A stretch of 64,000 nucleotides of DNA from Lachnospiraceae bacterium (GTDB lineage: Bacteria; Bacillota; Clostridia; Lachnospirales; Lachnospiraceae). Under the pieces are notes generated by a model, which worked only from the letters and a program-made list of their open reading frames with translations, had not been told where the DNA came from and made no database searches. Within the stretch, counting starts at the first letter, position 1. Every line of letters begins with the position of its first letter. Of the stretch, positions 1 to 64,000 are shown piece by piece. The translations under genes were made by a program, and so were the position numbers. The stretch covers positions 1 to 64,000 of the forward strand of contig CAJTCL010000021.1 in the NCBI GenBank assembly GCA_910575005.1, given 5' to 3'.

Positions 1-135
1 ATCCTTTTCACTCACGTCGGCCTGCCTGACAACAGGCTTTATTGTCATGCTCTTTTTTCTATAAAATTTCTTTTGAATTTTTTCAATTATCTACTTGACT
101 TTTAATAGTTGGTCTTTCCAGAAGAGCCAGGGCGT

Positions 136-399
136 TCATCCATAGCTCTCCCCTGTTTTGTCTGCTGTTTCAAAGCTGTCCAAACCAATGATCAGGGCAA
201 GGCTGCCGCCCGACTCCCAGAAGGCGTGGATGTTCCCGGCGTCGTCGATGTATTCCACCACGCAGGTTTCACCTTTTTTCTTTGGGCTGAACGGGTCGTC
301 CAAATCCCCGGTAAGGCGCAGCCTTGTCCCTTTGGGGCATCTTGCGCGCCATTCCTCCAGCATATGCGCTTTTTCCTCCAAAGTCAGCACCCCTCCCAT
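136..399 (-). CDS. DUF4314-like small protein
   Basis: A protein of about 87 residues. The middle, KGTRLRLTGDLDDPFSP followed by VVEYIDDAGNIHAFWESG and ending near IIGLDSFE, matches the pattern of DUF4314: a basic PxGTRV-like entry, a DAGxIHxxWxxG core and a final VDS. Such proteins are common in conjugative elements and phages and have no established function. It is the last gene of a minus-strand run (two paralogous unknowns, DUF262, DUF3846, this gene). The start is uncertain: ATG at 399 overlaps the end of the DUF3846 gene, while TTG near 378 or ATG at 363 are alternatives after GGAGG-like sequences. The family call rests on pattern memory, not on a search. Confidence 0.6.
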   Translation of the reverse strand: MGGVLTLEEKAHMLEEWRARCPKGTRLRLTGDLDDPFSPKKKGETCVVEYIDDAGNIHAFWESGGSLALIIGLDSFETADKTGESYG

Positions 400-776
400 T
401 TGGCAAGCATGCCCCCGCCGCATATGGGCTTTAGGATGCCCTCAACCAAAGGGACGTCCTCTTCACGGATGCTGGCAAACATATCCCCTTCATGCCTGAC
501 GCACAGGATGTTCCCGCAGAAAATATCAGCCATCCTGCCTTTATAAATCCATGCGCGGTTTGGCGGGAAATTCAGGATCTTGCCCCCGTCATTGCATATC
601 ACGTCGATTTCATCCGTCAGGCTGACACATTGGATAAGCCCGCCCTCTTTGCCAAAATTGACATAATCCTGTTTCGCTTTCAGGGTATCCTCAATTTCCC
701 CAAGATACCCCGCATAGATGGTTTCCCCATCCTCTGACACGCGCAGGAAATACGCCGTTATCTTATCCTTCCCCAT
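384..776 (-). CDS. DUF3846-like protein
   Basis: A protein of 130 residues starting at an ATG six bases after AGGAGG. The segment IQCVSLTDEIDVICND, then GGKILNFPPNRAW, then DIFCGNILCV fits DUF3846, where a D-ICNEEGKL-LPPNRA core is followed by a D-I-G-xxxIV strand. DUF3846 proteins occur in integrative elements and phages of Firmicutes; their biochemical role is unknown. The start overlaps the 3' end of the DUF262 gene by 14 bases, so the two are translationally coupled. A GATACCCC octamer lies inside the gene (704-711). Confidence 0.6.
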   Translation of the reverse strand: MGKDKITAYFLRVSEDGETIYAGYLGEIEDTLKAKQDYVNFGKEGGLIQCVSLTDEIDVICNDGGKILNFPPNRAWIYKGRMADIFCGNILCVRHEGDMFASIREEDVPLVEGILKPICGGGMLAKWEGC

Positions 777-2220
777 CCATTTCCTCCTGAATTTCTGGAT
801 ACCCCGCAGAATCCTCATCCGAAGATGGCATACCTTCCAGTTTTTCTACGGTTTCCGTGCTTTCTGTATCTGATCCATCTTCCAAAGGCTTATCATCCGA
901 AGATGGCATGCCTTCTCCAAAAGACCCCATGCCTTCCGGTTCCTCTACAGTTTCCATGCTTTCTGCATCTGATTCCTCTTCCAAAGGCTTATCATCCGAA
1001 GATGGCATGCCTTCTTCCAAAGTCTCCATACCTTCTGGTTCATCTTCCAAAGTTTCCATACCTTCCACAGGCTCAAAACCTGAAACTGTCTCATTCTTTT
1101 CTTCCAAAACCTCTATATCCCCTGATTTTTCCTCTGTTTCCATACGTTCTTCCTTCACAGCAGGGCTGAACCGCTCCACCAGCTCCCTGTCACTGCTGCC
1201 AAACTTGTCGGGGAAACACGATATGAGGTACGCCAGGAGCTCCGCTATCCTTATCTTCACGTTCACCATCTTCACATTGCCGGAGCCTGACGCTTCCTTA
1301 TAGGCTTCCGTTTCGTCCACGGTGAAAAATCCTGTCACCGCCGAAACGTAGTCCTGCTCCGTAATACCCCGCTCCTTTGCCAACGCCGCAACGTACCCTA
1401 CGATTGGGATGTTCGTCTTGCGCAGGAACTTCTTCTCGGAGCCGCCGAACGCCCCGTCCAGATACCCCACAACGCCTTCCATCATCTCACGCTTCTCAAC
1501 GGAATAGTCGCCGCGGATGACTTCCGCAAACCTCACGCACTCTGCCGCGGATGCATTCGTCTTAACCTGGAAGTCCCCATAATACAGGTCTTCCAGGAGC
1601 ATCGCTATGGTCAGAAGCATCAGGAAATCGTCCTCCCGCCTGAGCTGTGCAAGCGTCAGGTTGACGGACTGCTGGAAAAAAGGGCTGCCGCCAAGCGTGT
1701 TGAAAAACCCCGCAAGCTCCATGCCAAGCACGGGTCTCGCAGACTGGATCTTGGACAATGCAACCCCGCTATTAATCCGTGCGAATGTCTCCTCAATTTC
1801 CCCGTCCGTGCAGTCCTCAAGCTGGTAGATTGTGAAGCGGTAGGCGAGGATTGCCTGCCTGACATCCTCCTCAAGCTCCGAGAACTTTTTGAGTGCAAGA
1901 TCATAGTGTACGCCATCCAAAACTGCATCCGGCGTTTTCGCATGCGTTGTCCACTCGTCATTGATGAATGACATGCATGTGGCCAGCCTCTGCTTGCCGT
2001 CCAGCACGGTCAGGAAGTTCTTCCCTTCCTTCTGCTCTTTCCTGAAATACATGTGGGGGATGATGTAGTCTGACAGCATGGAGTGTATCAGCATGGACTG
2101 CTTTAAGTTGTTCCACTGCCCGGAGCGTCTCTGGATGGGGCTCTCCAAACTCAGGATCCCATCCTTCTCATAATACTTGATTAATGTCTTAAGCCCTACT
2201 GGCAGGCTGCTTTTCTGCAT
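763..2220 (-). CDS. DUF262 (GmrSD N-terminal-like) protein with acidic repeat tail
   Basis: A protein of 485 residues. Residues 1-200 look like a DUF262 domain: IQRRSGQW near residue 29 corresponds to the YQRxxxW entry motif, and TVLDGKQRLATC (residues 71-82) to the DGQQR nucleotide-handling motif of GmrS/DndB/ParB-like folds. There is no C-terminal HNH/DUF1524 nuclease domain as in GmrSD type IV restriction proteins. Residues 350-485 are instead acidic and repetitive, built from EGMPSSDDKPLE and ESxETVEE-like units. The ATG at 2220 follows GGAGGG. It lies 12 bases after the gene at 2233-2748 and overlaps the DUF3846 gene. A defence or regulatory role is possible by family association, but the missing nuclease argues against simple restriction activity. 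Confidence 0.7.
   Translation of the reverse strand: MQKSSLPVGLKTLIKYYEKDGILSLESPIQRRSGQWNNLKQSMLIHSMLSDYIIPHMYFRKEQKEGKNFLTVLDGKQRLATCMSFINDEWTTHAKTPDAVLDGVHYDLALKKFSELEEDVRQAILAYRFTIYQLEDCTDGEIEETFARINSGVALSKIQSARPVLGMELAGFFNTLGGSPFFQQSVNLTLAQLRREDDFLMLLTIAMLLEDLYYGDFQVKTNASAAECVRFAEVIRGDYSVEKREMMEGVVGYLDGAFGGSEKKFLRKTNIPIVGYVAALAKERGITEQDYVSAVTGFFTVDETEAYKEASGSGNVKMVNVKIRIAELLAYLISCFPDKFGSSDRELVERFSPAVKEERMETEEKSGDIEVLEEKNETVSGFEPVEGMETLEDEPEGMETLEEGMPSSDDKPLEEESDAESMETVEEPEGMGSFGEGMPSSDDKPLEDGSDTESTETVEKLEGMPSSDEDSAGYPEIQEEMDGEG
816..1070. repeat. degenerate tandem repeat encoding the acidic DUF262 tail
   Basis: TCATCCGAAGATGGCAT recurs at about 816, 893 and 993, embedded in longer similar blocks with TTCCAAAGGCTTATC and TTTCCATGCTTTC segments. 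The units are in frame with the minus-strand DUF262 gene and encode EGMPSSDDKPLE plus spacer residues. Unit lengths differ (about 77 and 100 bases), which suggests slippage or unequal recombination. Confidence 0.75.
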
Positions 2221-2232
2221 CTTGCACCCTCC

Positions 2233-2748
2233 TTAAAACATGGAGCCGCCGCATCTGCACCCACAGCCATTAAATCCGCCATTAAAAAACGGAGCCTGCG
2301 GCGTGCCAAACGGGTCGCCTCCAAACGGGGATGTCTGGAACAGGCTTGCGCCCGGTTGGTTTGCGCCGAACGTCTCTCTGATACCCCCACCCCCGGTGAC
2401 ATCCACACTCTGATACCCCATAAAAGGCACAGTCTGTACATAGGGCACGCCATCCTCAATCTCCGCCAGCCCAGAAACATCCTCCGCACCCAAATCAAGG
2501 CAGTCCAGATAATCCTTCTCCGCAACCCCGGACAGGATGTCCCTGACCTTCCCGCTGTTGATGTTCCCGATGAAACATCCTCCATCCTCCAAATCAAACT
2601 CAACCTTAACCGCGTTTGCGTTTCTGATGTCCTTCACGGACTCGTAAACGCGTCTGCTCACCCCTTCCAGCTCTATTATATCTTCCTTTACCGCGCATGC
2701 ATCGCATATAAAATCCAGTAACCCATTTTTCAATAATATACGGCTCAT
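2233..2748 (-). CDS. unrecognised protein, paralogue of the upstream gene
   Basis: A protein of 171 residues that I do not recognise. It starts at ATG 2748 after GGAGGTCAGGCT. Residues 1-110 align with the neighbouring 115-residue protein over LLxxGxLDxIC, RRVxxxxKDI, ANxVxxDF, FIGNIxS, YLDCxxLG and EIxxGVPYxQ, about one third identity, so the pair arose by duplication. The C-terminal 60 residues are extra: glycine-, proline- and phenylalanine-rich, ending GGFNGCGCRCGGSMF with four cysteines. No signal peptide or membrane segment is visible. It precedes the DUF262 gene by 12 bases and is probably cotranscribed with it. Two GATACCCC octamers fall inside it, at 2380 and 2412, in different codon phases. 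Confidence 0.7.
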   Translation of the reverse strand: MSRILLKNGLLDFICDACAVKEDIIELEGVSRRVYESVKDIRNANAVKVEFDLEDGGCFIGNINSGKVRDILSGVAEKDYLDCLDLGAEDVSGLAEIEDGVPYVQTVPFMGYQSVDVTGGGGIRETFGANQPGASLFQTSPFGGDPFGTPQAPFFNGGFNGCGCRCGGSMF

Positions 2749-2837
2749 AGCCTGACCTCCTTTATTCCTGATTTTCCTGTTCCGGGGGCTTGACCGCCCC
2801 GCTGTCCCTGCATAAAAAATACCCCAGACTCTGCGCT

Positions 2838-3185
2838 TCAGATACAGAAACTGTCCTCCCATCCAGTGTTCGCCTTCTGGATATATGGGACGCCCTCCTT
2901 AATTTCAGATACCCCGGACACGACCTTAAGACCGAGGGATGTGCAGTCCAGATACCCTTCCTTCAGGAACTGCGCCATAATCCCGCGCGCCCTGCTACTG
3001 TCAATGTTACCAATAAAGTAACTCTCATCCCCGAAGTCCAGCATAACCCCGTTGGCTGAACCGATGTCCTTTGTCCCTGCCCATACGCGCTTGCGGCTTT
3101 CCTCCATATCCACAAACTTCTCGCACACTGTCTTCATGCCGCAAATTTCATCCAGTTTCCCGTCCGGCAACAATACTTCACACAT
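2838..3185 (-). CDS. unrecognised protein, first gene of the DUF262 operon
   Basis: A protein of 115 residues starting at ATG 3185 after AAAGGAGGTCATATT. It belongs to the same unknown family as the next gene (shared YLDC, VSGxxEI and GVPYxQ blocks) but lacks the cysteine-rich tail. It is predicted to be cytosolic, with an alternating strand/helix pattern and no transmembrane segment. As the first of five consecutive minus-strand genes with short spacing, it probably heads the operon. A GATACCCC octamer lies within it at 2908 and another lies upstream at 3401. No function can be assigned. Confidence 0.7.
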   Translation of the reverse strand: MCEVLLPDGKLDEICGMKTVCEKFVDMEESRKRVWAGTKDIGSANGVMLDFGDESYFIGNIDSSRARGIMAQFLKEGYLDCTSLGLKVVSGVSEIKEGVPYIQKANTGWEDSFCI

Positions 3186-3691
3186 AATATGACCTCCTTT
3201 TATACTTTCCTTTTTCCTGGCAAGATTTCTTTTTTTCCTTTGCCTGTTGTGTGTTATAACTCTGCCGGAGGGGTAATTCAAGTTGTTTTTTCAGGATTGT
3301 GCAATGCGCCCAAAGACAGAATATGTATTTTGTCCATTCCAACTGGGGAAAGGCTCCCGCTTTTGCCAAAGCCCCTATAATAGTTCCGCAGGGGGAGGGG
3401 GATACCCCAAGGCAGGAAAGAAAAATACAAAAAATATCAGGCGTCCTAAATTGCCTGATACTTGCGCTCTCTTATATAGTTGGGTTTTCCAGCTCTTTCA
3501 TTCCTAAGGCTCTCTTGAATACCATCCTTCTAAAACTTCTGGATAAGGCACTGATGACAGTTACACTTGGCTGAAAAAACATTAACTCGTAGTTTTTATG
3601 GGACAACATACGACAGGATGAGGGGATACCCTGTTATTGGGGGATGTACGCCGGAACTGGCGGGGGAAAGATCCCCCAGATATCAAATCCA

Positions 3692-3979
3692 TTAATTCTT
3701 GGAAATCGGTGTAATGGAAAGGGTGTAACCAAGTGGGGCAAGAACCTTAAATAAAGTATCTATCTGTGGCGTTGATTTCATTGTTTCAAGCCTTGCTATT
3801 GCTGGCTGCTTCACACCACTCAATTTTGCAAGCTCACGCTGCGACAAACCTTTCTCCTCCCGCGCCTCAATCAATTTCCCAATTAACTCAACTTGGAAAT
3901 TGATTTGTTCCCGCTCAGCGTCACTTACCCTGTCCTTATCTGCCATATATTCTGCAAAAGTATTGACTTCTTTTTTCAT
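3692..3979 (-). CDS. HigA-like antitoxin (XRE helix-turn-helix)
   Basis: A protein of 95 residues with an XRE-type helix-turn-helix at about residues 38-65 (EEKGLSQRELAKLSGVKQ followed by PAIARLE). This is the DNA-binding and antitoxin module of HigB-HigA or RelE-Xre pairs. Its ATG overlaps the stop of the upstream toxin gene (ATGA, bases 3976-3979), so the order is toxin then antitoxin, as in higBA. It should neutralise the toxin by direct binding and repress the shared promoter through the palindrome at 4365-4384. It lies amid the repeat-rich island, where such a pair would favour retention of the DNA. Confidence 0.85.
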   Translation of the reverse strand: MKKEVNTFAEYMADKDRVSDAEREQINFQVELIGKLIEAREEKGLSQRELAKLSGVKQPAIARLETMKSTPQIDTLFKVLAPLGYTLSITPISKN

Positions 3980-4341
3980 CTTCCACCAAACCTTTCTTTA
4001 TAATCCTCCATATTCTTCCTTGCCTGCTCCAGTTCCTTCCTGGGGGTTTTCTGCGACTTCTTAATATAATGGTGAACCATCACAAATTTATTATTTTTCC
4101 AATAAAAGAAAAACACCCTGTTCCTCAATGGTCTCAATTCCCACAAATCCCCATCAATATGTTTCACAATCGGCTGTCCAATCCTTGTTCCATACTCTGC
4201 TAATGCTGACATATATGTAAGAATCTTCTCCCTGTTTACCCTTGCATTTTTATCAGCTTTCGACTTTTTCTGTAACTCATCCAAATATTCAACTATCTTT
4301 GAATGCCCAGCCTTATCCCTATAAAATATAATTTCAAACAT
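3976..4341 (-). CDS. RelE/HigB-like toxin (Gp49 family)
   Basis: A protein of 121 residues. The order FEIIFYRDKAGHSKIVEYLDE, then DLWELRPLRNRVFFFYW, then VMVHHYIKKSQKTPRKEL is characteristic of the phage-derived Gp49/HigB branch of the RelE superfamily, ribosome-dependent mRNA interferases. The conserved ELR and KKxxKTP elements are present, so it looks intact. It is translationally coupled to the HigA-like antitoxin downstream. A well-formed promoter with an internal operator lies 18-46 bases upstream of the start. Confidence 0.85.
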   Translation of the reverse strand: MFEIIFYRDKAGHSKIVEYLDELQKKSKADKNARVNREKILTYMSALAEYGTRIGQPIVKHIDGDLWELRPLRNRVFFFYWKNNKFVMVHHYIKKSQKTPRKELEQARKNMEDYKERFGGR

Positions 4342-4358
4342 TCTGTACCCTTCCTTTT

Positions 4359-4387
4359 ATTATATGATAACATATCAGTTATCACAA
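4359..4387 (-). promoter_or_regulatory. toxin-antitoxin promoter with internal palindromic operator
   Basis: On the minus strand TTGTGA (4387-4382) and TATAAT (4364-4359) are separated by exactly 17 bases. The spacer is almost filled by the perfect inverted repeat TGATAAC-6-GTTATCA (4365-4384), a likely HigA binding site overlapping RNA polymerase contacts, consistent with autorepression. The assignment is by consensus match and position only. Confidence 0.65.
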
Positions 4388-4389
4388 TT

Positions 4390-6430
4390 CAATACCTTTT
4401 ATAAAAGCCCGCCGGAACTGGCGGGATATGGTACCCCAGATGATCAATGGATAATACAAACTGGTGGGCGGGGGAAGTTTTTCAACTTTCAAATGGTTGC
4501 CTGCGGGGGCTAAATCGATACCCCAGATGGTTTTCTTTCCTTCAAAATATTATTTTACCTGAAAATTTCTATCTTTACACTTAAAATCGCCTGTCTGGGC
4601 AAGGTACATTTCCCTACCATGCCACAGCTCTCTTTACTTCCCAAATATGGCGGGGAAAAGTTTTACAATCTTCTGACGGCTATCTGCCAGAGATAGATTA
4701 AAGATATATGTTTAAACTCGCCAAATTGGGTGGGGCTATCCGATACCCCACTTGGAACCTTTATATTTGATGTTCCATACTCATTTGGGTTCTATCTAAT
4801 GATACCTAAATCTTGCCGGGTTGGGCTGGGCAAAGCGATACCCCAGATATATTTTCTACTCTTGATGCTTTTAAATCAATAAGATTCCTCTCCCCTTATT
4901 GATACCTAATCTCGCCTGTTTGGGCTGGGCAAAGCGATACCCCAGATACATTTCTACTCTTGATACTTTTAAATTTCCAATAAGTCAACTTTGATACCTA
5001 ATCTCGCCTGTTGCGGCGGGGCAACTTGATACCCCAGATGTATTCCAACAAATAAACTCTGATGCCATAGCCCTCTTTGCACAGGACAATCCCCTATCTC
5101 CACAGAAAATACTTTTTTGCCCAGATATGGCAGGGGAAAGTTTTATAATGTTCTAACGGTCGCCTATAGGGGCGCATCTTGATACCCCACTTAATGCCTA
5201 TAGGGAAACTTTCACTGATTAATGCACCAATTAAATGCCTATAGGGGAACTTTCTCCACGGATACCCCAGATGAATGTTTACAAAACCATTTATCCTTTT
5301 GATACACCACTTGGACTGTTTATAGAGGAATATCCCTTTTTCGATACACCACTTGGATATTTACAAAAGAATATCTTTACTTTCATATCACTCTTGGATG
5401 TTTTACAAAAAACTTCTCGATAAATACTTTTTATGCCCTTCTTTCAGAAATGCTGTATCTCGCCAGATTGGGCGGGAAATGTGATACCCCATTTGGATTC
5501 TAGCAGCTGAATCATTCCATTTATATGATACTCTTCCATAGAAGCTCTCAACCAGATACCCCAGAGAGCCTTTAACTGAAAATTCCCTACAATGAATACC
5601 TATCTGCTCTTATGCCCAGATATGGCGGGGAAAAGTTTTATAATGTTCTAAGGGTGTCTGTGTGGGCGCACCTTGGATACCCCAGAGGGATATCTTTTCT
5701 TTCATGCCACTCTTGAATACTCCTAATTACCACAGAGAAACATTGACAAGAGAACTCTCTACTTTTTTACCTATCCGCCTTGCTTGGGGCGGGACACCTT
5801 GATACCCCCAGATAAATATCTTTACTTCGATATCACACTTGGATGCTACAAAGGGACTCTCTTGATACCCCAGACAGACTTCTTATGGGGAGATATCTTT
5901 ACTTCGATACTCATTCAGTATTCCAGAAGAATATCTTTATTTCAACATTCCCTCTCGATGCCCCAGATGGTTATCTTTACTTCGATACCACAGTTAGATT
6001 TTTTTCAAAATACTCTCTCTTTGTGATGGTAAAGATATTTGTTCTGGCTCTCTTAGCAGAGCTTCTCCTTATGGTGAGAAAAATAGCTGTTCTTCTTAAG
6101 TTGAATCATTCTCCCTATACTGGCAAAGATATCTGCTTCTTCCAAATTAACTCTCTTATTGTGGCTTTCTAAGATGGCTCATTCTCCTTATGATGAGAAA
6201 GATATATGCTCTGACTCTCTTAGCAGAACTTCCTAAGATGACTCGTTCACTGTGGCTTCTAAGATAACCCTCTTTCTATGGCTTTCTTAACTTACTGTTC
6301 TCTGCTTACTTTGCCATAACTGGTATTAACTTTTATCTTGTTTCATTCTACATATTGGTTCTCTTTATTTACTTCTTATTTCACCGTAACTGATATTAGC
6401 TTTTATCTCGTCCCGTTGTCTTCCTCATGA
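4390..6430. repeat. gene-free repeat region I with GATACCCC hairpin units
   Basis: About 2 kb without a credible gene. Twelve exact GATACCCC octamers lie at 4517, 4742, 4837, 4936, 5028, 5181, 5261, 5483, 5555, 5676, 5801 and 5864. Many extend to GATACCCCAGAT or GATACCCCACTTGG. Upstream of most is a CGCC-N5/8-GGCGGG or GGGC element 7-12 bases away, so CGCC/GGCG or GGGG/CCCC stems could form, for example at 4911-4943, 5003-5035, 5461-5490 and 5774-5808. ATATGGCGGGGAAAAGTTTTA-like blocks recur near 4646, 5126 and 5622. From 6000 to 6400 other repeats appear: CTCTTAGCAGA, GCTTTCTAAGAT and ACTGxTATTAxCTTTTATC. No promoter or terminator order shows which strand, if any, is transcribed. Confidence 0.75.
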
Positions 6431-6550
6431 ATACATGAGATGCCTGACGCTTCTCCTCCCTGTTCCCCCACTTTGGACGCAGTCTTTCAATGATACCCCA
6501 CAGACAGCAAAAGAGCCGCCATGCATCTGGCAGCCCCTTATACCATTTCC

Positions 6551-7249
6551 CTATGCTGTGCCCGTTGGCTCCGCTACATACCAAAACGGTGGGTCGCTGT
6601 TCCGCGCCACGTCCTTCAGACACCGCATATACTCGTTCACTTCTTCCGCGAAACCCTTTAACTGGCAGTTCTCCAAGTCCTTCAGCGTCAGCTGGCGTTC
6701 TATGTACATGATGCATTTGGCTGCAGTGTCAAAGTCATGCGCCAGTTTTTCGATTATCTCACCGTCCCCTCCGTCTAACGCCCCCAAGTCCCTGTCTATG
6801 CCGCTTTTGCATTCTGCAAGCAGCTTGGAGCATTCTGCAACCATCCTGTCCTGCATGCTGTACCTGTACAGCTTCACTCTCAGACGCTCCATGCGCCTGA
6901 ACAGCCAGTTCCAGTCCCTTGATACCCCTTCTGCTTCTGCTTTCCCGCGCATCCCCTCAAGCTCCCTGTTCGTCTCCACGACTGTCTCAAGCACACCCGT
7001 GCCACGGAACAGCAGGAGCATGAACTCCCTTGCATACCCAATCAGCCGCTTCTCCCATTCCTCCGGCTCATAGTTATACCCCGCCAGACCCCTGCATTTC
7101 TTTACAAGGCTGTTGCTCTTCAGCTCCCCAAGGATTCTCTCCAGGCTGCGCCTTGCAAGCTTCATGCAGCCTGCTGGCTTCATCCCATTGTCCAGCTGTG
7201 TCTGGATAATCCACAGGTTCCTATCCATGTCTTTAAAATATTCTTCCAA
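6551..7249 (-). CDS. unrecognised helical protein
   Basis: A protein of about 232 residues, almost entirely helix-forming and rich in charged residues (RRMERLRVKLYRYSMQ, KDLENCQLKGFAEEVNEYM). It has no signal peptide or membrane segment and no motif I know. The likely start is TTG at 7249, with ATG 7228 as an alternative. It lies 15 bases downstream of the gene at 7265-7600, which suggests one transcript. Codon use is GC-richer than the surrounding repeat DNA, which supports coding. It contains GATACCCC at 6921. Confidence 0.6.
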   Translation of the reverse strand: MEEYFKDMDRNLWIIQTQLDNGMKPAGCMKLARRSLERILGELKSNSLVKKCRGLAGYNYEPEEWEKRLIGYAREFMLLLFRGTGVLETVVETNRELEGMRGKAEAEGVSRDWNWLFRRMERLRVKLYRYSMQDRMVAECSKLLAECKSGIDRDLGALDGGDGEIIEKLAHDFDTAAKCIMYIERQLTLKDLENCQLKGFAEEVNEYMRCLKDVARNSDPPFWYVAEPTGTA

Positions 7250-7264
7250 ATTGGCCGCCCCCTG

Positions 7265-7600
7265 TCATGCCTTCTTCCCATTATAATTGTAATATGACCT
7301 GAAAAACCTTGCGTGGTCATTAGGGGTCACCAGTTTTTCCGCTCCTCTCACTTTCCCACCGACAATTAACGCTTTTACGCCTGCGTCACTGCCCGCAAAG
7401 GTCGGTACCATGCAGGCGTCCACGCCAAGCCCCTCAAAAAAACCAAGCACCAAGTCCGCTTCCTGCTTTGAGGGGCATTCGCGCAGGATGCCGTAAAGCT
7501 CCGCGCGCCCTGAACCCCGGTTCCTCCTGACCACCTCTGCAACCACAAAACTTCCCGCCGCTTTTTCAAACAATTCCCCATAAGAAAGACCTTCCATCAT
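7265..7600 (-). CDS. unrecognised small protein
   Basis: A protein of about 111 residues with a mixed alpha/beta pattern: SYGELFEKAAGSFVVAEVV, then a helix with PSKQEADLVLGFFEGLGVDA, then strands around KALIVGG, ending FFRSYYNYNGKK. No family is recognised. Starts at ATG 7600 or 7597, or GTG 7606, are all possible; the ribosome binding site is weak (GGGCGG). It is the first gene of a two-gene minus-strand unit with 6551-7249, between the two repeat regions. Confidence 0.55.
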   Translation of the reverse strand: MMEGLSYGELFEKAAGSFVVAEVVRRNRGSGRAELYGILRECPSKQEADLVLGFFEGLGVDACMVPTFAGSDAGVKALIVGGKVRGAEKLVTPNDHARFFRSYYNYNGKKA

Positions 7601-7689
7601 GAACACCGCCCATCCAATAAATTTTTGTATAGTGGTGTAGTATAACTCCTGCCTTTCTAAAATGCAAGCCCTTCTTAAAAGAAATCTGC

Positions 7690-8880
7690 GGCTCTTAAAA
7701 ATTATAAATATCCAATACCAACGATACTCAACTGCTTTTATCTATCTCTTTATTTGGGATTGATATCGGGGGCTTGGGCGATGCCCTTTGATACCCCTCA
7801 TGGATGTTAAACGCTACTTGTCTTTCTTTATCAAAATCTATACTTGGGGACTGCATTTCTTTCTTGGGGATTTCTATGAGGGGCTTTGATATACCCTCTC
7901 TCTATTAGGGATTAGTATCAGGGATTTCAATGAAGCCTTTGCATACCCCTTGGATGATTGAACTTGTTATCAGGGGCTTTGATGATACCCCTTGAGAGAA
8001 TGATAACTATATCTCTTTATTGGGGGATTTCTATCGTGGCTTTGGCAATGCCCTTACACACCCCTTATACCTTACCGATATACCTCTTCCCCTAAAATTG
8101 TCTTTGGCTAGGCGGATTTGCTTTTTCCTGATAACTACAAAAACCCTGAAAAATGTCAGGCGGTTATCTGTGCTTGTGGGGGCGTTCCCTTTGGTAGTTT
8201 AAAATCCTATGTCGCCTAATGGATGGGCTATGTCGCTAGTGGGGGCGTGGATTTCAGGGATAAATCACTTGCGTGATGTGAAAATGCGTGATTGTCTTTT
8301 ATGTTGGAATATTTTTATTATGTTGGGTGAGGGGGATATATTCAATGATAAGATGGCGTGAATCGCCTGTTATTGTCTGCGGATGCTGCTGTCGGCGGAT
8401 TGCCTTTCCCTTCCTGCTAACTGGCTTTTTTAAGTCGGCGGGGGTGCGCTTTTGGCACGTTTCTGATACCCCTTTGGATGTATTTGCTTCCCAAATTACA
8501 CATTGATTCTTGGAGGAAAATATTGATACCTTTTGGATGTCTTTACTTCTTTAGAAAGACAATTGATACCCCTTGATTTCTGATAAATGCTATGATGATG
8601 TCTCTATTTCTTATATCTTGATACTTAGCCGGGGCTTTCTGATACCCCTTTGGATGTCTTTACCGCTCAAATTAATATTGATGCCTTTCTTTCATTTAGT
8701 AGGGGCAATCTCCATACCCCTTTGGATGTCTTTACCTCTTTGGAAAGGCAATTGATACCCCTTTTGGTATCTTTACTTGCTGAATTACACATTGACTCTT
8801 GGAGGGAAATCCTCATACCCCTTTGATTTTCTTTACCTCTTATATCTTGATACTTAATGGGGCGACTTGTTATCCCTTTT
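7690..8880. repeat. gene-free repeat region II with GATACCCC(T)TTTGGATGTCTTTAC units
   Basis: Exact GATACCCC octamers lie at 7790, 7984, 8465, 8565, 8641 and 8754, with CATACCCC variants near 7944, 8714 and 8816. Here the octamer is usually followed by TTTGGATGTCTTTAC and preceded by GGGGCTTT or GGGGCAAT, giving GGGG-loop-CCCC hairpins (for example 8631-8648 and 8702-8720). Short AT-rich plus-strand reading frames exist but have no ribosome binding site or consistent codon use. The unit differs from that of region I, so the two regions share a core signal rather than a whole repeat. Confidence 0.7.
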
Positions 8881-8959
8881 GAAACTTATATCCTCCCTAT
8901 CTCCGCTATATTTGAATGAGCCTATGGCTTGTTATGCTCCAATTTCCAAAGCTGGGGCT

Positions 8960-9180
8960 ATGGCTGCGAATGAAATTGCGTCTTGCTATTGATTGCTAAA
9001 CTGTATCATTCTATGCGAATAAATTTGTGTCTTGATAACTCTCTATTGATTTCTAAGTTGTCTCCTTATATGCGAATGAATTTGCATCTCAGTAACTCCT
9101 TACGTTAACTGTTGCTTTCTAAGATTACAGAACCGGCTCCTTATATGCGAATGAATTTGCATCTCAATAACTCTCTGTAT
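8960..9180. repeat. GCGAATGAATTTGC direct repeats
   Basis: Four copies of a unit around TATGCGAATGAATTTGCATC occur at about 8968, 9015, 9068 and 9138, the last two within a longer CTCCTTATATGCGAATG context. The core is itself palindromic in part (GCGAAT/ATTTGC). The stretch 9180-9520 that follows shows no gene and no clear repeat. This family is distinct from the GATACCCC units. Confidence 0.6.
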
Positions 9181-9523
9181 CAGCATACACTTCCTAAACT
9201 CTCAAAGGCAATAAACTTACAGATACCCTAAGACTCAGTTTCCCCTTTCTCATTCCCTTCATCTCAAATCATGGTAATCCATATTAACTTCTGTCTGATT
9301 CCAGTTCATTTCTCATTTCCTGAAATTATATATGGTTCTTCTTTCTCTCCATGCCATTTTCCCCTTATGGCTGCCGTTTACCCTTAGTGCTTTGGCGGCA
9401 AAACTCACAGATGCCCCGGCATATCCCTGTTTTATGTCAATGGAATACACACTCTAATGCTTGAGCATTCAAGCTGCACAGGAAAAGAGCCTGCCTGAAC
9501 AGGCAGACCCCATACCCCGACAT

Positions 9524-9727
9524 TCACGTCCCCTTCTGCTGGCTTTCTCCTCCATTTTGGTTTCCTGCGTACTCAATCTCATCCGCTATGTCAGAAATCT
9601 CCGAAGCAAGGAAACTGAACGCCGCCTGCTGTTCGCTTACCTTGTCATTGCAGGATGACGCTGCCTCAAGCAAGCCTGACAGCCCGCGCAGCTTCTCCAC
9701 AGCCAAGCCAACCCTTACAGTTCCCAT
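9524..9727 (-). CDS. small hypothetical protein
   Basis: A protein of 67 residues starting at ATG 9727, seven bases after GGAGG, which decides the start over ATG 9733. The sequence MGTVRVGLAVEKLRGLSGLL followed by an acidic helix and a polar QNGGESQQKGT tail suggests a small cytosolic protein. No family is recognised. It stands alone on the minus strand between the repeat blocks. A CATACCCC variant of the octamer lies just beyond its 3' end at about 9504. Confidence 0.5.
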   Translation of the reverse strand: MGTVRVGLAVEKLRGLSGLLEAASSCNDKVSEQQAAFSFLASEISDIADEIEYAGNQNGGESQQKGT

Positions 9728-9848
9728 AAACATCCCTCCACTCTTTTACCCAAAACAGTTTCTTCTTGGATGTGCTATTTTAACTCTGCCGCAAAAGATT
9801 TGCAACCCCTAAAAATTACCCCAAAATACACATAAATAGCATCAAATT

Positions 9849-10112
9849 ATTCCCACTTTTCTTTCAATTTTTCTTCTCCAAATTCCCGCCTTTTTCTTTC
9901 AATTTCAGATTATGCAATCCCGCCTTTTTTATCGTTTTTCCTTCTCTCATTCCCGCCTTTCCTTCAATTTTTCTTCTCTGAATTCCCGCCTTTTTCATTA
10001 TTTTTTACCTTTCAATCCCGCTTCTCTTTCAATTTTCTGGCTCTGAATTCCCACCTTTTCCATAAAATTCAGCATTAATATTCCCGCCTTCTTCGAAAAA
10101 TCCTTCTGCTTT
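9849..10112. repeat. array of eight 32-34 bp direct repeats (iteron-like)
   Basis: The core ATTCCCGCCTTTTTC begins at 9849, 9882, 9916, 9949, 9982, 10015, 10047 and 10080, spacings of 33, 34, 33, 33, 33, 32 and 33 bases. The second half of each unit is a looser CTTTCAATTTTTCTTCTCTGA. The near-constant period, about three helical turns, and the conserved GC core in pyrimidine-rich DNA resemble iteron or protein-binding arrays. The units are too similar throughout for a CRISPR. It lies about 260 bases upstream of the methyltransferase-like gene. Confidence 0.75.
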
Positions 10113-10369
10113 TTTACAAACATTTACTGCGTTGTTGACATGGCCACGCCATTAATATCTGTTTTTGCAGACCTGATATAAAAATTTCAGCATTAATATT
10201 TTTTTCCAGACCCATGATCTCCCCCTATTTTTCGTGTCTTTGGTGAAAGTGCGCCTTACCTGCAAATATAGATTTTCTATAATAGATTTTTCTATATGAG
10301 GCAGACATCTGTTGGAGTGAATCGCCACTTTCCCCATGAGATCTCAAAAAATGAAAGGGGAATAAAGTA

Positions 10370-11632
10370 ATGCGAAAAAAAGATGTAACTCTGAGAATTA
10401 ACTCAAAACTGTGGGATGAGGTTCAGAAAAAAATTGAAAAAGATTTTGGCAGAAAATACTCCCAAACGGATTGTGCATTAATAATCTCGCTCTTGGCACT
10501 TTATAAAAAAAACAACAAAATGCATTCAATTAAAAACTTATACGATATTCCATTCTATTCGGAAAATATTCCTGATAATTGTGACTACTTAGAACCCGAA
10601 AATCAAATCAAAAAAAACATCTGTTTATACGATGGCCTAATTGATAAACTGAAAAAAATGTACTGCGCCTGCAATTATTCCGATGCCTTTACTTTTGCGC
10701 TCGCAGACTTTCTATGCATTCCTGTAGAGTTTTATACAGATTTTATAACCTCCCTTTACAGTATCATTGGTTCAAAGAACAAGAAAATGCAGGAAGCCAC
10801 TGCAAATGCTGTTGAAAACATGCAACTCAAAACCGAGAACATGGTTTTAATAGATGGCTGCTGTGCAACAGGCTCACTCTTTTTCGGTTTAAAAACTAGA
10901 AATTGGAAAGGAGTAATCCTTAACGACATGAACCCGCTGCGTACAAATTTTTTAAATGTTATAAAATTGGAACCTCTTAAACTCATCAAAAAATTGTTGC
11001 AGGCTGACCTGAGCTTTATCAAGGAACCTGAGTTCAAAAACAAGAATTTGAGTGGCTTTAAAGCAGCAACGGATGCGTATCAGATAAAACGGTGCCACTA
11101 CACCAAAGTTGATTGTAACATTGAGATAGCTTACCAGATGTTCCTGAGACAGTGCATTGACAAAGCAATGATTGAGGACTCCACCAAAATTTTTGATAGG
11201 ATTTTACGATTTCTGCCCGCACATTTGAAATTGCAACATGCATCCATAACGCCGAATGACTGTCTTGAATACTTAAAAAATGATTTTGAAAAGCTAGTGC
11301 TTCTTGACGTGCCGTATGTCGGTTCTGAGAAGGAATGCGCCATTCAAGGATATCAGTACGATCCCTTCCACAAAAAGGTTTCTGGTCTTCTTAAGCAGGC
11401 AGACTTCCCATTCATTTATTATTGCCGGAGTTCCGCGCCCAAATCAGATAAATCTGAATCCACCGATAAAAAGGAGCGAATTCTAAAAAGGAAATTGGGG
11501 ATACATTTTTACAACAAGGGTTTTTATTTTGAAAAAATTCATCTGGAAAAGGACACAGAGCTCATGATTAGCAATAGACATTACAACAATTCCCAATTTC
11601 AATGGATTAATTACCGTCAAGATTTACGCTAA
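10370..11632 (+). CDS. divergent D12-class-like DNA adenine methyltransferase with N-terminal DNA-binding-like segment
   Basis: A protein of 420 residues; ATG 10370 follows GAAAGGGGAATAAAGTA. Residues 1-50 (RKKDVTLRINSKLWDEVQKK then SQTDCALIISLLALYKK) resemble a ribbon-helix-helix-type segment. Residues 159-172, LIDGCCATGSLFFG, sit where Dam-like enzymes have the FxGxG S-adenosylmethionine loop. NDMNPLRTNFLNVIK (185-199) parallels the NDINxDLxNFYxxxK motif, and LLDVPYVGSE (311-320) the catalytic DPPY. The middle proline change (DVPY) and the CCATG loop are unusual, so activity is uncertain. It is AT-rich and isolated. It could instead be a non-catalytic regulator built on the fold. Confidence 0.55.
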   Translation: MRKKDVTLRINSKLWDEVQKKIEKDFGRKYSQTDCALIISLLALYKKNNKMHSIKNLYDIPFYSENIPDNCDYLEPENQIKKNICLYDGLIDKLKKMYCACNYSDAFTFALADFLCIPVEFYTDFITSLYSIIGSKNKKMQEATANAVENMQLKTENMVLIDGCCATGSLFFGLKTRNWKGVILNDMNPLRTNFLNVIKLEPLKLIKKLLQADLSFIKEPEFKNKNLSGFKAATDAYQIKRCHYTKVDCNIEIAYQMFLRQCIDKAMIEDSTKIFDRILRFLPAHLKLQHASITPNDCLEYLKNDFEKLVLLDVPYVGSEKECAIQGYQYDPFHKKVSGLLKQADFPFIYYCRSSAPKSDKSESTDKKERILKRKLGIHFYNKGFYFEKIHLEKDTELMISNRHYNNSQFQWINYRQDLR

Positions 11633-11667
11633 AAGAAACTACAGCCAAAATTCGATACATAATTTTA

Positions 11668-11701
11668 AAAGTCTGGGCGTTTTCAATAACACCCAGACTT
11701 T
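11668..11701. terminator. bidirectional hairpin between convergent genes
   Basis: AAAGTCTGGG (11668-11677) pairs perfectly with CCCAGACTTT (11692-11701) across a 14-base loop. It lies between the plus-strand methyltransferase-like gene and the end of the minus-strand rlmD fragment. On the minus strand it is followed by TTTTAAAA, as expected for the original rlmD terminator. Confidence 0.7.
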
Positions 11702-11702
11702 A

Positions 11703-12014
11703 CTATAACATTTGAAAATGATATAATGCTTCTTCAATATACTTCTCTTTCTCCGCTGGACAATTAGGGACTCTTGCTTCCGGCGTTTTAGCCTTATTAT
11801 AGCTTTCCCCAACCTCTAAGCCATTCTTTCTCTTTATCTGTGAAATATAAAGCGAAGATACTTTTACATCGTATTTGTCCAAAATATAATTTTGGATTTC
11901 TTGATAAGTTGCCTTCCGTTCTGCCGGGGTAATATCATTCTCATCAAGTTCTAAAGAAACTTCCACATAATCGTCGACCTTCTTTTGGGACAAAAGGACG
12001 CATGTCTCGACATG
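11703..12014 (-). pseudogene. rlmD: displaced 3' end of rlmD
   Basis: Read on the minus strand from the att core, this encodes HVETCVLLSQKKVDDYVEV, then KATYQEIQNYILDKYDVKV and SSLYISQIKRKNG, ending EALYHFQML. This is collinear with the last 105 residues of the intact RlmD at 42.4-44.2 kb (HVETVCLLSK to EALEYFRMI), at roughly half identity. It has no start codon, ribosome binding site or methyltransferase domain. It is the chromosomal tail of rlmD cut off when the integrative element entered. The stop at 11703 abuts a terminator hairpin, as for a normal gene end. Confidence 0.85.
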
Positions 12015-13755
12015 TATCGGAACTACTATGTAAACACAATTTTTTATCCTCGTCACTCGTATAGGAACACAATTCTGCGTCATTATGTACAGCCGCAGCG
12101 TTTTTACGCTTTGGCTTAAAATCTTTACCATTAAAATTAGAGTGGATACCAGTTTTATACACAAAGGTTATCTTCAAAGGCTCCTCCACTCCCTCATCAT
12201 TATAACCTCCGATGATTATTTTTTCAACCACACTCTCAAAAACAACCCTGTCGAAGCTCTCCAGTATCTCCCCAGAACCTAACACTTTTCTGAACTCCCT
12301 TAACCGTGTTCTGGTGTTATCCTGATTCCTGCTCAATTCCATCAACTGCTGGTGTTCCTCTTGGAGCTTCTTCAACTGGTCGGACAGCTCTTTGTTCTTC
12401 TTCTCGTAAATGTCCCTGTCGATATTATTATCAAGCCTTAAATCAAGCAGCTTTTCCTTTCGCCTGTGCAGGTCAGCCATTTCTTTTCCAATCTTAGGCA
12501 GACGCTTCAGAGAAGTATCGTCATTAAGAATACCCTCAACTTTTTGCAGGAACTCATCGACAACCTCCTGTTGGTCTGTGCATAAAAGCTGATAGCTCTT
12601 TACAAAAGCGTTTTCAATCACTTCTTCGGGGATTCCCTTACAATGAGGGCAATGTCTTTTCCCGTGCTTGGTGGCGGTAACACACTGCCAGATTGTCTTG
12701 GTATATGCGGAACTGCTGTGCCAGTTTCTCCGTGTTAAAGTGCCGCCGCAAAATCCGCATTTTATCATGCAGCTAAAAGCATATTTCCTGCTGAACTTAT
12801 TTCTTTTCTGTCCCTCTTGATGCGTGTTGCGGTTTGTATTCCGTTTTGCCAGTATCTTCTGTGCTTCCTCAAAAATTTCCTCACTGACTATTGCTTCGTG
12901 ATGGTCACGGATATAAAACTTATCTTCTTCACCAAAGTTCTCTAACCGTCTTTTTGAAATCGGGTCAACTGTAAATGTCTTTCCTAAAAGCAGGTCGCCT
13001 TTGTATTTCTCATTTTTGATGATGCCGATTACCGTGGACTGTACCCATTTTGAACTTCCGTACTTTGTCTTGTATCCCAAGTTTTCCAGTTCGTTTCCGA
13101 TGACTGTACAGCCTGCACCCTCAATATACCGATTGAAGATATACCTTACAATTTCAGCTTCCTTTTCATTTACGGATATGCTTTTCGTATCTTTATGGTA
13201 GTCATATCCCAGACAGCCTTGAAAACCCACAAGCTCCCCTCGCTGCATTTTCATCTTCAACCCCTTTTTTACATTAGAAGAAATGTTCTCAACTTCCTGC
13301 TGTGCAACGGAGCTTAGTACCACTAACAGCAGCTCGCCGTCCATCGTTAAGGTATTAATATTTTCATCTTCAAAGAAAACGGCAATGCCTTTCTCTTTCA
13401 GCATACGGACATATTTCAGAGTGTCCAGTGTGTTTCTGGCAAATCTTGAAATGGATTTTGTAATCACCATATCAATATCCCCATTCATACAGTCGTTAAT
13501 CATTCTCTGGAAATCCTCACGCTTCGCCACCTGCGTGCCTGTTATGGCTTCGTCAGCGTATATGTCCGCCAGTGTCCATTCATGTTTCTTCTTAATCAAA
13601 TCCGTGTAATATGTGACCTGTGACTTATAGCTGTTGAGCTGGTCTTCGCTGTCCGTGCTGACACGGCAATAGGCGGCTACCCTTAATACTTCGACCTTTC
13701 TGCCACGGATACGGTTTTCACTACGGTTCGCTTTGATTACCTGCACATCGCTCAT
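11944..13755 (-). CDS. large serine recombinase (element integrase)
   Basis: A protein of 603 residues starting at ATG 13755, eight bases after GGAGG. The resolvase N-domain has VAAYCRVSTDSEDQLNSY with the catalytic serine, and the arginine helix region ITKSISRFARNTLDTL. A recombinase domain and a zinc ribbon follow (CGFCGGTL ... CPHC), then a coiled coil (EMADLHRRKEKLLDLRLD), as in other large serine recombinases. It catalyses site-specific integration and excision through 2-base staggered cuts. Its last 23 residues are encoded beyond the att core in displaced rlmD sequence, so its C-terminus differs between the integrated and excised forms. It follows mazF and a 52-residue gene closely. Confidence 0.9.
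   Translation of the reverse strand: MSDVQVIKANRSENRIRGRKVEVLRVAAYCRVSTDSEDQLNSYKSQVTYYTDLIKKKHEWTLADIYADEAITGTQVAKREDFQRMINDCMNGDIDMVITKSISRFARNTLDTLKYVRMLKEKGIAVFFEDENINTLTMDGELLLVVLSSVAQQEVENISSNVKKGLKMKMQRGELVGFQGCLGYDYHKDTKSISVNEKEAEIVRYIFNRYIEGAGCTVIGNELENLGYKTKYGSSKWVQSTVIGIIKNEKYKGDLLLGKTFTVDPISKRRLENFGEEDKFYIRDHHEAIVSEEIFEEAQKILAKRNTNRNTHQEGQKRNKFSRKYAFSCMIKCGFCGGTLTRRNWHSSSAYTKTIWQCVTATKHGKRHCPHCKGIPEEVIENAFVKSYQLLCTDQQEVVDEFLQKVEGILNDDTSLKRLPKIGKEMADLHRRKEKLLDLRLDNNIDRDIYEKKNKELSDQLKKLQEEHQQLMELSRNQDNTRTRLREFRKVLGSGEILESFDRVVFESVVEKIIIGGYNDEGVEEPLKITFVYKTGIHSNFNGKDFKPKRKNAAAVHNDAELCSYTSDEDKKLCLHSSSDTCRDMRPFVPKEGRRLCGSFFRT
12004..12014. other. left attachment site of the rlmD-targeted element
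   Basis: GTCTCGACATG here corresponds to GTCTCAACATG at 42737-42747 inside rlmD, and the similarity to rlmD ends at this point. On the minus strand it reads CATGTCGAGAC, codons His-Val-Glu-Thr of rlmD. Large serine recombinases need only a short shared core, so this length is expected. Confidence 0.7.
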
Positions 13756-13788
13756 ATGATTTACCTCCAAAATATTTATTGATGAATG

Positions 13789-13947
13789 TCAAGCCGCAAG
13801 GTTCGTAACGACATTGTAATCACTCATAAGCCGCTTCTTTATGGCTTCGTATTCATCTACCGTAATTAAACTTCTTTTTTTCAGCTTCTGCAAACATGCG
13901 AATTGGATGCTGTAATGTACAAAATCCTGCTCCTTACTCTGTTCCAT
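13789..13947 (-). CDS. small SHOCT-like protein
   Basis: A protein of 52 residues beginning [20 protein letters not shown] and containing [20 protein letters not shown], the short C-terminal 'leucine-x-GxIxxxEYExxKxxLL' type motif of SHOCT domains. Its ATG lies within the last codons of mazF (14-base overlap), and it ends 33 bases before the recombinase start, so all three are probably cotranscribed. Proteins of this kind often sit between a MazF-like gene and a recombinase in Clostridia elements. The function is unknown; an antitoxin or recombination accessory role is only a guess. Confidence 0.65.
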
Positions 13948-14317
13948 TGCTGCACCCCGCTTTCTGTTGTTTCATGGATAAACTAATGGCAAGAGCCTTA
14001 TCAACCCTCGCCATAATTTCAACGGGCATCATGCCCATATGCTGTTTCAGTCTTTTCTTATCTACCGTTCGGATTTGCTCAAGCAGTACAATGGAATCTT
14101 TATCAAGCCCCTCAAAATCCTTTACTGCGGTATGTGTCGGCAATTTCGCTTTTGTCTGCACCCTGCTTGTAATGGCAGCAATAATTACTGTCGGGCTGTG
14201 CCTGTTTCCTATATCATTGGAAATGATAAGTACGGGACGTGTGCCGCCCTGCTCCGAGCCGACAACGGGATTAAGCTCTGCGTAGTAGATGTCGCCACGC
14301 TTAATTTTTCTTTCCAT
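13934..14317 (-). CDS. MazF/PemK-family endoribonuclease toxin
   Basis: A protein of 127 residues. [19 protein letters not shown] followed by [10 protein letters not shown] and the later [10 protein letters not shown] are hallmarks of the MazF/PemK SH3-like fold that cleaves single-stranded mRNA. The ATG at 14317 follows AGGAGG. No classical MazE precedes it. The downstream 52-residue protein is the only nearby partner, so the toxin may be orphaned or may use an unrecognised antitoxin. It lies immediately upstream of the integrase gene in the same orientation, consistent with an element maintenance function. Confidence 0.85.
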
Positions 14318-14344
14318 AATATCTATTTACCTCCTGTCTGGATT

Positions 14345-14813
14345 TAGGCAGATATATCCTGCCTATGTAGCAGCCAGACACAAGGAAGCATTTAAGGTCG
14401 GGAGAGCGTAAAACAAGCCCTGTTTCCATAGACCGCCTTGCATCTGGCTTTATGATAGAAAGCATTTTCTATTTGTCCTCGACACCCCGAAAATGCCAAT
14501 GCGTTTTAACGCAGGGAAGTCGCCAAACGGTCAGCAGCGAACTGACGCCACGGGAGTTCCACCCCAACTGTCGGTCTGACAGAGCCGCCCAATGCCGTAA
14601 AGCGTTCAAGACGGGAGTACCATTGTTCTCTTTGCGGGTCATGGCGGAATCGGGAGCTGCCCGATATTTCCAGTCGGTATTTACCGCTCGTTGCCTTTCG
14701 GCAGGTCATGGCGTACCGCTGTACACGCTTATGCTCTCACAATCGCAAAGAGGAAGTGTTTGACGAATGAGTATTCAGTTGTCAAAGAGCTGTCCCGTTT
14801 TCACCACATAAAG
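14345..14813. other. non-coding stretch upstream of mazF
   Basis: Nearly 500 bases with no supported gene on either strand. It is GC-richer than its surroundings and has several short inverted repeats (for example around 14533-14575), but no unambiguous motif. It may hold the mazF-recombinase promoter or structured RNA. I see nothing that decides this. Confidence 0.4.
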
Positions 14814-14814
14814 A

Positions 14815-14850
14815 AAACTGGGTAAGAGTTTTTGTCCTCTCACCCAGTAG
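14815..14850 (-). terminator. terminator of the sigma-like gene
   Basis: On the minus strand ACTGGGTGAGAG and CTCTTACCCAGT form a 12-bp stem with one mismatch, followed by TTTTCTTT. It lies 27 bases after the stop of the gene at 14877-15305. Confidence 0.7.
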
Positions 14851-14876
14851 TCCTTGGGGAAGCCTGATTTTCCCCT

Positions 14877-15305
14877 CTACTTTAAAATTTTTTTTATTTT
14901 TTCTTTGAGCCTGTCTAATCTCCTATAAATGGCTTTTTCCGTGATGTTGAGCCGTGGTGCGATTTCATGGGTAGAATACCCTTGTATTTTCATTACAACG
15001 ATTTGCAGGGTAAGCCTGTCCACCTTAATCAAAACTTGATAAAGTTGCTGATTTTCAATATTATCCAAAAAATCCTCAACTGTTTTCACTTCGAGCTGTG
15101 TCGTATCTTCGACAACTTCCTCAAGATATGTACCTTCATCTTTTAGTCTGCGGTAATACCTCCTGTCAGAATTAAAGACTTCCCAATCATGAGTGTGGAG
15201 CTGCTCAATAGTGTCCTCGTTGACACCCAAGTTCCGTAACTGCTTTTCCTCGGCTTCTTTCCAGAGTCGCCATTTCCTTTCTTCTCTGCCATAGTTGAAT
15301 GACAT
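14877..15305 (-). CDS. sigma-70 region 4-like regulator of integrative elements
   Basis: A protein of 142 residues starting at ATG 15305 after a GGAGGT site. The N-terminal half is a conserved element-specific part (FNYGREERKWRLWKEAEEKQ, then NSDRRYYRRL). The C-terminal half is a sigma region 4 helix-turn-helix (LTLQIVVMKIQGYSTHEIAP, then EKAIYRRLDRLKEKIKK). A paralogue of similar length lies at 30253-30678, with nearly the same upstream leader. Such proteins occur in Tn916/Tn1549-type elements and probably regulate or help transcribe element genes. Region 2 is missing, so it is not a complete sigma factor. Confidence 0.75.
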   Translation of the reverse strand: MSFNYGREERKWRLWKEAEEKQLRNLGVNEDTIEQLHTHDWEVFNSDRRYYRRLKDEGTYLEEVVEDTTQLEVKTVEDFLDNIENQQLYQVLIKVDRLTLQIVVMKIQGYSTHEIAPRLNITEKAIYRRLDRLKEKIKKILK

Positions 15306-15708
15306 TCTTTTTACCTCCAATCTGAATTTTTTTGAAAATCCAGATTGGCAGGCGGTGAACGGCATCCAACGCCAGAAACTGCCCTACGACGTATTCCTGC
15401 AAAAATCGACAAAAGAAAAACCGCAAAGGCTGTCACCACATAAGGAGATAATTTGAAAACATAATTGAGATACAGCTTATGGGCGATAGCAAAGGCGAAA
15501 GCCAGCGTAAAAGGTGGAAATGCTTTTTTCGCTGGCTTTCTTTGATATAAAAATGAAATCTTACATTTGCAAAAATGAAAATCTCTTGCTACGATAAAAA
15601 AGTGATGCAAAGTTTCAAATAGAATTTAGTGATTGAGGATTTGCTTACCAAAATATCCAACGCACCAATCAAATAATTTCAAATTAGAATGATGGAAATT
15701 TAGGTTTA

Positions 15709-16083
15709 TAGGAAAGATTATTTGAACAGATGGGCGGGACATATACAGAAGTTGGCAATTACTATTTGCCTGCTCTCGTCTTACCCGCCGAAAAAGAAAA
15801 CAATCTTATCGGGATTTGGGAATAGCAACATAAGCGGTATTTAAAAGAACATCACCGAATCCTGTATACAACCTGCTGACTGTCTGTAAGCCGGACAGTT
15901 ACCTCACCAATATTGACGAACAGGCAGGAGAATATGTTTTCTCGGCTGGTGAAGGAATATGCCAATAGGCAGAGTGTGGCAGAGCGGATCAAAGCCACCA
16001 AGCCGCCTGACTGGATATAGAAAATGAACAATATCCGAAATTCAATTGAAGAAATTATCAATACAGATATAATACTCAAATAA
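15709..16083 (+). pseudogene. tnpV: decayed tnpV
   Basis: Translation from 15712 gives ERLFEQMGGTYTEVGNYYLP and PAEKENNLIGIWE, then a stop (TAG). It resumes in shifted frames through QHKRYLKEHHRILYTT, NRQENMFSRLVKEYANRQSV and MNNIRNSIEEIINTDIIL before TAA at 16081. The segments follow the intact TnpV at 34203-34574 in order. A lost start codon, at least two in-frame stops and two frameshifts make it non-functional. It marks one end of unit A. Confidence 0.8.
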
Positions 16084-16275
16084 AATATTTGAAAAAAGAG
16101 GGGAAAAAGTAACGCTTTCTCCCTTTTTAAAAAGTCATTAGGTAAAAGCATGATGTAAAGGAGCTAAAACAAATTACTACCTAAAATTAATATATAGCAG
16201 AATGCAACCTTTTCCTAAAAAATCGGTGTATATAGGTGAAAGCAGCTTTCGATAGAACTTGAGAAAGGAGAAGCC

Positions 16276-16836
16276 ATGAAGGATGAAGAAATCGTAGAAC
16301 TGTATTTTTCACGGTCAGAGGATGCCATTTCCGAGACAGCATTGAAATATGGGAACTATTGCAGCTACATATCCCAAAACATTCTTCATAGTAAGGAAGA
16401 TGCTGAAGAATGTGTAAATGATGCCTATTTTGCTGCATGGAAAACAATTCCGCCTCAAAGACCGCACAATTTAAAAACTTTTTTAGGAAAGCTGACACGG
16501 AATATTTCCTTAAAAAAGCAAGAGAAGTATCAAGCTGCAAAAAGAGGCGGCGGATATGTGGATACCGTCTTGTCTGAACTAGAGGAGTGCATAGCTTCCA
16601 ATAGCAGTATTGAAGATAGTATAGATTATTCTGCGTTGATTGAATGTATAAACTCCTTTCTGTCATCTCTGCCGTCTCTTAATCGGATTGTTTTTGTCCG
16701 CAGATATTGGTATGTAAGCCCCATATCTGAAATTGCAGAACAGTACAATATAAGTGAAAGCAAGGTGAAATCTATACTCTTTCGTTTAAGAAAGCGACTA
16801 AAGGAATATTTAGGAAAGGAAGGTTTTTTTATATGA
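16276..16836 (+). CDS. ECF-type RNA polymerase sigma factor
   Basis: A protein of 186 residues with ATG 16276 after GAGAAAGGAGAAGCC. Region 2 is seen in DAEECVNDAYFAAWKTIPP and LKTFLGKLTRNISLKK (residues 55-90). Region 4 is IVFVRRYWYVSPISEIAEQY, then NISESKVKSILFRLRKRLKE (residues 135-180). Sigma factors of this size direct transcription of a small regulon under an anti-sigma partner. The next gene overlaps by four bases (ATGA) and encodes a membrane protein with an anti-sigma-like layout. It is carried as cargo by unit A, so it may connect element-bearing cells to an envelope signal. Confidence 0.85.
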   Translation: MKDEEIVELYFSRSEDAISETALKYGNYCSYISQNILHSKEDAEECVNDAYFAAWKTIPPQRPHNLKTFLGKLTRNISLKKQEKYQAAKRGGGYVDTVLSELEECIASNSSIEDSIDYSALIECINSFLSSLPSLNRIVFVRRYWYVSPISEIAEQYNISESKVKSILFRLRKRLKEYLGKEGFFI

Positions 16837-17870
16837 ATTCTCGAAAACTGTTTCATAGCATAGGAGAAATTGAAGATAGATTTATTGATGAAGCATCCCC
16901 AAAGGAGAAAATGCAACCAACCAAACGGCGCTTTTCAGTAATAAAGGCTGCGGTTGCTGCGGCAATTATACTGGTTACGGCCGTACCCATCACGGCCTTT
17001 GCTATTGAGACATTCCAGTATAACGCAGCAGTAACATACTTAACTTCACTTGGAATTGAAGCCGAAGACTTAAGCGACTATTCCCGCAGGGAAGTTATAG
17101 AGACTGTTAAAACATATGACGCAGGCGAAAGTAATGCTCTGATAGAAAATCTTTTGCAGGAAAATGATAAAATCCCTGTGACAGACACGATGGCGCAAGT
17201 TACATCTGAACAAGTATCAAAACTCACACCAACCATGACTTATAAAGACATTATTGAGGTATTGGGAAATACTGTTGATGTTGGAAGCGGTATTTATATT
17301 CTTCAATACGAGGTAGATGGAGAATATACGATTAAGATTCCATTGGCAGATGATAACGCTCAGCTTGGCGTGACAGGAGATAAACTTTTAGAAGCAGAAA
17401 AATCTGTAACTGTTTTACAAGCAGACTATCCAAAATATAATACAGCTGAAGAATTAGTGAGATCTTCGGATTTAGTTTTTGCTGGTACAGTCAAAAATAT
17501 TGAATATCAAATGATTGATGTAAGTACAGACAAAGAACCAGATGAAGATACCGGATTCGTAGATAATGAGAAGATGCCGTATACGCTTTATACCGTTGAT
17601 GTGGACAAAGTATACAAAGGAAGTATTGAGTCGTCCACAATCATAATCAAGCGTGCTGGCGGGAGTTTTGGCAGTGATGAATATGTTGTCGAGAATGCAT
17701 CTGAAATTGCAAAGGGTAAAAAATATTTATTTGTTACTGAAACATATGAAGACACCTATCCAAGTTTATTGAATGCAGATCAGAGTTCTTATGATATGGA
17801 TACTCCTCAAACTATAATGGATGGGGAAGAAAAAGAAATTACGTTATCTGATATCCTTAAATTGTTCTAA
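16833..17870 (+). CDS. membrane-anchored anti-sigma-like protein with extracellular domain
   Basis: A protein of 345 residues translationally coupled to the sigma factor. Residues 1-35 are cytoplasmic (MNSRKLFHSIGEIEDRFIDE), then one transmembrane helix at about 37-60 (AAVAAAIILVTAVPITAFAI), then a large outside part. The outer part has an acidic helical stretch, then a beta-rich domain from about residue 200 (LVRSSDLVFAGTVKNIEYQM ... YTVDVDKVYKG). This layout, small inner segment, single helix, sensory exterior, is that of anti-sigma factors coupled to ECF sigmas. The anti-sigma domain itself is not a family I recognise from sequence. A terminator follows about 110 bases downstream. Confidence 0.65.
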   Translation: MNSRKLFHSIGEIEDRFIDEASPKEKMQPTKRRFSVIKAAVAAAIILVTAVPITAFAIETFQYNAAVTYLTSLGIEAEDLSDYSRREVIETVKTYDAGESNALIENLLQENDKIPVTDTMAQVTSEQVSKLTPTMTYKDIIEVLGNTVDVGSGIYILQYEVDGEYTIKIPLADDNAQLGVTGDKLLEAEKSVTVLQADYPKYNTAEELVRSSDLVFAGTVKNIEYQMIDVSTDKEPDEDTGFVDNEKMPYTLYTVDVDKVYKGSIESSTIIIKRAGGSFGSDEYVVENASEIAKGKKYLFVTETYEDTYPSLLNADQSSYDMDTPQTIMDGEEKEITLSDILKLF

Positions 17871-17978
17871 AAGAAGGCTGGACGGAAAAAGTCAGAAGAT
17901 TTCGTTAGCCTGGGAGAAAAATAGTTCAAAGTTGTAATAGAGTACATGAATGGAAACAAAATCTGATTTTTCAGCTAG

Positions 17979-18015
17979 AAACGTCAAATGGTTTCAAAAA
18001 CTGTTTGACGTTTTT
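17979..18015 (+). terminator. terminator after the sigma/anti-sigma operon
   Basis: AAACGTCAAA (17979-17988) pairs with TTTGACGTTT (18004-18013), followed by further T residues, about 110 bases beyond the anti-sigma stop. The remaining stretch to about 18380 shows no gene, only AT-rich sequence. Confidence 0.75.
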
Positions 18016-18477
18016 GATTGTATACTTTTTGGGATATTTTAAAAGAATTTAGTAAGATAAGATTACCGATTTTTCGGGGAATTGTAAACTAATATAAAAT
18101 ACTAATAAACATCGTTCAAGTGTAAAAACTTGGATGTTTTTTATTCCCCTAATATTGCATTGGGGTATATGTGGACAAGTGAATACAATACCCTCTCTTT
18201 TGAAAAGGAAGTACAGGGCTAAAAAATATTGCCCTGAAAACATTGTATATCGGACGCTTTTTATAACCAAATAAAATAGTATGCCCACCTTCCGAAAAAA
18301 TATTCAAAAACTTTTTGGAAAGTATTGACAAACACTTATTTCATTCAGTATAATAAAATACTCTTTTAAGAGAACCACAACCAATTAATTACATATCTTC
18401 ACAGAATTTTGAAGGACGGCTTTACGCCGCACACGCCCGCAGTATGCGAAAAAGAAATACTGCCGCTTCTGAAACTG

Positions 18478-18841
18478 CTTCGAACTGTCGGCAACAGATA
18501 AGCGTAACAGACAGTTTCGACTTTGAATCTCAAAGCCGGTTACATCATTGTGAAACCAAAAACCGCAAGGGATAAGTCTATCCTTTTGTATTGGTCGGTA
18601 CACATTGATGTGCCGGCTTTTTTGCTGCCCAAATGCCGGCTACAACTAAATGACCGGCTGGATGGGATATGATTTTGCGATAACCTCTTTTTTCGGAGAG
18701 TGAGCGGAACAACGCCGCCTGAGATGGGGACAGGGACAGAAAAACGACATTCAGACAGACCGGCGGAAAACAACAGATTGTATGCGGCAGAAAGGATGTC
18801 GCATACCGCAGCAAGCAGGGAAACTGTATTGACAGTTTCCG
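18478..18841. other. candidate oriT/control region upstream of mobC
   Basis: Several inverted repeats lie just upstream of mobC: AACTGTC/GACAGTT (18483-18489 and 18510-18516), GTATGCG/CGCATAC (18780-18786 and 18800-18806), and the perfect GGAAACTGT-ATTG-ACAGTTTCC (18819-18840). Relaxase nick sites normally lie next to such repeats, close to mobC. The nick itself cannot be located by eye. Confidence 0.5.
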
Positions 18842-18919
18842 CCCCAACCGGCTTTAAGAGCCGATTGCCCTTTGGGGAATCCCCCAATCCCCTCAAAAAT
18901 CCAAGAAAGGACTGATGTT

Positions 18920-19222
18920 ATGAACGAAGCCAAGAACAAAAATTTATTTATCCGTGTGAGCGAAAAAGAAAAAAATATTATTGAGCAGAACGCCAAAAAG
19001 TGCGGGCTTTCCGTATCAGAATATCTCCGCCAGCGTGCTTTGGGGTATATGCCGAGAGCCATCCTGCCCGAAATATTCTTCTCTTTCAATGACAAGCTGG
19101 ATGAACTCTGCGTCGCTGTCGAGGGCAAAATTGCAACAGATACGGAAGAAAAAATAATTGCCTTGATTGATGGAATCACAGCCGAGTTAATCCTCCCCCA
19201 AAAAGAAAAGGCGGTGGTATAA
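18920..19222 (+). CDS. mobC: MobC-like relaxosome accessory protein
   Basis: A protein of 100 residues with ATG 18920 after AAAGGACTG. LFIRVSEKEKNIIEQNAKKC followed by GLSVSEYLRQRALG is the ribbon-helix-helix pattern of MobC/TraY-like proteins, which bind oriT and help the relaxase open it. It ends one base before the relaxase start, as in many MOB-P operons. A paralogue lies in unit B at 29263-29619. Confidence 0.85.
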   Translation: MNEAKNKNLFIRVSEKEKNIIEQNAKKCGLSVSEYLRQRALGYMPRAILPEIFFSFNDKLDELCVAVEGKIATDTEEKIIALIDGITAELILPQKEKAVV

Positions 19223-20575
19223 ATGGCGACTACCGGCTTCTGGCCTGTCAAAGACCGGCTGAAGGAAGTGATTGACTATGCGGAAAATCCCGACAAAACC
19301 ATAGATAAAAAGTATGTGGACAGCGATTTATACGCCGCCCTGCGGTATGTTTCCAATGACACAAAGACCGACGAGCGTATGTATGTCAGCGGCATCAACT
19401 GCAACGCAAAGCGGGCGTATGAGCGTATGACGGCAACGAAAAAACGCTTCGGGAAAACAGGCGGCAATGTGGCATACCACGGCTACCAGAGCTTCCAGAC
19501 CGGCGAAGCCACGCCCGAAGAAGCGCACAAAATCGGCATGGAAACCGCAAAGCGGATGTGGGGAAACGAGTATGAAGTTGTTGTTACCACACACCTTAAT
19601 ACAGACAATGTCCATAATCATTTTGTTGTAAACTCTGTATCTTTTAAGACGGGCAGGAAGTTTGAAAACCATATCTCCGACCACTACCGCCTGCGTGAAA
19701 TCTCCGACGCCGTATGTCTGGAACATGGGAAAAGTATATTGAAAGACACAGAGTTTTACGGCGGGAGCAAAAAAGAATACTGGCGGAAACAAAACAGCGG
19801 ACTGTCACATCGGGAGATTCTGAAAGCAGATATTGACGCCGCCCTTGCCCAGTCCGCCAACTTCAAGACATTTGAAACCCGTTTAAAGGATATGGGCTAT
19901 GAAATCTGCCGTGATGAAACCTTCACCCATTATTCCGTAAAAGGAACAGGCTGGCAGAAGGCAGTCCGCTTAGACCGGCTTGGGAAAGAATACACCCCTG
20001 AATCAATCAGGGCAAGGCTGCTTGGCAACCAACGGCATGTCGGCTATGTCCCATTCCACAAGCCGAAATATACGCCGCTCCTTACGCTTGAAATCGAGTA
20101 CCGTAAAATACAGCGCATGGACGGCATACAGATACTTTTCGCCCTTGTGATTGAACTTTGCAGGCTGATTACGGGAAACAATACCGCCCCCGAAACTCCC
20201 CGCCCGCTCTCCCCCGCCATGCGGCAGGAAATTGTAAAATTAGATAAAACGCTCAAAGAATACAAGTTCCTATGCGGGAACAACATTGATTCCCCGCAGG
20301 AGCTTGTTTCTTTTATCGAAGAAAAGCGGGAGCAAATCGGCGCATTGGAAAAAGAACGGCAGTCAGTTTACAACCGCAACCGCCATAAGAAAAGCGGGGA
20401 ATTAAATGCACAGGCAAGGGAAATCTCCGCCAAGATAAAACCTCTGCGGGCGGAATTATCCCTTGCAAAAGCTGTCCTTGAAAAAATACCGAAGCTGAAA
20501 GAAGTAATTGAAGCCGAACGTCAGGCGGAAACCGCCGTCCTGAATAAAACAAGAGAAAGAAGGTTTGCACGATGA
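19223..20575 (+). CDS. MOB-P-type relaxase of unit A
   Basis: A protein of 450 residues. The N-terminal domain has TTGFWPVKDRLKEVIDYAEN, a YHGYQSF block, and the metal-binding signature THLNTDNVHNHFVVNSVSF with H124, H131 and H133, characteristic of relaxases that nick oriT via a tyrosine. The C-terminal third is a charged coiled coil (EEKREQIGALEKERQSVYNR). It is coupled to mobC upstream and overlaps the ParB-like gene by four bases (ATGA). It would allow unit A to be mobilised by a helper conjugation system. It is similar to, but clearly diverged from, the unit B relaxase. Confidence 0.9.
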   Translation: MATTGFWPVKDRLKEVIDYAENPDKTIDKKYVDSDLYAALRYVSNDTKTDERMYVSGINCNAKRAYERMTATKKRFGKTGGNVAYHGYQSFQTGEATPEEAHKIGMETAKRMWGNEYEVVVTTHLNTDNVHNHFVVNSVSFKTGRKFENHISDHYRLREISDAVCLEHGKSILKDTEFYGGSKKEYWRKQNSGLSHREILKADIDAALAQSANFKTFETRLKDMGYEICRDETFTHYSVKGTGWQKAVRLDRLGKEYTPESIRARLLGNQRHVGYVPFHKPKYTPLLTLEIEYRKIQRMDGIQILFALVIELCRLITGNNTAPETPRPLSPAMRQEIVKLDKTLKEYKFLCGNNIDSPQELVSFIEEKREQIGALEKERQSVYNRNRHKKSGELNAQAREISAKIKPLRAELSLAKAVLEKIPKLKEVIEAERQAETAVLNKTRERRFAR

Positions 20576-21468
20576 CAAATACAGAAATTAAAATCAAGAA
20601 CCAGCCAAAGAAAAAGGCTGCGAATATCCAAGTAGATAAACTCCGTACTTTTAAAGGACATCCCTTTAAGGTACTGGATGATGAAGATATGGACAATCTT
20701 ACAGAGAGCATAAAGGCACAGGGAATTATTTCTCCGTTAATCGTCCGCATAATTGAAAACACAGATGAATATGAAGTGATAAGCGGACACAGGCGTTTAC
20801 ACGCCGCCGTCAAAGCAGGGCTTTCCGAAGTCCCAGCCTTAATTTATCCCCTTGACCGAAATGAAGCGGTGATTGCGGTTGTAGACAGCAACCTGCACCG
20901 TGAAAGGCTGCTCCCAAGCGAAAAAGCCTTTGCCTACAAAATGAAAATGGAAGCACTGAAACAACAGGGTAAGAGAACGGATTTAACTTTGTCGCAAGCT
21001 GCGACAAAGTCGGATACCGCCGCCGAAATAGGAAAATCACAGAATGAGAGCCGTGACCAAGTATTCCGCTATATCCGTCTGACTTATCTTATCCCCGAAC
21101 TGCTTGACAAGGTTGACGAGGGCGTTATCGCACTCAGCCCCGCCATAGAACTCTCCTACCTCTCCAAAGAACAGCAGAAAATTTTGCTTGACGCAATGAA
21201 CTTGAACGACTGCACACCCTCACACGCACAAAGCATCCGCATGAAGAAAGCGGCACAGCAAGGCACTCTTTCTTCGGACGGTATTTATGAAATCATGTCG
21301 GAGGAAAAAGCCAACCAGACCGAGCGCATCAGCTTTAAAGTACAGGATTTAAAGGGATTTTTCCCGAAAAACTTTACGCAAAAACAGATGACGGACACGA
21401 TTCTGAAGCTGCTCTACGAGTACAACAGAAAACTGGAACGAAGCCGCAGAAGTCGTGAGGAAAGGTAA
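20572..21468 (+). CDS. ParB/Spo0J-like protein in the mobilisation operon
   Basis: A protein of 298 residues. HPFKVLDDEDMDNLTESIKA, then ISGHRRLHAAVKAG and ESNLHRE-like VDSNLHRERLLPSEKAFAYK, are the ParB N-domain boxes; RDQVFRYIRLTYLIPELLDK is the DNA-binding helix-turn-helix. ParB N-domains bind CTP and load on parS-like sites. No ParA accompanies this copy, and the gene is coupled to the relaxase, so it probably acts in element regulation or transfer rather than partition. A paralogue with its own ParA lies at 40313-41248. Confidence 0.85.
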   Translation: MTNTEIKIKNQPKKKAANIQVDKLRTFKGHPFKVLDDEDMDNLTESIKAQGIISPLIVRIIENTDEYEVISGHRRLHAAVKAGLSEVPALIYPLDRNEAVIAVVDSNLHRERLLPSEKAFAYKMKMEALKQQGKRTDLTLSQAATKSDTAAEIGKSQNESRDQVFRYIRLTYLIPELLDKVDEGVIALSPAIELSYLSKEQQKILLDAMNLNDCTPSHAQSIRMKKAAQQGTLSSDGIYEIMSEEKANQTERISFKVQDLKGFFPKNFTQKQMTDTILKLLYEYNRKLERSRRSREER

Positions 21469-21477
21469 GGTAGCAGT

Positions 21478-21762
21478 ATGAAAACATTAGAAACCTTTAC
21501 AGCCAACCCAAATGCAGTCTATATGCTGCCGCCTGAGCCGATAGATGAAAATGAGAAAATCAATTTATCACAGGAAATACTGCCCCGCAGTCCCGATATC
21601 CGCATTGAAAGCGGAAAATTAGTGCGTTTCAGCGGGGAAAACGAGTTTTCATTAAAAATTGGCGGCACGACCTACGAGGTCAATACCCATTTCAGCAAGA
21701 AAGGAAAACAAAGCGTATTGGAGCAGTTTAAGGAACTGATACTGTCCGAAAAGTTGGTTTAA
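21478..21762 (+). CDS. TnpW-like transposon protein
   Basis: A protein of 94 residues beginning MKTLETFTANPNAVYMLPPE, with a conserved C-terminal part (GGTTYEVNTHFSKKGKQSVL then EQFKELILSE). The C-terminal strand-strand-helix pattern, a tyrosine-valine strand followed by HFS and a helix, resembles TnpW-type proteins of Tn4451-like units. The equivalent protein in unit B (27691-27906) has NIVHLTEHFSGKKQ at the same place. In both units it lies between the relaxase side and the recombinase. Its molecular role is unknown. Confidence 0.6.
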   Translation: MKTLETFTANPNAVYMLPPEPIDENEKINLSQEILPRSPDIRIESGKLVRFSGENEFSLKIGGTTYEVNTHFSKKGKQSVLEQFKELILSEKLV

Positions 21763-21847
21763 TATTGCACATTGGAAAAAGATAACTGGGTATGGTAAGA
21801 TAACCCTGCCTTTGCTATGCCCGGTTGTCGGAAAGGAGATTATTTTT

Positions 21848-23545
21848 ATGGCAACAGCAAAATTAAACGGGCAGACAGAAGAAAAAATCACAGCTTTGTA
21901 TTGTAGGCTGTCGGTTGACGACGATAATAAAGACGAGGAATCCAACAGTATCACCAATCAAAAACAGATACTTTCTGATTATGCAAAGAAAAACGGTTAT
22001 ACAAATACTATGTTTTTTGTGGATGATGGAATCAGCGGCACGACCTTCCAAAGACCGAATTTTATGCGTATGGAGTGTATGGCGGAAAACGGTGAAATCG
22101 GCACGATTATCGTCAAAGACCTTTCCCGTTTCGGGCGTGAACAGGTAGAAATGGGCAGGCTTACGCAAGTGGTGTACCCGTCCCTCGGCATCCGCTTTAT
22201 CGCCATACAGGAGCGTGTGGACACTCTGACCGGCGACGGCGTGGAGATGATGCCCTTCCACAATATTTTTAACGAATGGTATGCGGCGCAGACCTCTAAG
22301 AAAATCCGTGCGGTGTGGCAGTCCAAAGCGGAACACGGCGAACGTATCGCTTCTATCGTACCCTATGGGTACAGGAAATCGGAAGATAACCCAAAACAAT
22401 GGGTAATTGATGAACCGGCGGCGCAGACCGTAAGGAAGATTTTTGCCTTGTGCCTTGCAGGGAAAGGCCCGATGCAGATTGCAAGGCAGCTTGAGGAAGA
22501 ACAGATACTCTCCCCCGCCGCCTATTTTGAATCCATCGGCAGGAAACATGCGCAGAAAGTCCCCAAAAACCCTTGCGGTTGGGAACAGGCGACCGTCGGC
22601 TATATCCTCGAAAACAGGCAGTACACCGGCTGCGCCGTCAATTTCAAAAGCACTACCGTCAGTTACAAAGTCCATAAGAGAATCCAGCACAGCGAGGAAG
22701 ATTACCAAATCATCCCCGATATGCAGGAAGCCATCGTCTCCGAGGAGCAATGGCTGAGGGTGCAGGAACTTCGCAAACACAAGCGCAGACCGACGAAAAC
22801 CGGCAGGACGAGCCTTTTTTCGGGGCTGCTCTACTGCTGCGACTGCAAATCGAAAATGCACTTTGTAGCCTCCAAGAGCATGAAACGGAAACAGGAGCAT
22901 TTCCGCTGTTCCCAATATAAATCCGGCAGAGGTGAATGCTCCATGCACTATATCCGTGACATTGTCCTTGAACAGCTTGTGCTGGAAGCCGTCAGCGACT
23001 TATCCGATTTTGTACGCTGTTATGAGCCGGTATTCCTGTATCTGCTGGCAAAGAAAAACAACGCCATGCGGCAGAAAGAATACCAACAGCTTCAGCAGGC
23101 GGTTGAGAACGTCACAAAGCGGATAGCGGAAATCGACAGGCTGATTGAAAAGGTGTTTGAGCAAAACGCAGGCGGCATCCTCTCCGATGAGCGGTTTGCT
23201 AAAATGCTTCAGAACTACGAAAAGGAGCAGAAAGCATTGACGCTGGAAGTGGAAGAAAACCGCCAGACCTTGCAGAATGCCGAACAGCGGGTAATGGATT
23301 TAAGGCTTGTCTTACGCACTTTGCGGGAGATGACCGACATTAAAGAACTTACTCCTACGCTTGTCAATTCGCTGATTGAGCGTATCGAAGTCCACAACAG
23401 CGACAAATCTGGCGGTCACAGCCATGTGAAAGTAGATATTTATTTTACGGCGGTGGGCATGATAGATATTCCCACCGAAAAAGAAATCCTTGCCACGATG
23501 GAAGAAATACGGAACAACCCGCAGAACTTCAAATTTGTGGCTTAA
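21848..23545 (+). CDS. large serine recombinase of unit A
   Basis: A protein of 565 residues; ATG 21848 follows GAAAGGAGATTATTTTT. The resolvase domain has TALYCRLSVDDDNKDEESNS and the KDLSRFGREQVEMGRL helix. The recombinase domain follows, with a zinc ribbon (CCDCKSKMHF ... FRCSQYKSGRGEC), a coiled coil and a DUF4368-like end (VNSLIERIEVHNSDKSGGHS). It resembles TnpX-type transposases that excise and insert Tn4451-like units through a circular intermediate. Its stop is about 75 bases from the proposed right end of unit A. It is distinct from the outer-element integrase. Confidence 0.9.
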   Translation: MATAKLNGQTEEKITALYCRLSVDDDNKDEESNSITNQKQILSDYAKKNGYTNTMFFVDDGISGTTFQRPNFMRMECMAENGEIGTIIVKDLSRFGREQVEMGRLTQVVYPSLGIRFIAIQERVDTLTGDGVEMMPFHNIFNEWYAAQTSKKIRAVWQSKAEHGERIASIVPYGYRKSEDNPKQWVIDEPAAQTVRKIFALCLAGKGPMQIARQLEEEQILSPAAYFESIGRKHAQKVPKNPCGWEQATVGYILENRQYTGCAVNFKSTTVSYKVHKRIQHSEEDYQIIPDMQEAIVSEEQWLRVQELRKHKRRPTKTGRTSLFSGLLYCCDCKSKMHFVASKSMKRKQEHFRCSQYKSGRGECSMHYIRDIVLEQLVLEAVSDLSDFVRCYEPVFLYLLAKKNNAMRQKEYQQLQQAVENVTKRIAEIDRLIEKVFEQNAGGILSDERFAKMLQNYEKEQKALTLEVEENRQTLQNAEQRVMDLRLVLRTLREMTDIKELTPTLVNSLIERIEVHNSDKSGGHSHVKVDIYFTAVGMIDIPTEKEILATMEEIRNNPQNFKFVA

Positions 23546-23559
23546 CAAACGGATACGGC

Positions 23560-23920
23560 GCAGTCCTAAAAAGAAGGCTACACCGCATCCTACATATAAG
23601 TATCCTTATCTGGCGACAGCAAAGGCTGTCTGACCTTTACGGTTTAAGGAGATTATATATCTATCATGTAGAAATTTGACTTCTACTTTTGAGGTGCAAA
23701 GTTCCTGTGAATGGATACGGATTTTTTTAACGGGTTATCCGTCCATCCTCGATAGGGTATATGTAAATGCCGATGAAAGCTACTCGCAGGCAAAAGAAAT
23801 CCCTCCAAACTTCATAAAGCGAAGTCGGAGGGTAATTCAAGCATAACAAATCAGCCCACCCGCACATCGTTTTTTTATTAGGTGGGCTTGTCCTGCCTAT
23901 GTAAAAAGGAAAGAGCCGAC
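23560..23920. other. conserved non-coding tail module with hairpins
   Basis: The stretch resembles 30.79-31.10 kb: a leader-like AAAGGCTGTCTGACCTTTAC block, a run with GGATTTTTTTAACGGG, a CCCTCC/GGAGGG hairpin, and GCCCACC...TTTTTTTATTAGGTGGGC. The hairpin at 23801-23832 followed on the minus strand by ATTTCTTTT may terminate the KTR/hydrolase/PadR operon. No reading frame is supported. Confidence 0.5.
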
Positions 23921-23957
23921 AAACGGTGATTGCTCACTCATTCATCGGCTCTGCGTC

Positions 23958-24143
23958 TTATGCGTCTGGCTCTTTGATGATGGTTACTTGTAAATCCTTT
24001 ACTTCAATCAAAGTTTCCTGCTTGCACTTCGGGCAATAGAGAGGATAGTTTTTCAAAACGGTATCTTCCCTAATTCTGTCACGGGTTTTGCTACCACAGA
24101 TAGGGCAGCGTACCCAATCACTTTTAATATTTGCAGCTTCCAC
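23958..24143 (-). CDS. cysteine-rich KTR-type protein
   Basis: A protein of 61 residues with two zinc-knuckle pairs: WVRCPICGSKTRDRIREDT, then LYCPKCKQETLIEVKDLQV. This matches the small cysteine-rich KTR proteins common beside resistance or cargo genes in Tn916-like elements. The four cysteines probably bind one zinc ion. The start overlaps the 3' end of the hydrolase gene by 20 bases, so it is the last gene of the PadR-hydrolase operon. The function is unknown. Confidence 0.75.
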   Translation of the reverse strand: MEAANIKSDWVRCPICGSKTRDRIREDTVLKNYPLYCPKCKQETLIEVKDLQVTIIKEPDA

Positions 24144-24921
24144 TTAACCAAAATTCCTCCATAACAGCATTAAATTTATTTGGTGTGTCCATGTTTACGC
24201 AATGTCCTGCTCCCTCAAAAATAAACACACCACATTCTGGCTCATTTTTCTTCCACATTTCTACAGCTGATAGTTCCATAGGAATATCATATTTTCCACA
24301 ACCAATCAGTAAAGGATATTTCCTCGGCTTTGCTTGCCGAACATTTATCATACTTTTCAAAGAAGCTAAATACATAAACGATTTTTTAGGAAATTGGATA
24401 TTCATCTCATAAAAATCTTTTTGAGCCTGCAAAGTATAAGCAGATATTTTTTTATTTGATTTTGCAAACCATTTGATTGAAAATATAGCTTTAAACATCA
24501 TAAGTAACTGTGACGTGCTGTTTTCTTTTTGCATTTTGACATCAAAATTGTTTATATCATAACCGCCAAAGCAAGCAAGTGATTGCATGGATTCTGGATA
24601 CTGGTTAGCAAAATCTTGTGCTAATACAGCACCTAATGAAATCCCGACAATATGTACCTTTTCTATTTTTTCTGTTTTTAGGATTTTGTTTATCCAAGAT
24701 GACATTTTATCTATACTATCGCCTTTTCGTACTTTTGTTGATTTCCCGTGACCGATAATATCAAGGGTAAGAATATTATATTTATCTTGAAAATATTCAA
24801 TTTGTGCTTGAAACATATTGTGATTTACAAAAGCAGCGTGTATAAAAAGTATCCACTCAGCCTTTTCTTTTCTACTGATATAATAAACAATGGGCGATTC
24901 TTCTAAATGGTATTCTTTCAT
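24124..24921 (-). CDS. alpha/beta hydrolase
   Basis: A protein of 265 residues with the alpha/beta-hydrolase fold: ILFIHAAFVNHNMF corresponds to the oxyanion-side HG-like strand, HIVGISLGAVLAQDFA carries the nucleophile S95 in a GxSxG elbow, D212 lies in LIGCGKYDIP and H240 in EGAGHCVNMD. All three catalytic residues are present. There is no signal peptide, so it acts in the cytosol; the substrate cannot be deduced. Its ATG overlaps the stop of the PadR-like regulator (ATGA), implying a regulator-enzyme cargo operon. Its AT content is higher than that of neighbouring mobility genes, suggesting a separate origin. Confidence 0.8.
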   Translation of the reverse strand: MKEYHLEESPIVYYISRKEKAEWILFIHAAFVNHNMFQAQIEYFQDKYNILTLDIIGHGKSTKVRKGDSIDKMSSWINKILKTEKIEKVHIVGISLGAVLAQDFANQYPESMQSLACFGGYDINNFDVKMQKENSTSQLLMMFKAIFSIKWFAKSNKKISAYTLQAQKDFYEMNIQFPKKSFMYLASLKSMINVRQAKPRKYPLLIGCGKYDIPMELSAVEMWKKNEPECGVFIFEGAGHCVNMDTPNKFNAVMEEFWLSGSCKY

Positions 24922-25460
24922 ATTTCACCGTTCCTCATCTTTCTTAGTAAACTTTCAAACCAGTCGATATTAAATTTAATCAGTTCTTTGCCATAAAGAG
25001 CTGAAACAATCTGATAGTTAAATATATCTTTATTTTCCTCTGAAATCTTGACATTTTCCGCTTCTTCACATATTGCCGATAGCACATCATATTTTTCATT
25101 CAAAAACATTAAATGCTGTTGTATGCTTATTTCACGGCTCTTTTTATCCGAAAATCCCATAAAATAGACCTTTGCCAACTCTGGACTTTTAGGACTTTGT
25201 TCTTCTATGGGTGCATTTATCCAGTCGAAAAAATGTTGCCTTCCGCTTTCGGTTATACAATAAACTTTCTTATACTTTCCGTTATCAACCATTTCCTCAT
25301 AGCTGATAAACCCACAATTCAGCAATTTTCTTATAGCTGCCTGTATGCTTCCCATACTACTGCTATACATCAAATTGATTCCTTTATCTATTCTTTCCCT
25401 TAGTTGATAGATTGTTCTATTGCACATAAGTAAAAGCCCAAGAATGATATTGTCCATCAT
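24918..25460 (-). CDS. PadR-family transcriptional regulator
   Basis: A protein of 180 residues. The start IILGLLLMCNRTIYQLRERI and SSSMGSIQAAIRKLLNCGFI, then KKVYCITESGRQHFFDW, follow the PadR winged-helix pattern; the C-terminal half is the helical dimerisation domain (PadR C-like). PadR proteins repress nearby genes and respond to small molecules. It is first in the operon with the hydrolase and KTR genes. A GGAGGTAA site precedes the start, and ACATTACTATTATACGC upstream offers a -10-like TATTAT. The ligand is unknown. Confidence 0.85.
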   Translation of the reverse strand: MMDNIILGLLLMCNRTIYQLRERIDKGINLMYSSSMGSIQAAIRKLLNCGFISYEEMVDNGKYKKVYCITESGRQHFFDWINAPIEEQSPKSPELAKVYFMGFSDKKSREISIQQHLMFLNEKYDVLSAICEEAENVKISEENKDIFNYQIVSALYGKELIKFNIDWFESLLRKMRNGEI

Positions 25461-25585
25461 TTACCTCCATATATTACTATTAGTAACATTACTATTATAC
25501 GCATTCTGCACTTCAAAGTCAAGTAGACATATGTTTTTTAACAAATGCAAAGCGACAGAGCTTTAACTCTCTGCCGCCATATTAC

Positions 25586-25909
25586 CTATGTGTAAATGAT
25601 TTCCTCGTTCACAATCTCCCTTGCACAAGCCCTTATGTTGTTGAGCCGCCCTGTCCATTCTAAGGCGTTTTCTTCCTTTAGCTGTTCTGTTATGTCCTGT
25701 GCCTGTTTCATGCCCTCTATGAGCCTTTCAAAGCGTTCCTGTGCCTGTCTGTCAATGTCGGCAAAGTAGGCGTTGAGCCTACCGCTTGTGAGAAGATTAA
25801 TGTATGTAACCTTTCGGTACTTCTTCAGATAGTCCAGATGCCGCTGTCCCCATGTGCCTATCGGCTGTTCTTTTTCGGCGGGTAAAGCTATACACGGTAT
25901 TAGATAATC
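25586..25909 (-). pseudogene. tnpV: 3' part of a tnpV gene split by unit B
   Basis: Read from 25909 leftwards it gives DYLIPCIALPAEKEQPIGTW, GQRHLDYLKKYRKVTY, GRLNAYFADIDRQAQERFER and NNIRACAREIVNEEIIYT, then a stop. It is about 80 percent identical to the intact TnpV at 34203-34574 but lacks the first 18 or so residues. These lie at 34660-34725 on the other side of unit B. The break falls in codons for Gly-Asp-Tyr-Leu on both sides. Confidence 0.9.
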
Positions 25910-25977
25910 GCCGCTTTACATGAGTTAAAGACAGTGTTTCGGGGAAGTGCCATAATCGGCACATTCCCCATGCCTAT

Positions 25978-27582
25978 TTAATCAATTTTTCCTACAAAAC
26001 GATAGTAAATCTCAATGTCCCTCACTGTCCTACCGTTCCCGTCTTTCCATGACTGGTGGACTACGATTTTCTCAATCAGTTCATTCAAGAGCGGGGCGGT
26101 AAGCTCGTCAATGGCACTGTATTTCTGGATTAAGTCAATCCAGCGTTTTGCATCGTCCGTTTCCTCTTTCGTTTCTTCAAGCCTTGCAGAGATGGTCTTG
26201 ACCGTTTCATCAAGCTGTTGCTGCTCCGTGCGGTATTTGACGGAGAGCATGGAATAATTTTCTTCGTCAAGAAGCCCTTTTACCCTGTCCTCGTACATCT
26301 TCGCAAAAAGGCTGTTCAGCTCCTGCCTGCGTTTCTGTGCCTTTTTCAGCTCTTTTTCGGCACGGGCATTCTCGGACTGCCGCTGTTTCTCGCTGCCTTG
26401 CAGCAGCCGTTCCAGAATGGCGTCCTCATTCTCTTTTACCGCCATCAGCCAGTATTGTAACCTTCCGAGAACAAACGCATACAAAATCTTGTAAGGCGTG
26501 TAATGGAGCGTGCAGAAGTTCCTGCCATACGCCGCATACTGGGTACAGCGGTAAAAACGCCCCTTGTCCTTTGTGTTTGCCGAGCCGAGCGTCCATCCGC
26601 ATTCCCCGCACCTTATAAGCCCTGCGAATATCTGCGGCTCATCGTCTTTACGGCTCCGTCGCCTTGAATTTACATGCGTCTGCACCAAATCCCACAAATC
26701 CTGCGTGACAATCGGCTCATGCGTATTTTCCACCACGAACCACTCATCCTCGCTATGCTTGATATTCTTTTTGGATTTATAGGACATCTTTGTCAGCTTG
26801 TAATGGACGGTATGCCCAAGGTATATCTGGTTGGCGAGGATATTGCTGACGGTCTGTATGCACCAGCGGTATTTTACTTCTTCAGGCTTCCCCTCAAACA
26901 TGGACGCCTTATACCCGTTCCGTTTATAAAGCCACCATGTTGGGACTGGCACTTTATCTTTGGCGAGGGCGTGGCAGATTTTCTTTGCCCCATACCCATG
27001 TGCCGCAAGCTCAAAAATACGCTCCACAATCCACTTCGTTTCCTCATCAATAATGAGCCTGTTCTTTTCCGTCGGATGCAGCTTATACCCTAAAGGCGTG
27101 ACTGGGGCGATGTATTCCCCATTTTTAAACTTGGCTTTCATCGCATTTTTTACCTTGCGGCTCGTTTCCTTTGCCTGCCATTCGTTGACGATATTCTTGA
27201 ATGGGGCGATGTCGTTGTCCTCCCTTATCGTGTCAACGCCGTCATGGATTGCGATGTACCTTACGCCCTTGCTCGGAAAATAAAGCTCCGTGTACTGCCC
27301 CGTGAGGATATAGTTCCTGCCAAGCCTTGACAAATCCTTTGTGACAACGCAGTTGATTTTCCCGTCCTCTATGTCCTCAATCATGCGTTTGAAGCTTGGT
27401 CTTTCAAAATTTGTACCCGAAAATCCATCGTCCACATACTCGTTAACGACTAAAAATCCCTGTTCATTTGCGTAATCCCTGAGTATTTGTTTCTGCGTGG
27501 AAATGCTTGCGCTTTCCCCTTCCAGCTCGTCATCACGGCTTAAACGCATATATAACGCTGTATTGTATTGCTGCTGTTTCAC
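25978..27582 (-). CDS. large serine recombinase (TnpX-like) of unit B
   Basis: A protein of 534 residues; GTG 27582 lies nine bases after AGGAGG. TALYMRLSRDDELEGESASI holds the catalytic serine; TKDLSRLGRNYILTGQYTEL the arginine helix; a recombinase domain, a zinc ribbon (CGECGWTLGS ... FYRCTQYAAYGRNFC) and a coiled coil follow, ending with a DUF4368-like strand (LNELIEKIVVHQSW). It should catalyse excision and insertion of unit B at GA-containing sites. Its position 69 bases from the border is typical for this family. Confidence 0.9.
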   Translation of the reverse strand: MKQQQYNTALYMRLSRDDELEGESASISTQKQILRDYANEQGFLVVNEYVDDGFSGTNFERPSFKRMIEDIEDGKINCVVTKDLSRLGRNYILTGQYTELYFPSKGVRYIAIHDGVDTIREDNDIAPFKNIVNEWQAKETSRKVKNAMKAKFKNGEYIAPVTPLGYKLHPTEKNRLIIDEETKWIVERIFELAAHGYGAKKICHALAKDKVPVPTWWLYKRNGYKASMFEGKPEEVKYRWCIQTVSNILANQIYLGHTVHYKLTKMSYKSKKNIKHSEDEWFVVENTHEPIVTQDLWDLVQTHVNSRRRSRKDDEPQIFAGLIRCGECGWTLGSANTKDKGRFYRCTQYAAYGRNFCTLHYTPYKILYAFVLGRLQYWLMAVKENEDAILERLLQGSEKQRQSENARAEKELKKAQKRRQELNSLFAKMYEDRVKGLLDEENYSMLSVKYRTEQQQLDETVKTISARLEETKEETDDAKRWIDLIQKYSAIDELTAPLLNELIEKIVVHQSWKDGNGRTVRDIEIYYRFVGKID

Positions 27583-27690
27583 TTGTTTTAACCTCCTGTC
27601 TTTGGAAACAGCCCGCCACAATACACTGCTTGCATGAATCTATTATAGCATGGGGCAGGCCGTTTTTCCATCATTGCAACAATATTCTTC

Positions 27691-27906
27691 TTATGGTTTT
27701 TTCATCTCGTACCGCATGACATTCTCCGCAAGCGTTTCCACGGTCTGTTTTTTCCCGCTGAAATGCTCTGTAAGATGGACAATGTTTTTGCCGCAGACAA
27801 AAGAAGTCTGCCCATCCTTTTCTATGAAATACCCTGTTGGGATTCCTTTCTCTTTTGGCTGGATTCCTGACTTAATTATTCTGTCAAATAGCTGTTTTAC
27901 CGTAAT
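27691..27906 (-). CDS. tnpW: TnpW-type transposon protein with apparent ATT start
   Basis: A protein of 71 residues, TVKQLFDRIIKSGIQPKEKG, then PTGYFIEKDGQTSFVCGKNI and VHLTEHFSGKKQTVETLAEN. This matches TnpW-type proteins of Tn4451-like elements. There is no ATG, GTG or TTG near the expected start; the codon in place after AGGAGGGAGGAATC is ATT (27906-27904), which would be a rare start. The first codons overlap the relaxase stop. It lies between relaxase and recombinase, as in unit A. The role of TnpW is unknown. Confidence 0.65.
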   Translation of the reverse strand: MTVKQLFDRIIKSGIQPKEKGIPTGYFIEKDGQTSFVCGKNIVHLTEHFSGKKQTVETLAENVMRYEMKKP

Positions 27907-29261
27907 GATTCCTCCCTCCTGCGGTCTGTTTTAACTGGCTGTTTCTGTTGGTTTAACCGCTGGTTTTCAATCGTATCGTGGATTTGGTCTAAGCAGTTGT
28001 CGATATGGGCAGAGCGTTTTTCAATCCCGTCTGCATATTTCAGCCGTTTCCTAAGCTCTGTTATCTGCTCCGTCACGCCCTGCTTTTCGGCTCGGAGTGT
28101 TTCTTTTTCGGCTGGTGTGGCACGGCGTACCTTGTTCCGCAAGTGCTGGCGGTAGTCAATCAGTTTATTCATTTCGGTCTGGTTTTTCTCCCTGTCGGCG
28201 TGTAAGTCGGAAAGGGTAGAGATGTTATGCTTTGACATATACCTTACCTGTGCGGTAATCTCGTCCAGTTTCCGAAGCTCCTCTTTCATCAGCGGGCTTG
28301 CCGGCTTGTAGTCTGTGCCTTTGGGGAATATCCCCAGCTGATAGCACCAGTGGTAATACAACGCTAAAATCCCTGTGGTTTTCTGATGCGGTTTCCATGC
28401 GTTTTTATACTGCTCTGGCATATGCGGGGAGTAGGAAATCCTTGCTTTGTAGTTTCCATATCGGGAAGCCCCGCCTAAACATGACCGTATGAAATCGGGA
28501 GTCAGCCGTTCGTCAAGCGTGTCTAACCTTGTGAAATGCCTGTACTGCGGCAGCTTCATTTTCCAATGGCTGCCCGAAAAATCAATCTCATATCCTTTAT
28601 CGGTAAGGTATTTCATCATGTGCTGTAAATCCCTGCTCCCGTTGATTGCTTCCCTTAAATCCTCCCGATAGACGTTGTACCGTGTCGGCTTTCCGCTTTT
28701 TTCGTCCAGATACAGCGGTCTTGCAGGGGCTTTCTTGGGGTTTTCAATCACCGATAAACTGTACTCTCGGCATAAGCGGTCGGACACCTCCCTTAGCCGT
28801 TTCTGTTCGGATTTTGAGTAATTATATTTGCTCCCATCCAGATAAGAAACGGAGTTAAAACAGAAATGATTATGGAGATGTCCTTTGTCAAGGTGGGTGG
28901 CAACGATTATCTGGTATTTATCGCCCCACATTTCCCTTGCCAGTTTTAATCCGATTTCGTGGCACTGTTCGGGCGTTACCTCGTCTGGCTTGAAGCTCTG
29001 GTAGCCGTGCCATGCGATATATCCGCCTGTCTTTTGGTACTGCTTCTTTGTCAAAATCATCTGCTGTAATGCGGTTTCTTTCAAACAGTTGATAGCGGAA
29101 ACATACTCGCCCTCATTTGTTTTTGACGGATTTTTCACATAGGAGAACACGTCAAAGAAGTCCTGCATATCTTCATTCGGCACGGTCTTTTCTGGATTTT
29201 CTATATAGTCAATCACGTCTTTTATGCTCCCTTTGACATGCCATAGGCTCGTTACCGCCAT
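27897..29261 (-). CDS. MOB-P-type relaxase of unit B
   Basis: A protein of 454 residues. MAVTSLWHVKGSIKDVIDYI, AWHGYQSFKPDEVTPEQCHE and THLDKGHLHNHFCFNSVSY (H123, H130, H132) give the same relaxase signature as the unit A protein. The C-terminal part is coiled coil (LRNKVRRATPAEKETLRAEK). It nicks oriT for mobilisation. It starts one base after the mobC stop and overlaps the start of tnpW. All motifs are intact. Confidence 0.9.
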   Translation of the reverse strand: MAVTSLWHVKGSIKDVIDYIENPEKTVPNEDMQDFFDVFSYVKNPSKTNEGEYVSAINCLKETALQQMILTKKQYQKTGGYIAWHGYQSFKPDEVTPEQCHEIGLKLAREMWGDKYQIIVATHLDKGHLHNHFCFNSVSYLDGSKYNYSKSEQKRLREVSDRLCREYSLSVIENPKKAPARPLYLDEKSGKPTRYNVYREDLREAINGSRDLQHMMKYLTDKGYEIDFSGSHWKMKLPQYRHFTRLDTLDERLTPDFIRSCLGGASRYGNYKARISYSPHMPEQYKNAWKPHQKTTGILALYYHWCYQLGIFPKGTDYKPASPLMKEELRKLDEITAQVRYMSKHNISTLSDLHADREKNQTEMNKLIDYRQHLRNKVRRATPAEKETLRAEKQGVTEQITELRKRLKYADGIEKRSAHIDNCLDQIHDTIENQRLNQQKQPVKTDRRREESLR

Positions 29262-29262
29262 A

Positions 29263-29619
29263 TCAGACCGCCCCCTGTTCTGTCAATTCTTCTATGCTGA
29301 ACCGTTGTGGGAGAGTTGTTTTCTGTTGCAGTTCTAAGATAAAATCCTCAATCTCCTTACAGATTTCAGTGGCGGTTGGATAGTATGGGACACACTTTTT
29401 GAAAGCGTCATGCACTTCATAGAGCTTGTTTAACAGTTCCCAAAACTCGGTTTTTGGCTTCGGCTGCGGGGCGTTTCCCTTGCATAACTGGCGCATAAAT
29501 TCGGCAGCGGACAGACCGCAAGCGGCGGCGCACTGCTTTAATTTTTCATGTTCTCCCTCGTTCAATCGGACGGTAATCGGGACATTCCGCACGCCCTTTT
29601 CTGATTTTTCTTTGCTCAT
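29263..29619 (-). CDS. mobC: MobC-like relaxosome accessory protein
   Basis: A protein of 118 residues. VPITVRLNEGEHEKLKQCAA and GLSAAEFMRQLCKG form a ribbon-helix-helix MobC module, followed by a helical tail (FWELLNKLYEVHDAFKKCVP). ATG 29619 follows a GGAGGATTAAGGAA site. It is immediately upstream of the relaxase and should bind the adjacent oriT. It parallels the unit A copy. Confidence 0.85.
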   Translation of the reverse strand: MSKEKSEKGVRNVPITVRLNEGEHEKLKQCAAACGLSAAEFMRQLCKGNAPQPKPKTEFWELLNKLYEVHDAFKKCVPYYPTATEICKEIEDFILELQQKTTLPQRFSIEELTEQGAV

Positions 29620-29699
29620 TTTCCTTAATCCTCCAGTCTTAAATTCCTTTCTTCGGGGTATTCAGGGGCTGTCCCCTGAGTTAGTCCATGCCTGCAAGC

Positions 29700-30110
29700 G
29701 GCATGGATTGGGATTGTGGCTGACACAATCCGATGCTCGCTATCTCTGTGGACAATGCCACAGAGCATTTTTCCTGTGCAGCGGTATTCTTAACGCCTGT
29801 CTTACCCTCCGAAAAGAAAATCCTATGTCCCTGCACCTCCGTTCTGGATTTGATTTCTCTTGACTTTTGGATAAATGAAAAAGCCGCCACACCGCACCAC
29901 GAATGACAGGAGTGTTTTCTCCTGCTCGGATTCGCAATGCTATGTAACGGCTTTGAAATTCAAAACCATGCTGCCATACACCAGCCGAAAAGGGCAGCAT
30001 AAATTCGGCAGCGGTCAGCCTTGTCCATTGGCTGACATTCCGTTCTTCCATCTATGTGCTATTTCATTTTCAATCTTCCAATTCCCTCACGGGTATTTCA
30101 GAATATCATA
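29700..30110. other. candidate oriT/control region of unit B
   Basis: Upstream of mobC are three perfect inverted repeats: GGATTGTG-5-CACAATCC (29711-29731), CTCTGTGG-6-CCACAGAG (29744-29765) and GTCAGCC-9-GGCTGAC (30014-30036). Further hairpins lie around 29910-29935 and 29970-30000. No gene is supported here. This is the expected place for oriT and the mob promoter, but the nick site is not identified. Confidence 0.55.
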
Positions 30111-30252
30111 GCGGCTGTACCCATGTCAAGATTTTGGGCAAACTTTTTAGTATTCCCTGTGGACAGGAATTATATACATCAATTTTATAATTTGGCGGGG
30201 GAATTTTATCCCCCACCCAATAGCCCGTCAAAAAGCTGTCTTTATTAGTTGG

Positions 30253-30678
30253 TTATAAAATCTTCCGCAACTTTTTCCGCAGATGGTCTAATCGTGCATA
30301 AATAGCCCCTGTTGTCAATCCAACAAGCGGTGCAATTTCCTTTGTGGAATAGCCCTGCATTTTCAGCAGGATGATTTGCAGGGTACGCCTGTCCACCGTA
30401 AGCAATGCCCGATACAGAGTTTCGTCCTCAATCTCATCCAGTAAATCAGCAACGGTCTTTACCTCGGCATTCCGCTCCCTGTCTGCCATTCCCTCAAGGT
30501 ATTCGCCAAAGTCGCTTGTCCAATGGTAAAACCGCCTGTTGGAATTGAAGTCTGCCCTGTCGTCTGTGCGGATTTGTTCAATGGTGGTTTCATCAACTCC
30601 ATGCTCCCGTAATATTTTTTCCTCGGCTTCTTTCCAGATAAGCCATTTCCTGTTCTCCCGTCCGTTGTTGTATGCCAT
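30253..30678 (-). CDS. sigma-70 region 4-like regulator of integrative elements
   Basis: A protein of 141 residues with ATG 30678 after TGGAGGAAAAAAGA. The N-terminus NNGRENRKWLIWKEAEEKIL and NSNRRFYHW match the paralogue at 14877-15305. The C-terminus LQIILLKMQGYSTKEIAPLV plus TTGAIYARLDHLRKKLRK is a sigma region 4 helix-turn-helix. The upstream leader (30679-30840) also matches that of the paralogue, with the stretch GACAAAAGAAAAACCGCAAA in common, suggesting conserved regulation of both copies. Whether it serves unit B or an older host element is not clear. Confidence 0.75.
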   Translation of the reverse strand: MAYNNGRENRKWLIWKEAEEKILREHGVDETTIEQIRTDDRADFNSNRRFYHWTSDFGEYLEGMADRERNAEVKTVADLLDEIEDETLYRALLTVDRRTLQIILLKMQGYSTKEIAPLVGLTTGAIYARLDHLRKKLRKIL

Positions 30679-31002
30679 TCTTTTTTCCTCCAATCTGAAA
30701 TTTTTGAAAATGCTAAAAACCAGATTGGATAGGAGGCGAACGGCAGCCAACAGCAGAAACAGCCCTGCGGCACATTCCGATAAAAAACGACAAAAGAAAA
30801 ACCGCAAAGGCTCGGTGACCTCTACGGTTATAGGAGATACATATTCTGTTAAGTGGAGATTATACTTCTGGTTGCATGGCAAGAAGTAGCGTTGCATGGG
30901 CAGGGATTTTTTTAACTGGCTTCCTGCTATTCCCCGATATGCTATGTACGGATAAATTCTGTGTTGCATGAGCAGATAGATTACCGCCCGAAAAAAGAAC
31001 AT

Positions 31003-31040
31003 AAAAAACCCTCCAAACTTCAAAAACAGGTCTGGAGAGT
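31003..31040 (-). terminator. terminator after the MATE gene
   Basis: On the minus strand TCTCCAGAC (from 31040) pairs with the later TTTGGAGGG, and is followed by TTTTTTATG. It lies about 225 bases beyond the MATE stop. The stretch 31041-31264 has no supported gene. Confidence 0.55.
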
Positions 31041-31264
31041 GTCTGTTAAGTTTTTTAGGGCATAGCAATACCGCCCACCACACGCCGTTTTTTTATATGG
31101 TGAACATCCATGCTATGAATGAAATGCAGGCAATAAGCAATAGCTATCCATCTTCTTTTTATCCTCAACACAAATTTGTTTTTTTGCAGATAGCTGTTGC
31201 TTAAATTGCCACATTAATTTTTTATCCATTGATTCAAGTTTGGTAAAATTCTTTATGTATATTT

Positions 31265-32590
31265 TTATTGTTTTTCTTTTTTGCTGACATGATAAAAATA
31301 AATTGCGCGGATTAATAGCCCTCCAAACCAGCCGATTGGAGCGGCTATCCAAATTCCATTATAACCAAGCTTTGTGCCAGACAAAATAATAGCGACAGGC
31401 ACTTGAAGACAGCACAGGGAACATATGGAAGCAATCATCGGCACAAATGATTTTCCATACCCCAAAAGCAATCCGTTTAATACCTGCATGGCTGCAAAGA
31501 TAATATAAAAAGCAGGCACAATCTTCAGATAGCTGTTGCCAATATCTAAAACAGACGTATCCCTATTGAATATTGATATAAATACAGACGGAAACAATAC
31601 AATGACAACAGAAATACACGCTGATACTGCAATCCCCATAACCAATGCGTATTTCCCGCCTTTCAATACCCTGTCTTTCCTTTTTGCCCCTAAATTCTGG
31701 GCAGTAAAATTAGTCATAGCCTGCCCTAAGTTCAAGGCGGGCATTTCTGCAAAAGCATCTACCTTAGATGCGGCAGTATATGCCGCCATGCAATCCGTGC
31801 CAAACCCATTAATCAGAAACTGCAATGACATAAATCCCACACTCACAAATACTTGCTGTATCATGGCGGGCGTACCTATCTTCAAGCTCTTTTTTAATTC
31901 TGCCTTGTCAAACTGTAAATGCAATACATTAATAAACAAGCTGCGATAATGTATTTTCATATATACCATACAAACGATAAATGACAAAAGCTGCGATAAC
32001 ACAGTCGCAAATGCCGCCCCTGCCACACCCATTCCGAATGCCTTAATGAACAATATATCAAGCACAATATTCAGAAGCGCTGCCACTATCAGAATATATG
32101 TAGGTGTTTTTGAATCCCCCATCCCGCGAAGAATATTTGTAAGCGCGTTATATGCAAACGTGGGGATAACGCCGATAAACATAATTTTAAGATATATGTC
32201 AGCCGCTTCAAGCAAAGCGGACGGCACTCGGAAGACAAGCAGAATCTGATAGGAAAAACATATGCCCAAAGCAGCAATTATCAAACTGAGGCAAAAGCAG
32301 AAAGCAAATCCCGTATCCATAACTTTTTTCGCAGATTCCATGTCCTTACTGCCAAAATAACGTGAAACCAATATGCTTGCCCCCATTGAAATGCCCATAG
32401 AAAGGGCAATCAGCAGATAGTGTATCTGAAAACTGAACCCTACCGCCGCCAGACATTCTTTCCCCAAAAAATTACCTACAATAACCGTATCCGCAAGATT
32501 ATATAGTTGCTGGAATAGATTGCCGACCAAAATTGGCAGTGAAAATAAAAATATTGTCTTTAACTCATGTTCTCTCGTTAAATCCTTCAT
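31265..32590 (-). CDS. MATE-family multidrug/Na+ antiporter
   Basis: A protein of 441 residues with twelve hydrophobic segments. The start TIFLFSLPILVGNLFQQLYN, LADTVIVGNFLGKECLAAVG and SMGASILVSRYFGSKD are strongly typical of MATE exporters; the second half repeats the pattern (APIGWFGGLLIRAIYF near the end). It uses a cation gradient to expel organic cations or drugs from the cytosol. It is cargo of unit B, divergently oriented to a MocR-type regulator with a shared palindromic operator region. The substrate is unknown. Confidence 0.9.
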   Translation of the reverse strand: MKDLTREHELKTIFLFSLPILVGNLFQQLYNLADTVIVGNFLGKECLAAVGFSFQIHYLLIALSMGISMGASILVSRYFGSKDMESAKKVMDTGFAFCFCLSLIIAALGICFSYQILLVFRVPSALLEAADIYLKIMFIGVIPTFAYNALTNILRGMGDSKTPTYILIVAALLNIVLDILFIKAFGMGVAGAAFATVLSQLLSFIVCMVYMKIHYRSLFINVLHLQFDKAELKKSLKIGTPAMIQQVFVSVGFMSLQFLINGFGTDCMAAYTAASKVDAFAEMPALNLGQAMTNFTAQNLGAKRKDRVLKGGKYALVMGIAVSACISVVIVLFPSVFISIFNRDTSVLDIGNSYLKIVPAFYIIFAAMQVLNGLLLGYGKSFVPMIASICSLCCLQVPVAIILSGTKLGYNGIWIAAPIGWFGGLLIRAIYFYHVSKKEKQ

Positions 32591-32657
32591 TTCGTAACCT
32601 CTTTCCTACTAAAATAAAATTTATTCCTTTTTGTTGCATGGTATTGTTTGCACACAA

Positions 32658-32717
32658 TACATACAATATAGATTATATTCTTGACTTTGTATGTTTTCAA
32701 TGCTAATATTGTATGTA
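32658..32717 (+). promoter_or_regulatory. MocR promoter with 12-bp inverted repeat operator
   Basis: TTGACT (32681-32686) and TAATAT (32704-32709), 17 bases apart, form a near-consensus promoter for the MocR gene. The perfect inverted repeat TACATACAATAT (32658-32669) and ATATTGTATGTA (32706-32717) brackets it, the right half covering the -10. The half-sites are 48 bases apart centre to centre. This fits binding of a MocR dimer at two sites, controlling itself and the divergent MATE gene. Confidence 0.7.
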
Positions 32718-32746
32718 AGACAATTTTGAGCAGGGAGGGAAAAAGC

Positions 32747-34150
32747 TTGCCAGTTAATTCTTTTGAAAATTACCCAATGCCATGGATACCCGATAAAGAA
32801 AAATTAAAATCACCAATTTATATATCTATTGCGGAACTTTTGGAACAGGACATCCAAAGCGGCAAACTGGCTGGAAATACAAAACTGCCGCCCCAAAGGG
32901 AATTAGCAGACTTTCTTGATTTGAACCTAAGCACAATAACCCGTGCATTCAAGATTTGTGAAAATAAGGGGCTAATCTATGCCAATATAGGGCAAGGCAC
33001 ATTTGTATCCCCAAATGCCGCCATCCCTTTTTTACATAAGGCAAATAACGGGTGCGTAGAACTGGGCATAATCAGACCTTTTTACCAGTATAATAAGATT
33101 GTCGCTGATATTGCGCAAAAAACCATACAACGCAATACTTCCCAGTATCTTTTTGAATTTGACAGCATATCGGAATCTTACAAGCACAAACAGACCGCCA
33201 TAAAATGGCTGAAATCTTTCCATATAGAAACAGAGCCTGAAAACATCATGCTGACGGCAGGAACTCAAAATGCCCTGACGATTGTATTTTTGGCTCTTTT
33301 CCACTCTGGAGATAAAATCCTAACTGATTCTTACACTTATTCCAATTTTATCGGCTTAGCCAGACAGTTAAATGTCCAGTTGATATCAGTAGCCGCAGAT
33401 GAGGATGGAATGATACCCGACCTAGTGGAAAAGCAGTGCAGGATAATGGATATAAAAGGAATCTTCCTAATGCCGTCCTGCAATAATCCGACAGGAACTG
33501 TCATGTCAATGGAACGAAAAAGGAAAATTGCCAGCCTCATACAGCAATACCATCTGATTTTAATGGAAGATGACGCTTATGGATTTATTGCAAATGATAC
33601 AGGAGAACCGATTCAGACATTGATACCAGATAATACCATTTACCTGCACAGCCTGTCAAAATCACTTTCAGCAGGCTTAAGATGCGCATATATGGTTATC
33701 CCTGATTGCTTAAGACAAACCTTTCTTGAAACGGCTAATAATGTAAATTTGAAAATACCGCTGCTTAACGCAGAAATTATAAGCGAATTAATTGCAAGCG
33801 GCAATGCAGGCAGAATCATAGGGCAGAAAAAAAGACAGGCAAAAGAACGGAACAGGATATATAAAAAATACTTTCCAGACAGCATCTGCCCGAATGAATA
33901 CAGCTTCTTCCAATGGCTGCCCCTGCCTGCCCATTATAACGGTTATCAGTTGGAAATGCAGGCAACAGACAATGGCATTCATATCTTCTGTTCTGACCGT
34001 TTTACCGTTGGCAAAGCTGAATCCACAGCTATAAGAATTGCAACCTGTTCCCCTGATTCCTTACAACAATTGGAAACAGGACTGAAAACCCTAAAACATT
34101 TGCTGGATAAGAATCAGCAATATATTTCACAAGCTAATTTCATAATATAG
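32747..34150 (+). CDS. MocR-type regulator (GntR helix-turn-helix fused to PLP aminotransferase fold)
   Basis: A protein of 467 residues starting at TTG 32747, seven bases after GGGAGGG. The N-terminal winged helix has SPIYISIAELLEQDIQSGKL, PPQRELADFLDLNLSTITRA and a GQGTFV end. The rest is a fold-type I aminotransferase: TAGTQNALTIVFLALFHSG, MPSCNNPTGTVMSMERKRKI, and the PLP lysine near residue 305 in LHSLSKSLSAGLRCAY. MocR proteins sense PLP-linked ligands rather than catalyse transamination. Next to an exporter it probably controls efflux. Confidence 0.85.
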   Translation: MPVNSFENYPMPWIPDKEKLKSPIYISIAELLEQDIQSGKLAGNTKLPPQRELADFLDLNLSTITRAFKICENKGLIYANIGQGTFVSPNAAIPFLHKANNGCVELGIIRPFYQYNKIVADIAQKTIQRNTSQYLFEFDSISESYKHKQTAIKWLKSFHIETEPENIMLTAGTQNALTIVFLALFHSGDKILTDSYTYSNFIGLARQLNVQLISVAADEDGMIPDLVEKQCRIMDIKGIFLMPSCNNPTGTVMSMERKRKIASLIQQYHLILMEDDAYGFIANDTGEPIQTLIPDNTIYLHSLSKSLSAGLRCAYMVIPDCLRQTFLETANNVNLKIPLLNAEIISELIASGNAGRIIGQKKRQAKERNRIYKKYFPDSICPNEYSFFQWLPLPAHYNGYQLEMQATDNGIHIFCSDRFTVGKAESTAIRIATCSPDSLQQLETGLKTLKHLLDKNQQYISQANFII

Positions 34151-34202
34151 TTACTCCATTTGAAAGGCGGCAAAGAATTATATTCCCTGCCGCCAATTCT
34201 GA

Positions 34203-34574
34203 TTATATAAAAATAATTTCTCCGTTCACAATTTCCCTCGCACAAGCCCTTATATTATTTATTTTGCCTGTCCACTCTATGGCATTTTCTTCCTTTAGCC
34301 GTTCCGTTATGTCCTGTGCCTGTTTCATGCTCTCTATAAGCCTTTCAAAGCGTTCCTGCGCCTGCCTGTCAATGACGGCTAGATAGGAGTTCAGTCTGCC
34401 ACTTGTGAGAAGATTGGTGTATGTAACCTTGTGGTACTGTTTCAGATAATCCTGATGCCGCTGTCCCCATGTGCCTATCGGCTGTTCTTCTTCGTTGGGT
34501 AATATTAAATCTGGAATAAGATACCCATTTTCTTCGTGATATGTGCCGCCTAACTGTTCAAATATTGACTTCAT
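34203..34574 (-). CDS. tnpV: TnpV transposon protein (intact)
   Basis: A protein of 123 residues, starting at ATG 34574 nine bases after AAGGAG. It reads KSIFEQLGGTYHEENGYLIP, then EEQPIGTWGQRHQDYLKQYH and NIRACAREIVNGEIIFI. This is the TnpV family found in Tn4451-like units; the function is not established. It forms the right end of unit B. Two further copies, one decayed (15.7 kb) and one split (25.6 and 34.7 kb), allow comparison. Confidence 0.8.
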   Translation of the reverse strand: MKSIFEQLGGTYHEENGYLIPDLILPNEEEQPIGTWGQRHQDYLKQYHKVTYTNLLTSGRLNSYLAVIDRQAQERFERLIESMKQAQDITERLKEENAIEWTGKINNIRACAREIVNGEIIFI

Positions 34575-34659
34575 ATGCAAAAACTCCTTTTCTGTATGGT
34601 TTGGTTTCTGCGGGGCATCTGCAAGCAATGTGTCAGCAGGCTGTATGTATATACTATCT

Positions 34660-34725
34660 TTAAGTTAAGTAATCCCCTTGCCTTTCATATCTGCCGCCCA
34701 GTTCCTCAAAAATCGTCTTTGTCAT
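34660..34725 (-). pseudogene. tnpV: 5' part of the tnpV gene split by unit B
   Basis: After GGAGGTAATAGACG the ATG at 34725 begins TKTIFEELGGRYERQGDYL and then hits a stop created by unit B sequence. This is the missing N-terminus of the tnpV 3' part at 25586-25909. Joining the two at Gly-Asp-Tyr-Leu restores a full-length TnpV of about 125 residues. Confidence 0.9.
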
Positions 34726-34776
34726 CGTCTATTACCTCCACATTCTTTTTTATTTTGAATGTCCGCAAAATCCGTC

Positions 34777-34884
34777 CTACATCTTTTGGATGCAGACATC
34801 GCAGAAAATAGTACGGCTGTCCTTATATCGGGGATAAGGACAGGTCGTGCAGTCATATTTCTTATGGTTTTCATTGCTGCTCAT
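34777..34884 (-). CDS. small zinc-ribbon protein
   Basis: A protein of 35 residues (or 41 from the ATG at 34902): SSNENHKKYDCTTCPYPRYK, then DSRTIFCDVCIQKM. Two CxxC pairs indicate a zinc ribbon. Proteins of this kind are frequent in Clostridia integrative elements near tnpV; the role is unknown. It follows the 91-residue gene with at most a short overlap and precedes the tnpV fragment, in one minus-strand series. Confidence 0.65.
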   Translation of the reverse strand: MSSNENHKKYDCTTCPYPRYKDSRTIFCDVCIQKM

Positions 34885-34885
34885 G

Positions 34886-35161
34886 CTACCGCTCACGCCC
34901 ATCGTGCTGCTTCACTTTTTTATCTGGCTGTTGATTGTATGGCATCTGGCACTCTGACTGGTAGCGTTCGTTCAGCTTCTCCCTCGCCGCTTCAAGGGTA
35001 TTGCAGTAACAGCCCCAGTAATAGTTGTCGCCGCCCTTGCAGTACCAGCATACATACGGGTTCGGGGCTTTCGGGTGATGCCCGATGACAAGCTCCGTGT
35101 TCCCGATAGTGCAGCTCTCTATGATTTCATAGCCCTGATTGGAGCGTGTTTCACCGTTCAT
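34886..35161 (-). CDS. hypothetical integrative-element protein
   Basis: A protein of 91 residues; ATG 35161 lies seven bases after AGGAGG, within the overlap with the preceding gene. It reads NGETRSNQGYEIIESCTIGN, then NPYVCWYCKGGDNYYWGCYC, then a charged helix. The aromatic- and cysteine-rich middle is distinctive, but I cannot name the family. It probably belongs to the accessory set of the Tn1549-like backbone. Confidence 0.65.
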   Translation of the reverse strand: MNGETRSNQGYEIIESCTIGNTELVIGHHPKAPNPYVCWYCKGGDNYYWGCYCNTLEAAREKLNERYQSECQMPYNQQPDKKVKQHDGRER

Positions 35162-35471
35162 AGGCGTTCCTCCTCTCTTTTTGTTTCTCGTCCATATATT
35201 GCTGCAATTCATACTGGCAGGGGACGTACAGCCTGCCGTTCTCCACGCAGCGGAAAACATCGCATTTCTTATCCGTGGATGCAGCATAAAAATCATCGTA
35301 AGAATAGGGGAATTTCTGGCTTCCCCTGCCGTAATAGTCAGCGGCAAAAAATCCTAACTCCGTATCACTCCGAAGCCTGCGGGTAATCTTGAAAAAATCA
35401 TCTTCCCGCTTTGTGAACCGCCGCTCTGGGATAAAATGATGCCCTCCGTATTCAAAAGACTTATCCTGCAC
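35151..35471 (-). CDS. hypothetical integrative-element protein
   Basis: A protein of 106 residues with a GTG start at 35471 after GAGGTGAAAG. It is rich in aromatic and charged residues (YGGHHFIPERRFTKREDDFF, LGFFAADYYGRGSQKFPYSY) and ends in a basic helix. No family is assigned. It overlaps the next gene by 11 bases and follows the 101-residue gene by 8 bases, so it sits in an operon-like series downstream of the surface protein gene. Confidence 0.65.
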   Translation of the reverse strand: MQDKSFEYGGHHFIPERRFTKREDDFFKITRRLRSDTELGFFAADYYGRGSQKFPYSYDDFYAASTDKKCDVFRCVENGRLYVPCQYELQQYMDEKQKERRNAYER

Positions 35472-35479
35472 CTTTCACC

Positions 35480-35785
35480 TCACGATTCTTTCGCATATCT
35501 ACGGTATGCCTTTTCGCCTTTGGCTCTGATTTTCTGCATCCGCACACTCCCTAAAAGTTCTGGGTATTTCTCCTGCAATTTGCGGCGTGTCCTGCCCACG
35601 CTCTCAAAGCTCGGCAAGCCAAGCTCTTTATGATTCGTCAGTATCTGGGCAAGGGGCATATTTCCCGCATCCGCCAGATAAAGATTGCAGAGGGCAAGGT
35701 ACAGCACCATGTCGTCATTTCTTGCGTCCTCATTCTCTTGCAGGACGGTTCTGACTTTGCCCTCAATGGTTTTCAGATTGTCCAT
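35480..35785 (-). CDS. hypothetical integrative-element/phage-type protein
   Basis: A protein of 101 residues; ATG 35785 lies five bases after GGAGG. It reads NLKTIEGKVRTVLQENEDAR, then MVLYLALCNLYLADAG and ESVGRTRRKLQEKYPELLGS. The helix pair ending in a basic RTRRKLQEKYP segment resembles small helix-turn-helix-like proteins often seen in Firmicutes phages and conjugative elements. No known function. Confidence 0.65.
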   Translation of the reverse strand: MDNLKTIEGKVRTVLQENEDARNDDMVLYLALCNLYLADAGNMPLAQILTNHKELGLPSFESVGRTRRKLQEKYPELLGSVRMQKIRAKGEKAYRRYAKES

Positions 35786-35855
35786 ATCCACCTCCATACA
35801 TGGAAAGAGGGCGGTCATTCTGAACCGCCCCAATCCACATTATATCTGCTTTGAT

Positions 35856-35942
35856 TTATTTCTTCCTGCGGATATGCAGCCATACAGCCGCAACGCCAAT
35901 AAACGCTGCAAGCACAATAGCAATCCTATTTTTTTCTCTCAT
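35856..35942 (-). CDS. 28-residue single-pass membrane peptide
   Basis: ATG at 35942-35940 overlaps the stop of the surface protein gene (ATGA). The translation is MREKNRIAIVLAAFIGVAAV followed by WLHIRRKK: one hydrophobic helix between basic ends. Coupling to the surface protein suggests an accessory role in its export or anchoring, but this is inferred only from position. Confidence 0.5.
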   Translation of the reverse strand: MREKNRIAIVLAAFIGVAAVWLHIRRKK

Positions 35943-38900
35943 TCTGCTTTATCCTCCTTTTTCTTTCTTCCGCATTTGTAGCCTGCAAATCCGAAGATTC
36001 CTGCACCGATTGTAAATGCCGCCGCAAGGCTCACCCACAAGCCTAAGCTGAAATCATCGCCTGTTTTCGGCGTGTCACGGAGTTCGTTGTGCATGGTAAC
36101 AGTCGCTGTTTCATCTGTCTTGATGGTCACTTTCTGGTCGGCAGGCAGGATATAGCCAGAGGATGCCTTGTCGCTGACCTCGGAAACGGTATATTCTCCG
36201 ATACGCAGCCCCTCAACAGTAATCTCACCTTTCTTGTCTGTCGTAAATGTCTGGTCATAATCTTTGCCAGTCACACGGAAAGAGAAGCCCTCCACCTTGC
36301 CGTCAGAGGAAGTCTTGACGATTTTAAGGCTGCCTTTCTGTGCTTCATTTAAGAATCCTTTGCCCGCTTCATTCTCCACGTTGTAGGTCTTGCCGTTTTC
36401 CTCGATGGATACGGGATAGACGTTTTCATCAAGCACGAAGCCTGTCGGGGCGGTTTTCTCACGGACAAGGTACTTGCCGTAACGCAGGTCGTCCATCTGG
36501 TACACGCCTTTCTCCACCTCGCCCATCTCGCCAAGCAGCTCGTCTTTCTTATCCAGTTTTCCATCTTCGTTTGTATCCGAGTAAACCTCAAATACCGCAC
36601 CTGTCAGCTTGTTTTCTGGGTAGTCCTTGTCTACTTTAGTCAGAGCGATATTTCCCGTAATAAAGTAATTGACAAGCTCAATCTCCACAATCTCGTCAAC
36701 TTCACTGATTGTCACGCTGATTTCTTCCTCGGAAAGTACATAACCTTTCGGGTTTTCGATTTCACGGATTACCCATGTGCCATACGGAACTTCCTCAAAA
36801 CAAAAACTGCCGTCATCCTCGGATGTGGCAGTCGCAATCGCATTTTCCTTTGTATATTCTGTTGTGCCTGTCTTAAAAATGCCGATAACAGCACCGCCTA
36901 AATCCTCGCCGTCCTCATTGGACTTCTTACCGCTGACAGAGCCGTAAATCAGTTCGTTTTCAATGGCTTCTCCCTCGTTGGCTGTGATATGCACAACGGC
37001 GGTTTCCTGTCCTGCGTACTCAAAATCAACAGGATATTTCTCGTCACTTATAAGATAAGCGGAGTTTGTGCTGATTTCCTGCACATAGTAGCTGCCTATC
37101 GGTAAATCGCTGACCGCCTTTCCGTGACCGTTTTCATCAAGGAAGATAACCTCTAACAATTCGTCTGCAGGGATAGAAGAACCGTCTGCGGCGGTCAGTT
37201 CCTCTGTGGCATACAGACCGAACGTAACATCTTTAATCTCTCCGTTATTGCCTACGCCGTATGCTTCGTCAACCTCAAGGCTCTTGATTAAATCAATTTC
37301 CACACGCTGACGCTCGTTGTAAAAATCCGTGCCTGTTTCCGTCACTTCGATTTCCTGTCCCGCATACACAAGCTCCACGGCATGGACTTCCTCACTTAAT
37401 ACCATGCCATACGGGGCGGTCACTTCTTTGACTTCATATCTTCCCAGATACAGTTCTTTGGATTCTGCCGTGCCGTCCTCGCCCGTAGTGAGCGTATCTA
37501 CAACCTCGCCTTTCTCGGCTCTTACCGTTCCGTCTGTCGTAATAATGTCCTCGGCTGCGGTAATCTCATAGACCGCACCCTCAAGGCTGTCCACTGCAAA
37601 AATCGGCTGATACAGCCCTTTGTTTCCTGATACCCTGCTGAATACTTCGCCAGACTTTTCTACCGTGATTTTCCCTTTCTGTGCCACGTTGGAGCGTTCC
37701 ACTTTGACAATCGTGATGCCGCTTTCATCCTCGGAATTTTCCTGTTCTACATCAAAATAAACAGGTTCAGAATCCAGTACATATCCATACGGAGCCTGCA
37801 CCTCAACCAGAGAATATCCTTTGCCGTATTCCAGAGTCTGCGGCGTGATAAGCTCTCCGTCTGCGGTAGTGTAGAATGTGTCAATCGTTGTCACTTCGGG
37901 ATAAGTGAACGTCATTGTCACAAGCTCCCCGTTCGGGTCGTAAATCTGGAAGCCAACGCCTGCATATGGGATAACCTTGCCTGTTTCCACGTCTTTCTTA
38001 ACGATTTTGATATAGCTCTCAAAATTGGCGTTGTTGATAAGGTAGCGGTAAGTCTGGCTGTCCTTACAGATAAATACGTCAAAATCTTTCATCAGCTCAC
38101 GCCCGTCCCATCCAGAAGTCTGGTGAACCGTATAGATGCCATACGGCATATCCTTTGTCTGGGCAAATCCGTTCTCATCGCAGATAAGCGTGTCACGTTC
38201 CGTTTCCTCCGCCGCATCAAAGCTGCCTGCGGATTTTAAATATACCTCAAAAACAGCCCCCTCCTCTGGGGTTTCAATCTGGGTTTCGCCGTTATCGGTA
38301 TGCTTGATGATAGCGATATTTCCCTTAATGACCTGCTCGTTTACGTCATTCTTTGCAGAATTATATTCCACGGTGTAAAGCTGCGGCTCTGCCCCTACAT
38401 GGTGTACGGTCGTGTCCAGAAGATAGCCCTCGGACGGGGTAATCTCACGGATGCTCCAGTCATCGCCGCAGATATAATATTTTGTTGTGAACTGCCCGTT
38501 TTCATCGGTGGTGTAGGTGTCAACCAGTTCCTCGCCCTTATAAATGCCGTAAACCGCACCTGCAAGGGAAGCGTCACCCTGCGGCTTCTTTCCCGTTTCC
38601 ACGTCGGTCTTTAATACCGTGACATTGAATTTCTTCAAAATGTTGTGGAAGCTGCGGTTTGTGACTTTCTTCCACTCAATCGGGGCGGTCTGGGATGCAG
38701 GGACAACGTAGCGGACTGCCGTATCCACTTCCTCAAGGGTATAAGGCGTGCTGCCGCTGATAAGGACATTTTCAAACTTCGCCAGTCCGTTCTTATCGGT
38801 TATGGCATATTCATCAACAGCCAAGCCGCTCAAAGAAGTGCCGTAAAGGTGGAACTTCACGCCCTCCACAAGATTATCCTCGGATGTTTTTACAACTTCC

Positions 38901-40096
38901 AGACTGCCACGTTTTAAAGTATTGCTGAATGTGACCGTAGAGGTCTTTCCTCCGATAATCGTCACGGTCTGGGTCTTCTGCGGCTCGTAGCGGTCAATGG
39001 ACTGTTCCGTGACCGTATAAGTGCCAGGGAATAAGCCCTCCACTGTGATATTTCCATTCTTATCGGTTTTCACGGTCTTATTGAATCCGTCGCCTTTGAT
39101 GGTAAAGGAAATCCCCTCAACAACGCCGTCCTCGGAAGTCTTTTTGAGTGCAACCGTGCCTGTCGGCGTTTCCACGTTGATATACGCCATCATGGTATCC
39201 ACATTTTCCACACCTGTGATTACATCCTGCAAGTTCGGGTCGCCGTAAGCAATCATCATTGCACCGCTGCTGACGGTCGGCGTGTTGTTCCTCGTTGCCG
39301 TAATCCTTGCCGTTCCGTCAACCGCCTTTGATGATGTGATGGTCAGTTTGTTCCCAGACTTGGACACCTTTACATTGCTGTCAGAGCTGGTAAGGGAATA
39401 CTCGGATAAAACGCCGTTGCTGTCGGTCAGCGTAAGGCTGTATTTGCCGTCCTTATAAGCAATCTCCTTTGTGATGTCTTTCTTCCCTGCCGACATAAAG
39501 CTCGGAATCGTGCTGTGCCTTGTCATCAGCGACACAATCTGGTCGTAAGCCGCCCTCGCCCCACTGTTCGCATAATTAGAGCCAAAGTGCAGACTGTAAA
39601 CGGTCGTGCTTGTCTGGCTGTACGGGCTTGTGGCGTTGCGGCATCCCGTGACGAACTCCCACACAAGGGTCTGGGTGGCAAGCCATTTCTCATCATCGCT
39701 CCCAGATAAATTCCCGCTGTTTCCCTGATACCCATAGAGCAGGGCAAGCCCTACCGCCTTTCTCTGTTCTGCGGAGAGGGCGTTCCAAGCGTTGGAAGAT
39801 GCCTTTGCAAGCGTGTTGCCTGTTTTTAAAGGCACACCCGGCTGAAGGCAGAACGCCGTTTCCCCGTCCACATACATACGGTACTTGTATTCGCCTGTTC
39901 CTCCTGCGGTATGACCTCCAATGTTGGCACTGGAATTATATCGGATGGCATTCCCTGCACCGTCGTAGGTGTGGGTAAAGCTAATCGTTCCGATGTCACC
40001 CGCTGCGAACGCTGTCGTGGCAGGGACGGCGGACAATGCCGTGACCGCAGCCAAAGCAAACGCCGCAGCCCTCTTGAATAATTTACGAATCTTCAT
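35939..40096 (-). CDS. thioester-containing Cna-B/SpaA-type surface adhesin
   Basis: A protein of 1385 residues. A signal peptide (residues 1-32, ending TTAFAAG) is followed by a thioester domain in which C83 (TAFCLQPG) and Q142 (ATQTLVWEF) are placed to form the Cys-Gln bond. At least nine Cna-B/SpaA-like beta domains follow, recognisable by repeated DKNGxxxxxxLxxGxYxVxE and YDVEF-like patterns. The C-terminus has DTPKTGDD, a hydrophobic helix and KCGRKKKEDK, a sortase-type anchor. It is probably cell-wall attached and mediates adhesion or mating-cell contact. Similar proteins lie next to ParA/ParB in Tn1549-like elements. Confidence 0.9.
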   Translation of the reverse strand: MKIRKLFKRAAAFALAAVTALSAVPATTAFAAGDIGTISFTHTYDGAGNAIRYNSSANIGGHTAGGTGEYKYRMYVDGETAFCLQPGVPLKTGNTLAKASSNAWNALSAEQRKAVGLALLYGYQGNSGNLSGSDDEKWLATQTLVWEFVTGCRNATSPYSQTSTTVYSLHFGSNYANSGARAAYDQIVSLMTRHSTIPSFMSAGKKDITKEIAYKDGKYSLTLTDSNGVLSEYSLTSSDSNVKVSKSGNKLTITSSKAVDGTARITATRNNTPTVSSGAMMIAYGDPNLQDVITGVENVDTMMAYINVETPTGTVALKKTSEDGVVEGISFTIKGDGFNKTVKTDKNGNITVEGLFPGTYTVTEQSIDRYEPQKTQTVTIIGGKTSTVTFSNTLKRGSLEVVKTSEDNLVEGVKFHLYGTSLSGLAVDEYAITDKNGLAKFENVLISGSTPYTLEEVDTAVRYVVPASQTAPIEWKKVTNRSFHNILKKFNVTVLKTDVETGKKPQGDASLAGAVYGIYKGEELVDTYTTDENGQFTTKYYICGDDWSIREITPSEGYLLDTTVHHVGAEPQLYTVEYNSAKNDVNEQVIKGNIAIIKHTDNGETQIETPEEGAVFEVYLKSAGSFDAAEETERDTLICDENGFAQTKDMPYGIYTVHQTSGWDGRELMKDFDVFICKDSQTYRYLINNANFESYIKIVKKDVETGKVIPYAGVGFQIYDPNGELVTMTFTYPEVTTIDTFYTTADGELITPQTLEYGKGYSLVEVQAPYGYVLDSEPVYFDVEQENSEDESGITIVKVERSNVAQKGKITVEKSGEVFSRVSGNKGLYQPIFAVDSLEGAVYEITAAEDIITTDGTVRAEKGEVVDTLTTGEDGTAESKELYLGRYEVKEVTAPYGMVLSEEVHAVELVYAGQEIEVTETGTDFYNERQRVEIDLIKSLEVDEAYGVGNNGEIKDVTFGLYATEELTAADGSSIPADELLEVIFLDENGHGKAVSDLPIGSYYVQEISTNSAYLISDEKYPVDFEYAGQETAVVHITANEGEAIENELIYGSVSGKKSNEDGEDLGGAVIGIFKTGTTEYTKENAIATATSEDDGSFCFEEVPYGTWVIREIENPKGYVLSEEEISVTISEVDEIVEIELVNYFITGNIALTKVDKDYPENKLTGAVFEVYSDTNEDGKLDKKDELLGEMGEVEKGVYQMDDLRYGKYLVREKTAPTGFVLDENVYPVSIEENGKTYNVENEAGKGFLNEAQKGSLKIVKTSSDGKVEGFSFRVTGKDYDQTFTTDKKGEITVEGLRIGEYTVSEVSDKASSGYILPADQKVTIKTDETATVTMHNELRDTPKTGDDFSLGLWVSLAAAFTIGAGIFGFAGYKCGRKKKEDKAE

Positions 40097-40236
40097 TCGT
40101 TACCTCCTGTTCGTTCTCATGTTGATAGTTGACTTTCTGGCAGAAAAAAAGCCGCCCTTGTGGACAGCTTTAATAATTCTTTTCTCGGATAGTTACTGGC
40201 AGTATCTAGGGGGAGAGGTGTGGAGAGGGGGAAGCG

Positions 40237-40268
40237 GAAAAAAATTTGCTGTCCCTCAAAGGGGCAGA
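40237..40268 (-). terminator. possible terminator after ParB
   Basis: On the minus strand CTGCCCC-TTTGA-GGGACAG forms an imperfect stem followed by CAAATTTTTTT, 45 bases after the ParB stop and before the surface protein gene. Confidence 0.45.
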
Positions 40269-40312
40269 CTACTCCCTCGGCGTTCCATGCCAAAGTCCCT
40301 ATTTTGCCTGCC

Positions 40313-41248
40313 TTACCTCTCGTGGGCTTTGTTCCGCTGCAAATGGCGGTTATAAAACTCCAACGCCTTTACGACAAAATCCGTTTCCTGCCCTCTGGGG
40401 ATGGATTTCGGTATGAGCTTGGTTATCCGCTCGTCCTTAAAGGCAGGCTTCTCTTTCTGGTTTGGCTTATCCTCCTGCATGATGGACTGGATAACCTCGT
40501 CCGTGAGTTTTCCCTCCTGCATAAACTTTTTCATCTTGATAGCCTGTGCAAGTGAGGGCGTGGCATCGTTGTAGCCCATCGCTTCTAAAAGCGTGTACTG
40601 CTGTTCCTCGGAAAGATAAGAAATCTCTACCGCAGGGCGGAACGCTATCTGGCGTTCATCAACCATTTGCAGGATTTCGGGTACAAGCTCGGTCAAACGA
40701 ATATAGCGGTGTATTTGCCTACCGCTATCTGCAACATCTTGGCTCATTTTATCAACGCTAAACAACTTCTCGCCCACTGGTCGAGAAGTTAAGTCGCTCC
40801 GTTCACCTTGACGTTTCATTGCTTCTAACCGCATCTTATACGCAAAGGCTTTCTCACTTGGCAAGATAACAGAGCGTTGGAGATTACTTTCAACCATGAC
40901 AATAATCGCTTCATCATGGGTCAGCTCCTTAACCTCACATTTCAGCGTTTCAATCCCTGCAAGCTCACAAGCCTTTTTCCGCCTGTGACCGCTGATAAGC
41001 TCGTACCGTCCGTCCTCTTTTTGCCGAACTGTCGCAGGGGTCATTACGCCGCTCCGACTGACACTTTCCACAAGCTGCTCCATATCCTCATTCATCAAAA
41101 CCTTGAATGGGTGGTCTGGGAACTCATCAATTTCGGAAATGGGTATCTCCCTTATCTTGCTTAGATTCGCTTCTGCTCGGCTCTCGTCTGTTTCAAAGAG
41201 GTCATCGTATGCGGTCAGCTCGATTCCTGTTCTTTTGTTTCTCGCCAA
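40313..41248 (-). CDS. parB: ParB-family partition protein
   Basis: A protein of 311 residues. FPDHPFKVLMNEDMEQLVES, ELISGHRRKKACELAG and MVESNLQRSVILPSEKAFAY are the ParB N-domain boxes; GRQIHRYIRLTELVPEILQM is the helix-turn-helix. It overlaps parA by 47 bases and presumably acts with it in stable inheritance or regulation of the element's excised form. It is similar to the ParB-like protein at 20572-21468 but lies in a true parAB pair. Confidence 0.9.
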   Translation of the reverse strand: MARNKRTGIELTAYDDLFETDESRAEANLSKIREIPISEIDEFPDHPFKVLMNEDMEQLVESVSRSGVMTPATVRQKEDGRYELISGHRRKKACELAGIETLKCEVKELTHDEAIIVMVESNLQRSVILPSEKAFAYKMRLEAMKRQGERSDLTSRPVGEKLFSVDKMSQDVADSGRQIHRYIRLTELVPEILQMVDERQIAFRPAVEISYLSEEQQYTLLEAMGYNDATPSLAQAIKMKKFMQEGKLTDEVIQSIMQEDKPNQKEKPAFKDERITKLIPKSIPRGQETDFVVKALEFYNRHLQRNKAHER

Positions 41249-42029
41249 TCTCTGCTACCTCCTTTCCGAACTGCTCATAAGCTGCGGCTACCTTGCCGCC
41301 TTTGTCGTAGGCAAAAATGCTCTTTCCCTCTGCGGTGGCTTCTACCGCACGGATGGAATGGGGTATCTGGGCATCAAAAACTTTAATTCTCTGCCCATAG
41401 GCACTCTTTACCGTTGCCATAATCTCTTTTGAGATGTTCGTGCGTGGCATTACCATTGTCATTAAGATACCGTCAATCCGCAGATGGGGATTGATTTGCC
41501 GTTTGACCTTAGACACGGAGCGAAGCAACAGCTCTAAACCCTTTGCAGAAAGATAATGGGGTTGTGTCGGGATAACCACGCTGTCAGCCGCCGCAAGAGC
41601 ATTGATTGTCAGCATCCCCAAGCTCGGCATACAGTCAATAAGGACAGTGTCATAGTTCTTCTTTACCCCATTGATGCAGGTTTTCAATACGCTTTCACGG
41701 CTTATGGCGTTAATGAGCCTTACTTCCAGCCCCGACAGTTCAATGTTGGACGGGAGCAGGTCAACGCCCTCGTCATGGTGCAGGATGCTTCTGGATACAT
41801 CGACGGGTTTATCGTCAATGATGTCCTGCATGATGGTGGAGAGCGTGTCGGGCAAGTCGTCGGGGCGGCTGTAACCAAGCGACATGGTTAAATTTGCCTG
41901 TGCGTCGGCATCAATAAGCAGGACTTTTTTGCCTTGCTGTGCCAAAGCCACGCCCAGATTGACCGCCGTGGTGGTCTTTCCAACTCCGCCTTTCTGGTTG
42001 GTTAAAGCGATTACTTTGCAATTTGACAT
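41202..42029 (-). CDS. parA: ParA/Soj-family ATPase
   Basis: A protein of 275 residues; the start is ATG 42029, ten bases after AAGGAGG. KVIALTNQKGGVGKTTTAVN is the deviant Walker A, LLIDADAQANLTMSLGY the A' motif and VLIDCMPSLGMLTINAL the Walker B. ParA ATPases drive partition with ParB. In this element family parA is close to the right end, as here. A hairpin terminator lies 72 bases upstream, after the 59-residue gene, so parA may have its own promoter or be attenuated. Confidence 0.9.
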   Translation of the reverse strand: MSNCKVIALTNQKGGVGKTTTAVNLGVALAQQGKKVLLIDADAQANLTMSLGYSRPDDLPDTLSTIMQDIIDDKPVDVSRSILHHDEGVDLLPSNIELSGLEVRLINAISRESVLKTCINGVKKNYDTVLIDCMPSLGMLTINALAAADSVVIPTQPHYLSAKGLELLLRSVSKVKRQINPHLRIDGILMTMVMPRTNISKEIMATVKSAYGQRIKVFDAQIPHSIRAVEATAEGKSIFAYDKGGKVAAAYEQFGKEVAEIGEKQKNRNRADRIR

Positions 42030-42100
42030 AGGGTGCGTCCTCCTTTCATTTAGATTTAGCCACTTTGTCAAGGTGGCTATGTAAGAGTACCAGAGAACGC

Positions 42101-42143
42101 AAAAAAGCCGCTTACTCTTAAAAAACAATAAGAATAAGCGGCT
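42101..42143 (-). terminator. terminator/attenuator between the 59-residue gene and parA
   Basis: On the minus strand AGCCGCTTATTCTTA and TAAGAGTAAGCGGCT form a 15-bp stem with one mismatch, followed by TTTTTT. It lies just after the stop at 42156. Confidence 0.8.
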
Positions 42144-42155
42144 CTGTGATGTGCC

Positions 42156-42335
42156 TTAGACATATTCAATTTTCATTCTCTTGACTGGTGCGTTTACGAC
42201 TTTGAATATCAGCTCGTCAACGCAGTCCGTATATCTGCCCTGCTGAATGAGTTGGTTTTTCAATTCTACAAGGCTATGTAATAAAATGCTCCGTTCCTCA
42301 CCGTCCACATATAAATGGTTTTTCTTTTCTCTCAT
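42156..42335 (-). CDS. small conserved integrative-element protein
   Basis: A protein of 59 residues, REKKNHLYVDGEERSILLHS, then LVELKNQLIQQGRYTDCVDE and NAPVKRMKIEYV. It resembles a small protein often found first in the parA-parB end of Tn1549-like elements; no function is known to me. ATG 42335 follows AAAGGA; GTG 42344 is an alternative. It is the gene nearest the rlmD junction. Confidence 0.6.
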   Translation of the reverse strand: MREKKNHLYVDGEERSILLHSLVELKNQLIQQGRYTDCVDELIFKVVNAPVKRMKIEYV

Positions 42336-42435
42336 AAAGCTCACCGTCCTTTCTTGGCTTCATTATACAAGAAAATGACGATAGCACTCAAAGGTGTAAA
42401 TCAAAGAGAAACACTCCTCCTTTTCTAAACAATCA

Positions 42436-44205
42436 TCAAATCATACGAAAATATTCCAACGCCTCTCTTATAGCCACTTCTTTCTCTGGCGGGCATTTCG
42501 GCTGTCTGGAATTTTCCGATTTTGGCAGATTATAGTTCACTCTCTCAATAATCCCACATTTCTCTTTTACCTGTGCAATATACAAACTGCTGACTTTCAA
42601 TCCACTATGCTCCAACACATAATCCTTGATTTCCTCATAAGTTGCTTTACTCTCCGCAGCCGTTAAATCAAGCTCGTCCATCTGAAGCTCCACCTCGATA
42701 TGTTGGTCTGAATGAAGTTTGGACAATAAACATACCGTCTCAACATGCACCGTCTGCGGAAACATATCCACTGGCTGCACTTCTCTAACCTCATATCCCT
42801 TTTCACACAGATACTTTAAATCTCGTGCCAACGTCGCAGGATCACAACTGACATATACAACACGTGCTGGACTTACCTTCACAATCGTCTCCAAGCATTT
42901 TTCATCACAGCCCTTGCGAGGCGGATCTACTACAACTACATCTGGCTGCAACATGTTTCGCTCCTTTGCTGCACCTTTGTCTGCAATCTCAATCTGACTC
43001 CGAACGTCCTCTGTGTTAGCTGGCAATTCTATATCCTTGACAAATTTCTGCGTTCCTCTTGTATATTCCTCATAAAAAGCTGGCAGTACCTCCTCCGCCT
43101 TTCCCACAAAAAATTCCACATTTTCAATTCCATTAATCTTAGCATTGTTTCTGGCATCAGCAATCGCAGGTACCACAACCTCTACACCATAGACCTGTTT
43201 TGCCCTCTGAGCAAGAAAAATAGAGATTGTTCCAATGCCACAATAAAGATCCCATACTGTTTCCTTGCCCGTCAGTCCAGCATAATTCAAAACGGTTTCA
43301 TATAATCTTTTTGTCTGAACTGGATTCACCTGATAAAATGATAATGGTGAAATTTGATATTTTACCTCACCAATATAATCTGTAATATAATTCTGGCCCC
43401 ATAAATTGATCATTTCCTCGCCCAAAATCACATTTGTATTTTTTTGATTGACATTCAATACAATACTGGTCATACCATTGATCTTTTTCAATTCTTCAAT
43501 CAACAATTTTGCATGTGGCAGGCTATTGCCATTAACCACCAGACAGACCATAATCTCCTCTGTGACAAATCCAAAACGGATTAAGATATGGCGCACCAAA
43601 CCTTTACCTGTTCTCTCGTCATAAGCTGTAATTTGATACCTCTCCATAAATGCGATCACAAGATTCAAGATCTTTTCGTTGATCTCTACACCTAGATAAC
43701 AGTTCCGACTAGCAATGATATTATGGCTTCTGGCTGCATAAAAACCGGTGATAATCTTTCCATTTTTATCCATACCAATTGGAAATTGAGCTTTATTGCG
43801 GTAGAAAAAAGGCTTTTCCATGCCAATGATCGGATGAAAAAGAATCCCCTGCTCTTTTTTTTCCGTATCAGCTATAGAAAAACCACCAATGCGCCTTAAA
43901 TTATTTCGTACTTTCTCCTCTTTGTAATGTAACTGCTGCATATAATCCAGCGCTTGGATCTGGCAGCCGCCACACTGTCGCCAATATTCACACAACGGCT
44001 CAACACGGTACGAAGAAGGCGAAATTACTTTCAACAGTCTCGCATATCCATACCGCTTTTTCATTTTTATAACCTTCACTAGTACTTGATCGCCAATCAC
44101 AGTATCCTTTACAAAAAAAGTAACTCCGTCTGATTTTCCAATCCCTTCACCATTGACACTCATATCTTCAATCTGAAGCTGAAGTTCCATATTTTTTTGA
44201 AACAT
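42436..44205 (-). CDS. rlmD: 23S rRNA (uracil-C5)-methyltransferase RlmD
   Basis: A protein of 589 residues. An N-terminal TRAM domain (LQIEDMSVNGEGIGKSDGVT) and an iron-sulfur cysteine set (CEYWRQCGGC) are followed by a methyltransferase domain with TVWDLYCGIGTISIFLAQRA, VVVDPPRKGCDEK and the catalytic VYVSCDPATLARDL. It methylates U1939 of 23S rRNA. The last 105 residues, from HVET onward, were supplied by the integrated element. An unusual insert between LPAFYEEYTRG and VVVDPPRK lengthens it. The first 60 bases of the gene are duplicated upstream (44242-44303). Confidence 0.9.
   Translation of the reverse strand: MFQKNMELQLQIEDMSVNGEGIGKSDGVTFFVKDTVIGDQVLVKVIKMKKRYGYARLLKVISPSSYRVEPLCEYWRQCGGCQIQALDYMQQLHYKEEKVRNNLRRIGGFSIADTEKKEQGILFHPIIGMEKPFFYRNKAQFPIGMDKNGKIITGFYAARSHNIIASRNCYLGVEINEKILNLVIAFMERYQITAYDERTGKGLVRHILIRFGFVTEEIMVCLVVNGNSLPHAKLLIEELKKINGMTSIVLNVNQKNTNVILGEEMINLWGQNYITDYIGEVKYQISPLSFYQVNPVQTKRLYETVLNYAGLTGKETVWDLYCGIGTISIFLAQRAKQVYGVEVVVPAIADARNNAKINGIENVEFFVGKAEEVLPAFYEEYTRGTQKFVKDIELPANTEDVRSQIEIADKGAAKERNMLQPDVVVVDPPRKGCDEKCLETIVKVSPARVVYVSCDPATLARDLKYLCEKGYEVREVQPVDMFPQTVHVETVCLLSKLHSDQHIEVELQMDELDLTAAESKATYEEIKDYVLEHSGLKVSSLYIAQVKEKCGIIERVNYNLPKSENSRQPKCPPEKEVAIREALEYFRMI
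42737..42747. other. right attachment site inside rlmD
   Basis: GTCTCAACATG matches the left core GTCTCGACATG (12004-12014) with one mismatch. On the minus strand it is the His-Val-Glu-Thr codons of rlmD. Downstream of this point the rlmD 3' end should be element-derived. Confidence 0.7.
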
Positions 44206-44241
44206 CTTGATTCCTCACTTAATTTTTGATAACTATTCATC

Positions 44242-44303
44242 CCTCACCATTGACACTCATATCTTCAATCTAAAGCTGAAGTTCCATATTTTTTGAAATC
44301 TTG
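44242..44303. repeat. duplicated copy of the rlmD 5' end
   Basis: TCACCATTGACACTCATATC and the following bases repeat 44146-44210 (start codon region of rlmD) with only a few changes, about 97 bases upstream. It has lost the reading frame after the start. The rest of the 255-base gap to the next gene shows nothing recognisable. Confidence 0.7.
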
Positions 44304-44461
44304 CAAGCCACAGACATGCCAGCAGGACTGTCATACACCTGGAAAGGAGATTTTGGAATTATCATCCTCATAAAAATGGAAATTCAGACTCTTTTCATTC
44401 AATCTGAAGAGCCTAATTTCCTATTTTTATCGGGTCATGAATAGTTTCATTTTCTGAATGT

Positions 44462-45409
44462 TTATTCTTCACTGGTTTTACGAATATTTGACTCAAATAA
44501 ACGATTATACCCCAGCCAATCAGAATTTCCGCCTGCTGCAGCCAGGGCTTCCTTCATCGTCTGCATTTTAGCATCTGTATTATCTGCAAAGCTCAAAGCA
44601 ACTGCCTCTGCCAAGGCAGGTTTTTTGGGAGAACCATACTCTAACTCCCCATGATGAGCCAAAATACAATGTTTTAATTCATTTGCCAATTTAATGGGAA
44701 AATTTGGAATCGTGCGAATCCGTTCTCCCACCATTTCTGCGCCAATCATAATATGTCCCAAAAGCTGTCCTGCATCTGTATAGTCATTTGCGGGAAACAC
44801 AGATAATTCTTGCAGTTTTCCGATATCATGAAAGATAGCTGCCGTCAGCAACAGATCTCTGTGCAAAATCGGGTACATCTTGGTATAGTAATCGCACAAT
44901 TTTACCACACTCAACGTATGCTCCAACAGACCACCCACAAAACCATGATGTACATTTTTCGCTGCACTGTGAAATTTAAATCTTTTTTCAAACTCCACAT
45001 CCTCAAGAAAGAATCCAGAACATAATTTCTTCAGATAAGGATTTTTCATCTCCTGAATGAAAGCTGTAAGCTCCAGATACATTTGATCAATATTTTTCTC
45101 ACTGACTGGAAGATAATCTTTGGGATCATACTCTCCTTCTCGCACTCTGCGAATGCGCTTGACATTTAACTGCAGCGAGCCCTGAAAGCTGGTAACATCC
45201 CCCACCACAGCGATATAATCAAACGCCTCAAATTCATCAATCCCCTGAGAATTCGGATCCCAGACTTTTGCATCCAATGTCCCAGTCTTATCTTGCAGAA
45301 TTAGGGATTCATAGGGTTTGCCAGCTTTCGTCAGAGCACTCTGTCTGTTTTTACACAGATAAGTCTCTCCGACACGTTCCCCTTCCCGCAAAGTCTCAAT
45401 GTATTTCAT
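44462..45409 (-). CDS. yhaM: YhaM-family 3'-5' exoribonuclease
   Basis: A protein of 315 residues. An OB-fold lies at about residues 15-90 (ALTKAGKPYESLILQDKTGT, VWDPNSQ), then an HD domain: HHGFVGGLLEHTLSVVKLCD, LLTAAIFHDIGKLQELSVF and CILAHHGELEYGSP supply the metal-binding His and Asp residues. YhaM degrades RNA from the 3' end with manganese and takes part in mRNA turnover in Firmicutes. The length is as usual for the family. Confidence 0.9.
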   Translation of the reverse strand: MKYIETLREGERVGETYLCKNRQSALTKAGKPYESLILQDKTGTLDAKVWDPNSQGIDEFEAFDYIAVVGDVTSFQGSLQLNVKRIRRVREGEYDPKDYLPVSEKNIDQMYLELTAFIQEMKNPYLKKLCSGFFLEDVEFEKRFKFHSAAKNVHHGFVGGLLEHTLSVVKLCDYYTKMYPILHRDLLLTAAIFHDIGKLQELSVFPANDYTDAGQLLGHIMIGAEMVGERIRTIPNFPIKLANELKHCILAHHGELEYGSPKKPALAEAVALSFADNTDAKMQTMKEALAAAGGNSDWLGYNRLFESNIRKTSEE

Positions 45410-45477
45410 ACACTTACTCCTCTCTGTATCTTCTCCACATTATCCTAAAATTTATTGCACATACCACAAAACATTAT

Positions 45478-45605
45478 TTTCCATATGCAATTGTGTATCG
45501 TTTCTAGAAAACACAATTATTCTTCCATCACTTTTAAAAGTATTTTTCCATATGCAACTGTGTATCGTTTCTAGAAAACACAATTTTTCTTTCTTCACTT
45601 CTAAA
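45478..45605. repeat. two tandem copies of a palindrome-bearing unit
   Basis: TTTTCCATATGCAATTGTGT and ATCGTTTCTAGAAAACACAA occur at about 45478 and again at about 45547, near-identical over 55 bases. Each holds ATTGTGT...TTTCTAGAAA...ACACAAT, able to fold as a hairpin. It lies between the starts of YhaM and the end of the HtrA-like gene. Confidence 0.7.
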
Positions 45606-45618
45606 AATACGATTGTTC

Positions 45619-46947
45619 CTAGCGCAAAACGCCAACTGTCACACTACAATCAAGATTGACATAACTCTCTGCGTTTTGGCGCTTGACTGTGATTGTAATC
45701 ACTTCATCGGGCTTCTTCCCATAGGTTTTCTGATAATATTGTTCCACAGAAGTGACTTCTTCTCCATTGATTGCTATAATAACATCCGCTTCCTGTAGAC
45801 CAGCAGCCATTGCCGGTGAATCCAATTCCACTGACTTGATATATACACCCTTTGGAATGCCATATTCCTTTGCAATATCATTTGTTACTGTACTGACGCG
45901 CAGCCCTACATACGTAATATCCTGATTGTTGGACAGATCCTGAATTACTTGCTTTAACTCCGAGATGGATAAGGCTGTAATCGTATTGCGGTCATCTCGA
46001 TTGCTGTAATCTTGCAATACCAATCCCACAATCTCACCTTCCAAATTTATAAGAACACCACTGCCATTCTCACTCCCTACAATATCGGTAGTAAAAATCG
46101 TGTAATTTGTGTCTATGGTAGATACTTTATTTTGATAAGAAGTAATCGTGCCGCACAAAATAGAATAATTAGCTCCCAATGGACTGCCAATTGCCAACAC
46201 AGTTGTTCCCTGAATAATATTATAGGAATTGCCCAGCACTGCAACCTCAATTTCTTTCATAGTAGCCTCTGGTATCTCCGCCAATGGAACGCTGATAATC
46301 GCAATTCCTGTATTTCCATCATATTTTTTGAGTTGGGCTGAGACTTCTTTATCATTGATAAATGTTATGTTAATTGTCTGAGCATCCGCAATAATCTTTT
46401 TTTCAGTCAAAATTAACAGTTCCTGACCATTATTACCGATAATAATACCTGCAGAACGATTTTTATTTTCATAAGGGGTATCAAACCAATCCTTGCCACT
46501 GGTCACTCCAGTAACTGTCACTACTGATTTATTGGCCTGCTTGCCAATGGCATACAGCTTGTCCTGTAATTTTTGATAATCTTCAAGCTTCAATTCCTGA
46601 ACTATGACCTTCTCAGGTGCCTTGGGTTCCTCCTCTTCCTTTTTCGGCTCCTCTTCCTTCTTTGGCTCGTCCTCTTTATTCTCCGCATCTTGTTCCAGTG
46701 GAAGATCGTCCTTGGGAATGTTAATGGTAGATTCCTTTTCTGGATATAACCATTCTTCCATATAAGGCTTGAGCAGCACAAACACAAAACACGCTGCTAT
46801 CCCAAAAATTACAGCACATAAAAGGTTATAGACCACACGAATTAACATTCGCCGTCTGTTAATTGGTTTGTCTTTTATTTTCTCTTTGATAAAATCAAAT
46901 TCCTGTTCATCATGCTCCCGTTGTTCCATAAACGCCCTCCTGTTCAA
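45619..46947 (-). CDS. membrane-anchored HtrA-like protein with degenerate active site
   Basis: A protein of 442 residues: cytoplasmic N-terminus, one transmembrane helix at about 36-60 (NLLCAVIFGIAACFVFVLL), a Glu/Lys linker (EEPKKEEEEPKAPEK), a trypsin-like domain (about 130-330) and a PDZ domain (YVGLRVSTV ... KSVELDSPAMAAGLQEADVI). The HtrA catalytic positions are not conserved: LTEKKII replaces the LTNxHVI histidine box, NTGIAII the TDIAVI aspartate and GSENGSGVLIN the GNSGGP serine box. It is probably a non-proteolytic scaffold or sensor at the membrane. Its promoter shares a -35 element with mutS2. Confidence 0.8.
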   Translation of the reverse strand: MNRRAFMEQREHDEQEFDFIKEKIKDKPINRRRMLIRVVYNLLCAVIFGIAACFVFVLLKPYMEEWLYPEKESTINIPKDDLPLEQDAENKEDEPKKEEEPKKEEEEPKAPEKVIVQELKLEDYQKLQDKLYAIGKQANKSVVTVTGVTSGKDWFDTPYENKNRSAGIIIGNNGQELLILTEKKIIADAQTINITFINDKEVSAQLKKYDGNTGIAIISVPLAEIPEATMKEIEVAVLGNSYNIIQGTTVLAIGSPLGANYSILCGTITSYQNKVSTIDTNYTIFTTDIVGSENGSGVLINLEGEIVGLVLQDYSNRDDRNTITALSISELKQVIQDLSNNQDITYVGLRVSTVTNDIAKEYGIPKGVYIKSVELDSPAMAAGLQEADVIIAINGEEVTSVEQYYQKTYGKKPDEVITITVKRQNAESYVNLDCSVTVGVLR

Positions 46948-46997
46948 GAATGCCTTTTACTGAACAAGTTTACTGCAAAAATCCAATCTCCTTTTCT

Positions 46998-47049
46998 ATT
47001 ATACGTTTTTCCTGCTATTGTTGCAAGATTTTTATTTTTACGATATAAT
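46998..47049. promoter_or_regulatory. divergent promoters sharing one palindromic -35 (HtrA-like and mutS2)
   Basis: TTGCAA at 47021-47026 is its own reverse complement. Seventeen bases to the right is TATAAT (47044-47049) towards mutS2. Seventeen bases to the left is TATAAT on the minus strand (46998-47003) towards the HtrA-like gene. Both promoters are consensus-like and cannot be occupied together. Confidence 0.7.
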
Positions 47050-47173
47050 GAACGCAAATACTCACAAGTTTGAGACTTTTTTGGTCTCATATAACATGCC
47101 GTCGGTTCATACCGCACTGCTGCCTTTATTACACTTATTTTAACAATTTACCCCCTTTAAAGGAACAAAATTT

Positions 47174-49552
47174 ATGAATGAAAAAGTATTTCGTACACTA
47201 GAATATAATAAAATAATTGACCTTCTCTGTGAACATGCCACCAGTGCGTCTGGAAGAGAACTTTGTCAGCACTTGAGACCCTCCTCCGATCTAGACTGGA
47301 TTCGGCTTGCCCAGCAGCAGACTGCAGATGCGCTGACACGCATTTATCAGAAAGGCTCTCTTTCTTTTTCTGGTACACATAACCTTGGTGCTTCCCTGAA
47401 ACGTTTGGAAATTGGTGGTGTATTAAGTATTGAGGAGCTGCTTCGAGTGGCGTCTCTTTTGGAAGTGGCAAAACGAGCCAAAGCATATTCCCGCAGCGAA
47501 CGCACAGACACAAAAAGCGATTCCTTGGAAGAGTTATTTTCCCAGATTGAACCCTTGACCCCCTTATTAGAAGAGATTCGACACTGTATACTCTCAGAAA
47601 CTGAGATTGCAGACGATGCCTCTGCCAATTTAAAAAACATTCGCCGTTCCATAAAAAATATCAATGAAAAAATCCGCAGTCAGATGAACACTATGTTAAA
47701 CAATAGTGATACACGCACACATCTGCAGGATATGGTAATCACAATGCGCAACGGCCGATACTGCCTGCCAGTGAAAGCTGAGGCAAAAGGACAGGTTCCA
47801 GGTATGATCCATGATCAATCTGCCACTGGTTCAACCTTATTTATTGAACCTATGGCAGTTGTAAAATTAAACAATGACTTAAAAGAACTTTTCCTAAAAG
47901 AACAGGATGAAATTGAGGCGATTCTTGCTGCTTTAAGCGGGAAAGCTGCTGAATATATTCCTTGTCTGGAAAATAACTGCAAAATTTTGACAGAGCTTGA
48001 TTTTATCTTTGCAAAAGCTTCTCTGGCCAAACAGTATAACGGTACCGCACCATTGTTCAACACACAGCACCGCATTCGTATTCGCAAAGGGCGTCATCCT
48101 CTTTTAGACAGTCATAAAGTTGTCCCTATTGACATTCGCCTGGGAGACGATTTTGATCTTTTGATTGTCACTGGACCTAACACTGGAGGAAAAACTGTCT
48201 CTTTGAAAACAGTTGGCCTATTTACTCTGATGGGGCAGGCTGGACTGCATATCCCTGCAAATGACCGCTCTGAACTCTCTATATTTCAAGAAGTATTTGC
48301 AGACATTGGAGATGAACAGAGTATTGAGCAGAGTCTTAGTACCTTCTCTTCACATATGACAAACATTATTTCTATTTTAGAACATGTAAATGAAGATTCC
48401 TTAGTTCTCTTTGATGAATTGTGTGCGGGCACCGACCCCACAGAAGGCGCAGCCTTGGCCATCTCTATTTTATCACGGCTGCACAACTATGGCATCCGTA
48501 CTATGGCCACCACTCATTATAGTGAATTGAAAGTTTTCGCCCTTTCCACCTCTGGTGTAGAAAATGCCTGTTGTGAATTTTCTGTGGAGACTCTCAGCCC
48601 TACCTATCGGCTCTTGATTGGTATTCCAGGAAAAAGCAATGCTTTTGCCATCTCTGGCAAGCTTGGCCTGCCCGCAGATATTATTGAAGATGCTAAAAGT
48701 CGCATGTCCGAGCAGGATGAAAACTTTGAAGATTTGATCTCTGACTTAGAGGCCAGCCGCATTACCATAGAAAAAGAACGCTTAGAAGCAGAACAATATC
48801 GACAAGAAACAGAGCATTTAAAACGAAAGCTTCAAGAAAAACAAGAACGATTGGACAGCCAGCGTGAGAAAATCATCCGCCAAGCAAATGAAGAAGCACA
48901 TGCCATTCTGCGCCAGGCAAAAGAGGTTGCAGACCAAACAATTAAAAACTTTCACAAGTTTGGGCAAGCAAATGCTAATGTCAAGGAAATGGAACAGGAA
49001 CGTGGCAAACTGCGTGGTAAAATGAATGATCTGGAAAAAAATATTTCTCTGAAACAGAAGGAACAGACATCTAGTCACAAAATCCCAAAAAATCTGCGCG
49101 TTGGCGATTCTGTAAAGGTGCTAAGCCTAAATCTAAAGGGAACTGTACACACACTTCCAAATGACAAAGGAGATTTATATGTACAGATGGGTATTTTACG
49201 CTCGCTGGTAAATATTCGCGATTTAGTTTTATTGGAAGAACCTTCTGCTTTTGGAAATAAGAAAAAATCCACTGGTGCAGGAAAATTAAAGATGGCAAAA
49301 TCCTCCTCTATCTCCACAGAGATTAATTTGATTGGAAAAACCACCGATGAAGCCATTGCTCTTTTAGACAAATACCTAGATGATGCTTATCTGGCACATC
49401 TCCCCTCTGTGCGGATTGTCCACGGAAAAGGCACTGGTGCTCTGCGTAAAGCTGTACAAAACCATTTAAAACGTTTAAAATATGTAAAATCTTTCCGCCT
49501 TGGTGAATTTGGAGAGGGCGACTCCGGTGTCACAATTGCGGAATTTAAGTAA
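47174..49552 (+). CDS. mutS2: MutS2 endonuclease/ATPase
   Basis: A protein of 792 residues, full length for the family. The MutS-type core and lever domains are followed by Walker A VTGPNTGGKTVSLKTVG, Walker B LVLFDELCAGTDPTEGAALA, a long coiled coil and a C-terminal Smr nuclease domain (INLIGKTTDEAIALLDKYLD, VRIVHGKGTGALRKAVQ). In Firmicutes MutS2 acts on branched DNA or on collided ribosomes; it is not a mismatch repair protein. It is followed 11 bases later by a response regulator gene, so the three genes may be cotranscribed. Confidence 0.95.
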   Translation: MNEKVFRTLEYNKIIDLLCEHATSASGRELCQHLRPSSDLDWIRLAQQQTADALTRIYQKGSLSFSGTHNLGASLKRLEIGGVLSIEELLRVASLLEVAKRAKAYSRSERTDTKSDSLEELFSQIEPLTPLLEEIRHCILSETEIADDASANLKNIRRSIKNINEKIRSQMNTMLNNSDTRTHLQDMVITMRNGRYCLPVKAEAKGQVPGMIHDQSATGSTLFIEPMAVVKLNNDLKELFLKEQDEIEAILAALSGKAAEYIPCLENNCKILTELDFIFAKASLAKQYNGTAPLFNTQHRIRIRKGRHPLLDSHKVVPIDIRLGDDFDLLIVTGPNTGGKTVSLKTVGLFTLMGQAGLHIPANDRSELSIFQEVFADIGDEQSIEQSLSTFSSHMTNIISILEHVNEDSLVLFDELCAGTDPTEGAALAISILSRLHNYGIRTMATTHYSELKVFALSTSGVENACCEFSVETLSPTYRLLIGIPGKSNAFAISGKLGLPADIIEDAKSRMSEQDENFEDLISDLEASRITIEKERLEAEQYRQETEHLKRKLQEKQERLDSQREKIIRQANEEAHAILRQAKEVADQTIKNFHKFGQANANVKEMEQERGKLRGKMNDLEKNISLKQKEQTSSHKIPKNLRVGDSVKVLSLNLKGTVHTLPNDKGDLYVQMGILRSLVNIRDLVLLEEPSAFGNKKKSTGAGKLKMAKSSSISTEINLIGKTTDEAIALLDKYLDDAYLAHLPSVRIVHGKGTGALRKAVQNHLKRLKYVKSFRLGEFGEGDSGVTIAEFK

Positions 49553-49563
49553 AGGAGACTTCT

Positions 49564-50265
49564 ATGGCAGCGAAACAGAAAATTCTCATTGTTGATGATG
49601 ACGCCAATATTGCAGAATTGATTTCCCTATATCTTACCAAAGAATGCTATGATACACGCATGGTTCATGATGGAGAGGAAGCGCTTCAAACCTATGAACA
49701 GTATAGCCCCAACCTGATTTTGCTGGATTTAATGCTTCCAGGTATTGACGGTTATCAAGTTTGTCGGGAAATCCGTGCCAAATCCAATATTCCCATTATC
49801 ATGCTCTCCGCCAAAGGTGAAATCTTTGATAAAGTTCTAGGGCTGGAACTTGGAGCAGACGATTATATGATCAAACCTTTTGACTCCAAAGAACTGGTCG
49901 CCCGGGTCAAGGCTGTCCTCCGCCGTTACCAGCCTGTAAAAAAGGAGACCACTCCTGCAAACATTAAATGTGTGGAATATCCAGATCTGATTATCAATCA
50001 AAGCAATTATTCAGTCTTATATTATGGTCGCCCCATTGATATGCCTCCCAAGGAATTGGAACTTTTATATTTTCTTGCGTCTTCCCCAAACCAGGTCTTT
50101 ACCAGAGAACAACTATTAGACCATATTTGGGGATATGAATACATTGGAGATACGAGAACAGTAGATGTCCATGTAAAACGCCTGCGCGAAAAAATTAAAG
50201 ATCACATAACATGGAGTCTGTCCACTGTCTGGGGCGTCGGTTATAAATTTGAGGTGAAATCGTGA
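49564..50265 (+). CDS. OmpR/PhoB-type response regulator
   Basis: A protein of 233 residues. The receiver domain has ILIVDDDANIAEL, the phosphorylation site in LILLDLMLPGIDGYQ and LGLELGADDYMIKPFDSKEL; the C-terminal winged helix has PPKELELLYFLASSPNQVFT and YIGDTRTVDVHVKRLREKIK. It overlaps the next gene, a histidine kinase, by four bases (ATGA equivalent), forming a two-component system. It sits 11 bases after mutS2. The signal is unknown. Confidence 0.93.
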   Translation: MAAKQKILIVDDDANIAELISLYLTKECYDTRMVHDGEEALQTYEQYSPNLILLDLMLPGIDGYQVCREIRAKSNIPIIMLSAKGEIFDKVLGLELGADDYMIKPFDSKELVARVKAVLRRYQPVKKETTPANIKCVEYPDLIINQSNYSVLYYGRPIDMPPKELELLYFLASSPNQVFTREQLLDHIWGYEYIGDTRTVDVHVKRLREKIKDHITWSLSTVWGVGYKFEVKS

Positions 50266-51674
50266 AACGTACCTTATACTTAAAATTACTAATTGGATAT
50301 GTGATATTTGGTATTTTAGGGTTTTTCACTATTGCCACCTTCACCTCCAGACAGACATTACACTATATCAAATCAGACACTATTTCCAACCTATATCGAG
50401 AGTCTAATCTTCTGGCTGGCAGCTATGCCTCAAATTACTACCGTGGTACGATGACATTGGAGGATATCAAATTACACTTTCAGGCAGTTGCCACTTATCT
50501 AGATGCTGATATCTGGGTAATCGACGATGATGGAACCATATTGATCAACACCAATGAAGAAATACTTCTTGAAGGCAATATTAAAAATTTTGATATTTCC
50601 ACCTTTAGTAGCAGTTATTATCAATCAGGAACATTTTTTAACACATTTTCTGAGGAGACTTTGTCCGTATTTTCTCCTATTACCATTAACTACAAAGTTC
50701 GTGGTTATCTGTTGATCCATAAGCCAATTACCGATTTGGTATTACTGAAAGATGGACTTATCAATATTTCCTATATGACTTTGGCAATTATTTTTCTCTG
50801 TGCCTTTGTGGTACTAGGACTATTTACTTTTACCGTTTATCTGCCTATTCGTAAAATTACTCAGGCTGCCAAGGAATATTCAGAGGGAAATTTTGAGACA
50901 AAGATTTCAATTCACTCCAATGATGAGATTGGCTATCTTGCCGGTTCCATCAACTATATGGCAACAGAATTGTCTACCTTAGAAGAAGATCAACGAAAAT
51001 TTATTGCAAATGTATCACATGATTTTCGTTCCCCACTTACTTCGATTAAAGGATATCTTGAGGCAATTATGGATGGCACAATTCCACATGAAATGCAGGA
51101 TAAATACTTAAATATTATTTTGTTTGAGACAGAACGCCTCAATAAATTGACCCAAAGTATGTTGGAACTTAACAAATATGGCTCCAAAGGTTCTATGTTA
51201 GACATTAGCAGCTTTGATATCAACAATACCATTAAGATGGTCGTACAATCCTTTGAAGGTACCTGTAAAAAGAAAAAAATTTCCTTTGAGCTGATTCTCA
51301 CTGGCCACACTTCCTTTGTCTCTGCTGATATGAGTAAAATTCAACAAGTACTTTACAATCTGATTGACAATGCCATCAAATTCAGCCACTCAGATTCCTC
51401 TATCACTGTAGAGACTACTGAAAAAAATGAAAAGGTCTTTATCTCTATCAAAGATACCGGTATTGGAATCCCCAAGGACAGTATCAAAAAAATCTGGGAA
51501 CGTTTTTATAAGACAGACCTTTCTCGTGGCAAAGACAAACGCGGCACTGGATTAGGACTTGCGATTGTAAAAGAAATTATTTCTGCCCACAATGAAAATA
51601 TTAATGTAATCAGTACTGAGGGGGTAGGAACAGAATTTATTTTTACACTCCCTTTGTCAAAAAAGGAACTCTAA
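50262..51674 (+). CDS. sensor histidine kinase
   Basis: A protein of 470 residues with transmembrane helices near residues 7-27 and 168-190 bounding an extracellular sensor of about 140 residues, a HAMP segment (LPIRKITQAAKEYSEGNFET), the HisKA box FIANVSHDFRSPLTSIKGYL, and an ATPase domain with NLIDNAIKFSHSD, DTGIGIPKDS and GTGLGLAIVKEI. It phosphorylates the partner regulator encoded just upstream. All catalytic boxes are intact. Confidence 0.93.
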   Translation: MKRTLYLKLLIGYVIFGILGFFTIATFTSRQTLHYIKSDTISNLYRESNLLAGSYASNYYRGTMTLEDIKLHFQAVATYLDADIWVIDDDGTILINTNEEILLEGNIKNFDISTFSSSYYQSGTFFNTFSEETLSVFSPITINYKVRGYLLIHKPITDLVLLKDGLINISYMTLAIIFLCAFVVLGLFTFTVYLPIRKITQAAKEYSEGNFETKISIHSNDEIGYLAGSINYMATELSTLEEDQRKFIANVSHDFRSPLTSIKGYLEAIMDGTIPHEMQDKYLNIILFETERLNKLTQSMLELNKYGSKGSMLDISSFDINNTIKMVVQSFEGTCKKKKISFELILTGHTSFVSADMSKIQQVLYNLIDNAIKFSHSDSSITVETTEKNEKVFISIKDTGIGIPKDSIKKIWERFYKTDLSRGKDKRGTGLGLAIVKEIISAHNENINVISTEGVGTEFIFTLPLSKKEL

Positions 51675-51677
51675 TGC

Positions 51678-51718
51678 ACTGATCATTTGGAGAGTAATTT
51701 GCTTTTCAAATGATCAGT
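51678..51718 (+). terminator. hairpin after the first two-component operon
   Basis: ACTGATCATTTG (51678-51689) pairs perfectly with CAAATGATCAGT (51707-51718). It directly follows the kinase stop. No strong T-run follows, so termination efficiency is uncertain. Confidence 0.6.
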
Positions 51719-51886
51719 TCACTGGTATTGCTCTGCACTTATAAGCAAATAATCTGTTCTCCTATCCATCACATCTAACTTCATTTGCTATAAATACTTC
51801 CTTTCTATATACTCAAATTTATATCACATTCTTATATTATCATAAATTCTATGGAATAATACAAATGATGAAATAGAGGGATACTT

Positions 51887-52576
51887 ATGGAAAAGACTAC
51901 TGTACTGATCGTGGAAGATGAGACAAAATTATTGAAGACTTTGTCTGATTATCTTACGATGAATCATTATAAAGTATATCAAGCATCAGATGGACTAAGC
52001 GGCATACAGGAATATACGATCCATAGAGAGGAGATTGACATTGTGCTACTTGATGTCATGCTCCCCTTTGCAGATGGCTATGAGGTCTTAAAACAAATTC
52101 GGCTCTCTTCCAATGTGCCTGTTATTATGTTGACTGCAAAAGAAGAAGTAGAAGATCAATTAAAAGGATTTTCCTACGGCGCTGATGATTATATTATTAA
52201 GCCTTATTCCTTATCTGTAGTGAGAATGCACATTGAGGCTGTTCTCAAACGACTTGGCTTTAACCAGAATATGCTCTATGCTGGAGATATCAGGATTGAC
52301 ATCAATGCTAAAAAAGTTTATGTCAATGACAGATATGTGGAGACTACTCCCAGAGAATTTGAGCTTTTGCATATTTTGGTGAGAAACCGTGAGACAGTCC
52401 TTACCAGAGATTTTATCTTAGATAATATCTGGGGATATCATTATGCCGGAGATGTACGAACTATTGATACATTGGTCAAACAACTGCGTAAAAAATTGGG
52501 TAAAGCATCTTATATTCGGACAGTATATGGTGTAGGCTATTGCTTTGAGGTGAAAGGACATGAAAAAGCAGATTAG
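51887..52576 (+). CDS. OmpR/VanR-type response regulator
   Basis: A protein of 229 residues. TVLIVEDETKLLKTLSDYLT, the phosphorylation aspartate in IDIVLLDVMLPFADGYEVLK, and YGADDYIIKPYSLSVVRMHI form the receiver. The winged helix follows (TPREFELLHILVRNRETVLT, DVRTIDTLVKQLRKKLG). It overlaps the downstream kinase gene by 17 bases. It is not closely similar to the first pair, so it serves a separate signal. Confidence 0.92.
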   Translation: MEKTTVLIVEDETKLLKTLSDYLTMNHYKVYQASDGLSGIQEYTIHREEIDIVLLDVMLPFADGYEVLKQIRLSSNVPVIMLTAKEEVEDQLKGFSYGADDYIIKPYSLSVVRMHIEAVLKRLGFNQNMLYAGDIRIDINAKKVYVNDRYVETTPREFELLHILVRNRETVLTRDFILDNIWGYHYAGDVRTIDTLVKQLRKKLGKASYIRTVYGVGYCFEVKGHEKAD

Positions 52577-53993
52577 TGTCAAATTATTTTTAATTCATTG
52601 GTTTTTTCTGGTTATAATGATCATTTTGGGTATTTTTTGTTATGAACTTTTTTTCCCACCTTATTACGATCTTATTAAAAATGCACAGATTAAAAATGCC
52701 TATCTGGATATCAAGGATTTAGATTTAGCAAATTTAGACGATTATTCTATATTCAGCGACTATGAGGAAGAAGGACTTACATTTGTTCTTGCAGATCAAG
52801 ATATGGATCCTATCTATACTACCAGGAGTAATTCTGAATATTCCGTTTACTTAAATGTCCAAATGAAACTATCTGAGTTTTCAAAAACCCCTGAGATCAT
52901 TGAGCGAAACAGTAAACAAAAAGAAGTTACCAAGATGCGTGTCATTTTTTCACAAGACGGCATCAATTATTATATTGTCATTAAAGACACCGTACACGGT
53001 TCTGCACGGACAAAAATTATCGAAAAATTTCTAATTATCATTTTTGCAATTATTTTTGGATTTGGCAGTTTTGCTATGTTGCTTTTATCAAAACATTTTA
53101 CGGCTCCCATTGTTAAGCTAACAAATATTGCTGAAAATATTGCAAATAGCAATTTTGAAGAAAGAGCAGAAGAAAATGGCACCTACACAGAAATTAATCG
53201 CCTTGCAAAAAGCCTCAACCGTATCTCAGAACAATTGGCGCATAGTATGGAGCAAGTAGAGGAAAGCCGTGATTGGCAGTTAAGACAAAATGTGCGCCAG
53301 GAACGAATGGAAAAAATGCGCAAGGATTTTATTGCCAATGCCTCTCACGAACTTAAAACTCCTCTCGCTGTGATCTCCAGTCAGACTGAAATGCTTGCAT
53401 TAGTGGGCAAAGACGAGCAGGATTATTATTTAACCTCCATTCAGGAAGAAATAGATAAAATTGCTTCTCTTGTTAGCCGACTCTTAGACACTACGGTTCT
53501 GGAACATCACATGGAAAATATGCTTGAGAAAACTTTGAATATGAAAGAAGTTATGGAGTATATTATCATGAAATATGATGGATTGGCAAAGAAAAAAAAT
53601 GTGCATATGGAATCTTTTCTTGCAGATGATTGTATCGTATATGGGGATCGAGAATACATTGAACAAGCTGTAAACAATTATATGATGAATGCCTTTGAAC
53701 ATACAGCTCTCAGAGGCAGTATACGCACTACTCTGCGTCAGGATGGAAAAAATATTCGAGTTGGTATTTATAACACCGGAAAGCAGATTCCTATAAATGA
53801 GATGAAACATATCTGGACTGGATTTTATTCTAAAAGTCAAAAAAGCTCTGAAAGCCTCTCCCATGCAGGGTTGGGATTATATATTGTTCAAAATGTTGTC
53901 ACTATGCACAATGGCAAATATGGCGTCGAGAATCTGCCAGAAGGTGTCGAATTTTGGTTTAGCATTCCAGCTGCAGAACAAAATAACCAGTAA
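52560..53993 (+). CDS. sensor histidine kinase (VanS-like)
   Basis: A protein of 477 residues. A helix near residues 9-29, an outer domain of about 130 residues, a second helix near 160-182, HAMP (HFTAPIVKLTNIAENIANSN), the HisKA box FIANASHELKTPLAVISSQT and an ATPase domain with NNYMMNAFEHT, NTGKQIP and GLGLYIVQNVV. The N box and the G boxes follow the VanS-like variant. It is the partner of the regulator upstream. Confidence 0.92.
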   Translation: MKKQISVKLFLIHWFFLVIMIILGIFCYELFFPPYYDLIKNAQIKNAYLDIKDLDLANLDDYSIFSDYEEEGLTFVLADQDMDPIYTTRSNSEYSVYLNVQMKLSEFSKTPEIIERNSKQKEVTKMRVIFSQDGINYYIVIKDTVHGSARTKIIEKFLIIIFAIIFGFGSFAMLLLSKHFTAPIVKLTNIAENIANSNFEERAEENGTYTEINRLAKSLNRISEQLAHSMEQVEESRDWQLRQNVRQERMEKMRKDFIANASHELKTPLAVISSQTEMLALVGKDEQDYYLTSIQEEIDKIASLVSRLLDTTVLEHHMENMLEKTLNMKEVMEYIIMKYDGLAKKKNVHMESFLADDCIVYGDREYIEQAVNNYMMNAFEHTALRGSIRTTLRQDGKNIRVGIYNTGKQIPINEMKHIWTGFYSKSQKSSESLSHAGLGLYIVQNVVTMHNGKYGVENLPEGVEFWFSIPAAEQNNQ

Positions 53994-54057
53994 AGCATCT
54001 TCTTCCATCATTTTCTAAAAACTTCTTATGATGGTCACTCACCAATTTTTATTAAGC

Positions 54058-54099
54058 ATACCTGATGAATATTGTTCCCATTAGAAATTCATCAGGTAT
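54058..54099 (+). terminator. hairpin after the second two-component operon
   Basis: ATACCTGATGAAT (54058-54070) and ATTCATCAGGTAT (54087-54099) form a perfect 13-bp stem, 65 bases after the kinase stop. A T-tract is lacking. Confidence 0.5.
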
Positions 54100-54107
54100 A
54101 CTCAATG

Positions 54108-54300
54108 CACAGATTAGAGCCATTCTGACAACTTTTAAATATACTCATGGGCAATTACCATCAGACTATTTCATTAAGTATTTTCCATAAGGCTCAGATT
54201 AGAGCTATTTTTCACGTTTTTATTCTATACTTAATAACAATAAGATTAGAACCATTCTGACAACTTTTAAATATACTCATGGGCAAATTAGCATCATTAA
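54108..54300. repeat. 45-bp direct repeat in an intergenic region
   Basis: AGATTAGAGCCATTCTGACA plus ACTTTTAAATATACTCATGG occurs at about 54113 and again, nearly identical, at about 54246; a partial copy (CTCAGATTAGAGC) lies near 54193. The rest of the gap to 54580 is AT-rich and shows no gene. Confidence 0.75.
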
Positions 54301-54579
54301 GATAATTCATTCAATATAGCCAAGACACTCTTTAAAGCCATTTTGCTGTTTCAAAAGTTATAAAACTATAAATTATGGGAGGCTTCTCTTTTCAACTAAT
54401 AATATTATGTAAACACATAATAAATTTCTAATATATTTTCACTAAATAACTAGTTCCATTATTGTTTTTCTTACTTATCTAGTATTTATCAGCAACTTAT
54501 TTTTCATATTTTGTTGCTTATCTTGATAAAATAAATATATTGGTGGCCATGTTCAATAATCACCTATACATGCTTACAT

Positions 54580-55452
54580 TTACAAGAAAAGATCTACAGT
54601 GCCACCTTCTAAGGCTGTACCTGAGGTCAAAGCTGCCTCCACAGAAGAGAGCTCTGGTAAATTCGGCATTGTTGTGGCCATTGTCACATCAATTGCTGCC
54701 TGCATCATCATTTCTGCCTGCTGCTCCATTTGTTGTTCTGTCATGTTGATAGCCTCTTCACTCAATTCCATCTCTACCCCTGCCACTGGCAGATAAGCTG
54801 TATCATAATTCATATTAGAACTATTTTCACCAGAACAGCGCCCCATATTTTTTTGATATTCCTCATCTGCCTCATTCATTTTTCCTCGTTCCTTGAGCCG
54901 ATTCATGCGACGTTTCCTGAGCAATTCCTCTATATGCTGCCGTTCTTTTTGCACTTTTTGGACTTTGGCCATCTTCTGCTTTTGTTCCAAAACCATTTTT
55001 TTCTGTTGTACTTGGTGTTTGATTTCTATCCTTTTTTTCTGCTCCTCCATCTTTTCCTGATGGGCATATCTCTTCTGAAGTTGTTCTTCTTTTTTTAGAT
55101 TACGGTTCTTCATCTGAGCACACTGTACCATTCGTCTGGCATGTGTAATGGCATTTGTAAGCTGTTTCTCATCAAATTGCCCGCTCCCTTTCCATTTTGC
55201 CAATGAGCTCAATTTTCCCTTTGCCTGAACCATAACTCTGCCAGCGCTCTGTGAGTCACGTGCCAGCAAAAGGGCATTGCGTATCTCCCTTGGATTATAA
55301 TTTAATTGTTTCTTAGGCATCTTCTTCTGATTGTTTTTCTTGGCATTATTGGTTTTTTTCTTATTACTGGAGACATTAACATTTTGAACTTTCCCGCCAG
55401 ATAATCCCACACCAGCAGAAACACCTGAAAATTGATAAGATGTTGCTTTCAT
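54580..55452 (-). CDS. coiled-coil protein of unknown function
   Basis: A protein of 290 residues. The basic N-terminus (NVNVSSNKKKTNNAKKNNQK) and a long charged coiled coil at about 120-205 (KMEEQKKRIEIKHQVQQKKM) are followed by a region of acidic and methionine-rich helix (MTEQQMEQQAEMMMQAAIDV). There is no signal peptide or membrane segment. I do not recognise a family. It is monocistronic, convergent with the second kinase gene, and separated from rplQ by a strong terminator. ATG 55452 follows GGAGGAAACAGT. Confidence 0.7.
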   Translation of the reverse strand: MKATSYQFSGVSAGVGLSGGKVQNVNVSSNKKKTNNAKKNNQKKMPKKQLNYNPREIRNALLLARDSQSAGRVMVQAKGKLSSLAKWKGSGQFDEKQLTNAITHARRMVQCAQMKNRNLKKEEQLQKRYAHQEKMEEQKKRIEIKHQVQQKKMVLEQKQKMAKVQKVQKERQHIEELLRKRRMNRLKERGKMNEADEEYQKNMGRCSGENSSNMNYDTAYLPVAGVEMELSEEAINMTEQQMEQQAEMMMQAAIDVTMATTMPNLPELSSVEAALTSGTALEGGTVDLFL

Positions 55453-55561
55453 ACTGTTTCCTCCTTGAAACGATTTTCAAAACAATTTTGAATTTGGATT
55501 CCCTTCCAAACTTTTGGGTTAAAAAGAAAAATATATTGATTACATCGTCATTTTTATGCAA

Positions 55562-55610
55562 AAAATAAACCATTAGAAAGAATACATTTCAAATATTCTT
55601 TCTAATGGTT
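55562..55610 (-). terminator. rplQ: terminator of the ribosomal cluster
   Basis: AACCATTAGAAAGAATA and TATTCTTTCTAATGGTT form a perfect 17-bp stem; on the minus strand TTTATTTTTTG follows. It lies 32 bases after the rplQ stop. Confidence 0.85.
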
Positions 55611-55641
55611 ATTTATTACTAAATTTATGCAATTCCGATTC

Positions 55642-56178
55642 TTATACTAACTCCAGAAGAACCTCTAACGCACCATCACCTTTACGCTGGCCGATCTTAA
55701 CGATTCTGGTATAGCCACCATTACGGTCTGTATACTTTGGAGCAATTTCATCAAACAATTTGGTTGCAACGTCAATTTTCTTGGTGTTCTTCTTCTTTCC
55801 TGCGTTTTCAGCCGGAACAGATGTCACAGAATATAATACTTTGTTCATCTGACGCCTTGCATGTAAACGGGAAGGCAGATCTTTTTTAATCTTCTTCTCT
55901 ACTTCATCATAAACAGTAACTTTTTTACCATCTACAACTTCCTTTACTCTCTTGCCATCCTGATCTTTACGAGGAACCTTAGCAGTAACAGTCACTTCCT
56001 CAAAATTATCCTTCTCTTTCACTGCCATAGCAATCAAGCCTTCTGCTACTTTGCGAATTTCTTTCGCTTTAGCTTCTGTAGTAACAATTTTGCCATTGTA
56101 TAACAATGCTGTCACCTGATTTCTGATCAATGCTTTTCTCTGATCAGAGGTTCTACCTAATTTTCTATACTTTGCCAT
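55642..56178 (-). CDS. rplQ: 50S ribosomal protein bL17
   Basis: A protein of 178 residues beginning [20 protein letters not shown] at ATG 56178 after GGAGGATTATTGAA. The core is typical L17, but an insert of about 55 residues ([20 protein letters not shown] ...) lengthens it beyond the usual 120, as in other Lachnospiraceae. The C-terminus [20 protein letters not shown] is canonical. It is the last gene of the cluster and separated from rpoA by an unusually long gap. Confidence 0.95.
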
Positions 56179-56199
56179 TTCAATAATCCTCCATTTGCG

Positions 56200-56470
56200 G
56201 AATATCCGCCAACGCCTTTTGGTCTTACTCAACGAATACTAATCTGTTTTATGCCACTCATTCAAGCAATATCCCGATACTATGGAATACACAGGGCTTC
56301 GCCTTTTGGTCTTATAAACCCTGCCATCTATGAGCTTAAATAGGATTACACTAGTAGTACCCAAACAAACATTAGTAGTTCGTTTGACAGTACCCATGCT
56401 CGGACTACTCCTCGCCTTATACTAGCGGAACCCAAACGAACGTTAGTAGTTCGTTGGGTATCACCCAGGA
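56200..56470. repeat. repeats in the rpoA-rplQ gap
   Basis: The 300-base gap holds CCCAAACAAACATTAGTAGT (56360) and CCCAAACGAACGTTAGTAGT (56431), each followed by TCGTT, and CGCCTTTTGGTCTTA at about 56211 and 56306. CGAAC...GTTCG pairs can form a small hairpin at 56437-56455. rpoA and rplQ are usually close together. No gene is supported here. Confidence 0.65.
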
Positions 56471-56478
56471 GAAGAATT

Positions 56479-57438
56479 TTATTCTTCTCCTGGGTTCAGT
56501 TGTAATCCTAGTTCTTTTAATTTTGCCAATACTTCCTCTAAGGACTTGCGTCCCAGGTTACGAACCTTCATCATATCTTCTGGCGTCCGATTGGTCAACT
56601 CTTCAACTGTATTGATACCTGCACGCTTTAAGCAATTATAAGAACGAACGGACAATTCCAGTTCATCAATATTCATCTCAAGAACTTTCTCTTTTGCATT
56701 GTCCTCTTTCTCAATCATAACTTCTGCTGTTCTTGCATTTTCAGATAAATCAATAAACAGATTCAAATGTTCACTTAAGACTTTCGCTGCCAGACTTACT
56801 GCTTCATCTGGCTCTAAAGTACCATTTGTGTACACATCCAGCGTAAGTTTATCATAATCTGTAATCTGTCCCACACGAGTATTCTCAATCGCAAGATTTA
56901 CACGCTCAATCGGTGTATAAATCGAATCCACTGCAATCACACCAATTGGCACATCTTCACTCTTGTTCTTGTCAGCACTGACATAACCTCTGCCTTTGGT
57001 AATTGTCAATTCCATATACAATCTGGAATCGGTTCCTCCATTTAAATGGGCAATTACCAAGTCTGGATTTAACACTTGAATATCTGGATCCACCTGAATA
57101 TCTGCTGCTGTAACTACGCCTTCGCCTTCAAATTCAATATAAGCAACTTTAGACTCGTTTGTTGGGCTGGTGTTTTTTAATGCCAGATTCTTGATGTTCA
57201 TAATAATTTCAGTTACATCTTCTTTAACGCCTGGAATAGAACTGAATTCATGCAAAACACCTTCGATTTTTACCTGGCTGACTGCTGCTCCTGGCAAAGA
57301 AGAAAGCATAATCCTTCTCAATGAATTGCCAAGTGTAGTACCATAGCCTCTTTCCAGTGGTTCTACGACAAATCGGCCGTACTTTTTGTCTTCTGAAATC
57401 TGCACAATTTCAATTTTCGGTTTTTCAAAATCGAACAC
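56479..57438 (-). CDS. rpoA: RNA polymerase alpha subunit
   Basis: A protein of 319 residues. [20 protein letters not shown] and [20 protein letters not shown] are the N-terminal assembly domain; [20 protein letters not shown] and [20 protein letters not shown] form the C-terminal DNA- and regulator-binding domain. It dimerises to nucleate RNA polymerase. It follows rpsD in the alpha operon. Confidence 0.98.
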
Positions 57439-57479
57439 TACAAAGTCCCTCCTTTTCGGGTATCGTTGCTTTTCAATTA

Positions 57480-58073
57480 TTATTTAGAATACAACTCGAC
57501 GATAAGCATTTCATCAACAGGAACGTCAATAGCTTCTCTGTTTGGTAATTCTTTGACCACACCTTTCAGATTTTCCTGATCCATCTCTAACCATTCTGGC
57601 ACTAATCTTCCAGCAGTTACCTCAAGAACATCCTTGTATCTCTGGGAACCTTTGCACTTTTCTTTGATTTCAATAGTATCTCCAGCTTTTACAAGATAAG
57701 AAGGAATACTCACCTGCTTTCCATTGACTAATACATGCTTATGGTCAACAATCTGTCTCGCTTCTTTTCTGGTTCTTGCCAAACCTAAACGGAATACTAC
57801 ATTATCTAATCTGCTTTCCAGGATAATCATCAAGTTCTCACCTGTCATGCCCTTCATCCTGTCCGCTTTCAGATAATAGTTGTGGAAAGGCTTTTCCAAT
57901 ACGCCATAAATAAATTTTGCTTTCTGTTTCTCTCTCAACTGAAGACCATACTCAGACACTTTTCTGTTTGCTCTCTTTAACTGTCTGTTGGACTTCTTAT
58001 CTATTCCCAGATAAATGGGATCTAACCCAAGGGATCTGCATCTCTTAAGAACTGGAACTCTATTTACTGCCAT
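57480..58073 (-). CDS. rpsD: 30S ribosomal protein uS4
   Basis: A protein of 197 residues, [20 protein letters not shown], with the S4 RNA-binding domain at [20 protein letters not shown] and [20 protein letters not shown]. It binds 16S rRNA early in 30S assembly and often represses its own operon. The N-terminus lacks zinc cysteines (a single CRSLG), so it is the zinc-free type. Confidence 0.97.
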
Positions 58074-58092
58074 CTTAAACTCTACCTCCTAA

Positions 58093-58488
58093 TTAGACTC
58101 TTCTGCGTTTTGGTGGACGACATCCATTGTGAGGTACCGGAGTAACATCTTTGATACTGGTTACTTCCAGTCCACATGCCTGAAGTGCACGAATTGCTGC
58201 TTCACGTCCTGAACCTGGTCCTTTTACCATAACGTCTACTGTTTTCAGACCATGAATAAGAGCTGCCTTTGTAGCAGTTTCTGCTGCCATCTGTGCAGCA
58301 TATGGAGTAGATTTCCTTGAACCTCTAAATCCCAGACCACCTGCACTTGCCCATGATAAAGCATTTCCTTCAGCATCTGTAATAGTTACGATTGTATTGT
58401 TAAAAGATGACTGAATGTGCGCCTGTCCGCGTTCAACGTTTTTCTTTACGCGCTTTTTTGTCACTTTTTTCGCAGTGTTTTTCGCCAT
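58093..58488 (-). CDS. rpsK: 30S ribosomal protein uS11
   Basis: A protein of 131 residues with a basic N-terminus ([20 protein letters not shown]), the [20 protein letters not shown] core and the end [20 protein letters not shown]. It forms part of the 30S platform near the mRNA exit. It is separated from rpsM by 400 bases of tandem repeat. Confidence 0.97.
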
Positions 58489-58550
58489 TTCTAAACTAAC
58501 CTACTTTCTTCTTATTTATATTATCTTGTTACATTTCTTAATTAAGGAGT

Positions 58551-58850
58551 TCTGCTCGCTAATCTCACAGAACGGCTTTCGCTTTACCTTTCTTTATAAG
58601 GTAGTTACGCTCGACTATCTCGCTGTCTGCGTCTGTCAAGGTAGTTCTGTTCGCTAACCTCTAGCTACGCCACAGGCTTGCTCTCGCTAATCTCACAGAA
58701 CGGCTTTCGCTTTACCTTTCTTTATAAGGTAGTTACGCTCGACTATCTCGCTGTCTGCGTCTGTCAAGGTAGTTCTGTTCGCTAACCTCAAGCTGCGCCG
58801 AAAGGCTTGCTCTCGCTAATCTCACAGAACGGCTTTCGCACTAAATTCAA
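58551..58850. repeat. 128-129 bp tandem repeat between rpsM and rpsK
   Basis: AATCTCACAGAACGGCTTTC begins at 58561, 58689 and 58818, giving two full units of 128-129 bases and a truncated third. The first two copies are nearly identical, including TAAGGTAGTTACGCTCGACT and CTGTCTGCGTCTGTCAAGG. They contain smaller internal repeats (GGTAGTT(C/A)...GCTCG/TTCGCTAA). No gene is supported on either strand. Such a long spacer inside an essential operon is unusual. Confidence 0.9.
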
Positions 58851-58889
58851 GCTGCACTTATCAGCTTGCTTTCATTAAGTGCTCAATGC

Positions 58890-59258
58890 CTACTTTTTCT
58901 TATTAGCGACAGTTCTCTTCGGACCCTTCCTGGTTCTTGCATTCGTCTTAGTCTTCTGTCCACGAACTGGCAGTCCTTTTCTATGACGGATTCCACGATA
59001 GCATCCGATTTCCTGTAATCTCTTAATATTTAAGGCGATCTCTCTTCTCAAATCACCTTCTACTGTCTGAGTCTGATCAATTACTTCACTGATTCTCTTT
59101 ACTTCTTCGTCAGTCAAATCTCTGACACGAGTATCGGGATTTACTTTTGCATCTTTTAAAATACGGTTAGAGCTTACTCTGCCGATCCCGTAAATATAGG
59201 TTAATCCTATCTCAACACGTTTTTCTCTTGGTAAATCTACACCTGCAATACGAGCCAT
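58890..59258 (-). CDS. rpsM: 30S ribosomal protein uS13
   Basis: A protein of 122 residues starting [20 protein letters not shown] at ATG 59258 after GGAGGTGTACGACACAC. The helix-two-turn-helix and basic tail ([20 protein letters not shown]) are canonical. It contacts the 50S subunit and tRNA in the head of the 30S. Confidence 0.97.
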
Positions 59259-59579
59259 GTGTGTCGTACACCTCCATAAAATTTTTATTGGACAAAGAAC
59301 TTTCTGTCCGAATGATAATATAGAATTCTCTTGGAAAATCTGCAACTGGATTCGCCTGACATCAGTTGACCATATACAGCTACGGTTGCTCGTCCTGAAA
59401 TGTGTGTATATTGTCCCACTGGTCTTCTCTGTACTATTTTATCTCTGCTTCCTCGGTATCAAAAAACAGAGTTACAGCCATACACGCTGCTTATTATGAA
59501 TAGCAAGAACAACTCTGCCGAGCGTCTCGCTACAGCCGCACATAAATAAATTTACAAACAGATCATAATAAAAATAAAT

Positions 59580-59693
59580 TTATCCCTGTCTCTGTTTGTG
59601 CTTTGGATTCTCACAGATTACTCTGATTCTTCCTTTTCTCTTAATGATCTTGCATTTTTCGCAAATAGGTTTTACGGATGATCTTACCTTCAC
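59580..59693 (-). CDS. rpmJ: 50S ribosomal protein bL36
   Basis: A protein of 37 residues with a GTG start at 59693, eight bases after [26 protein letters not shown], then [14 protein letters not shown]. It is the zinc-binding (CxxC...C...H) form of L36. The gap of 320 bases to rpsM contains no supported gene. Confidence 0.95.
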
Positions 59694-59835
59694 AGCATTT
59701 CCTCCTTTCTATCTGCCCAAAGGCATTTCCTTAGCTTAAATTCACGCAATTTTTCGCGCAAAAAGGCTATGCTCCAAAACATTCAGCCCACATTGTAGCA
59801 CACCTGATTACTAATTTCAAGTATTTTTACAGTTT

Positions 59836-60384
59836 TTATTCAAAAAAACCATATTCCTCCAACATACTCTGAAGTTTCTTTTTTGCTCTCATAGAAATGT
59901 GCCTGACATTATCTGGGGTTTTGTCCAGGATTTCTGCAATCTCCATCACATCCATTTCATGATAATATTGCAAAATCAATACCTCCTGATAAGGCTTGCG
60001 CATTTTTTTTAATAATGTATGGAACAACTCCTTCTGTTCCATCTTAGCCATCCTTACATCCATCCCCTCGCTAAACACATCCCCCCGCTCTGAAACATCC
60101 CTCTCTGAACCAATTTCCCGTTTTCTTCTCTTATAGAGATTATAAGATTTGTTCTTAACAATTGTGAGGATATAATTCCAGTTTTTGTGCGGTGGATTAT
60201 TCATCATCCTGCTCAAATGATTGGTCAGCGTTACAAATGTGTCATGCACAATATCTTCGGCGTCGGAACTATTTTGCAAAATTGCATATGAGACGTAATA
60301 CATCTCATGACTGTAAAGATCATACAATTTCTTGAAAAATTCTTTTTCTTTCTCTGTCTCCAACAGCATCAAATATTGATACAA
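59836..60384 (-). CDS. ECF-type sigma factor inserted between infA and rpmJ
   Basis: A protein of 182 residues; TTG 60384 lies eight bases after GGAGG, with ATG 60369 as an alternative. Region 2: MYYVSYAILQNSSDAEDIVH and DTFVTLTNHLSRMM. Region 4: YQEVLILQYYHEMDVMEIAE and ILDKTPDNVRHISMRAKKKL. It is oriented with the ribosomal genes but preceded by a strong terminator hairpin after infA, so it probably has separate expression. No anti-sigma gene adjoins. The infA-rpmJ junction is normally uninterrupted. A region of RDVSERGDVFSEGMD is a variable linker. Confidence 0.88.
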   Translation of the reverse strand: MYQYLMLLETEKEKEFFKKLYDLYSHEMYYVSYAILQNSSDAEDIVHDTFVTLTNHLSRMMNNPPHKNWNYILTIVKNKSYNLYKRRKREIGSERDVSERGDVFSEGMDVRMAKMEQKELFHTLLKKMRKPYQEVLILQYYHEMDVMEIAEILDKTPDNVRHISMRAKKKLQSMLEEYGFFE

Positions 60385-60407
60385 TTTTAACACCTCCAAA
60401 AAAAGCA

Positions 60408-60448
60408 GGGTATAAAAAATTCCAATCAACTTTGAATTTTTTATACCC
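60408..60448 (-). terminator. infA: terminator after infA
   Basis: GGGTATAAAAAATTC (60408-60422) and GAATTTTTTATACCC (60434-60448) form a perfect 15-bp stem; on the minus strand CCCTGCTTTTTTTGG follows. It isolates infA and the upstream genes from the sigma factor gene. Confidence 0.85.
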
Positions 60449-60521
60449 TATAAACTGCTGTATACAAGAATATTTCCTGCATTTTTATAATGCGTATCAC
60501 GCACTTTGCAGCCATTCTTTC

Positions 60522-60740
60522 CTATTTATCTCTCCAGATAATCCTTCCTTTCGTCAGATCATAGGGAGACATTTCAATTGTCACTTTATCCCCTGGCAGA
60601 ATACGGATAAAGTTCATTCTCAGCTTACCACTGATATGCGCCAAAATCTGATGTCCATTCTCCAGTTCTACCTGAAACATGGCATTTGGCAGTTTTTCTA
60701 CAACAGTTCCTTCTACTTCAATTACATCTGCTTTCGACAT
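60522..60740 (-). CDS. infA: translation initiation factor IF-1
   Basis: A protein of 72 residues, [20 protein letters not shown], with the OB-fold core [20 protein letters not shown] and the end [13 protein letters not shown]. It binds the 30S A site during initiation. The order map, KOW protein, infA is usual in Clostridia. Confidence 0.98.
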
Positions 60741-60757
60741 TTTGTTTCCTCCTGATA

Positions 60758-61012
60758 TTAGACGTCTCTCTGATAAAGCTTAATAGCTCTTTTTATTTCT
60801 TCATTCCGAAAATTTTCCTGTGTAAAGACTTCTGTAATCTCTTTCGGAAGCTTTTCTATTACTTGAATATGTTTTCTGTTTTTTCTTTTTGGCTTTTCCA
60901 GGGGTTTTAATTTACCATCCGCCAGATACACCATATCGGCTTCTTCTTTTATAATTACATAAATACTGTCTTTGTCGTGACCTGCTCTGGAAACTGCTAA
61001 CTTGATAGCCAT
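60758..61012 (-). CDS. KOW-domain RNA-binding protein
   Basis: A protein of 84 residues with ATG 61012 after [36 protein letters not shown] followed by [20 protein letters not shown] is a KOW-like module with a basic centre, known from the map-infA interval in Clostridia (YlxR/L14e-like). It probably binds ribosomal RNA; its exact role is not established. It follows map within a few bases. Confidence 0.85.
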
Positions 61013-61032
61013 ATTTGTTACCCCTTCCTGCA

Positions 61033-61794
61033 TCACATTGCCGCTGAAAGGCTTAAAATCTCAGGCTCTCCAGATGTCACTAAAATTGTATTTTCGTAAT
61101 GAGCAGATAAGGAATGATCCTGCGTCACAACGGTCCAATCATCCTCCTGCCATTCTACATCAAAACGCCCTGCATTAATCATGGGTTCAATTGCTAATGT
61201 CATGCCCGCTTTCAGGCGCACGCCCCTGCTCTTCTGAGCAAAATTGGGGATTTGAGGATCTTCGTGAAGATTGGTTCCGATACCATGCCCCACCAGGTCA
61301 CGCACAACACCATAACCAAAACTCTCCGCATATGCACTGATTGCATTGGAAATCTGATGCAGATGGTTTCCTTCCTTGGCATATTTGATACCTTCAAAGA
61401 AACTCTGCCGTGTTCTCTCCATCAACAATTCTGCCTCTTTGGAGACCTCACCAATTCCATGTGTCCGCGCTGCATCGGAATGATATCCTTTATAAATCAC
61501 ACCAATGTCAAGACTTACAATATCACCTTCCTTAAGATGACGCTTCTTAGTTGGAATGCCATGAACCACCTCATCATTGACCGATACACAGACTGAAGCC
61601 GGATAACCATTGTAATTTTTAAAAGAAGGAATACATCCATAACTGCGGATAATTTCTTCTCCAAGGCGGTCAATATCCAATGTAGACATTCCCTCTCTCA
61701 GCTCTTTCTTAAGATTATCATGAACCTTTGCCAGGATTTTTCCTGCTGCCCTCATTAACTCAATCTCTCTGGCAGATTTAATTGATACTGACAT
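61033..61794 (-). CDS. map: methionine aminopeptidase type I
   Basis: A protein of 253 residues with the five metal ligands in GDIVSLDIGVIYKGYHSDAA (two Asp), VGHGIGTNLHEDPQIPNF (His), MTLAIEPMINAG (Glu) and the final ENTILVT Glu. It removes the initiator methionine cotranslationally. It starts four bases after the adk stop. Confidence 0.97.
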   Translation of the reverse strand: MSVSIKSAREIELMRAAGKILAKVHDNLKKELREGMSTLDIDRLGEEIIRSYGCIPSFKNYNGYPASVCVSVNDEVVHGIPTKKRHLKEGDIVSLDIGVIYKGYHSDAARTHGIGEVSKEAELLMERTRQSFFEGIKYAKEGNHLHQISNAISAYAESFGYGVVRDLVGHGIGTNLHEDPQIPNFAQKSRGVRLKAGMTLAIEPMINAGRFDVEWQEDDWTVVTQDHSLSAHYENTILVTSGEPEILSLSAAM

Positions 61795-61797
61795 ATA

Positions 61798-62442
61798 TTA
61801 CGCTCCTAAAATTTCCACAATGGCATTAAATACCTGTTCCATTGGCTGTGTTCCATCTACAGTCTTTAAAATATCCTGTTTCTTGTAGTAATCAATCAAC
61901 GGCTGTGTCTGAGCATGATATACTTCCAGACGCTTCTTAACAGTCTCTGGCTGGTCATCATCTCTAAGTACTACCTGATTGCCACAGCGGTCACATACAC
62001 CCTCTACTTTTGTAGGAATTGAAACAATATGATAAGTTGCACCACAGTTTAAGCAGGCACGTCTGCCGGACATACGGTTGATGATATTATCATCAGGCAC
62101 ATCCACATCAATTGCATAATCCATCTTTTGGCCAATCTTACTAAGTGCTGCATCCAATGCCTCTGCCTGAGGAATTGTCCTTGGAAATCCATCCAATACA
62201 AATCCATTCTTGCAGTCTTCCTGGCTAATACGATCCATAACCAGATCACATGTCAGCTCATCTGGAACCAAAAGTCCCTGATCCATATACTCTTTTGCTT
62301 TCTTGCCCAGTTCTGTTCCCTCTTTCAAATTCGCGCGGAAAATATCGCCGGTAGAAATATGGGGAATGGAATACTTATCTGCAATTTGCTTAGCCTGTGT
62401 TCCTTTTCCTGCTCCGGGTGCCCCCAACATAATGATTTTCAT
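61798..62442 (-). CDS. adk: adenylate kinase
   Basis: A protein of 214 residues starting at ATG 62442, eight bases after [25 protein letters not shown] is the P-loop, [17 protein letters not shown] the NMP-binding part, and [20 protein letters not shown] with CDRCGNQVV the zinc-binding lid of Gram-positive long-form kinases. It interconverts AMP, ADP and ATP. The 166-base gap to secY shows no gene. Confidence 0.97.
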
Positions 62443-62608
62443 AACTAATTCCTCCATTCTTATATTTTATTTTGCAGCAAATAGCTATAAGCATATTTGC
62501 ATTGATACACTCCCATAAATGATTTAAGTGCGCCATAAGAGATGCCCTGCGGCACCTCCCAGGCACACATTGAATACTGTTCATTCCCCTATACTTGGAA
62601 AAATGGAT

Positions 62609-63928
62609 TTAATCATTCAAAAATCCTTTATAATAACGTACCAGCATCTGAGATTCGATCTGCTTCAAGGTTTCAATGACAACACCTACAATAATGATAA
62701 TAGAAGTTCCACCGAAAGATACATTTGCCTTGAATATTCCATTAAAGAAAATCGGGATTACTGCGACAATTGTCAGGCCCACAGCCCCAATAAACACAAT
62801 ATAATTTAAGATCTTTGTCAGATAATCACTGGTGGGCTTTCCAGGTCTGATACCTGGGATAAATCCACCCTGGCGTTTCATATTATTTGCAATTTCCAAT
62901 GGATTGAAAGTAATAGATGTATAGAAATATGCAAATGCAATCACTAATACAATATATACTACCAAACCGATACTATAGATTGGCTGTTCAGGATTGCACC
63001 AGTAAGACTGGGACAAACCATGAAGAATTTTACTGCCAATTCCATTGCCGTTTCCTTTTCCCATAATAGCCGCAATCACTACTGGGAACTGCATAATAGA
63101 CTGTGCAAAAATAATTGGGATCACACCAGCCGTATTTACTTTCAGAGGGATATGGGAAGACTGTCCGCCTACCTGTTTGCGCCCCTGAATTTTCTTACTA
63201 TACTGTACCGGAATTCTGCGCTCCCCATCCTGAAGGATAATGACAAAGACTACTGTTACCAAAATAACTGCAAGAATTACAAGAGCTGCAATAATCGCAT
63301 TTCCTACATTTGATGCATTCTGGATAAACTGTGTATAAAGTGTCATTAAGTCTTCTGGAATACGAGAAATAATATTGATTACCAATACGATAGAAATACC
63401 ATTTCCCACACCTTTTTCTGTGATGCGCTCACCGATCCACATCAAAACTGCAGAACCTGCTGTCAAGCTTGTCACCATCATAATAACATGCAGGGCATCA
63501 AATTTATCCAGGTAATTACTACGTCCAAAACCAATTGCCATTGCTGTGGACTGAACTAAAGCGAGGACAATTGTCACATAACGTGTAATCTCTGCAATCT
63601 TCTTCCTTCCGTCTTCTCCATCTTTCTGCATTTCCTCCAATTTGGGAATAGCAATTGTGAGAAGCTGCATAATGATGGAGGATGTGATATATGGTGTGAT
63701 ATTCAGTGCAAACACTGACATCTCCTCAAAAGAACCACCTGTAATGGCGTTGAAGAAATTCAAGCCATCTGCACCCTGATTTGCAAACCAATCTGCGATT
63801 ACATCACCCTTGACACCAGGAAGAGGCAATTGAGAGCCTATCCTGATGACAATTAACATCAAAAACGTATAAAAAATCCGATTTCTTATATCTTTAATTT
63901 TAAATGCTTTTCGGAGCGTTTCCAGCAT
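62609..63928 (-). CDS. secY: protein translocase subunit SecY
   Basis: A protein of 439 residues with ten transmembrane helices; LPLPGVKGDVIADWF near the N-terminus, FALNITPYITSSIIMQLL (plug and TM2) and KRQGGFIPGIRPGKPTSDYL (cytosolic loop) are signatures of SecY. It forms the Sec channel with SecE and SecG. Its ATG overlaps the rplO stop (TAATG). Confidence 0.98.
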   Translation of the reverse strand: MLETLRKAFKIKDIRNRIFYTFLMLIVIRIGSQLPLPGVKGDVIADWFANQGADGLNFFNAITGGSFEEMSVFALNITPYITSSIIMQLLTIAIPKLEEMQKDGEDGRKKIAEITRYVTIVLALVQSTAMAIGFGRSNYLDKFDALHVIMMVTSLTAGSAVLMWIGERITEKGVGNGISIVLVINIISRIPEDLMTLYTQFIQNASNVGNAIIAALVILAVILVTVVFVIILQDGERRIPVQYSKKIQGRKQVGGQSSHIPLKVNTAGVIPIIFAQSIMQFPVVIAAIMGKGNGNGIGSKILHGLSQSYWCNPEQPIYSIGLVVYIVLVIAFAYFYTSITFNPLEIANNMKRQGGFIPGIRPGKPTSDYLTKILNYIVFIGAVGLTIVAVIPIFFNGIFKANVSFGGTSIIIIVGVVIETLKQIESQMLVRYYKGFLND

Positions 63929-64000
63929 TAGATCACCTCTGCTTTTCCGCCAAGAGCCTCAATCTTTTCCTTTGCACCTGCACTGAAGGCATTTACCTGT
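63928..64000 (-). CDS. rplO: 50S ribosomal protein uL15, C-terminal end
   Basis: Cut by the window edge. The visible end reads QVNAFSAGAKEKIEALGGKA then EVI, the canonical L15 C-terminus. Its TAA shares one base with the secY start. Confidence 0.92.
   Translation of the reverse strand, partial: QVNAFSAGAKEKIEALGGKAEVI

Follow-up and report, generated by a model that had tools for sequence, protein, structure and literature searches.

Polar guide words are known from chromosomes, KOPS being the example, and from some plasmids and phages as small clusters. In Streptomyces plasmids the TRS repeats of clt, which are short, polar and borne on a mobile element, load a directional DNA motor and form one small cluster. 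The specificity of stoperators varies among related phages, and SPbeta possesses MrpR, a repressor with a tyrosine-recombinase fold that acts on scattered sites. KOPS GGGNAGGG is described as an 8 bp, G-rich and strand-polar word giving direction along the DNA (PMC2680272), and AIMS as short strand-polar direction words (PMC5993296). The stoperators of cluster A mycobacteriophages are described as element-borne, asymmetric and of constant orientation; they occupy promoters as well as short spaces between genes, and their reversal abolishes repression (PMC9283540). The motifs of BREX PglX and Type III Mod enzymes are given as six-letter, non-palindromic and carrying a methylated adenine (PMC11341690).

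The hexamer GGGGTA (complement TACCCC) described here shares with KOPS/SRS (FtsK/SpoIIIE) and AIMS the short polar word of fixed direction along the molecule, whereas those words are chromosomal and point from origin to terminus and GGGGTA is at background in the host and confined to elements; host enrichment on leading strands is seen neither for the hexamer nor for the octamer in which it was first noticed. Likewise, neither the host-genome enrichment typical of Chi nor the host-genome-wide enrichment of DNA uptake sequences was found. TRS form one small cluster, while GGGGTA is spread over the element, whose scanned proteins included none recognisable as TraB-like. Stoperators are 13-mers, present in more than 20 copies at promoter or intergenic positions and tied to transcription, in contrast to a hexamer of up to about 130 copies that lie mostly in ORFs, away from such positions, and whose orientation does not follow transcription. 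In phage T7 and EcoP15I (Type III), polarity accounts for evasion of an enzyme of the host; for GGGGTA the sense orientation is strongly enriched and the antisense orientation is at expectation. BREX PglX and Type III Mod sites are sites of the host genome, whereas GGGGTA sites are element-borne. A likeness to MrpR exists in that 6 of 17 compared loci share a tyrosine recombinase of 194-206 aa, but in an SPbeta-like phage that encodes a DUF262 protein the top words occur on both strands (TCCGTTG 11/9, CGTTGAC 10/10).

The window, i.e., the whole analysed stretch of 64,000 nucleotides from a Lachnospiraceae bacterium, contains the following features in its first 14 kb:

384-818, minus strand: DUF3846 protein, 144 aa (PF12957, E=4.2e-14)
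704-8761, minus strand: array of 27 GGGGTATC, which is GATACCCC when read on the plus strand
763-2220, minus strand: DUF262/GmrSD_N protein, 485 aa (Pfam PF03235, E=1.2e-13)
2233-2754, minus strand: unknown protein adjoining DUF262, paralogue of 2838-3281
2838-3281, minus strand: paralogue of the 2233-2754 protein
3692-3979, minus strand: helix-turn-helix partner, just downstream of the Gp49/HigB gene
3976-4341, minus strand: Gp49/HigB-type protein (PF05973, E=5.5e-19)
4380-6490, minus strand: non-coding stretch with many copies (4517-5864), made up of degenerate units roughly 100 bp long; by eye, several of the copies lie inside GGGG-N10-CCCC mini-hairpins
6551-7249, minus strand: unknown 232-aa protein
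7265-7606, minus strand: unknown 113-aa protein
7620-9300, minus strand: second non-coding stretch, whose copies (7790-8754) lie, by eye, in a different degenerate repeat family
10370-11632, plus strand: D12-type adenine-methyltransferase-like protein, 420 aa
11944-13770, minus strand: large serine recombinase (PF00239, PF07508; phrog_95 integrase), from its position likely the integrase of this element

The first-pass annotation had reported 27 copies of GATACCCC between 704 and 8761, and all of these positions are correct and on the plus strand, with none on the minus strand in 1-9300. It had also listed two isolated inverted copies outside the array; both lie on the minus strand, the one at 41360 as given and the other at 46475 instead of 46485. 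Its chance figure of 0.12 for the array was too low, as an order-2 Markov model of the same region gives 0.50. GATACCCC is the top 8-mer of the array region, where its reverse complement is absent, and the whole 64 kb holds 29 copies versus 0.94 expected (100 dinucleotide shuffles, largest 4). Protein sequence does not drive the word, as had been argued from the codon phases: by the translations, the seven genic copies cover all three, encoding GYL, GYP, GYL and GYQ at 704, 798, 1461 and 2412, GI at 2380 and GVS at 2908 and 6921. The copy at 798 is shared with the beginning of another, overlapping ORF.

What is conserved is not the octamer, which had been taken as the unit, but only its core GGGGTA; the final two letters are merely favoured by this element, in which T follows the hexamer in 34 of 35 copies. 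Positions 1-9700 contain 35 GGGGTA versus 4.7 expected and one inverted copy. Across 16 element regions (503 kb), picked partly after motif bins had been viewed, 708 copies were observed versus 118 expected, 39 versus 32 in antisense, and all 18 one-mismatch hexamers reach 0.50-1.26 of expectation. Less biased are the counts from loci cut around a match to DUF262, the neighbouring gene by which the loci were found, where GGGGTA is enriched in 16 of 16 (427 sense versus 24 antisense), and from an att-bounded element (52/6). G301, a DUF262 locus, showed no GGGGTA enrichment. Of 18 loci, 14 have GGGGTA as their first-ranking hexamer, three as the second or third and one as the 152nd, and its place among the top three in 17 of them spans coding and non-coding DNA. 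Orthologous alignments keep it intact in 113 of 255 cases, which ranks it 25th of 1219; the figure for 6-mers as a whole is 16.4%. Per element, tens to more than 100 copies, up to about 130, lie nearly all on one strand, at densities of 0.5 to 3.6 per kb across the compared regions. That composition, codon use or repeat expansion produced this pattern is hardly credible: the motif strand has a GC skew of 0.04 to 0.33 and some copies sit within degenerate repeats, but the neighbouring hexamers are unenriched, which contradicts a codon or composition effect, and in G327 as in the window all codon phases are used. The letters flanking GGGGTA vary from element to element, as though the site and its reader were co-diverging. 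GGGGUAUC is complementary to the 790 loop of 16S rRNA, but this was dropped as an explanation since GGGGTACT or GGGGTAGT is favoured in other elements.

The word is confined to elements. The window's own genome contains 134 copies of the octamer, 27 in the array, 12 (none inverted) on the further contig C32 and 95 elsewhere, the latter including the two inverted copies of the window; these 95 in about 4.26 Mb compare with 96 for a reversed-pattern control counted over the whole genome. Outside the two contigs the octamer is therefore at background, so that the similar genome-wide density named beforehand as a refutation did not occur, and nor did a lack of enrichment in related islands. It had also been asked if polarity tracks island borders, and it ends there: a 21.7-kb element of genome G425, which carries a tyrosine integrase and lies between direct repeats of 18 bp (331375 and 353078), holds 52 sense and 6 antisense copies, compared with 7 and 2 in 78 kb outside. 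For G430, G327 and G427, a search for att-type repeats yielded none, with at most short AT-rich matches. In 20 flank windows of host DNA outside islands GGGGTA occurs at about 0.1 per kb per strand and reaches a best hexamer rank of 341. The longer word CAGGGGTACT is nearly restricted to elements in 4 of 10 relatives (16 of 16 copies genome-wide in G430, 15/19 in G425, 18/20 in G427, and 8/8 in G432 with contig C49 counted); of the other six genomes searched, whose elements favour other flanks, G426 has 2/7 and G428 3/8 within elements and four have none. Among the top seven 7- and 8-mers of the DUF262-carrying phages FADO, Sundance, MMB025, MT835469 and CB457P2 and of the DUF262-carrying plasmid NZ_CP097785 (34-41 kb each), no GGGGTA-type word was found. 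Another polar word, GTAGGTGC on G327:C26 (13/0), is limited to 2.6 kb and was read, by eye, as repeated coding sequence.

Judged from their sequences, the carriers of GGGGTA are a family of integrating mobile elements of Clostridia, with the integrase and att repeats in G425 and the serine recombinase in the window as examples. The DUF262 protein, which was also the search query, is present in 16 of 17 compared loci, and DUF3846 homologues occur in 10 of 16 other loci (E 5e-45 to 4e-11). By single linkage, the family of the 2233-2754 protein is found in 10 of 17 loci and that of the 113-aa protein in 9 of 17, while direct matches are limited to the paralogue and two loci for the former and to two loci for the latter. 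A search of 29 genomes of the genus besides that of the window, of plasmids and of viral contigs found no relative of the 232-aa protein. Among the part of the element proteins scanned (at least 25 of 27 families), no FtsK/TraB-type motor or relaxase was matched in Pfam, and ten scanned proteins of the complete 21.7-kb element, the rest being judged by eye, revealed no recognised transfer gene. G427 alone has a 961-aa protein with, by eye, a P-loop, for which Pfam, PHROG, PDB and NCBIfam gave no match or, in the last case, no meaningful one. Packaging or uptake sites, also proposed in the first-pass annotation, found nothing in their favour: PHROGs and Pfam scans of part of the element proteins gave no capsid, portal or large terminase, and the phage-type genes seen are one lysozyme and a weak terminase-small-subunit-like helix-turn-helix match (E=6.4e-4). 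PDB sequence searches gave no useful match, and the Pfam scans made, which did not target BREX, gave no BREX genes.

A D12-methyltransferase-like gene, which an integrase or recombinase often adjoins, was seen in 12 loci but not found in every locus, several of which are cut by contig ends. In 10 of the 12 loci the motif points away from this gene, which lies near one end, with motif-rich DNA clearly ahead; the gene itself runs with the motif in seven and against it in five. The window's protein is transcribed against the motif and sits at the end from which it points. It has a CCATG motif I and DVPY instead of DPPY, and gave no Pfam match itself, but shares 49% identity (E=2e-119) with a G431 element protein that reaches Pfam MethyltransfD12 at E=3.3e-4 with a score of 20.9 versus a cut-off of 22.

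These proteins underlie the main rival explanation, which we consider unlikely but ahead of the other alternatives: the D12-like protein would methylate the adenine of GGGGTA or the opposite adenine in TACCCC, acting like BREX PglX or Type III Mod at non-palindromic sites on one strand, and the label on one whole strand would allow self to be recognised, possibly as protection from a partner nuclease like the DUF262 protein. GGGGTA is a short non-palindromic site with an adenine, as Type III and BREX-type motifs need; ten of the D12-like proteins possess motif I and D[SPV]PY, and two members match MethyltransfD12 at E=3.3e-4. A 680-aa type is present in 4 of 397 genomes of the family, each of which has GGGGTA elements; none was found in 391 genomes of the class at E<=1e-30, a sample that lacks a known positive and says little. 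The element on G427:C9 has the D12 gene and the motif, while a DUF262 homologue is absent from its listed ORFs, which weakens the DUF262 protein as a universal reader, even if trans action by another element of that genome is conceivable. Against methylation, its sites need neither accumulate nor be polar, and since antisense copies are not depleted (39 versus 32) the polarity arises from gain of sense sites. Moreover, the catalytic motif is DSPY in seven of the ten proteins, DVPY in one and DPPY in two, and the at least two D12-like types are not linked by profile, that of the 680-aa type failing to match the window/G431 type. D12 enzymes belong to another methyltransferase class than Mod and PglX. 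The polar word is missing from the DNA around two weaker D12-profile loci, G433:C24 and G428:C24, and from three viral contigs with a partial match.

Polarity is constant along the element and follows the element, not transcription. Most genes are oriented with the motif, but across ten reversed genes the element strand carries 15 copies and the gene's own strand 3, a test of 18 sites in total. The set comprises nine genes with a homologue or domain and one chosen by eye, and two or more contain no copies. Dropping two G429 genes orthologous to two others of the set gives 12 versus 3, dropping G433:C2 7291-9285 (by eye, no homologue among the loci) 13 versus 2, and dropping all three 10 versus 2. 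A mechanical count of opposite-strand ORFs (37 versus 5) was not used as a test because several of these ORFs look like spurious antisense ORFs.

As reversed genes keep the copies on the element strand, the data favour a DNA signal over an RNA motif, both of which had been put forward initially. A sense motif bound at the RNA level by an element-encoded RNA-binding protein is thus very unlikely, even if most genes run along the motif and several non-coding copies of the window lie in small hairpins by eye; around the intergenic G327 copies hairpins were not seen, also by eye, and the hairpin was rejected as the conserved unit. The same reversed genes argue against stoperator-like silencing, in which an element repressor would bind asymmetric sites all along the element and halt transcription, in the manner of cluster A mycobacteriophages. 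The many asymmetric, element-specific sites, mostly along the gene direction, and their variable flanks would suit such a repressor, but most copies are within ORFs (97/132 in G430 and 94/122 in G427, mechanical ORF set), which leaves silencing rather improbable.

The reading we prefer, at a probability of about 0.4, is that GGGGTA is a polar double-stranded-DNA signal whose direction tells an element-encoded protein which way the element is to be processed. We infer its reading as duplex DNA, the element origin of the reader and the directed process. The word, spread through the element and mostly pointing away from the D12-like end, would be recognised by a sequence-specific protein needing all six letters, and its direction would orient a process that has to traverse the element, for instance DNA translocation, transfer or replication starting at the D12-like end. 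This would resemble the action of KOPS or TraB recognition sequences, except that the word is element-borne and element-specific; of the original proposal, a polar signal not driven by protein sequence is supported, and a chromosomal KOPS or Chi is not, given the background level in hosts. The D12-like protein is the lead candidate reader. At somewhat short of even odds, the exact hexamer constitutes a private directional code, selected and running end to end on a single strand through genes and the spaces separating them, by which an element-encoded reader, probably the D12-like protein, tells its own DNA and its direction.

A narrower function in replication or repair, with GGGGTA as primase start or Chi-like site of an element-encoded one-strand enzyme, appears improbable, slightly more so than silencing. 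Constant polarity would agree with it, as would the spacing, which is more even than random in four of six elements and has a mean of 371-399 bp in four, three of these more even than random; on the other side, part of the element proteins was scanned without a primase, polymerase or AddAB-like match. The word cannot be a host Chi because the hosts lack it.

The literature searched, mostly without subscription papers, holds no description of such a word or such elements. A polar word that is dense, exact and element-specific would mean that mobile elements can have a direction code of their own and tell their own DNA from that of the host, and the private code, if true, would be the first whole-element polarity code known to us that is independent of the host chromosome code and of transcription. 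Further work can start from the site, a candidate reader and a named strain, [Clostridium] fimetarium DSM 9179, whose contig NZ_FOJI01000014 carries the G327 element with 51 sites, and GGGGTA is a simple means to find and delimit such elements, many genes of which have no database match.

An Rfam scan of 1-15000 gave no match at the motif array; the matches listed are a pemK RNA at 14548-14626 and, below threshold, an L20 leader. The gene pair at 3976-4341 and 3692-3979 resembles toxin-antitoxin cargo.

The claim of the first-pass annotation that the octamer GATACCCC is present in 27 exact, strand-polar copies was borne out by pattern search, with all copies as listed on the + strand within 704-8761 and none on the - strand there, and an 8-mer count showed it to be the strongest 8-mer of this region. 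Two inverted copies (-) lie elsewhere in the window, one at 41360 as described and the other at 46475, a position differing from that first given. The whole genome contains 134 copies, of which 27 belong to the window array and 12, all on a single strand, to contig C32; the remaining 95 are close to the control pattern (96). The window's contig C21 and contig C32 may be pieces of a single element, which is cut on its left side because the window begins at base 1 of C21. A run of TCCCGCCTTT-like direct repeats was seen by eye at 9880-10090, just beyond the array, and the element contains a HigB/HigA-like toxin-antitoxin pair at 3692-4341.

Of the family's 397 genomes, 14 (own genome counted) encode relatives of the DUF262 protein at 763-2220 (-) at E<=1e-20, and an alignment of six DUF262 proteins led to 16 named bacterial-genome loci, including the near-duplicates L063 and L064, and to three viral contigs. 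The hexamer core GGGGTA, read on the - strand in the window, is commoner on the sense (element) strand in all 16 bacterial loci, with 427 sense and 24 antisense copies in sum and the lowest counts in L061 and L068 (5/0 each). On contig stretches, polarity is nearly complete in several islands, with 51/1 in [Clostridium] fimetarium and, flanks counted in, 134/7 in G430:C9, 122/6 in G427:C14 and 66/1 in G432:C99. GGGGTA is not a top word in the three viral contigs (8/1, 0/0, 0/0), and no GGGGTA array was found in more distant DUF262 loci of the same search, e.g., L020-L026. Long non-coding stretches of degenerate repeats with GGGGTA copies recur in these elements, often at high word density:

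Window 4380-6490, degenerate repeats with the word
Window 7620-9300, the same
G427:C14 5300-8400, the same
G429:C69 92900-96000, the same

In 16 element regions (503 kb; G428 left out as a near-duplicate and G301 as negative) GGGGTA was seen 708 times vs. 118 expected under an order-2 Markov model, its reverse complement 39 times vs. 32 expected, and all 18 one-mismatch hexamers at 0.50 to 1.26 of expectation. Among hexamers with at least four occurrences it tops the ranking in 14 of the 18 loci, takes second or third place in another three and comes 152nd in G301. Its density is 0.47 to 3.61 per kb across the compared regions and 0.31 in G301. The flanks are element-specific: T follows the core in 34 of 35 copies in the window, A precedes it in 53 of 53 in G425, AAAT precedes it in the fimetarium element, mostly G follows it in G429 and G433, and in G139 GGGGTA is weaker than GGGTAT, a form with three Gs.

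In G425, 18-bp direct repeats at 331375 and 353078 flank 21.7 kb including a tyrosine integrase, with 52 sense and 6 antisense GGGGTA copies between the repeats and 7 and 2 in the 78 kb outside; G430, G327 (fimetarium) and G427 yielded no convincing att repeat in the same direct-repeat search. In G427:C9 the copies reach 29171, the next one outward lies at 33827, and the gene at 29344, directly past the last copy, reads by eye in translation as a host rRNA methyltransferase. Copies of the longer form CAGGGGTACT in the whole genomes of four relatives lie within elements in 16/16, 15/19, 18/20 and 8/8 cases, one G432 copy being located on contig C49 beside a D12-like gene fragment. Six further genomes with elements favouring other flanks gave 2/7, 3/8 and none of 15, 4, 3 and 1. 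A host Chi or KOPS sequence was rejected as a candidate, as it would occur in the host and each strand of the flank windows carries about 0.1 GGGGTA copies per kb.

On the question of selection, aligned homologous DNA of the elements shows GGGGTA intact in 113 of 255 cases vs. 16.4% for 6-mers generally, rank 25 of 1219 frequent 6-mers, the locus pairs not being independent. It is kept in 25/40 cases in the pair G429/G433 (vs. 31.7%, rank 4 of 18) and in 24/41 in G310/G426 (vs. 33.1%, rank 7 of 42). In four of six elements the copies are more regularly spaced than random placement gives (share of random sets at least as even: 0.024, 0.039, 0.0014 and 0.0002), not so in G432 (0.23) and G425 (0.30).

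Most genes run with the motif and so cannot separate an RNA-sense signal from a DNA-strand one. Ten genes opposed to it carry 15 copies on the element strand vs. 3 on their coding strand (p = 0.0075, two-sided binomial), the clearest case being the 681-aa gene of G427:C9 (4 vs. 1), which fits a signal in DNA better than one in RNA. The ten include two G429/G433 pairs of orthologues and a 664-aa gene lacking a homologue in any compared locus; dropping both G429 orthologues and the 664-aa gene leaves 10 vs. 2 (p about 0.04, by hand). A stoperator would be expected at intergenic sites following transcription, a prediction that is contradicted, as GGGGTA is neither mainly intergenic nor follows transcription: most copies lie within ORFs (97/132 in G430, 94/122 in G427), with densities per kb between vs. 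within ORFs of 2.7 vs. 1.8 for G430 and 3.1 vs. 2.0 for G427, as for a signal tolerating coding constraint and not for a promoter-linked one.

These results fit a polarity signal in duplex DNA with a putative reader specific to the element. A directional guide would account for polarity, exactness and coverage, as well as for the gain of sense sites without antisense loss and the constant orientation to the element end; the step from polarity signal to directed process is one we infer. Polar guide words are already known as a kind, and a description of such a word or such elements was not found in the open full texts searched.

A D12-type adenine-methyltransferase-like gene is present in 12 loci (10370-11632 (+) in the window), ten of the proteins having both motif I and D[SPV]PY and two matching Pfam MethyltransfD12 at E=3.3e-4, slightly below the curated cut-off. 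There are at least two types. The 680-aa type is found in seven loci and G427:C9, with the G426 and G433:C8 proteins weakly linked to it, and among the 397 family genomes it occurs in four, each of them carrying GGGGTA elements; the window and G431 proteins are 49% identical and went undetected with the 680-aa profile. Following the motif's direction, the motif-rich DNA comes after the gene in 10 of 12 loci (G310 and G428 being near-duplicates); G044 has hardly any sequence behind the gene and G433:C8 has seven copies on each side. As the gene itself points along the motif in seven loci and against it in five, the motif is oriented relative to the element end and not relative to the gene. The D12-like protein may methylate one strand at GGGGTA, a putative activity compatible with the directional guide, which would account for the exact asymmetric one-adenine hexamer and the presence of the gene but by itself leaves the accumulation and polarity of GGGGTA unexplained.

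Further shared genes encode DUF262, DUF3846 (10/16 other loci), several uncharacterized families and integrases, with a 194-206-aa Xer-like tyrosine recombinase common to 6 of 17 loci. The largest elements (three loci) encode a 1543-1780-aa protein, one of them also a lysozyme and a P-loop protein (P-loop by eye); this set looks like transfer machinery, although the libraries searched did not recognise it as such. A 247-355-aa family shared near the D12-like gene shows, by eye, an HNH nuclease-like stretch with no HNH match in Pfam:

G425:C38 336542-337450, family member
G427:C9 25338-26081, family member, with further relatives

Another polar word, TAACAG, was seen on the viral contigs L073 (IMGVR_UViG_3300027566_000006) and L074 (IMGVR_UViG_3300050336_000035), both with a distant DUF262 protein, at 33/2 and 29/5 sense/antisense copies, and is possibly an independent instance of the same phenomenon. 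The SPbeta-like Bacillus phage FADO (L130), also with a DUF262 protein, has CCGTTGAC as a frequent word of its own, with copies on both strands (8/5), presumably the known SPbeta repeat. In the window, a pemK RNA family match at 14548-14626 exceeds its gathering score (41.2 vs. 34.8 bits), and several further mobile-element modules adjoin the element at 11944-29261:

21812-23545 and 25978-27621, two large serine recombinases in addition to that at 11944-13770
19223-20575 and 27897-29261, two MobA-type relaxases
20572-21468, ParB-type protein
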